Positions 1 to 39,134 of a stretch of DNA of 39,134 nt are shown here, in pieces. Numbering within the stretch: the first letter of the stretch is position 1; each line of letters begins with the position of its first letter. The translations under genes and the position numbers were made by a program. The DNA comes from Prevotella sp. (GTDB lineage: Bacteria; Bacteroidota; Bacteroidia; Bacteroidales; Bacteroidaceae). The notes under the pieces are model-generated. The model was not told the origin of the DNA and ran no database searches. It saw only the letters and a list, made by a program, of their open reading frames with translations. Location of the stretch: positions 1-39,134 of the forward strand of contig JAFXZF010000038.1 of assembly GCA_017541365.1 (NCBI GenBank), given 5' to 3'.

Positions 1-2929
1 CGGTAGGCAGCACGTTCATCGTGGTGTTAAGATAGTAGGCACGTGGCTCATTCTGCCAAGGACGACCGAGGGTATAGTTTCCGTCGGTTATCATATCCTC
101 GCCCTCTCTTGCCTTAATATTACATCCTTGGAACACATAGCCCCACTTAGTGTCGGCAGTAGTGTTAGGAGCAACAATGACATCACCCTTGTTCTGTGGT
201 CGATAGAGGAGTATGAGGTCACACTCCTTGAAGAAGATGTCGCCTCCACCGCAGATGAAGTCAACGGTGCCGTAGATGTCGCAGTTCTCAAGGTAAGTGC
301 GCTTGCCTGTTACGTAGGTGTCCTGGCACGCCTGCATGACAACATTCTTCAGCACAGCCTTATTGCCTCCGGTGACTGCCACGCTAACTCCCTTGTCAGC
401 TGTGGGGTAGTCGTAGTTGTTGCGTATGGTAATGTCCTGCAGGTAAATGCCCGTGCCATTGCCCAGATTCAGTGTTGACGAGGTGATGCCGTCAGTAGTT
501 CCCTCGATAATCACGCCATCCTTACTCTCACCGATGAGCGATACGTTATATACATCGTTCCAGTTGTCAATCTTCAGGGACACGTTATACTGGTAGCTGC
601 CCACGAGGGTACCATACGTATAGCTTCCGTTTTTGAGGAACACTGTCTTGCGTGAGGCATCGGCAGTCTTGTTTGACACCTTGAGTTCCTCAAGCGCGGC
701 ATCAAGTTCTGCGGCATCGCTTACCACGTAGTCGTATGTTGCCTTTGCCACCATTGGCTTGGCATCGGTATTTACAGCAACATTAATTGCCTCAGCATTT
801 GAGTTGCCATAGCTGTCAACAACGTTTCCTACAGGGATAGACATGGTGTACTCTGTACTGTAGTCAAGATTCCATATAGGGAATACCAGTACTGCGCTGC
901 CGCCCTTTGCTGTCACAACGTTTCCGTTAATGTTAGCGTTAACGTCTGAGGGTATCTCACGGTCGAAGGTAAGCGTCACCACGGCATGGTTGTTAACCAC
1001 ATTGACATCCTCTGCCGTCTTCTGCGGAGCAGTGCCTGGATCCTGATTGATGATGGTGAGCTGTATCCATGCCATAGGCTGACCGCTCTTTGGCTGGTTG
1101 ATGATGATATCGTTTCCTGCAGAATGATTGTCTATATTCACGATAATGTCGTGCTTGGCACCCTCTGACTCATGGTAGTACTTGTTGTCAACGGGTATAT
1201 ATGCCGTAGCACCTGTGGAGGTAACAGACACCACTCGTGCGTCGTTGCCTGCATAGTTGTTTGTCGCATCCTTGAATACAAGCTGCTTCACGACGACATC
1301 GGCAGGAAGGCTCAGCGTATAGCTGTTGCCGTTCAGTTTGAAGTACTGGTTGTAACCGTCAAGACTGGTGGTAGAGAACGTGTAGATGCCGTTGGTCCAT
1401 GTATTGTTCTCACGTGTGCCCTCATTGTTCTTTATATCAACGGACTTCTCATCGCCTGCAGGTGTATATACATGTACATTATTCAGTACGAGGGTGTAGT
1501 CGCGCTCTATATCAGTGCCACCGATAGCACCGTGAATGGTGTAGGTGTATGTAGAACCGCTGATGACAGGGGCTGACACCGTAGCTGTCTCACCGTCAAC
1601 CTGCGTAGCTGCTATAACGGGTGCCGTGGTGTAGCAGACACCGTATGTGGCTGTATAGCCTGTGCTGCTGTCGTTGATGTCATCGAGCACGTCAATGCTT
1701 GTGCCGTCAATGGTGATAGCAGTGAGTGACATCTCGCCGATACGGAAGAGCTTCAGCGTACTGGTAAGTTTAGCAGCAGTAGCCCCTGCATCGGGGGTAA
1801 GGGTAGCGGTAACGATGACGTAGTCGTTGAGAGCAGGAGTAGCGACGGTGTAGGTATCATCGCCATTGTCAGTCACGCTGACTGCAGAGTTGCTGCTGTC
1901 AACAGCAGTGACGGCAACAATGCCGTTGGTAGCACCTATACCGAATGTCGTCGTAGCATCGTAGGCAACAGGCAGGGTGCACAGGTAGTCTGTCTCTGTA
2001 CCTGCGGTGACGGTCTGTCCCGTGACAGTATAGTCGGTAAACTCTGCTGCCGTGCCTGTGTAGGCAAACTCTATATTCTTATAATTACATATATAGCTGC
2101 TACCGTCAGAGAACGTAAAGGTCATGGTCTTATAACCTGCCGCGATACTCGGAATGTTGATGGTATTGGTGGTATATGCTCCTGGAGCATTGGAGGCGAT
2201 GGTGTAGTCTTCATTATACTCTTCCGTGCCTGTTGACAAGTCTTGAATCTTCACATTCATTGTACCACCCTGATTATAGCGGTATATGTCGAGCGAGAGG
2301 TCATAGCCTCCCTCCATGCTGCTGTAGAAGGCGTATGCCGCCTTGCCGCCGTTCTGCACATAACCCACGTTGGCACCGTTGTTTTCGGTCTTAGGACCGT
2401 TATAAGTACCCTTGGTGAGGGTGATGCTGCCAGGTATAACGTCCATAGTAGCATTGAAGTCGTCCTTGGCGTACAGACCTATGCTGCCCACATTGCAGAC
2501 GTAGCCACCGTTGTTGCTGAAACCGAAGGTGAGCGTCAGCGTGCCGGCAGGTACGGTGCCGAGGTCGAAGATGTGCTTGATGGATGGGGTCCAGCTTCCG
2601 TTTACCTCGACATCGACGGTCTTTGTAAACAAGTCGCTGGTGCCGTCGTTAAGGGTCACTGACACCTTCGGGGCGGCATTGTTGTTGGAACCCGTCAGGA
2701 AGTACAGCACCATATCCTGCGCCGCAGCGTTGGTGAGGGTAAAGGTAGCCGTAGCACCGCCGTAGATGCCGCCGAGGTTGCCATTGTCATTGTTGTTGAT
2801 AGTACCAGTGGTCGTTGACTCGCTCGTGACAAGGTATGAACCCGTCGTGAGAGGTATTGCCGTATCAGCCCAGGAAGCGATGACTCCCAGCAATATCAAG
2901 ACTGCGAAAGAAAATATTCTTCTACTCAT
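1..2929 (-). CDS. secreted multidomain pectinesterase (CE8), 3' end cut by window edge
   Basis: Demethylates pectin outside the cytoplasm. About 976 residues are visible and the frame is open to the window edge with no stop. The start gives a signal peptide (MSRRIFSFAVLILLGVIASWA, cleavage near ASW-ADT). Two beta-sandwich, CBM-like modules follow (about 25-130 and 145-260), then Ig-like/bacterial surface repeats (about 270-760), then a pectinesterase beta-helix from about 770. The enzyme signatures are visible: QACQDTYVTG (about 863-872), GTVDFICGGG (about 887) and LGRPW (about 955), supplying the two Asp and the Arg expected in CE8. It lies 47 bp after the GH3 gene on the same strand and is probably co-transcribed with it. 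The C-terminus, perhaps including a sorting domain, lies outside the window. The family call is firm; the binding modules are inferred from composition and position. Confidence 0.88.
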   Translation of the reverse strand, partial: MSRRIFSFAVLILLGVIASWADTAIPLTTGSYLVTSESTTTGTINNNDNGNLGGIYGGATATFTLTNAAAQDMVLYFLTGSNNNAAPKVSVTLNDGTSDLFTKTVDVEVNGSWTPSIKHIFDLGTVPAGTLTLTFGFSNNGGYVCNVGSIGLYAKDDFNATMDVIPGSITLTKGTYNGPKTENNGANVGYVQNGGKAAYAFYSSMEGGYDLSLDIYRYNQGGTMNVKIQDLSTGTEEYNEDYTIASNAPGAYTTNTINIPSIAAGYKTMTFTFSDGSSYICNYKNIEFAYTGTAAEFTDYTVTGQTVTAGTETDYLCTLPVAYDATTTFGIGATNGIVAVTAVDSSNSAVSVTDNGDDTYTVATPALNDYVIVTATLTPDAGATAAKLTSTLKLFRIGEMSLTAITIDGTSIDVLDDINDSSTGYTATYGVCYTTAPVIAATQVDGETATVSAPVISGSTYTYTIHGAIGGTDIERDYTLVLNNVHVYTPAGDEKSVDIKNNEGTRENNTWTNGIYTFSTTSLDGYNQYFKLNGNSYTLSLPADVVVKQLVFKDATNNYAGNDARVVSVTSTGATAYIPVDNKYYHESEGAKHDIIVNIDNHSAGNDIIINQPKSGQPMAWIQLTIINQDPGTAPQKTAEDVNVVNNHAVVTLTFDREIPSDVNANINGNVVTAKGGSAVLVFPIWNLDYSTEYTMSIPVGNVVDSYGNSNAEAINVAVNTDAKPMVAKATYDYVVSDAAELDAALEELKVSNKTADASRKTVFLKNGSYTYGTLVGSYQYNVSLKIDNWNDVYNVSLIGESKDGVIIEGTTDGITSSTLNLGNGTGIYLQDITIRNNYDYPTADKGVSVAVTGGNKAVLKNVVMQACQDTYVTGKRTYLENCDIYGTVDFICGGGDIFFKECDLILLYRPQNKGDVIVAPNTTADTKWGYVFQGCNIKAREGEDMITDGNYTLGRPWQNEPRAYYLNTTMNVLPT

Positions 2930-2976
2930 AATTTTTATATACATTTTTATGTTGTTATATCATTTAGGGAAATCGC

Positions 2977-5900
2977 TTACTTCTTGAAATACTTCACACC
3001 ATTGAGTACATACACTCCCTTGGGAAGGGTATCAAACCTCTCGGCAGAGCAGATGTAGGCACCCATGACAGAGTAGATATGGTCGGTCTGTAGCAACTGA
3101 CGTGCACTCTTTATGGCAGGGAACTCCTCGATGTGGGTAGAGACGTAGGTCTCTTCTGCTACACCAGGTGCTGGAGTGACAGTGCATGTCTGCTGTATGT
3201 CGGCATCGGCAGAAGATGTGGCAACCTGCAACTTCACTGTCTGACCGTCAACAAGGAACTGGTGAGTAGCCTCGCTATAGTAGGCAAGTGAACGGTAGCT
3301 TACCGGTATCTGGACTGTCTTCTGCTCGCCAGGTTCGAGTTCTACGCGTTGGAAACCCACGAGGCGCTTGTTGAGAGTGCCGAAGTTAGAATCGCCGTTG
3401 AAATCGGCATAAATCTGTATCACGTCAGCACCCTTGCGGTCGCCGGTATTCTTTATCTTAACGCTGACAACACCGTCGGCAGACTTGGCAGGCGTAGTAG
3501 CTGAAGCATCACTGTAGGCGAAGGTGGTGTAAGAGAGACCATAACCGAATGGGAACTGCGGTGTGCCCTTCTGCTGCTTCTTGGTAGCCTTGCCATAGTA
3601 CATATAGGTGTAGCCCCAGTCATCGATGTTGTACTCCAGCATACCGTCAGAACCAGCGTGGCTGCCTGTTCCAAATGAAGACTCACCCTTCTGTGGCAGT
3701 TCGTTGATATCAGCATACCATGTAGAGGTGAGGTGACCTGATGGGTTGATGTCGCCAAAGATGGCATCACAGATAGCCTGTCCCTGCGCCTGACCGCCAT
3801 ACCATGCCTCGAGGATGGCAGGAACATTGCTTATCGCTGAGAGATCGAGAGAAGAACCAGACTCAAGAACAACAATGACATTGCTGTTTACTTCGAGGAG
3901 TTTGTTGATAACCTGTGCTTGGTTGCCTGGCAGGGTGAGCACCCAACGGTCGTGACCCTCGGTGCCTGTCTCGTGGCTTGCCGGCTTAGACCAGTCGGTA
4001 CCACCGAGGAAGATGACGTAGTCAGCCTTCTTGGCTACTGCCACGGCACGGTCGATCATAGCATCAGTGGCTGCTTCGTTGACACCTGCTGAGGTGCTTA
4101 CCATATAGAGAGGGCCCTGTGTCTCCTCAGCTGGGAGCACTGTAGGAGCATTAGGATTGGTGAAGTTGAAGTACTGGTAGTTGCCGCAATAGCTGTTAGA
4201 GCCAGAGAACTTCACATACAGGTCGTGCTTACCTTTTACTACATCAGGGTCAACACTTGCAGTGACGGTGGTCCACTTGGTCCAGTTGCCCGTGTCCTCA
4301 TTGCTGACAGTGAGGAACGGAGTTGCGTCCTTGGAGTCGAGGATGAAGCTTACCTGCCCCAGACCAGAAGACTTGGCACCACATGACATGGCGAAGTTGG
4401 TGCATCCTGCCTCGCCGAAGTCCACATCCTTATATAAGAAGATATCACCAGGAGCTGTATTTTCGAGGTTGCCTGCGCCCTTGTCATTGTTGGCAGCGCC
4501 ACGCTTTGACACTACAGCCTCATCGAAAGGCACGGCAGGTATTTCACCTGTGCGCTTCTGCTCTACCACGAAGTTCATCTTCTTTGCAAATGCCTGATAT
4601 GGTGTGGTGGTATAGGTAGGTGTGCCAGAGTAGTCACCGAGCTGTATAGCATTGGCGTAAGGACCTATGAGTGCTATTGTTTTATTCGATGGAATGGGCA
4701 AAACAGAGCCTTCATTCTTCATCAACGTCATAGACTGCTGGGCTGCCTTGAGGGCGAGAGCCTGATTTGCCTCACTCTCGATGTCACCCTCTGCAACGCT
4801 GTTCCATGGGATGCTTACATAGTCCTCATCAAACTCGCCAAGGGCGAAACGCGTGGTGAGCAGTTCGATGAGTGCGTTATCAACAGTCTCCTCGGTGAGA
4901 TTAACATAGCCAAGTTCATCGGCTGTCTTGTACTCGTTGGAGAGGGCATTGAGCAAAGCACGCTGCAATACGGCAGAAGAACTGTACTGCTCGCAGTTTG
5001 AATTCAAACCGGCATTGAGACACAGAGCCGTAGCACGTGCCTCCATCATCTTCTCCTCACTATTAGAGTTTTCGTATGGATTCTTCCAATCGGCAGCACC
5101 AGTAGCGATGCTTCCCGCTGTATAGTTTCCGAAATAGAGGTGCTTGGTGGCACGATACACATCTGACACAGCGGCACAGTCGGAGGTGACATAACCGTTG
5201 AAGCCCCACTCCTTGCGCAGGATGTCGGTGAGAAGCATCTTGTTGCCGGAGCATGGAAGACCACCCTTAGCCTCTGTATAACCCTTGCCAACAGCATTCA
5301 CCTCGCTGAGGTCAGTGGAGATGGCATTATAGGCTGCCATCAGGGACTGCACATTACCATCCTTGACACACATCTCGAATGCCGGCAGATAGTACTCACG
5401 CATATTCTTCTCACTGACGAAAGAGGTGGTGGAGTGACGGCCTGCCTCATAGTTGTTGGCAGCGAAGTGCTTGGCACATGCCACAATCTTATAATAAGGA
5501 TTGGTCTCGTCCTGTGTGCCCTGTATGCCCTTGACAAACTGGGTAGCAAGCACACCGCAGAGGAATGGGTCCTCACCATAGTTCTCCTCCTCACGTCCCC
5601 AGCGTGGGTCGCGAGCCATATTGATAGTAGGAGACCATACGTTGAGACCTATCTTCCAACCTTTCACAAGACTGTTGCGCTGGTTGGTCTTATACATATG
5701 GTACGCACGTGCCTCGGTAGAGATAGCGTCGGCACACTGATATATCAACTCGGGGTTCCATGTGGCTGACATACCTTTTGACTCAGGGAATGAGGTGGCA
5801 TTGCCCATACGAGCATAGCCGTGGATAGCTTCATTCCAATACTGATAATGAGGCAAGATGATGACACCGTCGCGTGTCACCTGGTCGGTAACGACGGAAC

Positions 5901-6060
5901 CGAACTGTCCTGCCTTCTCTTCAAGTGTCAGCTCCTTGACAAGGAGTGTCGCACGCTCACGGAAAGAAAGGGAACGATTGAGCCAAGGATACTTCTCTAT
6001 ATCCTGTGCCATTACAGAAATCGCTACAAGCGACATGAGGGTTAGGAAAATCTTTCTCAT
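2977..6060 (-). CDS. GH3 beta-xylosidase/beta-glucosidase with inserted CBM-like domain
   Basis: Exo-acting glycoside hydrolase of family 3, probably periplasmic or surface-exposed, releasing xylose or glucose from plant oligosaccharides. 1027 aa. The signal peptide ends near VMAQ. The (beta/alpha)8 domain spans about 25-400 with the nucleophile Asp294 in YVTSDCAAV and the substrate-binding stretch ACAKHFAANN. The alpha/beta domain spans about 440-780 and carries ETGTEGHDR (about 697-705), where BXL-type GH3 enzymes place the acid/base Glu. An extra block at about 530-635 resembles a CBM6-type insert. A fibronectin-like domain (PFGYGLSYTTF onward) closes the core, followed by a short C-terminal extension. 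The NATSFPESKGMSA motif favours beta-xylosidase-like members, but specificity cannot be fixed from sequence. Upstream of the pectinesterase on the same strand; a plant-wall degradation pair. Confidence 0.9.
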   Translation of the reverse strand: MRKIFLTLMSLVAISVMAQDIEKYPWLNRSLSFRERATLLVKELTLEEKAGQFGSVVTDQVTRDGVIILPHYQYWNEAIHGYARMGNATSFPESKGMSATWNPELIYQCADAISTEARAYHMYKTNQRNSLVKGWKIGLNVWSPTINMARDPRWGREEENYGEDPFLCGVLATQFVKGIQGTQDETNPYYKIVACAKHFAANNYEAGRHSTTSFVSEKNMREYYLPAFEMCVKDGNVQSLMAAYNAISTDLSEVNAVGKGYTEAKGGLPCSGNKMLLTDILRKEWGFNGYVTSDCAAVSDVYRATKHLYFGNYTAGSIATGAADWKNPYENSNSEEKMMEARATALCLNAGLNSNCEQYSSSAVLQRALLNALSNEYKTADELGYVNLTEETVDNALIELLTTRFALGEFDEDYVSIPWNSVAEGDIESEANQALALKAAQQSMTLMKNEGSVLPIPSNKTIALIGPYANAIQLGDYSGTPTYTTTPYQAFAKKMNFVVEQKRTGEIPAVPFDEAVVSKRGAANNDKGAGNLENTAPGDIFLYKDVDFGEAGCTNFAMSCGAKSSGLGQVSFILDSKDATPFLTVSNEDTGNWTKWTTVTASVDPDVVKGKHDLYVKFSGSNSYCGNYQYFNFTNPNAPTVLPAEETQGPLYMVSTSAGVNEAATDAMIDRAVAVAKKADYVIFLGGTDWSKPASHETGTEGHDRWVLTLPGNQAQVINKLLEVNSNVIVVLESGSSLDLSAISNVPAILEAWYGGQAQGQAICDAIFGDINPSGHLTSTWYADINELPQKGESSFGTGSHAGSDGMLEYNIDDWGYTYMYYGKATKKQQKGTPQFPFGYGLSYTTFAYSDASATTPAKSADGVVSVKIKNTGDRKGADVIQIYADFNGDSNFGTLNKRLVGFQRVELEPGEQKTVQIPVSYRSLAYYSEATHQFLVDGQTVKLQVATSSADADIQQTCTVTPAPGVAEETYVSTHIEEFPAIKSARQLLQTDHIYSVMGAYICSAERFDTLPKGVYVLNGVKYFKK

Positions 6061-6108
6061 ATTGTTTTATTGTTTGGGGTTAATTATCGGTTTAGCTTCT
6101 TCTGCATG

Positions 6109-6116
6109 CAAAATTA
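6109..6116 (-). promoter_or_regulatory. -7 element of GH3/pectinesterase promoter
   Basis: Minus-strand TAATTTTG matches the Bacteroidota -7 consensus TAnnTTTG and lies about 49 bp before the GH3 start codon. No convincing TTG -33 element was found at the usual distance. Confidence 0.5.
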
Positions 6117-6182
6117 CTCCTTTAATCATATTCATAAGGTTGAAAAATATGGCAATAGGGTGCAATTTCCATATCTTTTTAC

Positions 6183-6190
6183 TATCTTTG
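6183..6190 (+). promoter_or_regulatory. -7 element of ung promoter
   Basis: TATCTTTG matches TAnnTTTG and lies 40 bp before the ung start codon, in the divergent spacer with the GH3 gene. No clear -33 element. Confidence 0.5.
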
Positions 6191-6230
6191 CAACAAAATT
6201 AGTACTTGACTGAAACAAAATTACACCATC

Positions 6231-6926
6231 ATGGAAGTGCAGATAGAAAAAAGTTGGAAAGAAGCTTTGAGGGAGGAGTTTGAGAAGGAGTACTTCGCAC
6301 GGCTCACCAGTTTCGTGCGAAGCGAATACAAACAACATACGTGCTATCCTCCTGGCAACGAGATATTTAACGCCTTCAACCTCTGTCCTTTAGACAGGGT
6401 AAAGGTGGTGATACTGGGACAGGATCCTTATCACGGTCCTGGACAGGCGGAGGGACTGTGCTTCTCAGTAAAGACGGGTGTGGCATTGCCACCATCGCTG
6501 GTCAACATATTTAAAGAGGTGAAGGCTGACATCGGCACCGTGCCGCAAGTAGTGAAGGATGCACAAGGGCAGAGCGTGTACGATGGTTCGCTGCGTCGAT
6601 GGGCAGAACAGGGAGTTTTTCTGCTTAACACATGTCTGAGTGTCAGAGAGCACGAGGCTAACAGTCACTCACGCCAGGGATGGGAAACATTTACAGATGC
6701 TGTGATAAATATTGTCTCTGACAAACAGGAACACGTAGCATTTATGCTGTGGGGAGGACCGGCAAAAACAAAGAAGAAAATAATAGACACCACCAAGCAT
6801 CTCGTGCTTGAGAGTGTCCATCCTTCTCCCCTATCCGCCAACCGCGGTGGGTGGTTTGGTAACCATCATTTCAGCCAGTGTAACAAGTGGCTCACTAGTC
6901 TGGGACTAACGCCAATCATTTGGTAG
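6231..6926 (+). CDS. ung: uracil-DNA glycosylase
   Basis: Removes uracil from DNA as the first step of base-excision repair in the cytoplasm. 231 aa, the normal length for family 1 UDG. The water-activating motif GQDPYHGP holds Asp65 and is followed by GLCFSV, whose Phe stacks on uracil. The C-terminal HPSPLSA loop with the catalytic His and the GNHHFSQCN end are intact. Its last 21 bases overlap the 3' end of the convergent DUF3109 gene. A TAnnTTTG element lies 40 bp upstream. Confidence 0.97.
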   Translation: MEVQIEKSWKEALREEFEKEYFARLTSFVRSEYKQHTCYPPGNEIFNAFNLCPLDRVKVVILGQDPYHGPGQAEGLCFSVKTGVALPPSLVNIFKEVKADIGTVPQVVKDAQGQSVYDGSLRRWAEQGVFLLNTCLSVREHEANSHSRQGWETFTDAVINIVSDKQEHVAFMLWGGPAKTKKKIIDTTKHLVLESVHPSPLSANRGGWFGNHHFSQCNKWLTSLGLTPIIW

Positions 6927-7514
6927 ATTTCTCGCTGCTTCGCATAGCGCTTCGTACCATTCCTCGCCAAAGCGTCTGATGAGAGGCTCTTTCAAGAATT
7001 TGTATAAAGGCATCTGCAGCTCTTTGCCCTTCTTTACTGCATCCTTACACACGTGCCAACGGTGATATGCAAGGGCTGTCAGTCCGTTGCTGAGGGTATC
7101 TTCACGAATAGGATACAGAGCACATGATATAGGTTTCTGCCATTTTATCTTACCGCTGCGATATGCTTTCTCGAAAGCACAGAGACAGCAGTTTTTTATG
7201 GTTTCATCGGCAATATCTATATCTTCATAACATGTAAAGACACAGTCCTTGCCATTTACTATGCTGGTAACGAGGTCGCCATCGCGGTCGTTGTATGCCA
7301 CACCCTGAGCCTCTACAACCAACTGGGCAGGGACAGACATGTCATGGCGTACGGCATCAAGATTTTCTTCTATCAGAGCCAACTCATCAAGGGTAATCGG
7401 CGCACCGGCATCGCCCTCTATGCAACAGATGCCCTTGCACTTGGCAAGGTCACAACAAAAATACTCCGTCAGTATATCTGACGAAACAAGAACATTGTCT
7501 ATCTGTACTATCAT
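6906..7514 (-). CDS. DUF3109 family Cys-rich protein
   Basis: Function unknown. 202 aa, cytoplasmic, with clustered cysteines (FCCDLAKCKGICC near the N-terminus, CVFTCYED, CCLCAFEKA, and ISCALYPIR) that suggest a metal or Fe-S site, as in related YkgJ-type proteins. The family is common in Bacteroidota; the function is not established and none is claimed here. Same strand and 48 bp downstream of the AraC-type regulator, so possibly co-transcribed. Its 3' end overlaps ung by 21 bp. Confidence 0.8.
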   Translation of the reverse strand: MIVQIDNVLVSSDILTEYFCCDLAKCKGICCIEGDAGAPITLDELALIEENLDAVRHDMSVPAQLVVEAQGVAYNDRDGDLVTSIVNGKDCVFTCYEDIDIADETIKNCCLCAFEKAYRSGKIKWQKPISCALYPIREDTLSNGLTALAYHRWHVCKDAVKKGKELQMPLYKFLKEPLIRRFGEEWYEALCEAARNLPNDWR

Positions 7515-7562
7515 CGTATGCTGCTTGTTGTATTGTCGGCGTACGGGCTAAGAAACAGACCG

Positions 7563-8456
7563 TCACTCTATGCCATTCCTATACTCAGAAGGGCTGACAC
7601 CGACATTCTCCTTGAAAAACTTGCCGAAGAAAGACTGAGAAGGGAAATTGAGGTCGGCAGCAATCTCAAACATCCTCTTATTGGTATGACGCAACAGATT
7701 GCGCATCTCGGTAGTAACAAACTTGTCTATCCACTCGTTTGGCGTACGACGGCTAACGGAGGATATAACCTCACTGAGATACTTTGGCGTGATATTCATC
7801 TCCTTAGCATACCACTGCACCTGACGTTGCTGGCGGAAGTTCTTCTCTACCAACTGCACAAACTCAACGAATATATGCTCACCCCTCGACTGCTTCTCTT
7901 CCTTACGGGGATGGTTGATTACGTTTTCAAATACATTATTGAAATCATATAGCAAAGCGAGGATAAGCAGTCGTACCACCTCCTTGCGATAGCGATGATG
8001 AGATGTAAGGATACGTGTCTCTATGGCATCGAAATAACGACGTGCCGTAGCAATATCTTCTTTCTTAACCTCAAAGACTGGATGATTGTGACTCAAGAGG
8101 AAAAGGCTGCTCATATATGTGACATTTTGCAGCACATCATGCAACATCTTGTATGATATGAATATGCCGAATCCGTTGTAGTCATCGCTGTAACGAATGT
8201 TGTCAACGACCGACTCCTCCGTAACCACCATTACGCTGTCACTACTTACCACACGTTTCTTTCCATTCACATTCAGCGTCACTATACCCTCAGTGCATAT
8301 TCCGAGGAACAGGCACAAGGACATACGGCGTGGCTCTGCCATCACAGGCAGCTGGCGCAACGATTTTATCACTGCGATGTCTTCACCTATATGCGGCACG
8401 TCATACGTCTTGATAATTCGCTCTATGTTTATGGACAGGATTTCTTTTCTTCTCAT
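7563..8456 (-). CDS. AraC-family transcriptional regulator
   Basis: DNA-binding regulator, 297 aa. The N-terminal half looks like a cupin-type sensing domain (VTLNVNGKKRVVSSDSVMVV). The C-terminal ~100 residues hold two helix-turn-helix units: WYAKEMNITPKYLSEVI and MFEIAADLNFPSQSFFGKFFKENVGVSPSEYR, the latter being the AraC signature. Similar small AraC proteins are frequent in Bacteroidota. Targets and ligand are unknown. It lies downstream of the gyrB terminator on the same strand. No TAnnTTTG element was seen in the short upstream spacer. Confidence 0.88.
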   Translation of the reverse strand: MRRKEILSINIERIIKTYDVPHIGEDIAVIKSLRQLPVMAEPRRMSLCLFLGICTEGIVTLNVNGKKRVVSSDSVMVVTEESVVDNIRYSDDYNGFGIFISYKMLHDVLQNVTYMSSLFLLSHNHPVFEVKKEDIATARRYFDAIETRILTSHHRYRKEVVRLLILALLYDFNNVFENVINHPRKEEKQSRGEHIFVEFVQLVEKNFRQQRQVQWYAKEMNITPKYLSEVISSVSRRTPNEWIDKFVTTEMRNLLRHTNKRMFEIAADLNFPSQSFFGKFFKENVGVSPSEYRNGIE

Positions 8457-8477
8457 GTAACGTTTGGGGATTAGGAT

Positions 8478-8519
8478 AAAAAAAAAGAGCAGTTTGCACT
8501 TTATACGTGCAAACTACTC
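8478..8519 (-). terminator. rho-independent terminator of gyrB
   Basis: On the minus strand, GAGTAGTTTGCAC and GTGCAAACTGCTC pair over 13 bp (one G-U) around a 7-nt loop and are followed by nine T. It lies just past the gyrB stop. Confidence 0.9.
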
Positions 8520-8534
8520 TCCATCGTTTATTGT

Positions 8535-10505
8535 TTAGGCATCGATATTTGCGTATGTAGCATTCTCCTCGATAAATATGCGGCGTGGCTCTACGTCATC
8601 GCCCATCAGCATGGAGAATATCTCGTCGGCATCAGCAGCATTCTGTATCGTAACCTGCTTGAGCAGACGTGTCTCCGGATTCATCGTGGTGTCCCACAGC
8701 TGCTCTGGATTCATCTCACCAAGACCTTTGTAGCGCTGGGTATGGAGACGGCTGTCGTCAGCATCACCGTCGCAGTATGTCTCGATAAAGCGTATGCGGT
8801 CCTCCTCGGTATAGCAGTACTCCTTGTGATTCTTGTAGGTACACTGGTAGAGAGGAGGAGTAGCGATATACAGGTGTCCCTCCTGTATCACCTTTGGCAT
8901 AAAGCGGAAGAACAGTGTCATGATGAGGGTATCGATATGCGAACCATCGACATCGGCATCGGTCATGATGATAATCTTATCGTAGCGCAGTTTGTCGATG
9001 TTTGCCTCCTTGGAGTCTTCACCATCAACACCAAAGCGCACGCCGATAGCCTGAAGTATGATATTTACCGACTCTGCCTCGAAGACCTTGTGCCACTGTA
9101 CCTTCTCTACGTTGAGGATCTTACCACGCAGCGGGAGGATAGCCTGGGTATTGCGGTCGCGTCCCTGCTTGGCAGAGCCACCTGCAGAGTCACCCTCGAC
9201 AAGGAATATCTCTGTCTTCTTAGGATCGCGGCAAGAACAGTCAGCAAGCTTGCCTGGCAGTCCGCCACCTGACATGGGATTCTTTCTCTGCACACTCTCA
9301 CGAGCCTTACGTGCTGCGATACGTGCCGTGGCGGCGAGAATCACCTTTTCACAGATGGTATGTGCCTCCTTAGGATGCTCCTCAAGGTAGTTGGTCATCG
9401 CCTCACCTACAGCCTGCTGCACAGCACCATTGACCTCCTTGTTGCCAAGTTTGGTCTTTGTCTGTCCCTCAAACTGTGGCTCTGCTACCTTAACAGAGAT
9501 AATAGCTGTCAGTCCCTCACGGAAGTCATCAGGTGCTACTTCAATCTTAGCCTTGTCCATCTGCTTGCGCAACTGGTCATCCTCATCAGCATACTTCTTC
9601 AGGGAGCGTGCCAGTGCGACACGGAAACCCGTGAGGTGAGTACCACCCTCGATAGTGTTGATATTATTAACGTAAGAGTGTATATTCTCTGAATAGTCGT
9701 TATTGTAAAGCAGGGCTATCTCAATAGGTATGCCAGCCTTCTCTGTCTTGAGGCATATCGGTTCGCCAATGATTGACGTACGGTGACGGTCCACGTAGCG
9801 CACGAACTCCTTCAGTCCTTCCTTGGCATGAAAGACCTCAGGCTTACGCAACTGTCCCTCTTCATTGGGACGCATATCAGAAAGGGTAATGGTGATGCCG
9901 GCATTAAGGAAAGCGAGCTCACGCATGCGGCGTGCCACGATATCGTACTTATATACAGTATCGGTGAAGATAGAGCCGTCGGGCCAGAACTGCTGACGCG
10001 TACCGCGCTTCGTTGTCTCACCAACCACCTTGACAGGATAGAGAGGCTTACCCTTCTCATACTCCTGCTGATAAATCTTACCATCACGATACACCTGCGA
10101 CATCATGTGGGTAGAGAGGGCATTCACACAACTCACACCTACTCCGTGCAGACCGCCTGACACCTTGTACGAGCCCTTATCAAACTTACCACCAGCATGG
10201 AGCACCGTCATAACGACCTCTAATGCTGACTTGTGAAGTTTCGGATGCTCGTCAACGGGAATACCACGTCCGTTATCCTCTACGGTAATAGAATTATCTT
10301 CGTTGATGACCACCTGGATATCTGTACAGTAACCTGCCATCGCCTCATCGATGGAGTTGTCCACCGTTTCGTTTACGAGATGGTGCAGTCCCTTCTCTGA
10401 TATGTCACCGATGTACATTGCAGGACGCTTACGCACGGCCTCAAGACCTTCGAGCACCTGAATGCTACTGCCATCATAATTTCCCTTGTTCTGAATTTCT
10501 TCCAT
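8535..10505 (-). CDS. gyrB: DNA gyrase subunit B
   Basis: ATPase subunit of type II topoisomerase that, with GyrA, introduces negative supercoils. 656 aa, typical of Bacteroidota GyrB without the proteobacterial insert. The GHKL ATPase is marked by VDNSIDEAMAG, DNGRGIPVD and GGLHGVGVSCVNAL; the transducer follows. The TOPRIM domain carries EGDSAGGSAKQGRD and DADVDGSHI, which bind Mg2+. The C-terminal QRYKGLGEMNPEQLW signature is intact. It is monocistronic by layout: own promoter upstream and a strong terminator downstream. Confidence 0.98.
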   Translation of the reverse strand: MEEIQNKGNYDGSSIQVLEGLEAVRKRPAMYIGDISEKGLHHLVNETVDNSIDEAMAGYCTDIQVVINEDNSITVEDNGRGIPVDEHPKLHKSALEVVMTVLHAGGKFDKGSYKVSGGLHGVGVSCVNALSTHMMSQVYRDGKIYQQEYEKGKPLYPVKVVGETTKRGTRQQFWPDGSIFTDTVYKYDIVARRMRELAFLNAGITITLSDMRPNEEGQLRKPEVFHAKEGLKEFVRYVDRHRTSIIGEPICLKTEKAGIPIEIALLYNNDYSENIHSYVNNINTIEGGTHLTGFRVALARSLKKYADEDDQLRKQMDKAKIEVAPDDFREGLTAIISVKVAEPQFEGQTKTKLGNKEVNGAVQQAVGEAMTNYLEEHPKEAHTICEKVILAATARIAARKARESVQRKNPMSGGGLPGKLADCSCRDPKKTEIFLVEGDSAGGSAKQGRDRNTQAILPLRGKILNVEKVQWHKVFEAESVNIILQAIGVRFGVDGEDSKEANIDKLRYDKIIIMTDADVDGSHIDTLIMTLFFRFMPKVIQEGHLYIATPPLYQCTYKNHKEYCYTEEDRIRFIETYCDGDADDSRLHTQRYKGLGEMNPEQLWDTTMNPETRLLKQVTIQNAADADEIFSMLMGDDVEPRRIFIEENATYANIDA

Positions 10506-10537
10506 TGGATTAGTATTCGTTTTTTAAATATACCTTG

Positions 10538-10568
10538 CAAAGGTAGCAAAAAAAAACGAAACAGCCAA
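10538..10568 (-). promoter_or_regulatory. gyrB promoter (-33/-7)
   Basis: Minus-strand TACCTTTG (10538-10545) preceded at 20 bp by TTG (10566-10568), the Bacteroidota sigma-ABfr-type layout, 33 bp before the gyrB start. Confidence 0.7.
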
Positions 10569-10613
10569 AATTATTTATATAATAAATAAAGGCGAAAAAG
10601 TTAAAAGTTGAAA

Positions 10614-10650
10614 AGAAAAAAGGTTGCTACCCCTCACGGGCTGCAACCTT
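10614..10650 (-). terminator. rho-independent terminator of rpsT
   Basis: AAGGTTGC and GCAACCTT (10620-10627 / 10643-10650) form an 8-bp stem with a 15-nt loop, then a T-rich run on the minus strand, just past the rpsT stop. Confidence 0.8.
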
Positions 10651-10693
10651 CCGAAAAAAAATTATTATGGAAACAATCTTGTGTACTTATCAA

Positions 10694-10948
10694 TTATCCA
10701 AGTTTCTGGATATGGAGTGCAAGGCTTGACTTGATGTTTGCTGCCTTATTCTTGTGGATAACGTTCTTCTTAGCGAGCTTATCCAGCATCTTCTGCACCT
10801 TTGGATAGAGTGCTACTGCCTCTTCCTTGTCTGTTGTTGCGCGAAGCTTGCGCACTGCGTTACGCATTGTCTTAGCGTAGTACTTGTTGTTGAGAGTTCT
10901 CACCTTGGTCTGGCGGATTCTCTTCTCACTTGACTTGTGATTTGCCAT
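10694..10948 (-). CDS. rpsT: 30S ribosomal protein S20
   Basis: Small-subunit ribosomal protein that binds 16S rRNA. 84 aa, basic and helical, starting [13 protein letters not shown] and containing the family pattern [16 protein letters not shown] and [15 protein letters not shown]. It follows tRNA-Glu on the same strand across a 167-bp spacer with strong hairpin potential, so the two are probably co-transcribed from the promoter near 11250. S20 represses its own translation in E. coli; whether the leader here does so is unknown. Confidence 0.96.
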
Positions 10949-10967
10949 TTTAGTTCTTTTTTTTACC

Positions 10968-11100
10968 GTTCTCTGACGGCTGTTAATGATTAGCTTATGG
11001 GTCTTATGCCACTACAGCAGCCCTGGGCGGGAAATGACCGAGAGAAGCACCTCCTTCTTATTTCCCTTCGCCACCTCGTAGGGCATCACTGCCCGATGGC
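10968..11100 (-). ncRNA. structured leader between tRNA-Glu and rpsT (candidate)
   Basis: Read on the minus strand, three nested or consecutive hairpins occur. At 11070-11100 a GGGCA-GTGA-TGCCC hairpin is enclosed by a further stem (GCCATC with GGTGGC, one G-U). At 11029-11066 GGGAAAT pairs with ATTTCCC around an inner AGAAG/CTTCT stem. At 10968-10981 a weak CCGT/ACGG stem precedes the A-rich ribosome-binding region. No T tract follows, so these are not terminators. A ribosomal-protein leader is the natural guess, but the family is not recognised. Confidence 0.35.
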
Positions 11101-11115
11101 GAATAATTGTCTTTG

Positions 11116-11187
11116 TAGCGCGTAGGGGAGTCGGACCCCTCTTGCAAGAATGAAAATCTTGAGTACTAACCGATATACGAACGCGCC
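11116..11187 (-). tRNA. tRNA-Glu (UUC)
   Basis: 72 nt, full cloverleaf by eye: acceptor GGCGCGT/ACGCGCT (G1-U72 wobble), anticodon stem CAAGA/TCTTG around TTTTCAT with anticodon TTC, T stem AGGGG/CCCCT around TCCGACT, discriminator A. CCA is not encoded. It decodes Glu and, once charged, is also the substrate of the HemA encoded further along. The leader has an 8-bp inverted repeat CTAAGTGG/CCACTTAG (11199-11206 / 11236-11243) between the promoter and the tRNA. Confidence 0.93.
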
Positions 11188-11249
11188 AAACCAGTTGACT
11201 AAGTGGTTTTTAACGGTGCGCTTTCAGGACACCTCCCACTTAGCGGGTG

Positions 11250-11257
11250 CAAAGGTA
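11250..11257 (-). promoter_or_regulatory. -7 element of tRNA-Glu/rpsT promoter
   Basis: Minus-strand TACCTTTG, about 63 bp before the tRNA 5' end. A 7-bp-period repeat (AAGTTGA three times, 11264-11288) lies at the -33 side and no TTG is seen there. Confidence 0.55.
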
Positions 11258-11357
11258 CGAAGAAAAGTTGAAAGTTGAAAGTTGAAAGATACTACCATTT
11301 TAAGATTTATTAAGACATTCTTCACTGTAATTACTTATTTCTTTCGGGTAATATTAT

Positions 11358-11365
11358 TATTTTTG
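11358..11365 (+). promoter_or_regulatory. possible -7 element of recO
   Basis: TATTTTTG fits TAnnTTTG, only 12 bp before the recO ATG, implying a very short leader. The region is AT-rich, so a chance match is possible. Confidence 0.35.
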
Positions 11366-11377
11366 CACAATAAAAGT

Positions 11378-12097
11378 ATGGAGTGCAAGACGCGGGGCAT
11401 AGTACTAAAGACGGTGAAGTATGGCGACAGCAAAATCATCGTGGACTTCCTAACGAGGGAGGAGGGACGCATATCTATGGTATGCAAGGTCTCCCCATCG
11501 AAGCGCTTTGGCGTGAGGCATCAGTATTTTCAGCCCATGACGGTGCTTGACATACGTTACATGCGTAATCCACGCCAGTCCCTGGGTACCATAAAGGAGG
11601 CACACATCGCGATGCCCTACACCTCCTTATATACTGATGGCATCAAGATGTCGATAACGTTCTTCATCGCCGAGTTTCTACACTACACCACCCGCGACCT
11701 ACATACCGACGCACCACTCTATGACTTCATAGAACAAAGCATGGCGTGGCTTGACGCCAGCGAGAGGGGAGTAGCCAATTTCCATCTTATGTTTATGATA
11801 CGCATGTCGCTCTTTCTCGGTTTTCTGCCCGACATGGACAGTTATCGCGAAGGTGCACTGTTTGACATGCGCGAGGGCATTTTCTGCCTCTCTGCCCCAC
11901 TCCACCCTGACGTGCTCAATGCCGAGGATGCAAAAAAGATGCAGATCCTCATGCGTATGACGCCGTCGAATCTGCATCTTTTCCCCTTGTCACGCAATGA
12001 GCGAAACCGCATCATTGACATCACACTGCTTTATTATCATCTGCACATACCACAGTTTGGTGATATGAAAACTCTCGAAGTGCTCAGAGCTTTATAA
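11378..12097 (+). CDS. recO: DNA repair protein RecO
   Basis: Recombination mediator that, with RecF and RecR, loads RecA on SSB-coated DNA. 239 aa. The N-terminal OB-fold starts MECKTRGIVLKTVKYGDSKII and includes the family-typical LTREEGRISMVCKV; the C-terminal helical domain follows. The start at ATG 11378 fits the family; an in-frame TTG 96 bp upstream would add an unconserved hydrophobic stretch and was not used. Members of this family in Bacteroidota often lack the zinc finger of other RecO proteins, and none is seen here. Convergent with the glsB-like gene, 6 bp apart. Confidence 0.9.
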   Translation: MECKTRGIVLKTVKYGDSKIIVDFLTREEGRISMVCKVSPSKRFGVRHQYFQPMTVLDIRYMRNPRQSLGTIKEAHIAMPYTSLYTDGIKMSITFFIAEFLHYTTRDLHTDAPLYDFIEQSMAWLDASERGVANFHLMFMIRMSLFLGFLPDMDSYREGALFDMREGIFCLSAPLHPDVLNAEDAKKMQILMRMTPSNLHLFPLSRNERNRIIDITLLYYHLHIPQFGDMKTLEVLRAL

Positions 12098-12103
12098 TAA
12101 CTG

Positions 12104-13105
12104 TCAGCTCTCAACTTTCTTTATCTCCTTCACCACTTTCTCTGCACCACTGGTAAGATGTAGTGCCTCTGGATGTTCCTTGATAAACGACTCTATGTGT
12201 CGCACTCTCTTACTCTCGAGTATTTCGTCAACTGCTATCAGTATACCTGTTTCCTCTACATCGCCAAAGCCGTAATTGATGGCAGTGCCAAAGAGCTTCA
12301 TTGTCGGCGAGAGGTTCATGTAAGCATTGACGAGTGGTGGTATATTGAATCCTAGCGCTCTGATGCCGCCATTGAGTATGCGGTAGTCTTCCTTGAAGTC
12401 CCTGCCACAGAATACCTGTGCCAGTTCCTCCTCTGGCGTTTCGAGCAAGAGTGGCTTCTTGGGGTATATCAGTCCCTCCTTGTCATCAAAATGTTTTTTG
12501 AGGAAGTAGAGTATTAGGTCCCTGCCAAAACGTATATAACTGGGATACATGGTCATCTTACCGAAGTAGTACTTCATACGGGGATTGATGACCGTCAGCG
12601 CACCAAGTCCGTCCCACAGATTATCGAGAGCAAAAAGGCTCTTGGCTCCCATCTTACTGCTCTGATATTCTGGGGTAACAAAAGAGCGGCCGAGTTCTAT
12701 CGTGTATGGGGCATACTCCTTGATAAACTTCTCGGAGAATGTAAATAAGTGGCTGGTAGCAAGTTCGGGCTGCCCGTCCTTGTCGTATGACCACTCATCA
12801 CCCATTAGATAACGGTAGCCACCGATTATCTCCTCCGACTCGGGATTCCACACTATAAGTTGTTTGTAGCAGTTGTCACAGGTATCATACTCATCCCAGT
12901 CGAGTTCCTTGCCTGTGCCACCGCCAGCCATACGGAAGGTTATCTCACGCAGACGTCCTATCTCACGCATCAGGTTGGGGGAATCGTGATACGTAAAGAC
13001 ATATATCTCGTTATTGCTCTTATTGGTCATACGGAGTTTCTTCTCGGGGGTCAACTCCGCCTTGATAAGCTCAAGAGGTACTGGTGCTATGATTTCTGCG
13101 TCCAT
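12104..13105 (-). CDS. glsB: GNAT N-acyltransferase, glycine-lipid GlsB-like
   Basis: Probable N-acyltransferase attaching a hydroxy fatty acid to the amino group of glycine, the first step of glycine (and derived flavo-/serine-type) lipid synthesis known from Bacteroides thetaiotaomicron. 333 aa, related to OlsB/hemolysin-type GNAT proteins. Visible landmarks are IGRLREITFRMAGGGTGKELDWDEYD, IIGGYRYL, TIELGRSFVTPEYQ and the long helical C-terminal part. It sits 45 bp after the glsA-like acyltransferase on the same strand, the two-gene layout expected for this pathway. The symbol is by homology and context; substrate not proven. Confidence 0.78.
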   Translation of the reverse strand: MDAEIIAPVPLELIKAELTPEKKLRMTNKSNNEIYVFTYHDSPNLMREIGRLREITFRMAGGGTGKELDWDEYDTCDNCYKQLIVWNPESEEIIGGYRYLMGDEWSYDKDGQPELATSHLFTFSEKFIKEYAPYTIELGRSFVTPEYQSSKMGAKSLFALDNLWDGLGALTVINPRMKYYFGKMTMYPSYIRFGRDLILYFLKKHFDDKEGLIYPKKPLLLETPEEELAQVFCGRDFKEDYRILNGGIRALGFNIPPLVNAYMNLSPTMKLFGTAINYGFGDVEETGILIAVDEILESKRVRHIESFIKEHPEALHLTSGAEKVVKEIKKVES

Positions 13106-13150
13106 TTATCAGGTTATTTTTCGTTATTTCGATATATTGTCATTTCGACA

Positions 13151-13981
13151 TTACGCCATTTCGTAAACTCTTTCCTGCACCCACGCTGCCCATGCCTGGG
13201 GTTTGCGTGATTTATCAAAGGTCTGCCATGCTATCGGCTTGCCTATCGTCACCTCAAACGTCTCACCACTGTTACGAAACATCTCGTCGGCGAGGTACAG
13301 CATCGCCACATTGAATTTCAGGTGCAGAGCCTTGCATATGTTTGCTATGCGGTAAAACTTCTCGGAGTTCCTGCCACTAAAGTATATGGGCACCACATCG
13401 CGTTTCGTCTGCACGCTCTTGGTAATAAACGTCTTGGTCCATGGCAGGTCATGTATCTTGCCTTTTATCTTTCGCGAGCACAGCCCTGCAGGGAACATTA
13501 CCATGTGAGCATCCGAGCTGAATCCTTCCTCCACCATACGCGGGAAGTCACGGCTCTGCTTACCGGTCTTGTTGATAGGTATGCAGAGTGGCGCCAAGCC
13601 TGGCAGGTTCATCAGCAGGTCGTTGACGAGGTATCTGAAATTGTCATTATACTTCTCTCCTATGATAGAACCTATAGCGATGCCGTCGATGCCACCAAGC
13701 GGGTGATTGGACACAAAGGTGTAGCGCTTGCCGTCACTGTCGTCAGGCAGATTTTCTGCTCCCCTCACCACGATCTTATTATCAAGGTAGCGCAAGGCAT
13801 GCTTCAGCCATGGTGTGCCCACCTCGTCCTTCGCCTCCCACAGAAACTCGTTGACGGAATCTTGATGCAACCGTCTCTTTAACCAGCGGACCAGAAAACG
13901 GGGCACCAACCTCGACTTGTCACCGAGTTTGGACCGTAATATGTCGTCTATGTCGACTGTCTTTTCGCTTAACTCTACCAT
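13151..13981 (-). CDS. glsA: PlsC-type O-acyltransferase, glycine-lipid GlsA-like
   Basis: Probable O-acyltransferase adding the second acyl chain in glycine-lipid synthesis, membrane-associated. 276 aa. The acyltransferase motif is SNHPLGGIDG (about 92-101), with five residues between His and Asp rather than the usual four of HX4D. Further motifs: PINKTGKQSRDF, a PlsC motif III-like MVMFPAGLCSRK, and VVPIYFSGRN. A TAnnTTTG element (13992-13999) lies 10 bp before the start codon. It is first in a two-gene operon with glsB. Function inferred from family and pairing. Confidence 0.75.
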   Translation of the reverse strand: MVELSEKTVDIDDILRSKLGDKSRLVPRFLVRWLKRRLHQDSVNEFLWEAKDEVGTPWLKHALRYLDNKIVVRGAENLPDDSDGKRYTFVSNHPLGGIDGIAIGSIIGEKYNDNFRYLVNDLLMNLPGLAPLCIPINKTGKQSRDFPRMVEEGFSSDAHMVMFPAGLCSRKIKGKIHDLPWTKTFITKSVQTKRDVVPIYFSGRNSEKFYRIANICKALHLKFNVAMLYLADEMFRNSGETFEVTIGKPIAWQTFDKSRKPQAWAAWVQERVYEMA

Positions 13982-13991
13982 GAATTGTCTG

Positions 13992-14021
13992 CAAAGTTAC
14001 AATTTTTTTTCCAAACAACAA
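13992..14021 (-). promoter_or_regulatory. promoter of glsA-glsB
   Basis: Minus-strand TAACTTTG (13992-13999) with TTG at 14019-14021, spacing 19 bp. It would give an mRNA leader of only a few bases. Confidence 0.5.
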
Positions 14022-14050
14022 AACACCTTATTAAAATAATAATAAGTATT

Positions 14051-14539
14051 TCACGCAAGGTCTATTACCTCCAGATCCTTTATCTCCGTCCCATCTATAG
14101 TAAACCTCACCAACGTACGCACCACCTGCTGACCATACAGTCCTGCTGCACCCGGATTAATATGCAATATGTGCAGTGAGTGATCATACATAACCTTAGT
14201 GATGTGCGAGTGCCCAGAGATAAACAATTTGGGAGGGTGGGAGTATATCAGTCTCGCCACCGAACGGTCATACTTGCCCGGATATCCACCTATGTGTTTC
14301 ATCAGCACATCGACATCCTCGCACTTAAAGCGCAGCACCTCGGCAAACTCCCTGCGCACCACGTCACCGTCGATATTGCCATACACACCACGAAGGGGGG
14401 CTATATCCCTCAGTTTGTCGGCTATCTCTATCGTTCCAAAATCGCCTACATGCCATATCTCGTCACACTCCGCAAAATACTTTGCGTAGCGGTCATCCCA
14501 ATGTGAATGGGTGTCAGAAAGCAGTCCTATCCTTTTCAT
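14051..14539 (-). CDS. YfcE/MJ0936-type metallophosphoesterase
   Basis: Small cytoplasmic phosphodiesterase of the calcineurin-like superfamily, acting on an unknown phosphodiester. 162 aa, complete. Metal ligands are visible in order: LLSDTHSH (Asp8, His10), HVGDFG, VYGNIDG, IYSHPP and ISGHSHITK. The C-terminal HINPGAAG is typical of the YfcE subgroup. Transcribed alone: a -7 element upstream at 14565-14572 and the plsC-type gene further downstream. Confidence 0.88.
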   Translation of the reverse strand: MKRIGLLSDTHSHWDDRYAKYFAECDEIWHVGDFGTIEIADKLRDIAPLRGVYGNIDGDVVRREFAEVLRFKCEDVDVLMKHIGGYPGKYDRSVARLIYSHPPKLFISGHSHITKVMYDHSLHILHINPGAAGLYGQQVVRTLVRFTIDGTEIKDLEVIDLA

Positions 14540-14564
14540 ACTCTTTTTTCTTGTTCCAGAGATG

Positions 14565-14572
14565 CAAAAGTA
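14565..14572 (-). promoter_or_regulatory. -7 element of metallophosphoesterase gene
   Basis: Minus-strand TACTTTTG, 26 bp before the start codon, matching TAnnTTTG. Confidence 0.5.
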
Positions 14573-14607
14573 ACAAAAAAAAATGAAAGAAAGACAGGAA
14601 AACTTCT

Positions 14608-14643
14608 AAAAAAACATGCAGGCACTGCTATTGCAATGCCTGC
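14608..14643 (-). terminator. terminator overlapping the 3' end of the MetY-like gene
   Basis: GCAGGCA/TGCCTGC stem (14618-14624 / 14637-14643), then seven T on the minus strand. The stem includes the last codons of the gene ending at 14628. Confidence 0.75.
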
Positions 14644-15800
14644 ACTATATCCTCGTAGAGGTCATCCACATGCTCCAGACCCACGGAAAGACGCAACGTG
14701 GTATCTCTTACATCCATAGCCCTGCGCTGACTGCCCGAGAAGGCGGCGAAGATGGTGGAGGCTGGATGCAAGGCAAGAGACTTGTTGTCGAAAAGGTTAG
14801 AGGCACGGTGTATCACCCTGAAGCCCTCCAGCACCCGCAGAGCAGTCTGCTTGTCCTCAAGGTCGATGGTGAGCATTGCTCCTGCCGTCTCTCCAAACTG
14901 CCGACGGGAGATTTCATAGAAGGGATTGTCAGGCAGCCCCGTATAGTTCACCCTCTTTATCTCGGGCACTCCTTGCAGGCGCTTGGCTAACTCCAATGCC
15001 GTGGAGGACTGTACCCTGTAGCGTGCGTCAAGGCTCTCAAGCCCCACTGTCTGCATATATGCGGCATGGGGTGTCATGTAGTAACCCATGTTGAAGAGCA
15101 GTTCGAAGCGCGTCTTGCGGTTTATCTGGGGAAATGTGCCGTAGTCTATCACCAAACCGCCGAGGCTGGTGGCTCCTGCTGAGATGTATTTTGTGGAACT
15201 GACCACTTGTGCATCCATGCCCAGTGCCTTTGCATCAAACTTAGTGAATGGTATGAGGGTGGTATCGGCTATGAGTGGCACTCCCTTGGCGTGGGCTATT
15301 CCGGCTAAGGCTGAGAGGTCAGCCACCTCCATCTGAGGATTGGTGATAATCTCAAGAAAAACACACGCCGTATTCTCATCAACAGCACTGCGGACGGCAT
15401 CGAGGTCGAGCAGATTGACCTCCCGCGTCTCGACACCGAGGGGACCGAGCGTATTGCGCATAAGACTGACGGTATTGCCAAACAGATGGTTGCTGGTGAC
15501 GATATTCTTTCCAGCCTTGACGAAGCACAGCAGCACATTGGTAATTGCCGCCATGCCGGAGTTGAATGCAAATACATTGGCAGCAGCGGTTAGTGACTTT
15601 ACACGGTTCTCGAAGAACGTCACCGTGGGGTTCACCACCCTGACATACTCGGGGGCATCTGAACGCCCGGTAAAGGAGTCGGTCATCTGCTTCGCCGTGT
15701 CGAACTCGAAGGCGCAGCAATGATATACAGGCATACTGAGTGCTCCGTATGCGTCAGGTCTCTGATAGTCTGTCCTTGTAGCAATAGTTTGTTTCTTCAT
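14628..15800 (-). CDS. O-acetylhomoserine/O-succinylhomoserine sulfhydrylase-like PLP enzyme
   Basis: Cys/Met-metabolism PLP enzyme of the cystathionine gamma-synthase/MetY family, probably fixing sulfide or cysteine sulfur into homocysteine. 390 aa. Visible: PVYHCCAFEF, YVRVVNPTVTFFENRV, FNSGMAAITN (PLP phosphate), IADTTLIPF, and the Schiff-base lysine in VSSTKYISAGATSLGG. MetY, MetB and methionine gamma-lyase cannot be separated by eye. Its promoter shares one palindromic operator (15883-15904) with the divergent sulfate operon, which supports a role in sulfur assimilation. A 31-bp internal stretch (14984-15014) recurs exactly at 33413-33443. Confidence 0.8.
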   Translation of the reverse strand: MKKQTIATRTDYQRPDAYGALSMPVYHCCAFEFDTAKQMTDSFTGRSDAPEYVRVVNPTVTFFENRVKSLTAAANVFAFNSGMAAITNVLLCFVKAGKNIVTSNHLFGNTVSLMRNTLGPLGVETREVNLLDLDAVRSAVDENTACVFLEIITNPQMEVADLSALAGIAHAKGVPLIADTTLIPFTKFDAKALGMDAQVVSSTKYISAGATSLGGLVIDYGTFPQINRKTRFELLFNMGYYMTPHAAYMQTVGLESLDARYRVQSSTALELAKRLQGVPEIKRVNYTGLPDNPFYEISRRQFGETAGAMLTIDLEDKQTALRVLEGFRVIHRASNLFDNKSLALHPASTIFAAFSGSQRRAMDVRDTTLRLSVGLEHVDDLYEDIVQALQ

Positions 15801-15832
15801 CTGGTCTAATTCCTTTTTAGATTAATTCGGTG

Positions 15833-15864
15833 CAAAGGTACAATGCATTCTGTATATGGGCAAT
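15833..15864 (-). promoter_or_regulatory. promoter of the MetY-like gene
   Basis: Minus-strand -7 TACCTTTG (15833-15840) with an extended -33 ATTGCCC (15858-15864); TTG-to-TA spacing 20 bp. The same ATTGCCC-N21-TTTG layout recurs at the porin, hemC and hemA promoters. Confidence 0.75.
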
Positions 15865-15882
15865 AGCCAAAGTATGGATGGA

Positions 15883-15904
15883 ATATCACTAATGTATGTG
15901 ATAT
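15883..15904. promoter_or_regulatory. palindromic operator shared by divergent sulfur promoters
   Basis: Perfect dyad ATATCAC-TAATGTAT-GTGATAT. Its arms lie 49 bp from the minus-strand -7 element (15840) and 50 bp from the plus-strand -7 element (15948), so one site can serve both promoters. The position (about -62 to -66) suits an activator such as a CRP/FNR-type or LysR-type protein. The regulator is not in the window. Confidence 0.65.
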
Positions 15905-15924
15905 AAAAACCAAAACAAAAGTGA

Positions 15925-15955
15925 TTTGGTACAATCGCAAAAGCCCGTACCTTTG
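15925..15955 (+). promoter_or_regulatory. promoter of the sulfate assimilation operon
   Basis: -33 TTTG (15925-15928), 19-bp spacer, -7 TACCTTTG (15948-15955), 36 bp before the first ATG. Confidence 0.75.
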
Positions 15956-15990
15956 CAGTCGAGAAATTAAACTAATAAAAAGACAACAAA

Positions 15991-16626
15991 ATGATTAGCA
16001 TAATAGTAACTCTACATAACAATGAGAGTAGTATAATATCGGCTCTGCAGTCGATAGTGGCACAGACGGCTCAGAAATGGGAGGCAGTGGTGATAGACCG
16101 TGCTTCAAGTGACGCCAGCGAACATCAGGTGCGTTCATATCTTATAGACAGGCGAATGCGCTACGTGAGGGTGGACGAGGAGATAAGCGTACAGGAGGCT
16201 CGCAAACGCGGACTGGAACTGACCACGGGAGAGTGGGTGCTGTACCTTGACGGAGCAGACTATCTGGAACCTAATGCGCTGGAGTCACTCTACCTGACAG
16301 TGAAAAAGTATGGTACGCTGATAGCTGCGGGAAATTTCTTTGTAGAAAAAAATGGCGAGAAGCATCCAGACAACTTCCTGAAAGAGGGGAGATACAGAGG
16401 CAAGGATGCTACAGAGGGACGGTTCGGGGTAGTAACAGGAAGCGCCCTGCTGGCACGCCAGATAGCCCATCTGCCTGAGTCATGGCGCGACTTGGATTAT
16501 GGCTATACTCACCGTATTACCGTAATTCACAGGGAAACGACAGAACCATTAGTAATAGTAAAGAAACATAAACCCTTTTGGAAAATATGGCAACATTTGA
16601 CCCTATTCATAAATTCGCTCCTATAG
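15991..16626 (+). CDS. short GT2-type glycosyltransferase-like protein
   Basis: GT-A fold glycosyltransferase-like protein of 211 aa, shorter than most GT2 enzymes. The N-terminus MISIIVTLHNNESSIISALQSI and VVIDRASSD are typical of the nucleotide-sugar half; the usual DxD appears as YLDGADYLEP. The acceptor half is short and ends in a hydrophobic tail (WQHLTLFINSLL). It is the first gene of the sulfate operon and its last 40 bases overlap the start of the Pst-like ATPase, suggesting translational coupling. No link between a GT2 protein and sulfate uptake is known to me; its role is unknown. Confidence 0.65.
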   Translation: MISIIVTLHNNESSIISALQSIVAQTAQKWEAVVIDRASSDASEHQVRSYLIDRRMRYVRVDEEISVQEARKRGLELTTGEWVLYLDGADYLEPNALESLYLTVKKYGTLIAAGNFFVEKNGEKHPDNFLKEGRYRGKDATEGRFGVVTGSALLARQIAHLPESWRDLDYGYTHRITVIHRETTEPLVIVKKHKPFWKIWQHLTLFINSLL

Positions 16627-17384
16627 AGCATGACGGCATCAAGGTGAAGGATCTGAACATCCATATAGGTGATGCCCACATACTGAAGAACGTAACGGCA
16701 GAGATACCCAAGAACAAGATAACGTGTATCATAGGTCCGTCTGGTTGTGGCAAGTCAACCCTGTTGCGCACCTTCAATCGTATTATCGACACTACAGAGG
16801 GAGTGAAGATAGATGGTAACATCTGGCTCGGCGAGCACAATATAGTAACCTCGCACGGTGCTGACAAGATAGAACTGCGTCGCCACATAGGACTGGTGCC
16901 ACAACGCCCATGTCCGTTGCCTATGTCAATATATGACAATATAGCATACGGATGTAGGATTCATGGCATAAGAGGCAAGGAACGGCTTGGGGCAGTGGTG
17001 GAACATTACCTGAAAAGTATAGGCCTGTGGGACGAGGTGAAAGACCGCCTCAAGCAACCAGCCTCACGACTGTCGGGTGGTCAGCAGCAACGACTATGCC
17101 TGGCACGCTCATTAGCGGTAGAGCCCACGGTGCTGCTAGCCGATGAGAGTACCTCGGCACTCGACCCTATATCCTCAAAAAAGGTGGAGCAACTGTTTGT
17201 GGATTTGAAAAAAGACTATACGGTGGTTATGGTAACCCATACCCTGCAACAGGCTCAACGTGTGGCTGACTACGTCATCTTCATGTATCTTGGCGAGGTG
17301 ATAGAGGCAGGACCAGCAAAGGACATATTTAATAACCCACAGGACGAGTTGACACAGAAATATCTTGACGGAGCGTTCTCTTAG
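16587..17384 (+). CDS. PstB-like ABC transporter ATPase, candidate sulfate importer
   Basis: Cytoplasmic ATPase that would power oxyanion import. 265 aa from ATG 16587; a TTG nine bases upstream is a weaker alternative. Walker A GPSGCGKST (50-58), ABC signature LSGGQQQRL (162-170), Walker B VLLADEST (182-189) and the switch His in VTHTLQQ are all present. Family similarity is to phosphate PstB (IDGNIWLGEHNI, ELRRHIGLVPQRPCPLPMSIYDN). No phoU is nearby and the gene lies directly upstream of cysDNH, so sulfate or thiosulfate is the inferred substrate. True phosphate import cannot be excluded. Confidence 0.85.
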   Translation: MATFDPIHKFAPIEHDGIKVKDLNIHIGDAHILKNVTAEIPKNKITCIIGPSGCGKSTLLRTFNRIIDTTEGVKIDGNIWLGEHNIVTSHGADKIELRRHIGLVPQRPCPLPMSIYDNIAYGCRIHGIRGKERLGAVVEHYLKSIGLWDEVKDRLKQPASRLSGGQQQRLCLARSLAVEPTVLLADESTSALDPISSKKVEQLFVDLKKDYTVVMVTHTLQQAQRVADYVIFMYLGEVIEAGPAKDIFNNPQDELTQKYLDGAFS

Positions 17385-17444
17385 TTTACAGTTAGTTTGC
17401 GAAAGCTCATCACTTCGTGTCATAATTCACAGTTTTTAGTTTCA

Positions 17445-18329
17445 ATGAATTACAGGATAGCAAAAGATAAAATAGCAGGTGGCATAATGACAGCCTTCAC
17501 GGTATTCTCCATGATACTGGTAGTGGCAATGGCTATAGGCTTATACATGAAGTCTGCTGACATACTGCAGGAGCACTCCCTATGGGATTTGCTCACGGCA
17601 TCAGAATGGAAACCGATGAAGAATCAGTTTGGCTTTCTTGCCTTCATAGTAGGCACCTTCTATGTCACTGGTGTGTCTATCGTCATAGCCCTGCCCATAT
17701 CGCTTCTCATGGCGGTGCTTCTCACGGAATACTCACGCTCGGCAATCAGACGTTATATCTATCCGCTGCTTGACATATTGGCTTCATTGCCTTCAGTGAT
17801 ATATGGTGTATGGGGCACACTGGTCATTGTACCGCTGATAAGTGATGTGGTGGGTCCGGCAGTAGGAACGGCAACATCGGGCTACACCCTCATTTCAGGA
17901 GCCATTGTGTTGAGCGTGATGATACTGCCCCTGTTGGTAAGTCTGTTTATTGAGATATTTGACAATGTGAGTCGCGAACTGCGTGAGGCATCCCTCGCTG
18001 TTGGGGCTACAAGGTGGCAAACAACCAAACACATCGTGCTCCGGGCAGGTCTGCCAGGCATCGTAGCATCTACGGTACTTGCCATTTCCCGCGCACTGGG
18101 TGAGACTATAGCGGTCTTGATGGTCTGCGGCAATCTTATTATCATACCCCATTCGCTGCTTGATGCCTGCTACCCTATACCAGCACTCATAGCCAACAAC
18201 TATGGTGAAATGCTGTCGCTTCCTCTCTATGAGTCGGCACTGATGTTTGCGGCCTTCATCTTGTTTTTCGTTGTACTGCTATTTAATTTGGGGGCACGAA
18301 TATATCTTAAGAGTCTGACGAAATATTAA
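17445..18329 (+). CDS. PstC-like ABC permease, candidate sulfate importer
   Basis: Inner-membrane permease, 294 aa from ATG 17445. About six membrane helices are visible, starting IMTAFTVFSMILVVAMAIGL. The ATPase-docking EAA-type loop reads ELREASLAVGATRWQTTKHIVLRAGLPGI, and ALGETIAVLMVCGN follows, both typical of PstC. The 60-bp spacer after the ATPase gene has a weak 7-bp-period pattern. It pairs with the PstA-like permease 7 bp downstream. Substrate inferred from the operon as for the ATPase. Confidence 0.85.
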   Translation: MNYRIAKDKIAGGIMTAFTVFSMILVVAMAIGLYMKSADILQEHSLWDLLTASEWKPMKNQFGFLAFIVGTFYVTGVSIVIALPISLLMAVLLTEYSRSAIRRYIYPLLDILASLPSVIYGVWGTLVIVPLISDVVGPAVGTATSGYTLISGAIVLSVMILPLLVSLFIEIFDNVSRELREASLAVGATRWQTTKHIVLRAGLPGIVASTVLAISRALGETIAVLMVCGNLIIIPHSLLDACYPIPALIANNYGEMLSLPLYESALMFAAFILFFVVLLFNLGARIYLKSLTKY

Positions 18330-18336
18330 AAATAAA

Positions 18337-19179
18337 ATGAAGTTTATAGAAGAATACATATTCAAGGTGCTGATGTACTTGTCACTGCTCATCGTGGCAG
18401 GATTTGTTTTCAGCGTGTTGTGGAGCATATTCAGCAAGGGACTGCCCGTGCTCACATGGGAGATGGTGACCAGTTTGCCAGGCTCAGGATTCTATGTAGG
18501 CAAGGATGGTGGTTTTCTTAATGCCATTGTGGGTTCGGTATATATCGTTGTGGCTTCTACCGTTATAGGACTCGTGATCTCCATACCGGTGGTGTTCTTC
18601 CTCACCGTCTATCTGAAAGAAGACTCCAGGTTTGGTTATCTTGCCCGTCTGGCTTACGACGTATTGTTTGGCATACCCAGCATAGTGTATGGTGCCTTTG
18701 CCTTCACGCTGATGATACTCATGGGTATCAAGGCATCGCTGTTAGGTGGTATAATAGTAGAGACACTGCTGATAATCCCGATACTCATAAGGAGCATGGA
18801 CGAGGTGGCTCGCACCATACCCAAAGACCTGTTGGAGGCAGCCTATTCGCTGGGTGCCACGAGGATAGAGACCATAGGGGTGGTAGTGCGTCAGATAGCC
18901 CCTGCCATAGCTACCGCCACGCTGCTCTCCGTGGGGCGTGCCATGGGCGATGCAGCAGGCGTGATGTTTACCGCTGGTTTCACTGACTATATACCCGAAT
19001 CGCTGAGCGACAAGGCAGCAACACTCCCGCTGTCGGTATTCTTCCAACTGTCAGTGCCACAGACAGAAGTTCAGAATCGTGCCTACGCAGCTGCTGTAGT
19101 GCTCACCTTTATAGTGCTGGTGCTTAGCCTCTCAGGCAGACTAATAATGAGATATTTCAGTAAAAACAAAATAGCATAA
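18337..19179 (+). CDS. PstA-like ABC permease, candidate sulfate importer
   Basis: Second inner-membrane permease of the importer, 280 aa with six predicted helices. The docking loop reads DLLEAAYSLGATRIETIGVVVRQIAPAI, followed by SVGRAMGDAAGVMFTAG. This is the PstA pattern, with GDAAG where phosphate PstA usually has GETAPL, a small change that may matter for coupling or substrate. cysD starts 22 bp after its stop, which ties the transporter to sulfate activation. Confidence 0.85.
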   Translation: MKFIEEYIFKVLMYLSLLIVAGFVFSVLWSIFSKGLPVLTWEMVTSLPGSGFYVGKDGGFLNAIVGSVYIVVASTVIGLVISIPVVFFLTVYLKEDSRFGYLARLAYDVLFGIPSIVYGAFAFTLMILMGIKASLLGGIIVETLLIIPILIRSMDEVARTIPKDLLEAAYSLGATRIETIGVVVRQIAPAIATATLLSVGRAMGDAAGVMFTAGFTDYIPESLSDKAATLPLSVFFQLSVPQTEVQNRAYAAAVVLTFIVLVLSLSGRLIMRYFSKNKIA

Positions 19180-19201
19180 ATAAAAAGGTAATTAGACTGA
19201 T

Positions 19202-20104
19202 ATGAGTAACAAGACAACACATCTAAAAGAATTAGAGTCGGAGGCAATATACGTCATCCGCGAAGTGGCATCACAATTTGAAAAACCAGCCCTGCTCTTC
19301 TCTGGCGGAAAAGATTCCATAGTGCTGGCGTACCTTAGTTATAAGGCATTCTACCCGTCACCCATCCCCTTTCCTTTCGTTCATATCGACACAGGGCATA
19401 ACTTCATCGAGACCATAGACTATCGTGACCAGCTGGTGGCACGTCTGGGCGTGAAGCTTATCGTTGGCAGTGTGCAACAGAGCATTGACGAGGGCAGAGT
19501 GGTGGAAGAGACAGGTTATAATGCCTCACGCAACAAACTGCAGACGGTCACCCTTCTTGATACCCTTGAGAAGTATAAGTTTGATGCCGCCATAGGTGGT
19601 GCCCGTCGTGATGAAGAGAAGGCACGTGCCAAGGAGCGATTCTTCTCTCATCGTGACGAGTTCGGACAGTGGGATCCTAAGAACCAGCGCCCAGAGTTGT
19701 GGAACATCTTCAATGGCAAGAAAAACCTGGGTGAGCATTTCAGAGTGTTCCCCATATCCAACTGGACGGAGATGGATGTGTGGCAGTATATACTGCAAGA
19801 GAACATCCCCCTTCCCTCATTATACTACACTCATGAGCGCGAAGTGTTCAACAGAGACGGCGTTTGGCTCGCCAAATATCCGTTCATCAAACTGAAGCCC
19901 GATGAGAAGGTTGAGACAAGGCAAGTGCGTTGCCGCACCATAGGCGACATAACCTGTACGGGACTCACCCTCTCCACAGCTCACACCATCGAGGATATTA
20001 TTGATGAAATAGCATCATCGCGCATCACAGAGCGTGGCGGCAGAGCTGATGACAAACGTTCAGAGGCTGCGATGGAAGACAGAAAGAAAGAAGGATACTT
20101 TTGA
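19202..20104 (+). CDS. cysD: sulfate adenylyltransferase subunit 2
   Basis: Small catalytic subunit of ATP sulfurylase, making APS from sulfate and ATP with CysN. 300 aa, full length. The PP-loop SGGKDS (34-39) is intact, followed by HIDTGHNF and the GGARRDEEKARAKER signature. The C-terminus RGGRADDKRSEAAMEDRKKEGYF matches the family. Lies between the PstA-like permease and cysN in one operon; 44 bp before the cysN ATG. Confidence 0.97.
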   Translation: MSNKTTHLKELESEAIYVIREVASQFEKPALLFSGGKDSIVLAYLSYKAFYPSPIPFPFVHIDTGHNFIETIDYRDQLVARLGVKLIVGSVQQSIDEGRVVEETGYNASRNKLQTVTLLDTLEKYKFDAAIGGARRDEEKARAKERFFSHRDEFGQWDPKNQRPELWNIFNGKKNLGEHFRVFPISNWTEMDVWQYILQENIPLPSLYYTHEREVFNRDGVWLAKYPFIKLKPDEKVETRQVRCRTIGDITCTGLTLSTAHTIEDIIDEIASSRITERGGRADDKRSEAAMEDRKKEGYF

Positions 20105-20116
20105 ACAGTGTCACAG

Positions 20117-20148
20117 TTTTTCAATATTCATTTTTCAATTTTCAATTT
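20117..20148 (+). repeat. 7-bp-period repeat upstream of cysN
   Basis: Imperfect tandem copies of TTTTCAA/TATTCAT between cysD and the cysN ATG. The same unit recurs inside the sulfite reductase gene. Confidence 0.6.
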
Positions 20149-21417
20149 ATGAACAAACGAGGATATTTAGATATGGAACTATTGCGCTTCACTACTGCAG
20201 GAAGCGTTGATGATGGCAAATCCACCCTGATAGGCAGATTGCTATATGACTCAAAATCAATATTTGAAGACCAATTAGAGGCTGTAGAGGCAGCATCAGA
20301 GCGACTGGGTAATGCCGAAGTGAACCTGGCGCTGCTTACTGACGGCCTGCGTGCAGAACGCGAGCAGGGCATTACGATTGATGTGGCATACCGATATTTT
20401 GCCACCCCCAAGCGCAAGTTTATCATTGCCGATACCCCAGGGCACATAGAGTACACCCGCAACATGGTGACAGGAGCATCCACTGCCGATGCGGCAATCA
20501 TTCTTGTCGATGCCCGCAATGGTATCACAGAGCAGACCAAGCGCCACTCATACATAGCCTCACTGCTCAAGATAGACCACGTAGTGGTAGCTATAAACAA
20601 GATGGACTTGGTGGATTTCTCCGAGGAGGTATATAACAATATAAAGCAGGAATACGCCCGTATTGCTGAATTATTGCGACTGAAGAATGTCTATTTCATT
20701 CCCATTTCGGCTCTCAAGGGCGATAATGTGGTAAATCCTTCAGAACACACGCCATGGTACAAGGGTGAAACCCTCCTGCATCTTCTCGAACAGATACCAT
20801 TGAAGGAAGGCATAACCCAACAGCCGTTCCGTTTTCCCGTGCAGTATGTGGTGCGCCCTCAGACTGCTGAGTGGCCCGACTACCGAGCCTATGCAGGCAG
20901 GATAGCCTCTGGCATCATCAAGGTGGGTGACGAGGTTACGATATTGCCGTCAGGCACCACCTCAAAGGTCAGTCGCATCGATGAGGGCACAAAGCAGCTG
21001 CAGGAGGCAGCAGCCCCACAGAGTGTAAGCATCAGTCTTGAGGATGATGTTGACGTCAGTCGTGGCAGTCAGATAGTAAAGACCAGCGAGCCAGCCCATG
21101 TAGGTCAGCAAGTGGAGATATTGCTGTGTTGGCTAAACCATCGTCCGCTTCAGCTCAGACAGAAATACATCATTCGCCACACCACGGCAGAGCTGCAGGG
21201 CATAGTAACCTCAATAGACTATAAGGTAAATATCAATACCCTTGAGAACGTTACTGACGATACCACTGTCAACATGAACGACATAGCCCGAGTAACGCTG
21301 AAGGTTTCCAAACCTCTTGCCTACGACCTCTATGCTGCGAATCGCACCACAGGCTCTCTCATCTTCATTGCTGAAGGTACCAACGAGACAGTTGGTGCAG
21401 GAATGATACTCCTTTAA
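20149..21417 (+). CDS. cysN: sulfate adenylyltransferase subunit 1 (GTPase)
   Basis: GTPase subunit of ATP sulfurylase. 422 aa from ATG 20149 (MNKRGYLDMELLRF); ATG 20173 is an alternative, and a TTG at 20101 would translate the 7-bp repeat and is unlikely. G motifs: GSVDDGKST (18-26), DTPGH (95-99), NKMD (150-153). EF-Tu-like beta-barrels follow. There is no C-terminal APS kinase (CysC) domain and no cysC nearby, which agrees with direct APS reduction by the CysH encoded next. Confidence 0.96.
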   Translation: MNKRGYLDMELLRFTTAGSVDDGKSTLIGRLLYDSKSIFEDQLEAVEAASERLGNAEVNLALLTDGLRAEREQGITIDVAYRYFATPKRKFIIADTPGHIEYTRNMVTGASTADAAIILVDARNGITEQTKRHSYIASLLKIDHVVVAINKMDLVDFSEEVYNNIKQEYARIAELLRLKNVYFIPISALKGDNVVNPSEHTPWYKGETLLHLLEQIPLKEGITQQPFRFPVQYVVRPQTAEWPDYRAYAGRIASGIIKVGDEVTILPSGTTSKVSRIDEGTKQLQEAAAPQSVSISLEDDVDVSRGSQIVKTSEPAHVGQQVEILLCWLNHRPLQLRQKYIIRHTTAELQGIVTSIDYKVNINTLENVTDDTTVNMNDIARVTLKVSKPLAYDLYAANRTTGSLIFIAEGTNETVGAGMILL

Positions 21418-21446
21418 TCTCCTTCAAACTCCCCCCCCAAAAAAAA

Positions 21447-22157
21447 ATGAACATTGACGAACTAAACAACCGCTTCAGGGATAGCAGTCCCGAAGAAGTG
21501 TTGGACTATTTCCTTCCCCTGTATGGCGACCGTATAGCCCTTGCATCCAGTTTGGGACTTGAAGACCAGGTCCTTACGTCCCTGATAGTGAAGAGTGCCA
21601 GGCGCACGGGGGTAAAGAATCCTCGCATCTTCACCATTGATACGGGGCGCCTGTTTCCAGAGTGTTATAATCTCATCGACCGCACCAATGACAAGTATGA
21701 CATCCGTATCGAGGTGTTTTCGCCCGACCACAGAGGTGTAGAGGCTTATGTGGGTGAACATGGTGTGAATGCCTTCTACCAGTCGGTGGAACTGCGCAAG
21801 GCGTGCTGCCACTGTCGCAAACTCGAGCCACTGCGCCGTGCCCTCTCCACCCTCGATGTGTGGATATGCGGACTGCGGGCGTCGCAGGCAGTCACGCGCA
21901 CAGGAGTGCAGGTGGTGGAATGGGATAGTAATAACAATCTCATAAAGGTCAACCCCCTTGCCCGTTGGAGCGAGGACGATGTGTGGCAGTATATCAAGGC
22001 GCACAAGGTGCCTTACAACAAACTCCATGATCAGGGTTTCCCCTCTATAGGTTGCCAACCATGTACCCGTGCCATAGAACCAGGCGAGGATATACGTGCA
22101 GGCCGTTGGTGGTGGGAGTCACCCGAACATAAAGAATGTGGACTTCATAAGAGATAA
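21447..22157 (+). CDS. cysH: APS reductase, iron-sulfur type
   Basis: Reduces adenylyl sulfate (APS) to sulfite with thioredoxin. 236 aa. Cluster cysteines Cys120-Cys121 (KACCHCRKL) and Cys203/Cys206 (GCQPC) mark the [4Fe-4S] APS-type rather than PAPS-type enzyme. The catalytic cysteine is Cys231 in the C-terminal ECGLHKR. The substrate loop SLGLEDQ and GLRASQAVTR are intact. Seven bases separate it from the sulfite reductase. A thioredoxin gene at 32964 could supply electrons. Confidence 0.95.
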   Translation: MNIDELNNRFRDSSPEEVLDYFLPLYGDRIALASSLGLEDQVLTSLIVKSARRTGVKNPRIFTIDTGRLFPECYNLIDRTNDKYDIRIEVFSPDHRGVEAYVGEHGVNAFYQSVELRKACCHCRKLEPLRRALSTLDVWICGLRASQAVTRTGVQVVEWDSNNNLIKVNPLARWSEDDVWQYIKAHKVPYNKLHDQGFPSIGCQPCTRAIEPGEDIRAGRWWWESPEHKECGLHKR

Positions 22158-22164
22158 AAAAAGT

Positions 22165-24519
22165 ATGATAGGATATAAATTACCAGACAGTCTGTCAAAG
22201 GACATAGACAAGTTTGCCTCCTTAGCCAAGGGCTATCAGGAGCACAGTGTCAGTGCCACGGAGTTTAAGGCATTCCGTGTGCCACTGGGTGTTTACGAGC
22301 AACGTAAGAACGAGGTCTATATGGCTCGCATTCGTGCTACGGGTGGAGTGATCACGCCCCGTCAGTTGCTCAGCGTTATCGATATAGCCCAAAAGGGTGG
22401 TTCCAACCTGCTGCATATCACCACTCGTGGCGAGGTGCAGATACTCAACCTCAATGTGAACAGCGTGGAACAAGTGCTTCGCAGTCTGCAGGAGATAGGA
22501 CTGGCTACCAAGGGCGGTGGAGGCAATACGGTGCGCAACATCATCGTCAGCGAGTTTTCGGGCATCGGCAAGAGCGAGGTGTTTGACACCACGCCTTACG
22601 CTATGGCACTCACCAGTGCCATGGTGGCTGAGCCAGACTCTTATCTCATGCCCCGCAAGTTGAAGATAGCCTTCTCAAGCGATGAGAATTTCATCGACTA
22701 TGCAGGAGTTAACGATATCGGACTCGTATCACAAATAAAAGACGGCAAGCGAGGCTTCCGTGTGTATATAGGTGGTGGCGCTGGCAGCAAACCCTCTGTA
22801 GGATGGCTGTGGCGCGACTTTCTGCCCGCGGAAGATCTCTACGCCCTTGTCAAAGCCGTCAAGACATTCTTCAATGCCCACGGCAATCGCAAGGATAAGT
22901 ACAAGGCACGCCTGCGCTTCATCTTCTATAAGTTGGGTAAGGAAGAAGCCTTCCGCCTTATCGACGAGTATTTTGAGAAAGAAAAGGAGAAAGGAGACTC
23001 ACCCCTAACCCCTCTCGTTAATACTTCCCCTCTAATTGTTCCCCTCTCTCCAAGAGAGGGGTTAGGGGTGAGTCCTGGAGAGGGAGTTGAGTCTTTCAGC
23101 CGCTATACCTATCTCCAACGTCAGCAGGGCTATGCCTCAGTGGTTGTTCCTATTACCCTTGGTAATATATGGCTTAACGACGCAGAGAGTGTAAGAAACC
23201 TCAGGGTGCTGCTGGAGTATGTCAGCAAGTTTGGTGATGACACGGTGCGCTTTACCCCCAAGCAGAATATCCGACTGAGGAATATTCCCGTCAGTGCGCT
23301 TGGTGAGCTCTATACCTTAATATATAAGTATGTGCCAGAGAATATTGACAAGCCGGCCATACTCAATAATATCGTCTCTTGTACTGGTGCCGACACCTGC
23401 CGCTTGGGCATCTGTCTGTCAAAAGGACTCACGTCGGCAATCACCAAGGCACTGGCAGACAGCGGACTTGACCTCGATATCTTGCAGTCGGCACGCATCA
23501 ATGTCACTGGTTGTCCTAACCTTTGTGGTCAGCCCCTGTGGAGCGACCTCGGGTTTGTAGGCAAGGTGCTGCATACCGACCATGTGTATCCTGCATACCA
23601 GGTGTTTATAGGTGCCAACTATACTGACAACCCTGCACTTGCCGAAAGCATAGGCACCATAAGTGCCCACGACGTGCCAAAGTTCGTTGTCGATTTAGTG
23701 AGAGAATACGGTTCTCAATTTTCAATTTTCAATTTTCAATTTGGCGAATGGCTCCGCTCTGAGGCAGGCAAGAAGATAGCTGTTCAGCTCGTAGAGAAAT
23801 ACAGTCATGTGCCACTGTTCTCTGAAGACAAGAACTACTACTTCGACTGGGGCAGCGATGAAGTGTTCAACGTCACCAAGCGTGGCAAACCCGAGTGCTC
23901 GGCAGGACTGTTTGATATGATTCAGGTTGACCAAGACAGCATCAATGAAGCACGCGACAAGAATCCTTATGCCGTGATTTTCCATGCTTCGCGTATGCTG
24001 CTTGTCACTCGCGGTCTCGATCCGCAGGATGATGCTGGAGTATTCGATGCCTTCATAGACCACTTTATAAAGACGGGATATGTTGACGCTGGTTTCACTG
24101 ACCTCATCAACCAGGCAAAAAGGTATGGTGAACAGGGCAGCTACGACGGTGACCGTGCCAATGCCCTTGCCGATGCAGTGATAGAATTGTATCGAGGTAT
24201 GGATGAGAGCCTGAATTTTAGCTCCCCCCGCTCCGTCTCTCCCTTAAAGGGGGAATACTCCCTCCCTAAAACGAACTCTCCCTCAAAGGAAGAGCCAAAG
24301 AGGGTCAAAGACCTCCGTGGTGTGCTCTGTCCGATGAACTTTGTTCGAACAAAATTGGAGCTGGCAACGCTTAACAGTGGCGACCTGCTTGAGATATGGC
24401 TTGACGACGGCAAACCCATTGAGAATGTTCCAGGCTCTGTCAGGCTCGAAGGCCACGAGATACTGTCACAGACTCAGCACTCGGATGGTTATTGGCAGGT
24501 CATCATAAAGAAAAAGTAG
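22165..24519 (+). CDS. siroheme sulfite reductase fused to C-terminal TusA-like domain
   Basis: Reduces sulfite to sulfide. 784 aa from ATG 22165 (MIGYKLPDSL); an upstream in-frame ATG inside cysH is less likely. Ferredoxin-like and siroheme/[4Fe-4S] halves span about 30-510, with cluster ligands Cys406, Cys412, Cys450 and Cys454 (CTGADTC, GCPNLC). About 525-680 is a helical, HEPN-like region. The last 70 residues are a TusA/SirA fold with the sulfur-carrying CPMN motif (Cys722). Three stretches look inserted: a palindromic element at 278-310, a 7-bp-period repeat at 517-527, and a proline/serine linker with hairpins at 686-712. Nitrite reductase activity is a weaker alternative; operon context favours sulfite. 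Confidence 0.9.
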   Translation: MIGYKLPDSLSKDIDKFASLAKGYQEHSVSATEFKAFRVPLGVYEQRKNEVYMARIRATGGVITPRQLLSVIDIAQKGGSNLLHITTRGEVQILNLNVNSVEQVLRSLQEIGLATKGGGGNTVRNIIVSEFSGIGKSEVFDTTPYAMALTSAMVAEPDSYLMPRKLKIAFSSDENFIDYAGVNDIGLVSQIKDGKRGFRVYIGGGAGSKPSVGWLWRDFLPAEDLYALVKAVKTFFNAHGNRKDKYKARLRFIFYKLGKEEAFRLIDEYFEKEKEKGDSPLTPLVNTSPLIVPLSPREGLGVSPGEGVESFSRYTYLQRQQGYASVVVPITLGNIWLNDAESVRNLRVLLEYVSKFGDDTVRFTPKQNIRLRNIPVSALGELYTLIYKYVPENIDKPAILNNIVSCTGADTCRLGICLSKGLTSAITKALADSGLDLDILQSARINVTGCPNLCGQPLWSDLGFVGKVLHTDHVYPAYQVFIGANYTDNPALAESIGTISAHDVPKFVVDLVREYGSQFSIFNFQFGEWLRSEAGKKIAVQLVEKYSHVPLFSEDKNYYFDWGSDEVFNVTKRGKPECSAGLFDMIQVDQDSINEARDKNPYAVIFHASRMLLVTRGLDPQDDAGVFDAFIDHFIKTGYVDAGFTDLINQAKRYGEQGSYDGDRANALADAVIELYRGMDESLNFSSPRSVSPLKGEYSLPKTNSPSKEEPKRVKDLRGVLCPMNFVRTKLELATLNSGDLLEIWLDDGKPIENVPGSVRLEGHEILSQTQHSDGYWQVIIKKK
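22996..23093 (+). repeat. in-frame palindromic element inside sulfite reductase
   Basis: Perfect 21-bp inverted repeat, left arm 22996-23016 (starting GACTCACCCCTAACCC) and right arm 23054-23074, enclosing an inner CCCCTCTC/GAGAGGGG hairpin, then a degenerate third arm to about 23093. It keeps the reading frame and encodes about 33 residues with the sequence pattern SPLTPL and PREGLGVSPGE. Confidence 0.8.
23715..23742 (+). repeat. 7-bp-period repeat inside sulfite reductase
   Basis: Four near-perfect TTTTCAA units translated as SQFSIFNFQFG, between the siroheme core and the helical domain. Confidence 0.7.
24222..24300 (+). repeat. degenerate palindromic element in the linker before the TusA domain
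   Basis: C-rich/G-rich mini-hairpins (for example TCTCCCTTAAAGGGGGA) translated as a proline/serine linker containing VSPLKGEY and NSPSKEEP. It resembles the other in-frame palindromes but is more degenerate. Confidence 0.45.
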
Positions 24520-24528
24520 GGTATATCC

Positions 24529-24550
24529 CTCTCACATACTCTTGTTATAA
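24529..24550. promoter_or_regulatory. weak copy of the sulfur operator before the porin
   Basis: CTCTCAC-N8-GTTATAA; each arm matches the consensus ATATCAC/GTGATAT at 5 of 7 positions. The right arm starts 49 bp before the -7 element, the same offset as at the other sites. Confidence 0.4.
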
Positions 24551-24568
24551 TTTTACCCACTCACTGCG

Positions 24569-24600
24569 ATTGCCCACCTCGGGTAATCGCAGTAATTTTG
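24569..24600 (+). promoter_or_regulatory. promoter of the porin gene
   Basis: Extended -33 ATTGCCC (24569-24575), 20-bp TTG-to-TA spacing, -7 TAATTTTG (24593-24600). The -33 sits in a second dyad GCGATTGCCC/GGGTAATCGC (24566-24575 / 24581-24590) that is nearly perfect here and partly kept at the hemA promoter. Confidence 0.7.
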
Positions 24601-24675
24601 CACTCAGAAATCAACACAACACTTCATTCAGTCAGATAACATATTTAAAAAAGAAAAAAGAAAGGTAAAAAGATT

Positions 24676-25743
24676 ATGCAGAAAAATTTCAGGACAACCA
24701 TCGCAGCCGCAGCGCTGATACTTTCAGTAGGCACGGTGAGCGCAGAGACAAATGCTGATAAGGAAACCTTCCTTGGCGATGAAGCCAAGGTAAAGGTTGA
24801 TCTCAGCCAGTTCAAACCCTCTGTTCCAAAGGTTGGCGGACTCATCAACGGTCGATATTCCTACGACACAGGCACTAAGGATGGCAATGGCGACAGCTAC
24901 AACGGTTTTGATATCCGCCGTGCACGTGTAAGCATAAGCGGCGATTTCGGCAAGAGCATCGATTATAAGGTGCAGGCAGACTTCGCAGGCTCCAACGTGA
25001 AACTCCTCGATGCCTACGCCCGTTTTAAGTTTGCCAAGGAACTCAACCTGCAGGTGGGTGAATACAAGGTGGCTTACTCTCAGGAGACTCAGGACGGTCC
25101 TACCAGTTGGCTCACTATCGAAAATCCTACCGTAGTAGCAAAGCTCAATGGCTACAGCGACATCAGCGGCATCAGCGCCAACGGACGTGACGTGGGTCTG
25201 CGCCTCTATGGTAGCTTCATCCACAAGGAGGGCTACTCCGTCATAGGCTATAAGGTAGGCATCTACAACGGTCAGGGCATCAATGTCAAGGATAAGGACA
25301 AGTACAAGGATGTAGAAGCTTTTGTTACCATTAACCCTATCAAGGAACTCACCCTCTCGTTCGGCAACTATGCTGGTCGCTACTACAACGGCACGGAGAG
25401 CATCACCCGCAACCGTCTATCAGCGGGTTTCACCTACAAGCCAGGCAAACTCTTCCTGCGCTCAGAATACCTGCACGGCAAGACCGGTCAGACCAACCAG
25501 CAGGGCTTCTATGCCACAGCGGGCTATCGTCTGCCTTACGGACTGCAGCCAGTACTCAGCTACGGCTATTATCAGAAGGATACCGAACTCAAGGCTGACA
25601 ACCAGAGCGACTACACCGTGGGCATCAACTGGTCAGTAAACAAGTGGATACGCCTCCAGCTTGACTACACCCACACCGACTATACCGCTTCCAGCAAGAA
25701 GAACAGCAACCTGCTGGAGACACAGTTGCTCGTGGCATTCTAA
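24676..25743 (+). CDS. OprO/OprP-like outer-membrane anion porin
   Basis: Outer-membrane beta-barrel of the phosphate-selective porin O/P family, 355 aa. The signal peptide ends near TVSAE. A short N-terminal periplasmic stretch is followed by alternating strands (INGRYSYDT, FDIRRARVSISGDFG, YKVQADFAG, KLLDAYARFKFAKELNLQVGEYK). The last strand ends in Phe, as outer-membrane barrels do. It has its own promoter with the shared sulfur operator and lies between the sulfite reductase and the PstS-like lipoprotein, so it may admit sulfate into the periplasm. Anion choice is inferred only from context. Confidence 0.82.
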   Translation: MQKNFRTTIAAAALILSVGTVSAETNADKETFLGDEAKVKVDLSQFKPSVPKVGGLINGRYSYDTGTKDGNGDSYNGFDIRRARVSISGDFGKSIDYKVQADFAGSNVKLLDAYARFKFAKELNLQVGEYKVAYSQETQDGPTSWLTIENPTVVAKLNGYSDISGISANGRDVGLRLYGSFIHKEGYSVIGYKVGIYNGQGINVKDKDKYKDVEAFVTINPIKELTLSFGNYAGRYYNGTESITRNRLSAGFTYKPGKLFLRSEYLHGKTGQTNQQGFYATAGYRLPYGLQPVLSYGYYQKDTELKADNQSDYTVGINWSVNKWIRLQLDYTHTDYTASSKKNSNLLETQLLVAF

Positions 25744-25745
25744 GA

Positions 25746-25778
25746 CAGTTCACAATTCACAGTTCACAATTCACAGTT
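25746..25778 (+). repeat. 7-bp-period repeat after the porin gene
   Basis: Tandem AGTTCAC/AATTCAC units, directly followed by the hairpin array. Confidence 0.7.
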
Positions 25779-25876
25779 ATCGTAGCGTAGCGTATCGTAG
25801 TCACCACAGGTGACGTATCGTAGGGGCATAGCCCCGTATCGTAGCAATCTCCGATTGCGTTTCGTACGAAGTTTTC
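25779..25876 (+). repeat. hairpin array: constant TATCGTAG separators with variable perfect palindromes
   Basis: Three different perfect hairpins, GTCACC-aca-GGTGAC (25800-25814), GGGGC-ata-GCCCC (25823-25835) and GCAATC-tcc-GATTGC (25844-25858), are separated by copies of GTATCGTAG and closed by the palindrome TTCGTACGAA (25861-25870). Stems differ but pairing is kept. It lies just upstream of the PstS-like gene; a related array precedes hemL. Confidence 0.7.
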
Positions 25877-25901
25877 AAAAAAAAAAAAAACGAAGTTTAC
25901 A

Positions 25902-26879
25902 ATGAGAAAGACAATTTATTCAGTACTCAGTTTGGCAGTGATACTTTCACTCGCTATTTCAACAGTTTCTTGCGGAGGCAAGAAGAGTGACAAATCAGGC
26001 GACGGCGAACAACTCGAAGGCCGCATCTCCATCTCAGGAGCTTTTGCCCTCTATCCACTCGCCGTGAAGTGGGCAGAAGAGTTTCAGAAACTCAACCCTG
26101 GCGTGAAGATAGAAGTGGATGGCGGCGGTGCCGGCAAGGGTATGACCGACGTGCTCGCAGAGCAGGTGGATATCGCGATGGTATCACGTGAGGTGAGTCC
26201 CGAAGAGGAGCAGAAGGGTGCCATCGGCTTCCCTACAGCCAAGGATGCCGTAGTGCCTACCATCAACCAGAACAACCCCTTCTATGCTCAACTCGTAAAG
26301 CACGGCATCAACAAGCAGGCAGCTGCCGACCTCTGGATTGAGGGCAAGATAAAGACTTGGGGACAGCTCCTCGGCACTCAGGACCAGACAAAGATTGCAC
26401 TCTTCACACGTTCTGATGCCTGCGGTGCAGCAGAGACCTTTGCCAAGTGGCTCGGCAAACACCAGGAAGACCTCCTCGGTGAGGGCGTCAATGGCGACCC
26501 AGGCGTAGCAACAGCGGTGAGCAAGAACGAACTCTCCATCGGCTTCAACAACATAGGCTATGCCTACGACAACAACACCCTCAAGCCTCTCGATGGCATC
26601 CGTGTGCTCCCTGTTGACGGCAACGACAATGGCAAAATAGACCCTGACGAAGAGTTCTATGGCTCAAAAGACCAGATTACCAAGGCTATCGCTGAGGGAC
26701 GCTATCCCTCACCACCAGCCCGTGACCTCTATCTCGTCACCAAGGGTCTGCCCACCAACCCCGTCGTGATAGCCTTCCTCAAGTATGTGCTCACCGATGG
26801 TCAGAAACTCAATGCCCCCGTTGGCTATATCGAGATATCACAGGAAAAGCTCGACAAAGCACTTGGCAAGTTGAAATGA
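25902..26879 (+). CDS. PstS-like substrate-binding lipoprotein, candidate sulfate receptor
   Basis: Periplasmic receptor of the Pst-like importer, 325 aa. Lipoprotein signal with Cys24 in TVSCGG. PstS-family landmarks are ISGAFALYPL, VDGGGAGKGMTDVL, DIAMVSRE and FTRSDACGAAETFAKWL. In phosphate PstS of E. coli the last motif reads RSDGSGTT; here Ser and Thr are replaced by Cys and Ala, so the anion site differs. It completes the porin, receptor, permeases and ATPase set, though it lies 6.7 kb from the permeases. Sulfate is inferred from context; phosphate, molybdate or tungstate remain possible. Confidence 0.83.
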   Translation: MRKTIYSVLSLAVILSLAISTVSCGGKKSDKSGDGEQLEGRISISGAFALYPLAVKWAEEFQKLNPGVKIEVDGGGAGKGMTDVLAEQVDIAMVSREVSPEEEQKGAIGFPTAKDAVVPTINQNNPFYAQLVKHGINKQAAADLWIEGKIKTWGQLLGTQDQTKIALFTRSDACGAAETFAKWLGKHQEDLLGEGVNGDPGVATAVSKNELSIGFNNIGYAYDNNTLKPLDGIRVLPVDGNDNGKIDPDEEFYGSKDQITKAIAEGRYPSPPARDLYLVTKGLPTNPVVIAFLKYVLTDGQKLNAPVGYIEISQEKLDKALGKLK

Positions 26880-26913
26880 TAACACACACACTCTCTATTT
26901 GAGTCTATGTAAT

Positions 26914-26947
26914 AAATGTCAGCAAAATCCATGTTTTGCTGACATTT
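26914..26947 (+). terminator. strong hairpin after the PstS-like gene
   Basis: Perfect 14-bp stem AAATGTCAGCAAAA/TTTTGCTGACATTT with a 6-nt loop, but only a weak T run after it. Probably a terminator. Its right arm also holds the TTTG that fits as -33 of the next promoter. Confidence 0.6.
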
Positions 26948-26965
26948 TGATTATTCATACCTTTG
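26935..26965 (+). promoter_or_regulatory. upstream promoter (P1) of the hemC fusion
   Basis: TTTG (26935-26938), 19 bp, TACCTTTG (26958-26965). It would read through the operator site at 26993-27014. Confidence 0.5.
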
Positions 26966-26992
26966 CCCCACACTTCATGCAGCGGCGTCCAT

Positions 26993-27014
26993 GCATCCCT
27001 AACGTATGTGATAT
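26993..27014. promoter_or_regulatory. copy of the sulfur operator before hemC
   Basis: GCATCCC-TAACGTAT-GTGATAT: right arm perfect, left arm 4 of 7, spacer nearly identical to that at 15890-15897. The right arm starts 49 bp before the -7 element. Confidence 0.55.
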
Positions 27015-27032
27015 GAAACCTTAACAAAGGGT

Positions 27033-27064
27033 ATTGCCCGCATGAGAGAATGGAAGTAACTTTG
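27033..27064 (+). promoter_or_regulatory. main promoter (P2) of the hemC fusion
   Basis: Extended -33 ATTGCCC (27033-27039), TTG-to-TA spacing 20 bp, -7 TAACTTTG (27057-27064), 43 bp before the ATG. Confidence 0.7.
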
Positions 27065-27106
27065 CAGTCGGGAATTAAAAAAAAGGAATTTTAAACTAAT
27101 ATACTG

Positions 27107-29098
27107 ATGACAACAAGGACGATTAGAATAGCGACAAGGCAGAGTCCGCTGGCGCTGAGACAGGTGGAGGAGCTGGTGAGGGTGGCTGGCATAACAGACT
27201 ACGAACTGGTTAAGCTGACAGCGTATGGTGACAGGCATAAGGAACGTTCGCTGATGGAGGAGGGACTGGCACAGGACTTCTTCACTCGCGAACTGGATGA
27301 GGCTCTGCTAAGCGGCAAGGCTGACATAGCGGTGCACTCGGCTAAGGACCTGCCCTACCCCCTCACTGACGGCATAGAGGTGATAGCACTGACGGAGGGA
27401 AAGGATAAGACGGACAGCCTCGTGGCACGTGATGGACTGACCCTTGCCTCTCTACCCCAAGGAAGCAGGGTGGGCACAAGCAGTGCCCAGCGCAAGGAGG
27501 AACTGCTAAGGGTGCGCCCCGACATAGAGGTGGTGCCCATACGGGGTACGATAGAGGAACGTATAGCACAGGTGGACAGCGGCAAGGTGGATGCACTGAT
27601 AGTTGCCACATGCGCGCTGGAACGTCTTGGTTTGCTACACAGAGCTACGGAACGCCTGCCCTTTAAGACGCATCCCCTGCAGGGAAACCTGGCGGTGACA
27701 ACCCACTTCAGTTCACAGTTCTCAGTTCACAGTTCACAGTTGGAGGGTCTTGACATTCGCCGCCGCTACGGCAAGGTGTGGCTGGTGGGTGCAGGACCAG
27801 GTGACCCCGAACTGATTACCGTAAAGGGGCAAAGGCTCATCAATGAGGCTGACGTGGTGTTCTACGATGATCTGGCAGACTCACCCCCTGCCCCTCTCTC
27901 TGAGAGAGGGGTGAAGTATGAAAGAGGAGGAGGCAAGTGGTTCTACGTCGGTAAGCGCTCAGGCAAGCACAGCCACAGTCAGGAGGAGATTAACGAACTG
28001 ATGTACAAGGCTGCGACAGAGGGAAAGACGGTGGTACGACTGAAAGGTGGCGACCCCATGGTGTTTGCCCACGGAAGGGAGGAGGTGGACTACCTGAAGT
28101 CGAGACTGGTGGAGGTGGAGGTGGTGCCTGGCATAAGCAGCGGTGTGGCACTTGCCTCGCTGACGCAGATACCGCTGACGCACAGAGGCGTGGCGCGCTC
28201 CGTAGCCTTCGTACTAGGACATGCCAAGGACATTCCAGCCCCCACTGCCGACACCTTATTATATTACATGGGAGGAGCAAAGGCAAGTGAGATAGCCCAA
28301 AAACTGCTCAACAGCGGTCGTGATGAGAACACCCCTGTGGCAATAGTGAGCAACGTGTCGCTACCCAATCAGCGTAGCATATTCTCCACGCTCGGCGAAC
28401 TGCAGTGGGCTACCATCCACACCACCCCCGTACTGATAATGGTGGGCGAGGTGGTGGGGCTCAGTTCACAGCGCACAGTGCACAGTGCACAGTCAGAGAG
28501 GGTGTATGACACGACATCGACATCCCCTACTCCACTGATAACAATAACCCATATACCTTTTAAGACGATGAACATAGATCTGACGCAGTATGACTACATA
28601 GTATTCACATCCAGGCACGGTGTGCACCATTTCTTCGAGGAATATGATAAAGGTGATAACTCCCTCTCCCTTCGGAGAGGGTTGGGGAGAGGTTTTCCTA
28701 AGGTAATCTCCGTAGGCACAGTGACCACTGGTGCACTGAGGGAGAGGGGCATAGAGCCTTTCTTTGAATCGCCTACGCAGTCGGCAAGGGGCATCATAGA
28801 CTTCTTCAGGGACAAACCGCGAGGAAGCCGCATACTGCTGGCACGTTCGGACAAGGGACTTAAGAAACTGCTCTGGGGACTGAGCCAGCATGAGGTGACC
28901 GACCTTGCCGTGTACACCAACACGCCTAATAAGGAGGCGGTGAAGCAAGACCTCACACAGTATGACAAGATAGTGTTTGGTTCACCATCGGGGGTGGAGG
29001 CTTTCCGCTCACTCTATACTACAGAAGAAATAAACGGATACAATGGACTGATAATAGCAAAAGGAGAAACAACGTATGAAGCGATTCAGACAATATAG
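27107..29098 (+). CDS. trifunctional HemC-CobA-HemD fusion for siroheme synthesis
   Basis: Would convert porphobilinogen to hydroxymethylbilane, close it to uroporphyrinogen III, and methylate it to precorrin-2. 663 aa. HemC-like part 5-200 (IATRQSPLAL, VHSAKDLP with Asp81, GTSSAQRKEEL). CobA/SUMT part 222-452 (GAGPGDPELITVKG, VVRLKGGDPMVFAHGREE, VVPGISSGVALA, IPLTHRG). HemD-like part about 485-663 (YIVFTSRHGV, KIVFGSPSGVEAF, IIAKGETTYEA). The HemC part stops at HPLQGNLAV, where family members have PAVGQGA, so domain 3 with the cofactor-binding cysteine is missing. HemD lacks about 40 N-terminal residues. Both junctions are translated 7-bp-period repeats. Overlaps hemB by 23 bp. Confidence 0.85.
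   Translation: MTTRTIRIATRQSPLALRQVEELVRVAGITDYELVKLTAYGDRHKERSLMEEGLAQDFFTRELDEALLSGKADIAVHSAKDLPYPLTDGIEVIALTEGKDKTDSLVARDGLTLASLPQGSRVGTSSAQRKEELLRVRPDIEVVPIRGTIEERIAQVDSGKVDALIVATCALERLGLLHRATERLPFKTHPLQGNLAVTTHFSSQFSVHSSQLEGLDIRRRYGKVWLVGAGPGDPELITVKGQRLINEADVVFYDDLADSPPAPLSERGVKYERGGGKWFYVGKRSGKHSHSQEEINELMYKAATEGKTVVRLKGGDPMVFAHGREEVDYLKSRLVEVEVVPGISSGVALASLTQIPLTHRGVARSVAFVLGHAKDIPAPTADTLLYYMGGAKASEIAQKLLNSGRDENTPVAIVSNVSLPNQRSIFSTLGELQWATIHTTPVLIMVGEVVGLSSQRTVHSAQSERVYDTTSTSPTPLITITHIPFKTMNIDLTQYDYIVFTSRHGVHHFFEEYDKGDNSLSLRRGLGRGFPKVISVGTVTTGALRERGIEPFFESPTQSARGIIDFFRDKPRGSRILLARSDKGLKKLLWGLSQHEVTDLAVYTNTPNKEAVKQDLTQYDKIVFGSPSGVEAFRSLYTTEEINGYNGLIIAKGETTYEAIQTI
27709..27742 (+). repeat. 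7-bp-period repeat at the HemC/CobA junction
   Basis: Tandem CAGTTCA-type units translated as SSQFSVHSSQ, exactly between the HemC and CobA parts. Confidence 0.7.
27878..27911 (+). repeat. in-frame palindromic element inside the CobA part
   Basis: Begins GACTCACCCC like the other elements and holds the perfect hairpin CCCCTCTCTC/GAGAGAGGGG. Translated as DSPPAPLSERG in a variable CobA loop. Confidence 0.65.
28462..28495 (+). repeat. 7-bp-period repeat at the CobA/HemD junction
   Basis: Degenerate tandem CAGTTCACAG/CACAGTG units translated as SSQRTVHSAQS, between CobA and HemD parts. Confidence 0.55.
28660..28692 (+). repeat. in-frame palindromic element inside the HemD part
   Basis: CTCCCTCTCC and GGAGAGGG arms with a short loop, then GTTGGGGAGAGG; translated as NSLSLRRGLGRG after EEYDKGD. 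Confidence 0.6.
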
Positions 29099-30182
29099 AA
29101 CTACACAGGCGGTGCGCGATCAGTGGGCTGACGTGCCAGAACTGACACCACAGGACTTTATATACCCATACTTTGTGGTGGACGGCAAAGGGGTGAAGCA
29201 GGAGATAGGCTCGATGAAGGAGGTGTATCACTTCTCTATCGACACGCTACTGGAAGACATAGCCCAGCTGCTCACGCTGGGCATAGACAAGGTGTTACTA
29301 TTTGGAGTGATACCACAGGAAGAGAAAGACGAGCGAGGCTCCTTAGCCTACAGCCCCGACAGCATAGTGGCAAGGGCGGTAAGGACCATTAAGGAGGCTC
29401 TGCCCCAGGTGACGGTGATGACTGATGTGTGTCTGTGCGAATATACCTCGCATGGGCATTGTGGGCTGTTAGACTCACCCCTAACCCCTCTCTCCAAGAG
29501 AGGGGGACAGAATGCGTCCACTAACGGCAATAATAGCGGCAACTCTTCGCAGACAGATAGTTCATACTCCTCCCCTCTCTTGAAGAGAGGGGTTGGGGGT
29601 GAGTCTTTCGTCGACAACGACTCCACGCTGCCCCTTTTGGCCGAGATGGCTTACCAGCATGCGCTGGCGGGGGCAGACTTTGTGGCACCATCGGCAATGA
29701 TGGACGGACAGGTGGAGGCTATACGCCAGCGACTGGACAGCGATGAGCGCACAAGGCACACCCGCATAATGGCGTATTCGGCAAAATATGCCAGTGCCTA
29801 CTATGGACCATTCAGGGATGCAGCGCAGTCGGCACCAAGTTTCGGCGACCGCAGGAGTTATCAGATGGACTATCGCACCCGTAACCAAGGACTGGAGGAG
29901 ATAGCGGCTGACATCAGCGAGGGTGCCGACTGGGTGATGGTGAAGCCCGCAATGGCTTATCTGGACATAATACAAAGGGCTACGGACAAATTTACCAAGC
30001 ACCCTATGGTGGCATACCAGGTGTCGGGAGAATACAGCATGCTGCTGAATGCCGCCAAGGAGGGGCTGTTCGATGAGTGGAGCATATTTCACGAGAGCCT
30101 CACGGCTATAAGGCGCGCAGGGGCACAGTACATCATATCTTATTACGCTAAGCGATATGCACTTCTTACCAATCAACATTGA
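29076..30182 (+). CDS. hemB: delta-aminolevulinic acid dehydratase with palindrome-encoded insert
   Basis: Condenses two 5-aminolevulinate molecules to porphobilinogen. 368 aa against about 325 usual. Zinc cysteines 119, 121 and 129 are present (VCLCEYTSHGHCG), as are the active-site lysines in MAYSAKYAS and MVKPAMAYLD. About 45 extra residues (133-177) begin immediately after the third zinc cysteine, where other HemB proteins have a short loop before VDNDATLELL. The insert is encoded by a palindromic repeat element. It overlaps both neighbours (23 bp with the fusion gene, 26 bp with the sirC-like gene), indicating translational coupling. Confidence 0.95.
   Translation: MKRFRQYRTTQAVRDQWADVPELTPQDFIYPYFVVDGKGVKQEIGSMKEVYHFSIDTLLEDIAQLLTLGIDKVLLFGVIPQEEKDERGSLAYSPDSIVARAVRTIKEALPQVTVMTDVCLCEYTSHGHCGLLDSPLTPLSKRGGQNASTNGNNSGNSSQTDSSYSSPLLKRGVGGESFVDNDSTLPLLAEMAYQHALAGADFVAPSAMMDGQVEAIRQRLDSDERTRHTRIMAYSAKYASAYYGPFRDAAQSAPSFGDRRSYQMDYRTRNQGLEEIAADISEGADWVMVKPAMAYLDIIQRATDKFTKHPMVAYQVSGEYSMLLNAAKEGLFDEWSIFHESLTAIRRAGAQYIISYYAKRYALLTNQH
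29472..29605 (+). repeat. in-frame palindromic element inside hemB
   Basis: 134 bp with 21-bp terminal inverted repeats (29472-29492 / 29585-29605, one mismatch). The left arm is identical to that of the element at 22996. Two inner hairpins of CCCCTCTCT type occur at the ends; the middle encodes an Asn/Ser-rich stretch. Confidence 0.8.
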
Positions 30183-30639
30183 CATAGAGAACAAAAAGCT
30201 ACTGATAATAGGCGGCGGACGTGTGGGACTGCATAAGGCGCAGATACTGGCTCGCTTCACTGACACGGCGAGCGTAATCTCGCCTGAGTTCAGGGAGGGT
30301 TTCGACAGGCTGCCCTTCACGTTGGTAAGGAAGGAGTATGAAGCTGGGGACCTGGATGGTGCTTTCATGGTATATATATGTACGGAGGATGGCGAACTGA
30401 ACAGGCGGATAAAGCGGGATGCCCAGCAGAGGGGTGTGCTTGCCAGCGTGTGTGACAACCCGTCGCTATGTGACTTTACCTCGCCTGCCATTTTTCGCAA
30501 GGACAACCTGACGGTATCAGTGGCAAGCGATGCCAAGGACGTGAGAAGGAGTATGCAGATCCGTGATGCCATAGCCGAGAATTTCGACCTGATAGAACAA
30601 AACGCTCCCGCCCCTCGCAGTATATATGACAAACGTTAG
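30157..30639 (+). CDS. precorrin-2 dehydrogenase / sirohydrochlorin ferrochelatase (SirC/CysG N-terminal type)
   Basis: Oxidises precorrin-2 with NAD and possibly inserts iron to make siroheme. 160 aa, the size of a CysG N-terminal domain without its full dimerisation tail. Rossmann motif LLIIGGGRVGLHKA near the N-terminus and VCDNPSLCDFTSPAIFRKDNLTVSVA, the latter with the Asp needed for dehydrogenation in this family. It overlaps the end of hemB by 26 bp. It follows the methyltransferase-containing fusion, so the operon reaches siroheme for the sulfite reductase. Confidence 0.9.
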   Translation: MHFLPINIDIENKKLLIIGGGRVGLHKAQILARFTDTASVISPEFREGFDRLPFTLVRKEYEAGDLDGAFMVYICTEDGELNRRIKRDAQQRGVLASVCDNPSLCDFTSPAIFRKDNLTVSVASDAKDVRRSMQIRDAIAENFDLIEQNAPAPRSIYDKR

Positions 30640-30645
30640 TGATAT
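30624..30645. promoter_or_regulatory. copy of the sulfur operator before hemA
   Basis: ATATGAC-AAACGTTA-GTGATAT: one mismatch in the left arm, right arm perfect. Overlaps the stop codon of the sirC-like gene. The right arm starts 49 bp before the -7 element. Confidence 0.6.
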
Positions 30646-30663
30646 AATTACCTCGTGACAGCG

Positions 30664-30695
30664 ATTGCCCATGAAGGGTTATAGCAGTACCTTTG
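30664..30695 (+). promoter_or_regulatory. promoter of hemA
   Basis: Extended -33 ATTGCCC (30664-30670), 20-bp spacing, -7 TACCTTTG (30688-30695). Confidence 0.75.
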
Positions 30696-30711
30696 CAGCA
30701 GGTAATCGGAC

Positions 30712-30743
30712 GCACCGAAGGTGCTACGCTTTCCGAAGGAAAG
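30712..30743 (+). repeat. two hairpins in the hemA leader
   Basis: GCACC-gaa-GGTGC (30712-30724) and CTTTCC-gaa-GGAAAG (30729-30743), 4 bp apart (TACG), in the 5' untranslated region. Same style as the hairpin arrays before the PstS-like gene and hemL. Confidence 0.7.
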
Positions 30744-30763
30744 AATTAAACTAATAATGCAAA

Positions 30764-31594
30764 ATGGTACAGACACTGACACTTAAAACATGCAAGCGCA
30801 CGGAGGAATACCGTGACGAGGGACGCATAGACACAGCCCAGGCACGTCACCTGTTTAGGGTGGCTGCAGGGCTGGAGTCGCCACTGCTGGGTGAAACAGC
30901 CATATTAGGGCAGGTAAAAAGAGCATACGACGAGGCCCGTCAGCAGGGCAAACTGACGGCGAATATGAACAAGTTGTTCCAGGCGGCAATACACGTGGGA
31001 CACCGTGTGCGCACTGAGACGACGATATCACGCGGAGCTGTGTCATATTCGCAGGTGACGGTTGACATGCTGAGCCGACTGGTGCCTAATCTTGGTGAGA
31101 AGGTGGTGAGCATAATCGGGGTGAATGAGATGACGGAATCGATACTCAACTTCCTCACGGCACGAGGTGCTACGAACCTGATACTTGCCAACCGTAGCTT
31201 TGAGGCTGCTGAACGCCTGGCGGCACGATATGATGCCGTGGCAGTGCCGCTGAGCGACAAACGGAGGATTCTCAGACTGAGTGACGTGGTGATAAGTGCT
31301 ACGTCAGCCCCACATAGCATAATAAGGAAAGAGGACGTGGTGCCGCGCTGCGGCGAGTTGTTGTTCTTTGACATGGCAAGCCCACGTGACATAGACGAGG
31401 GGGTTGAACGGCTAAGCGGCGTGCAGGTGTTTACTCTTGAGCAGATAGAACACAGTGCCCGGCAGAATCTTAAGGCGCGCAGCAAGGCAATAGCCGACTG
31501 TGAGCGCATTATAGAAGAGGAACTGGCTGAGCTGAAACGCTGGGAGGAGCGTAGATCAGTTCATAGTTCACAGTTCATAGTTCACAGTTCATAG
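30764..31594 (+). CDS. hemA: shortened glutamyl-tRNA reductase
   Basis: Reduces glutamyl-tRNA to glutamate semialdehyde. Only 276 aa against about 415 usual. The catalytic cysteine is Cys10 in KTCKRTE, so about 40 N-terminal residues are missing; an in-frame stop just upstream and the promoter position rule out a longer start. LFRVAAGLESPLLGE, ILGQVKRAYDEA and RVRTETTISRGAVSYSQ are well kept. The NADPH glycine motif is degenerate (IGVNEM where GAGEMG is usual). Most of the C-terminal dimerisation domain is absent, and the last residues come from a 7-bp repeat. Activity is uncertain. Confidence 0.82.
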   Translation: MVQTLTLKTCKRTEEYRDEGRIDTAQARHLFRVAAGLESPLLGETAILGQVKRAYDEARQQGKLTANMNKLFQAAIHVGHRVRTETTISRGAVSYSQVTVDMLSRLVPNLGEKVVSIIGVNEMTESILNFLTARGATNLILANRSFEAAERLAARYDAVAVPLSDKRRILRLSDVVISATSAPHSIIRKEDVVPRCGELLFFDMASPRDIDEGVERLSGVQVFTLEQIEHSARQNLKARSKAIADCERIIEEELAELKRWEERRSVHSSQFIVHSS

Positions 31595-31609
31595 TTCACA
31601 ATTAAAAGT
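31557..31609 (+). repeat. 7-bp-period repeat spanning the hemA stop codon
   Basis: Alternating CAGTTCA and TAGTTCA units, six or seven copies, encoding the last HemA residues and running into the spacer. Confidence 0.75.
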
Positions 31610-31612
31610 TGT

Positions 31613-31667
31613 TATCGTAGCCGAAGGCGTTTCGTAGGTGCGCAGCACCGTTTCGTTTTCGTACGAA
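31613..31667 (+). repeat. hairpin array upstream of hemL
   Basis: TATCGTAG separator, GCC-gaa-GGC (31620-31628), GTTTCGTAG separator, GGTGC-gca-GCACC (31637-31649), then TTCGTACGAA. Same order as at 25746-25876: 7-bp repeat, hairpins, TTCGTACGAA palindrome, start codon. Confidence 0.7.
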
Positions 31668-31675
31668 GTTAAATT

Positions 31676-32947
31676 ATGACACGAGAAAAATCAACCAAGG
31701 CGTTTGCCGAGGCAACAAAATACATACCTGGCGGTGTAAACTCACCCGTCAGGGCACTCAGGGCTGTTGGCGAAACGCCACTGTTCATAGACCGCGCCAA
31801 GGGTGTCACCATTACCGATATTGACGGAAACCAGTACACTGACTTCTGTCTGTCATGGGGGGTATTCATAGCAGGACATGCCAACGAGCAGGTCACCCAG
31901 GCTGTGGGAGAGGCTATAGAACGTGGCACCAGCTACGGAATACCCACAGAGTTGGAGACGGCGCTGGCCAAGAGAGTAAGCAGCCTTATTCCGAGTATGG
32001 AGCAGGTGAGGTTTGTCAACTCCGGCACAGAGGCGGTGATGTCAGCTATAAGGTTGGCTCGGGGATATACTCGGAGAAACTACATACTGAAGTTTGAGGG
32101 GGGTTATCATGGTCATGCCGACCACCTGCTGGTGGCAGCAGGCTCAGGGGTGGCAACCTACGGCAGAAGCGGCAGCGCTGGTGTGCCTGATGACTTCGTT
32201 CGCTATACCCTCGTGGCACCCTTCAACAACAAGGAGGCGGTCAGCGAACTGTTCACTGAGAAGGGCAGCGACATAGCAGCAGTGATAGTGGAACCCGTGC
32301 CTGCAAATATGGGTGTGGTGCCTGAGAGAGAGCAGTTTCTGCAGTTCCTGCGTGACATAACCAGGGAGTATGGCAGTCTGCTGCTGTTTGATGAGGTGAT
32401 AACGGGATTCCGCCTTACACTGGGAGGGGCACAGCAGTACTACGGCATAGAGCCCGACCTGACCACCATCGGCAAGATTGTGGGCGGAGGATTCCCTGCT
32501 GCAGCGTTTGGCGGGCGAAAGGACATAATGCAGTTGTTGGCACCTGACGGTCCCGTCTATCAGGCTGGCACGCTGTCAGGCAACCCTGTCGCGATGACTG
32601 CAGGACTGGCAACTCTTGACGTTTTGAGTGAGCCCGGAGTGTATGAGCTTCTGAATGCCAAGGCAGAAAGCTTTATCAATCGTCTGCAGGAGGCACTCGC
32701 TCCCAAGGGGGTGGTGATAAACCATGTAGGAAACATGTTTACACCATATTTCACAAGTGGCAAGTCGCCTCGCAATTTCAGCGACGTCAAGCAAAGTAAC
32801 CTCGATGAGTTCGCACGCTTTTGGCGCTATATGTTGCACAATGGGGTGTATCTCTCGCCATCGCAGTTTGAGGCAGACTTCATATCCCTACAGCACACTG
32901 ACGACCAACTCAACCACATAGTTAAACTCGCAAAAGACTACAAATAA
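31676..32947 (+). CDS. hemL: glutamate-1-semialdehyde 2,1-aminomutase
   Basis: PLP enzyme making 5-aminolevulinate, which feeds HemB. 423 aa, full length, no inserts, in contrast to the other genes of this pathway. Visible: YIPGGVNSPVRAL, RFVNSGTEAVMSAIRLARG, GGYHGHAD, DEVITGFR and the Schiff-base Lys267 in TIGKIVGGGFP. No TAnnTTTG element was seen directly upstream, so it is probably co-transcribed with hemA across the hairpin array. Thioredoxin follows after 16 bp. Confidence 0.97.
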   Translation: MTREKSTKAFAEATKYIPGGVNSPVRALRAVGETPLFIDRAKGVTITDIDGNQYTDFCLSWGVFIAGHANEQVTQAVGEAIERGTSYGIPTELETALAKRVSSLIPSMEQVRFVNSGTEAVMSAIRLARGYTRRNYILKFEGGYHGHADHLLVAAGSGVATYGRSGSAGVPDDFVRYTLVAPFNNKEAVSELFTEKGSDIAAVIVEPVPANMGVVPEREQFLQFLRDITREYGSLLLFDEVITGFRLTLGGAQQYYGIEPDLTTIGKIVGGGFPAAAFGGRKDIMQLLAPDGPVYQAGTLSGNPVAMTAGLATLDVLSEPGVYELLNAKAESFINRLQEALAPKGVVINHVGNMFTPYFTSGKSPRNFSDVKQSNLDEFARFWRYMLHNGVYLSPSQFEADFISLQHTDDQLNHIVKLAKDYK

Positions 32948-32963
32948 AAAAAAACTATAAATT

Positions 32964-33281
32964 ATGGCAGAAATAAAAATTACCGACGACAATTACCAGG
33001 AGTTGTTAGCACAACAGAAACTGGTAGTAATAGATGTTTGGGCAACGTGGTGCGGACCATGTCAGCGTCTCTCACCCATCATAGCACAGGTAGCTGAGGA
33101 ATATAGCGACAAGGCTATTGTAGGAAAATACAATGCCGAGAACAACGAAGAACTGCTCGATAAGTTCGGTGTGCGTAATATCCCTACCATCCTCTTCATA
33201 AAAAACGGAGAAGTGCTCCATCGCCTTACTGGAGTGGTCAATGCTACAAAGATAAAGGACATCATAGACCAGTTTTCTTAA
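32964..33281 (+). CDS. trxA: thioredoxin
   Basis: Small cytoplasmic dithiol protein, 105 aa. The active site WATWCGPC is intact, and the cis-proline loop reads RNIPTIL. It is last in the hem cluster, 16 bp after hemL, and ended by a strong terminator. Thioredoxin is the usual reductant of CysH-type APS reductases, which may explain its place in a sulfur island. Confidence 0.96.
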   Translation: MAEIKITDDNYQELLAQQKLVVIDVWATWCGPCQRLSPIIAQVAEEYSDKAIVGKYNAENNEELLDKFGVRNIPTILFIKNGEVLHRLTGVVNATKIKDIIDQFS

Positions 33282-33331
33282 CCACCAGTTGTGTGAGTCA
33301 CCTCTAAGGTGATAATCTGTGGCATATAATC

Positions 33332-33369
33332 AAAAAGCCCCGTGCGGAGAATACCTGCACGGGGTTTTT
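33332..33369. terminator. bidirectional terminator between trxA and cysE
   Basis: CCCCGTGC (33338-33345) pairs with GCACGGGG (33357-33364), flanked by A5 on the left and T5 on the right, so it can end both the trxA and the cysE transcripts. Confidence 0.9.
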
Positions 33370-33412
33370 GGTGAACAAAGTGACATTTGTGACATTTCGG
33401 CAAAATGGGGTG

Positions 33413-33443
33413 TGGCTAACTCCAATGCCGTGGAGGACTGTAC
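33413..33443. repeat. 31-bp exact copy of an internal part of the MetY-like gene
   Basis: Identical to 14984-15014, which lies inside the MetY-like coding sequence. Here it is non-coding, between the trxA/cysE terminator and the cysE stop. Flanks do not match. Confidence 0.85.
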
Positions 33444-33446
33444 TCT

Positions 33447-34370
33447 TTATATTCCCGTTCCGTCCTCGAAGCCGCGATGTCCGCGGAAGTTGGTGTAAAT
33501 CTTGCTGTCAGGAGCCACATTCTCGGTTATCCACTTATTTGCACCTATCACGGAGCGGTCGCCGATGGTTATCCTGCCCAAAATGGAGGCATTGCTATAG
33601 ATTATCACGTCGTCGCCGATGATGGGGTGACGGGCGATGCCCTTGATGGGGTTGCCGTCCTTGTCGAGAGGGAAGGAGAGAGCCCCGAGGGTTACTCCCT
33701 GATAGAGTTTCACGCGGTTGCCTATGATACAGGTGGAGCCTATTACTACGCCAGTGCCGTGGTCAATGGTGAAATGACTGCCTATCTTAGCGGCAGGATG
33801 AATGTCGATGCCTGTCTCGGAGTGTCCCAGTTCGGTTATCATACGGGGTATGAGGGGCACACCCAGTTCGTGGAGCTCGTGGGCAAAGCGGTAGTTGCAC
33901 AGGGTGCGGATGACGGGGTAGCAGGCGATAATCTCGCCAAACGAGGTAGCTGCGGGGTCACCCTTGTAGGCAGCCTCGATATCAGTGGCGAGCATCTCGC
34001 GGATGCGTGGCAGGCGCTCTATGAGCAGAGTAGTGATGAGGATAGCCTTCTGGCGTATGGGGTTGATGTCCACCTCGCCGTCTTCCTTGCGCAGGTCAAA
34101 GCATAGTCCAGCTACAATCTGCTTCTTCAGCAGACTGTAGAGCCTCTCTAAAGACACGCCGATATAGTAGTCGAGGGTATCCTGACCTACCTTGCACTGT
34201 CCGAAGTATCCTGGCAGGAGAATCTCGCGAGCCAGTTGTATAATCTCTTCCAACGCACCATTGGACGGCAACGGCACGTGGTCAAGTTTCTGATGAAGAA
34301 GTCCCTTCACGCTTTCAGGCGCGGAAAGGGACTTCGTCGTACTCTTTATGGTCTGTGTGAGTGATTTCAT
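33447..34370 (-). CDS. cysE: serine O-acetyltransferase
   Basis: Acetylates serine to O-acetylserine, the substrate of CysK. 307 aa: helical N-terminal half, then left-handed beta-helix hexapeptide repeats (GIDIHPAAKIGSHFTIDHGTG, VIGSTCIIGNRVKLYQGVTLGA, HPIIGDDVIIYSNASILGRITIG). The His of the FTIDHGTG motif matches the catalytic one. Two bases after the cysteine desulfurase stop, so in one operon with the encapsulin; serine acetyltransferases are known neighbours of Family 2 encapsulin loci. Confidence 0.95.
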   Translation of the reverse strand: MKSLTQTIKSTTKSLSAPESVKGLLHQKLDHVPLPSNGALEEIIQLAREILLPGYFGQCKVGQDTLDYYIGVSLERLYSLLKKQIVAGLCFDLRKEDGEVDINPIRQKAILITTLLIERLPRIREMLATDIEAAYKGDPAATSFGEIIACYPVIRTLCNYRFAHELHELGVPLIPRMITELGHSETGIDIHPAAKIGSHFTIDHGTGVVIGSTCIIGNRVKLYQGVTLGALSFPLDKDGNPIKGIARHPIIGDDVIIYSNASILGRITIGDRSVIGANKWITENVAPDSKIYTNFRGHRGFEDGTGI

Positions 34371-34372
34371 AT

Positions 34373-36019
34373 CTACTTTCTGTCAGCCACAATTTTTTGT
34401 AAAGCGATTACGAGACGGTCCACCTCTTCCTTAGTGTTATAGACAGCAAAGGTTGGGCGCACGGACATCTCATAGCCCAGAGCACGCAGGGCTGGCTGGG
34501 CGCAGTGATGGCCTGCACGCACGGCTATGCCCTCCTTGTCGAGCAGTTGTCCCACCTCAGGGGCAGGAATGCCAGGAATGTCGAGCGAGATGACGCTGAC
34601 ACGATGCTTGGGGTTGCCAATGATGGTGATGCCAGGTATGCGAGATATCTGCTGGCGTGCATACTCGGTGAGCTCGTGCTCGTGGCGCTCTATGTTGTAG
34701 ATGCCTACGGAGTTGACAAAGTCAAGGGCATAGCCCAGTCCGATGGCGTCGGCAATGTTTGGCGTACCTGCCTCGAAACGTGCTGGCGGAGCATTAAACT
34801 CAGTCTTCTCGATGGTGACATCCTTAATCATATTGCCACCACCCTGCCAAGGAGGAAGTTGGGCGAGCCACTCCTTCTTGCCATACACCACGCCGATGCC
34901 AGAAGGACCGTAGATTTTATGTCCAGAGAAGACGAAGAAGTCAGCATCGAGTTCCTGAACGTCAACCTTGGTGTGGGCTATGGACTGTGCTCCGTCGATG
35001 AGCACGGGAATGCCGTGGGAGTGGGCTATGCGGATGATGGTGCGCACATCGTTGATAGTGCCGAAGGTGTTGTTGACATGACCAACAGACACAAACTTGG
35101 TCTGGGGCGAGATGAGACGCTCAAATTCAGAGAGTATCAGGTCGCCGTTCTGATCAACGGGTATGGCACGCAACTCCGCTCCCTGTGCCTGGGCTATCTG
35201 CTGCCAAGGCACGATGTTGGCATGATGGTCGAGGGTGGAAACTATGACGTTATCGCCCTTGGAGAGAAACTTTCGGCCAAAGGTATGTGCCACGAGGTTG
35301 ATGCCCTCGGTGGTGCCACGCACGAATACTATGTTCTCCTGTGACGGTGCGTTGATAAAGTCGGCCACCTTCTGCCTTGCTGCCTCATACTGGTCAGTAG
35401 AACGGGCTGCAAGGGTATGAGCGCCACGATGGATGTTGGAATAGTCTGTCTTGTAAAACTTAGACAGTCCGTCGATGACGCGCAGAGGCTTCTGGGTGGT
35501 AGCACCGTTGTCAAACCATATCAGGTCGTGGCCGTTCACCTTCTGATGGAGCACTGGAAACTGGTCGCGTATCTGGTTGGAGTTGACCACATCGGCTTCC
35601 TCGTAATGCAGATTTTGCACCAGTTCCGTCTCAGGTATGCCTATGCCGAAACCGTTCTCGCGAAGCACCGTCTCAGTATCGCTGAGAGCCACATCGTCGC
35701 CCTGCTCTCCTGCTGCTACTTCCAGAGGGTCTGGGAGAGACGCCTCACTGGGTTCTGAGTGAAGAGGTTGCCCAGCTTCGTCAGGGAAGTATTTCTCTAC
35801 CACGCCTCTGAACAGTTGGCATTCGTAGGGGTTGAGCGAGCCTATGTCGCCCGTACCCAGTGAAGGTACGGACGGACTGCCCTGTGGCAATGCCGCACTC
35901 GCAGGAGTGGGTGTCACATCAGCAGGGTGAGGAGGCTCCTCAGGGGCTTCGTTAGGCACAGCTATCTGAGGTATGCTTCCGATACCTGGCAGGTTTGCTA
36001 TGTTAATATCATCTATCAT
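34373..36019 (-). CDS. cysteine desulfurase with long N-terminal extension, probable encapsulin cargo
   Basis: Type II (SufS-like) PLP enzyme taking sulfur from cysteine and releasing alanine. 548 aa against about 405 usual. Residues 163-548 are the catalytic domain: FDNGATTQKP, STLDHHANIVPW, PLP Lys368 in FSGHKIYGPSG, ARFEAGTPN, and active Cys506 in RAGHHCAQP. Residues 1-148 are a low-complexity Pro/Glu/Ser-rich extension with a short ordered-looking stretch LNPYECQLFRGVVEKYFP (62-79). Such extensions target cysteine desulfurases into Family 2 encapsulins, and the shell gene lies 30 bp upstream. Targeting here is inferred, not shown. Confidence 0.93.
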   Translation of the reverse strand: MIDDINIANLPGIGSIPQIAVPNEAPEEPPHPADVTPTPASAALPQGSPSVPSLGTGDIGSLNPYECQLFRGVVEKYFPDEAGQPLHSEPSEASLPDPLEVAAGEQGDDVALSDTETVLRENGFGIGIPETELVQNLHYEEADVVNSNQIRDQFPVLHQKVNGHDLIWFDNGATTQKPLRVIDGLSKFYKTDYSNIHRGAHTLAARSTDQYEAARQKVADFINAPSQENIVFVRGTTEGINLVAHTFGRKFLSKGDNVIVSTLDHHANIVPWQQIAQAQGAELRAIPVDQNGDLILSEFERLISPQTKFVSVGHVNNTFGTINDVRTIIRIAHSHGIPVLIDGAQSIAHTKVDVQELDADFFVFSGHKIYGPSGIGVVYGKKEWLAQLPPWQGGGNMIKDVTIEKTEFNAPPARFEAGTPNIADAIGLGYALDFVNSVGIYNIERHEHELTEYARQQISRIPGITIIGNPKHRVSVISLDIPGIPAPEVGQLLDKEGIAVRAGHHCAQPALRALGYEMSVRPTFAVYNTKEEVDRLVIALQKIVADRK

Positions 36020-36025
36020 AATTAT

Positions 36026-36053
36026 GAATTATGCACTATGAACTATGAACTAT
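36026..36053 (-). repeat. 7-bp-period repeat between encapsulin and desulfurase genes
   Basis: Plus-strand GAATTAT-GCACTAT-GAACTAT-GAACTAT, immediately before the desulfurase start and touching the encapsulin stop. Confidence 0.6.
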
Positions 36054-37489
36054 TTCTCAATCTGGTTTCTGTGCTGGTAATCGTGGTAGTAACCTACCTC
36101 CACATTCTCAAGCACGGCGATGGCATCGTCGGTGAGTGCTGCAAGGCTGAAATACTTAGTCAGCAAGTAGCTTGCCACACCAAACTGATCCAGACCCATG
36201 AGGCGTGCTGAGAGTGATGGCGCAATCTCGCCAGGGATGCCGCTCTGGTGCAGACCGATGACTCCCTGCTCCTTCTCGCCTACGCGAACGAGGATGATGT
36301 CGGTGGTTCCTACGCCGCGATTGGTGAGGTACTGTCCCTTGATTTCCACCTTGTCAGAAGGAATGATAGGCACACCGCGCCATGTGATAACCTTAGTGCC
36401 GAAGAGGTCGATAGCCACTGGAGGCACTCCGCGCCAGGTGCACTCGCGCTCAAAGGCAGCGATGGCACGTGGATTGGCAATGAAGAATGCAGGTTCCTTC
36501 CACACGAGTGAGAGGAGTTCGTCGAGGTCGTCAGGCGTAGGAGTGCCATAACGGGCGCTGATCTTGTAGCCAGGAGAAGCCTGAGCCAGGAGTCCGAACT
36601 TCTTGTTGTTGATAAGTTCCCACTCCTGACGCTCCTTGATAGACTCGATGGAGAGTCGCAACTGCTGCTCTAACTGGTTGTAAGGAGCATTGTAGAGGTC
36701 GCTCACACGGGTGTGTACACGTACTACGGTCTGCAGGGTGTTGAGCGAATACTCTGTAGGGTTCTCCTCATAGTCGATGTATGTCTCAGGGATAACGTTG
36801 TCCTCCTCGTGTCCGCTAACCAGGTCTATGTGCTTCTCGCCGTGGTCGTTTACGGTAGCCTTGATGCGGAGGTGTTCCTCAACGGCATTGCTAAACTGCT
36901 CGCGGAACTTAGGGTTATCTTTGATAATCTGTTCGAGCACAGGGGTGTCGAGCTGCAGGAATACAGAGTCAGTCACGGCACGTACAGAGACGGTAGAGTC
37001 AGCAGCGCTGAGCAGGTCGGCCTCGCCAAAATACTCGCCGTCACCCAACAGGGCTATGCGCAATTCCTCGCCGTGAGTGCCAGTAGAGATAACCTCAGCC
37101 TGACCGTTGGCAACGATGAAGAATTTCTGCTTATCCTTGCCCTGAGTAACGAGATTCTTGCCTCGCGCCACCTCAACAGGCTTGAAGTTCTGGGCAAGAC
37201 GAGTCACGATGTCCTCGTCAATATGCTGGAACACAGGAACGGCGCGCAGATTCTTGGCTGTGAAACTTGGTTCGCCTTCGAAATACTGTATCTGAATGCG
37301 GTCAGCCTTTTTCAGTTCCACCTTAGTGCGGTTAACGCGATAGGTGCCACTTTCTACCTGAGTCCAAGGCAGGAGCTTAAGCAGAAGACGTGGAGTGATG
37401 GAGCCCATCTGAGGGGGCGTCTTGGTAGTGTTCGCAAGTTTGCGAGCTGTCTGGGTAGTAATACTACGCTGAATGTTGTTGTCTGCCAT
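36050..37489 (-). CDS. Family 2B encapsulin shell protein (with cyclic-nucleotide-binding-like insert)
   Basis: HK97-fold shell protein that self-assembles into a nanocompartment. 479 aa. Recognised by similarity to SrpI-type Family 2 encapsulins: TARKLANTTKTPPQM, ITPRLLLKLLPWTQVESGTYRVNRTK, TYIDYEENPTEYSLNTLQTVVRVHTRVSDLYN, RLSIESIKERQEWELIN, GTPTPDDLDELLSLVWKEPAFF and the end ALTDDAIAVLENVEVGYYHDY. About 82-205 is an inserted cyclic-nucleotide-binding-like domain, which defines group 2B. Its phosphate cassette reads FGEADLLSAADSTVSVRA, with Ser165 where cAMP binders have Arg. No signal peptide. First of the shell/cargo/cysE trio. Confidence 0.93.
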   Translation of the reverse strand: MADNNIQRSITTQTARKLANTTKTPPQMGSITPRLLLKLLPWTQVESGTYRVNRTKVELKKADRIQIQYFEGEPSFTAKNLRAVPVFQHIDEDIVTRLAQNFKPVEVARGKNLVTQGKDKQKFFIVANGQAEVISTGTHGEELRIALLGDGEYFGEADLLSAADSTVSVRAVTDSVFLQLDTPVLEQIIKDNPKFREQFSNAVEEHLRIKATVNDHGEKHIDLVSGHEEDNVIPETYIDYEENPTEYSLNTLQTVVRVHTRVSDLYNAPYNQLEQQLRLSIESIKERQEWELINNKKFGLLAQASPGYKISARYGTPTPDDLDELLSLVWKEPAFFIANPRAIAAFERECTWRGVPPVAIDLFGTKVITWRGVPIIPSDKVEIKGQYLTNRGVGTTDIILVRVGEKEQGVIGLHQSGIPGEIAPSLSARLMGLDQFGVASYLLTKYFSLAALTDDAIAVLENVEVGYYHDYQHRNQIEK

Positions 37490-37530
37490 AATTGTAATTG
37501 AATTTTTTAGTTTTACGATTTGTTATACTT

Positions 37531-37755
37531 TTATTTCTCTATTGTCACCTTGTGAACGCCATTGCCTACGGGCTCTACGGAAAGCACTTTGTAACCCTGC
37601 TCAGTAGCTGAGCGTGGCACGTTTTCCAGCGGTTCGCCCTCGGCAAGCAGCACTTCGAGTATATCGCCAGCCTGCAGTTGTGCAAGTCTTAACTTCGTCT
37701 TAACGAAGGTCATAGGACAATGTTCCTTTGTAATATCTAATGTGTATGTAGCCAT
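37531..37755 (-). CDS. TusA-like sulfur carrier protein
   Basis: Small protein likely carrying persulfide sulfur. 74 aa from ATG 37755; an upstream in-frame start would translate the spacer. The family motif is HCPMTFVKTKL, with the sulfur-bearing Cys at residue 13, then AGDILEVLLAEGEPLENVPRS. It is close in sequence to the C-terminal domain of the sulfite reductase (CPMNFVRTKL, IENVP). It lies between the DsrE-like and encapsulin genes, 41 bp before the latter, and could pass sulfur to or from the encapsulated desulfurase. Confidence 0.9.
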   Translation of the reverse strand: MATYTLDITKEHCPMTFVKTKLRLAQLQAGDILEVLLAEGEPLENVPRSATEQGYKVLSVEPVGNGVHKVTIEK

Positions 37756-37771
37756 AATTGTAATTGATAAT

Positions 37772-38251
37772 TTAAATAAACAGCGTTCTTCCTCCCTCAC
37801 TTATGTTGAGGAATGTAGCCACTCCGAGCACGTCTTTCACCTCGTGAATGAAGTCACTCTTTTTGAGTCCGAGGATGTGCATCGCCATCTCACAGGCATA
37901 CATGTTAACACCCAGGGCACCAGCCGCCTCGACAAGTTCTTCGAGGGTAGCCACGTTGTTCTTCCTCATAAGGTAGCGGAATATCTTAGGTCCGATACCC
38001 AGGAAGTTGAAACGGCTGTTAGGAGCAACGCTGAGTCCGCCCATCATGTAGCCGAAAGTCTTGGTGAGCCAGTTGCTACCGATAAAGGCACGACCTTTCT
38101 TCTGCTTTATGGCATCAAGTCCCCAGAAAGTGAAGAAGATATTTACCTCATAGCCTACAGCAGCCGCTCCCGTTGCGAGAGTGAAGACAGCCGTAAGTTT
38201 GTCAAAGTCGCCCGAAAAGGCGATGAGTGAAAGTTTCTTTGTTTCTGCCAT
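37772..38251 (-). CDS. DsrE/DsrF-like sulfur-relay protein
   Basis: DsrE-family protein, 159 aa from ATG 38251 (MAETKKLSLIAFSGDFDKL). The Rossmann-like core (FTLATGAAAVGYEVNIFFTFWGL) and the Cys in NMYACEMAMHILGL, at the usual sulfur-accepting position, are visible. Central residues are rich in Gly/Met (TFGYMMGGLSVAPN), as in DsrE proteins that pair with TusA-like partners. It lies 16 bp upstream of tusA and 34 bp after cysK. A sulfur-trafficking role is inferred. Confidence 0.87.
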   Translation of the reverse strand: MAETKKLSLIAFSGDFDKLTAVFTLATGAAAVGYEVNIFFTFWGLDAIKQKKGRAFIGSNWLTKTFGYMMGGLSVAPNSRFNFLGIGPKIFRYLMRKNNVATLEELVEAAGALGVNMYACEMAMHILGLKKSDFIHEVKDVLGVATFLNISEGGRTLFI

Positions 38252-38253
38252 TT

Positions 38254-38276
38254 TGATAGTTGATAATTGATAATTT
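38254..38276 (-). repeat. 7-bp-period repeat before the DsrE-like gene
   Basis: Plus-strand GATAGTT-GATAATT-GATAATT in the cysK/DsrE spacer. Confidence 0.5.
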
Positions 38277-38285
38277 AACTGTGCA

Positions 38286-39134
38286 CTATTCCTCTTCCTC
38301 ATACTCATATAGACCAGTGGAGAGATAGCGCTCGCCAGTATCAGGGAGCAGCACCACGATGTTCTTGTCCTTATTTTCCAGACGCTTTGCCACCTCGATG
38401 GCTGCGTATGCTGCTGCGCCAGACGAGATGCCAACGAGCAGACCTTCCTGTTCGGCAAGTACTCGTGCGGTTTCGAAAGCATCATCATTCTTCACACGGA
38501 ATATCTCGTCATAAATATTGGTGTTGAGCACAGGTGGAACGAACCCTGCTCCTATGCCCTGCAATTTATGTGGGCCAGGCTTATGACCACTCAGCACGGC
38601 ACTGTCGTGAGGCTCCACGGCGATAATCTGTGCATCGGGATTGTGCTGGCGCAACACCTCGCCCACACCCGTTATGGTGCCGCCAGTACCTACGCCTGAA
38701 ATAAAAATGTCAACCTTTCCCTCCGTATCGCGCAATATCTCTTGTGCGGTAGTCTGGCGATGAGCCTCAGGATTAGCCTTGTTAGCAAACTGCTGTGGAA
38801 TGAAGGCATTACCTATCTCCTTGGCGAGCTGCTGTGCCCTGCGAATAGCTCCAGGCATACCCTCGTAGGCAGGGGTCAGCTCCAGTCGTGCACCAAGAGC
38901 CTGCAACAGTTTGCGGCGCTCTATGGTCATAGCGTCGGGCATGGTGAGGATAATCCTGTAGCCACGTGAGGCAGCTACGATTGCCAGTCCCACCCCAGTG
39001 TTGCCGCTGGTAGGCTCAATGATGGTAGTGCCCTTATTGATTAGTCCCTCCCTCTCAGCCTGATTGATAAGGGCAAGAGCCACACGATCCTTTACGCTAC
39101 GTCCAGGATTGGCAAACTCCAGTTTTGCCAGCAC
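38286..39134 (-). CDS. cysK: cysteine synthase (O-acetylserine sulfhydrylase), 5' end cut by window edge
   Basis: Makes cysteine from O-acetylserine and sulfide. 282 residues visible; roughly 30 N-terminal residues lie outside, since the first visible residues ([16 protein letters not shown]) are internal in CysK. The PLP lysine is in SVKDR; the phosphate/substrate loop [17 protein letters not shown] and the C-terminal [10 protein letters not shown] and [13 protein letters not shown] are intact. It is the first visible gene of the operon running cysK, DsrE-like, tusA, encapsulin, desulfurase, cysE. The operon promoter is probably outside the window. Confidence 0.96.

Follow-up and report, generated by a model that had tools for sequence, protein, structure and literature searches.

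What becomes of the sulfur released by a cysteine desulfurase when its gene lies beside that of an encapsulin shell and among genes for sulfur-relay proteins? This question is raised by a six-gene block at the end of the window, the whole 39,134-nucleotide stretch of Prevotella sp. DNA (contig JAFXZF010000038.1) that was analysed. A sequence-only reading had described the block as cysK, a DsrE-like gene, a TusA-like gene, a Family 2B shell gene, a cysteine desulfurase gene and cysE. We confirmed that it is present as described, with all genes on the minus strand; the coordinates agreed, and the families were assigned with Pfam and NCBIfam profiles. The intergenic gaps, from the cysE side to the cysK side, are 2, 30, 41, 16 and 34 bp, in agreement with the 2 to 41 bp given earlier. 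The features of this region are:

32964..33281, plus strand: thioredoxin (PF00085, 94.7 bits)
33447..34370, minus strand: cysE-type serine O-acetyltransferase (TIGR01172, 158.9 bits, below the cut-off of 210.65; PF00132)
34373..36019, minus strand: SufS-type cysteine desulfurase with a 148-residue N-terminal extension, predicted cargo (TIGR01979, 552.2 bits, cut-off 475.1)
36050..37489, minus strand: Family 2B encapsulin shell protein with an inserted CNMP-binding-like domain (NF041163, PF19307, PF00027)
37531..37755, minus strand: TusA-type sulfur carrier, 74 aa (PF01206, 75.1 bits)
37772..38251, minus strand: DsrE2-like sulfur relay protein, 159 aa (PF13686, 133.1 bits)
38286..39134 (window end, with the 5' end beyond), minus strand: cysK, cysteine synthase A (TIGR01139, 434.3 bits, cut-off 350.95; PF00291)

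The cysK gene is incomplete, its TIGR01139 match beginning at model position 24, and by profile it is of the CysK and not the CysM type. The start of TusA was placed at the ATG at 37755; the list of open reading frames has a longer GTG start. Dozens of assemblies, most of them metagenome bins, show the gene order again, so that an assembly error behind it is unlikely.

The shell protein scored 563.6 bits against NF041163 (family 2B, cut-off 400) and contained PF00027 at residues 105-192 followed by PF19307 at residues 209-466. It matched the solved Family 2B shell 9bje over nearly its full length (residues 6-466, E 5.8e-112) and was homologous to SrpI (6x8m) on both flanks of the insert, which upholds its earlier description as a Family 2B, SrpI-like shell with a cyclic-nucleotide-binding-like insert. 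As regards an HK97 fold, the sequence resembles solved shells closely, but the predicted structural model was poor (mean pLDDT 49.9, pTM 0.36), and a search with the shell protein, carried out without gene context, returned at least 7948 matches at E <=1e-60 among the best 8000 candidates scored. In the phosphate-binding cassette of the insert, Ser stands where Arg is the canonical residue; the most frequent variants, of which 12 from the window clade and 7 from green sulfur bacteria were compared, have this Ser as well. According to a passage in PMC12407261, such domains bind no cyclic nucleotide. Control of the shell by cyclic nucleotides is therefore weakened as a candidate, because the Arg is absent and because of this published statement.

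In the desulfurase, the SufS profile TIGR01979 matched from residue 149 onward, so the 148-residue extension reported earlier beside the shell was correctly recognised. The protein contains the stretches RAGHHCAQP and SGHK, presumably parts of its active site. The NCBIfam cargo model NF041166 gave 700.1 bits, under its cut-off of 800, with only model positions 217-623 matched. Structure prediction, which gave a poor model of the desulfurase, placed a helix at residues 64-77 of the extension and left the rest at low confidence. We parsed 66 extensions from the 80 desulfurases of related loci and found YYFL, the core of an AASPYYFLDG-like motif, in none of them; elsewhere it was present in 43/47 green sulfur cargo proteins and 5/6 Family 2A cargo proteins. 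For the first cargo motif, which is LARLANEFFS-like, a profile built from the green-sulfur and Family 2A cargo reached p 0.05 in only 5/66 extensions. This motif was found in 46 of 63 different extensions by a loose pattern, itself shaped on the same sequences (~0.1 in shuffles), and in 32 of 63 by a stricter pattern (0.3 in shuffles).

The DsrE2-like protein scored 68.5 bits against the DsrE2 profile NF047629, below the cut-off of 210, and passed that of PF13686; the Cys of its ACEMAM stretch did not vary among 77 aligned relatives. In TusA, the HCPMTFV stretch with its active-site Cys was the same in all 76 aligned relatives, and the second Pro of the CPxP motif is replaced by Thr. For the DsrE2B protein of Metallosphaera, a passage in PMC4175335 records no reaction with any sulfur compound tested.

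The gene order was surveyed, as the sequence-only reading had proposed, in 80 related Bacteroidales loci by counting genes that lie no more than 6.5 kb from the shell and on its strand; these loci are kin to each other, and the counts are thus not independent. The carriers are gut and rumen bacteria. The desulfurase gene was present in all 80 loci, DsrE in 78, TusA in 77, cysK in 69 and cysE in 20, which shows that the close linkage of shell and desulfurase to two sulfur-relay proteins had been read rightly. Of these loci, 55 extend 5 kb or more upstream and 3.5 kb or more downstream; all 55 have desulfurase, DsrE and TusA, and 49 have cysK. The relative order cysK, DsrE, TusA, shell-desulfurase was kept in 67/80 loci, many with genes in between, which rules out an order unique to one contig. 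By profile-based calls, the five genes from cysK to the desulfurase were direct neighbours in 31/80 loci, TusA was not adjacent to the shell in 42/80, and the exact block of six genes, with cysE at its end, was rare (3/80: L001, L053 and L057). Apart from sulfur genes and a LuxR regulator, no family occurred in more than 15/80 loci. In a sample of 393 Bacteroidales genomes, 10 contained the shell; one of these (L195) had cysK and cysE, and the 8 kb examined upstream contained no relay gene.

In most relatives the relay genes are part of a larger set that had been missed, comprising a ThiS-like carrier, a ThiF/MoeB-type E1 and a JAMM protease (JAB). ThiS was found in 68, ThiF in 68 and JAB in 66 of the 80 loci, and each in 49 of the 55 loci with full flanks. 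The cassette of locus L061 matched PF02597, PF00899 and PF14464. None of the three genes was found in the 39 kb window, and its sister genome has all of them, the window's thioredoxin gene being followed there by ThiS-ThiF-JAB-LuxR (L176). Relative to the shell, the cassette takes several positions (38, 21, 7, 2 and 2 of 70 loci, on either strand) and has therefore been re-linked to it, not only inherited with it. Eight of nine genomes without the cassette at the shell locus, some of them cut by contig ends, have a JAMM gene elsewhere. In the 393-genome sample the JAMM gene occurred in 16 genomes, nine of which also had the shell (Fisher p 2.0e-13, not corrected for kinship).

These proteins appear to be parts of a protein-thiocarboxylate synthesis of cysteine or homocysteine. 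All 71 ThiS proteins examined from the window clade extend beyond GGG. In green-sulfur encapsulin loci, 22/22 ThiS proteins end at GGG, and no JAMM gene was found there; a carrier from a shell-less locus that does have a JAMM partner (L234) likewise ends at GGG, with no tail. The E1 carries no rhodanese domain. Thiamine synthesis was rejected as the reason for ThiS in the window clade because ThiG and ThiH occurred in 0/80 loci. In the green-sulfur encapsulin loci ThiG was found in 19/54 and ThiH in 18/54 places, the two query proteins having been checked by Pfam and NCBIfam.

The window also holds a whole sulfate-assimilation island that had been overlooked, with the shell operon at its end:

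14628..15800, minus strand: Cys/Met metabolism PLP enzyme, O-succinyl/acetylhomoserine sulfhydrylase-like (MetZ-like) (PF01053; best NCBIfam TIGR01325, 286.3 bits, below the cut-off of 510.05)
19202..22157, plus strand: cysD, cysN and cysH (APS/PAPS reductase), sulfate activation and reduction (NF003587, TIGR02034 and NF002537, over cut-off)
22096..24519, plus strand: nitrite/sulfite reductase family protein with a C-terminal TusA domain at residues 739-806 (PF01077, PF03460, PF01206)

We call the last product a sulfite reductase because it is placed behind cysDNH. Seven genomes of the Bacteroidales sample have the JAMM gene and no shell. In five of them the cassette adjoins a sulfite reductase gene, which points to one sulfur donor replacing another; four of these five reductases had a TusA domain called at their end, and DsrE and TusA genes were present in four of the five loci.

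The reading that we prefer, at a little under even confidence, is that the shell stores cysteine-derived sulfur and that the relay proteins return it to a protein-thiocarboxylate route making cysteine or homocysteine. It is based on gene content, linkage, the conserved cysteines, the carrier tail and the sulfite reductase beside the shell-less cassette. The linkage was observed directly, and from knowledge of the protein families we infer the chemistry, the loading, each transfer and its direction. The desulfurase would be loaded through its N-terminal extension and would convert cysteine to alanine and sulfane sulfur, the latter being retained in the shell. DsrE2 and TusA may pick up this sulfur as persulfides, at the shell or beyond it. 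The ThiS-like carrier would lose the tail behind its GGG to the JAMM protease and be adenylated by the E1, and the TusA persulfide would yield the thiocarboxylate. CysK, using O-acetylserine from CysE, or the MetZ-like sulfhydrylase could then put the sulfur on its substrate, and the JAMM protease would free the finished amino acid. The line might be fed by the sulfite reductase-TusA fusion with sulfate present and by the shell with sulfate absent. Storage and resynthesis both running at once would amount to a futile cycle, which counts against this reading. So do the lack of the cassette in the window, in 8/9 plasmid loci and in the Family 2A or fragment loci of Bacteroidota, the upstream region of L195 without relay genes, the loci in which TusA is not adjacent to the shell, the CysK type of the synthase, the E1 without rhodanese, the desulfurase extensions without YYFL and with few hits of the cargo-motif profile, the untailed carrier of L234, the kinship of the loci and the unreactive DsrE2B of Metallosphaera.

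Somewhat more tentatively still, the system may be viewed as a caged sulfur battery, charged by the desulfurase and discharged by TusA and DsrE2, which pass the sulfur to a ubiquitin-like carrier, trimmed by JAMM, for the rebuilding of cysteine or homocysteine, with the shell substituting for sulfite reductase as donor and a similar wiring around a Family 2A shell in Aliarcobacter. With this gene set the sulfur has a concrete candidate destination in the ThiS-type thiocarboxylate carrier, and all the predicted proteins needed for an in vitro test are encoded by it. If the proposal is true, two fields, encapsulins and ubiquitin-like sulfur carriers, would be joined.

Rather unlikely, and yet the strongest competitor, is a simple sulfur store comparable to the Family 2A desulfurase shells, in which the neighbours are merely co-regulated genes of sulfur assimilation with no direct hand-over. 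Passages of PMC12407261 already attribute sulfur storage to desulfurase encapsulins, the window's operon lies at the end of a sulfate-assimilation island, where co-location is expected, and 8/9 plasmid encapsulin loci examined (of 32 records matched) have shell and desulfurase, often with cysE, and lack the ThiS-E1-JAMM cassette. Co-regulation alone, however, sits poorly with DsrE and TusA lying within 6.5 kb of the shell in 55/55 full-flank loci, while no family outside sulfur genes and LuxR is comparably frequent in the 80 loci, and the shell-less cassettes adjoining sulfite reductase argue instead for an exchange of donors.

Those same shell-less cassettes, with their DsrE and TusA genes, can also be taken to mean that the relay runs mainly inward: the sulfite reductase-TusA fusion, which in the window accompanies cysDNH, and the ThiS route would make cysteine from sulfate, TusA and DsrE2 would serve sulfate assimilation, and the desulfurase shell would only remove surplus or toxic cysteine. 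We regard this as improbable; a separate TusA gene lies near the shell in nearly all loci, although the window's fusion already provides a TusA domain. Less probable still is that the ThiS-like protein, E1 and JAMM protease tag the shell or its cargo in a ubiquitin-like manner. Desampylase was the best NCBIfam match of the JAMM protein (59.8 bits, below the cut-off of 130), the SAMP-activating UbaA was the second-best match of the E1 (337.4 bits, below the cut-off of 450), and passages of PMC1779556 propose protein conjugation for some JAB-E1 operons. The steady linkage to cysK, the Cys/Met PLP enzyme and sulfite reductase speaks against this and fits the sulfur-metabolism class 4e described in the same source.

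The linkage to cysK had been presented as new, which it is not: plasmid pANL of Synechococcus elongatus has cysK-cysE-srpI-cyd-rhodanese in a row. Linkage to cysE is likewise already known, from pANL and from PMC8346489, passages of which name the genes for serine acetyltransferases and for rhodaneses as those most enriched among the accessory genes beside desulfurase encapsulins. The SrpI/CyD Family 2A encapsulin resembles the window in keeping cysK, cysE, shell and desulfurase together and in the homology of the two shells to either side of the insert. It differs in that SrpI has no inserted domain, a rhodanese gene takes the place of TusA/DsrE2, the stretch compared contains no ThiS, E1 or JAMM gene, and the cargo motif, given as AASPYYFLDG in a passage of PMC8049743, has no YYFL counterpart in the window-clade extensions. 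Andreas and Giessen 2021 (PMC8346489) describe 199 operons of Family 2B desulfurase encapsulins, which are alike in shell subfamily and cargo type; the main text of that paper contains no TusA, DsrE, ThiF or 'sulfur carrier'.

Within the open-licence literature of PubMed Central, we found no joint treatment of encapsulins with TusA, a sulfur carrier protein or thiocarboxylate, none of encapsulin with cysteine desulfurase and serine acetyltransferase, and, for encapsulins and Bacteroidales, nothing beyond a phage review. A paper on A. baumannii (Sci. Adv. 2024) is said to deal with sulfur storage. None of the seven Bacteroidota loci L166-L172, which are Family 2A or fragments, showed the ThiS-E1-JAMM cassette.

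A separate case in which a similar cassette is paired with a Family 2A shell is the Aliarcobacter plasmid pACIB, which carries a CysM-like synthase, JAMM, a ThiS-family carrier, E1, rhodanese, the shell, desulfurase, cysE and cysK. Other close systems are the HcyS-HcyD-HcyF homocysteine route and the ThiS-JAB-E1-SirA operons of sulfur metabolism. The latter, including one of Wolinella, make up class 4e in passages of Iyer et al. 2006 (PMC1779556) and share the ThiS-like protein, JAB, E1, SirA/TusA, sulfite reductase and homoserine sulfhydrylase. It is the shell-less loci of Bacteroidales that are similar to this class; the encapsulin loci differ from it, since those passages list neither encapsulin nor desulfurase. 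The CysO-CysM-Mec+-MoeZ pathway of Mycobacterium, a cysteine pathway according to passages of PMC3227635, is like the set in the relatives in bringing together a ThiS-type carrier, an E1, a JAMM protease and a cysteine synthase. Unlike that pathway, the relatives have an E1 without rhodanese, a synthase of CysK instead of CysM type, and TusA/DsrE2 and an encapsulin nearby.

Profile searches bore out the sequence-only reading of the window operon as a six-gene encapsulin sulfur operon, recovering the proposed families (Family 2B shell, SufS desulfurase, TusA, DsrE2-like, cysK and cysE-like). All six genes were found on the minus strand at 33447-39134, where that reading had placed them, and the intergenic gaps of 2, 30, 41, 16 and 34 bp agreed with it; cysK is incomplete, running off the window end. 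The shell protein scored 563.6 bits against the Family 2B profile (cut-off 400), its residues 6-466 aligned with the solved Family 2B shell 9bje (E 5.8e-112), and SrpI matched it on either side of the inserted CNMP-binding-like domain. The SufS domain of the desulfurase began at residue 149 in the profile search.

With each species represented by one genome, a scan yielded 445 confirmed places, and the best 80 of the 445, mainly from rumen and gut Bacteroidales bins, were retained as related loci. Among these best 80, the nearest was L001, with 98% shell identity. Genes were counted by six-frame search, using profiles built from the 80 loci themselves, if they lay on the same strand as the shell and no more than 6.5 kb from it. 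The desulfurase was present in 80/80 loci, DsrE in 78/80, TusA in 77/80, cysK in 69/80 and cysE in 20/80. A predicted protein-thiocarboxylate cassette was also found near the shell (ThiS, 68/80; ThiF, 68/80; JAB, 66/80), as were a Cys/Met PLP enzyme (50/80), LuxR (21/80) and PatB (14/80). In 55/80 loci the flanks reached 5 kb or more upstream and 3.5 kb or more downstream; in a count confined to these, the desulfurase, DsrE and TusA each occurred in 55/55, cysK in 49/55, ThiS, ThiF and JAB in 49/55 each, and cysE in 14/55. Label-free ORF clustering returned these same genes as the biggest groups, and the biggest group other than the sulfur genes and LuxR covered 15 loci. An ATP-grasp and esterase-like protein pair was seen near the window-type cluster in 10 loci (L026, L028-L031, L034, L039, L041, L067 and L079), and a dicarboxylate symporter likewise recurred in 10 loci.

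By profiles, the desulfurase directly adjoined the shell in 80/80 loci, DsrE and TusA adjoined each other in 76/80, and TusA directly adjoined the shell in 38/80. The sequence-only reading had proposed a survey of the gene order, and the order cysK..DsrE..TusA..shell-desulfurase proved to be kept in 67/80 loci, 31/80 having it without intervening genes; the six-gene block exactly as in the window occurred in 3/80.

The cassette of locus L061 and the sulfur island of the window comprise the following features.

L061, carrier: ThiS-family protein of 70 residues
L061, E1: ThiF/MoeB-family protein without a rhodanese domain
L061, protease: Prok-JAB (JAMM)
Window, 14628-33281: sulfate-assimilation and siroheme island

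The place of the cassette relative to the shell varied: 38/80 loci had the arrangement ThiS-ThiF-DsrE-TusA-JAB-shell, and the cassette lay downstream of the desulfurase in 21/80, upstream in 7/80, divergent in 2/80, otherwise placed in 2/80 and not in reach in 10/80. A JAMM gene was found elsewhere in the genome for 8/9 cassette-less loci searched (nine of the ten, L008 being left out). Among 393 Bacteroidales genomes, with the shell and JAMM samples taken as the same 393, the shell occurred in 10, the JAMM gene in 16 and both in 9 (Fisher p 2.0e-13, kinship not corrected for). DsrE and TusA were near 8/10 of these shells (the sister genome G001, L189-L193, L196 and L197). The L194 locus is cut at the shell; at L195 cysK and cysE were present and no relay gene was found by profiles in the 8 kb upstream, and L229, another contig of that genome, carries ThiF-DsrE-TusA-JAB-cysE-shell.

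The window island contains cysD, cysN, cysH, a MetZ-like enzyme, a protein of the nitrite/sulfite reductase family that bears a TusA domain at its C-terminus, and heme and siroheme genes (naming partly by eye), with the encapsulin operon at its end. No ThiS, ThiF or JAB was found by profiles within the 39-kb window. In G001, the hemL-thioredoxin island end is followed by ThiS-ThiF-JAB-LuxR, at the spot held by the encapsulin operon in the window. The G001 operon adjoins a pstB-like gene and precedes a MetZ-like gene, both of which are found at the opposite end of the island in the window. The operon was observed at opposite ends of one sulfur island in the window (compared at 33281-33447) and the sister (L176, L173). 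Two stretches that resemble each other, PLTPLSKRGG and SPLLKRGVGG, occur in an insert of the window hemB protein (29076-30182), and the sister's JAMM gene (L176 976-1440) has a CCCTCCCAAGGAGGGG-type stretch within its open frame; these are perhaps one kind of small repeat.

Seven genomes of the 393 had a JAMM gene and no shell. The cassette adjoined a sulfite reductase gene in 5/7 (L231, L233, L234, L235 and L236), including DsrE and TusA in the first four and consisting of ThiS-ThiF-JAB only in L236. A TusA domain lay directly at the reductase end in L231, L234, L235 and L236, and the L233 reductase extends to the contig end. No reductase was found at L237, whose TusA resembles that fused to the window's reductase; L232 is cut by the contig end. 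These results indicate that the shell and desulfurase occupy a place that elsewhere is often the sulfite reductase's.

In a phylum sample of 395 genomes, 58 were above the Family 2B cut-off, 6 of which were Family 2A shells scored together with in-frame neighbours. A second Family 2B type was accompanied by the FMO antenna protein, a mark of green sulfur bacteria, in 11/12 genomes tested. At these green-sulfur loci (L112-L165), Family 2B desulfurase shells lay beside cysK and often cysE, and roughly one in three of the places examined had ThiG and ThiH together with ThiS and ThiF, all four being thiazole genes; profiles found no DsrE, TusA or JAB in the 54 places, some of them short. Several green sulfur bacteria had two shell loci per genome. 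A FastTree of 122 shells separated the window clade, with 84 rows and a local support of 96, from the green-sulfur clade (23 rows, 99); the L197 shell, whose locus has DsrE, TusA and ThiS, fell outside both. All 71 ThiS proteins examined (70 from the 80 loci plus the sister genome) had residues past GGG, 1-6 in 66 and 10-40 in 5, and 22/22 ThiS proteins from the green-sulfur loci, in which JAB was not found, stopped at GGG. The carrier of L234, a shell-less Bacteroidales locus with a JAMM gene, also stops at GGG. A carrier tail requiring trimming fits a JAMM partner.

Two motifs, LARLANEFFS and AASPYYFLDG, are known from cargo proteins (PMC8049743). YYFL of the second was found in 0/66 parsable desulfurase extensions of the 80. 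A first-motif pattern, shaped on these same sequences, matched 46/63 different extensions and a stricter one 32/63, but a first-motif profile derived from the cargo of green-sulfur and Family 2A loci failed to recover it, with 5/66 at p 0.05. The poor structure model of the desulfurase placed a helix at 64-77, the same place as the first-motif pattern. An FGIGIPE-like stretch, distinct from the cargo motifs, was conserved in 62/66. On the motif results and this helix, the desulfurase is predicted to be likely cargo of the shell.

The shell and desulfurase, lying beside the relay and carrier set, suggest a sulfur store with an exit, whose product may be cysteine or homocysteine. According to PMC3227635, an adenylated MoaD-type carrier can become a thiocarboxylate via cysteine desulfurase or rhodanese persulfide, and cysteine is made by CysO-thiocarboxylate with CysM and Mec+. 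For JAB-E1 sulfur operons, SirA (TusA family) was proposed as a stand-in for rhodanese (PMC1779556).

Nine plasmid loci (L198-L206) of 32 matched records were examined, and own profiles found such carrier genes in none but L200, Aliarcobacter cibarius pACIB. IS elements lie inside the pACIB carrier cassette. On this plasmid, a Family 2A shell and a desulfurase, along with cysE and cysK, stand beside a CysO-type cassette of a CysM-like synthase (best match TIGR01138, 290.8 bits, on a cut gene), a JAMM protease, a ThiS-family carrier ending GGI, an E1 and a rhodanese.
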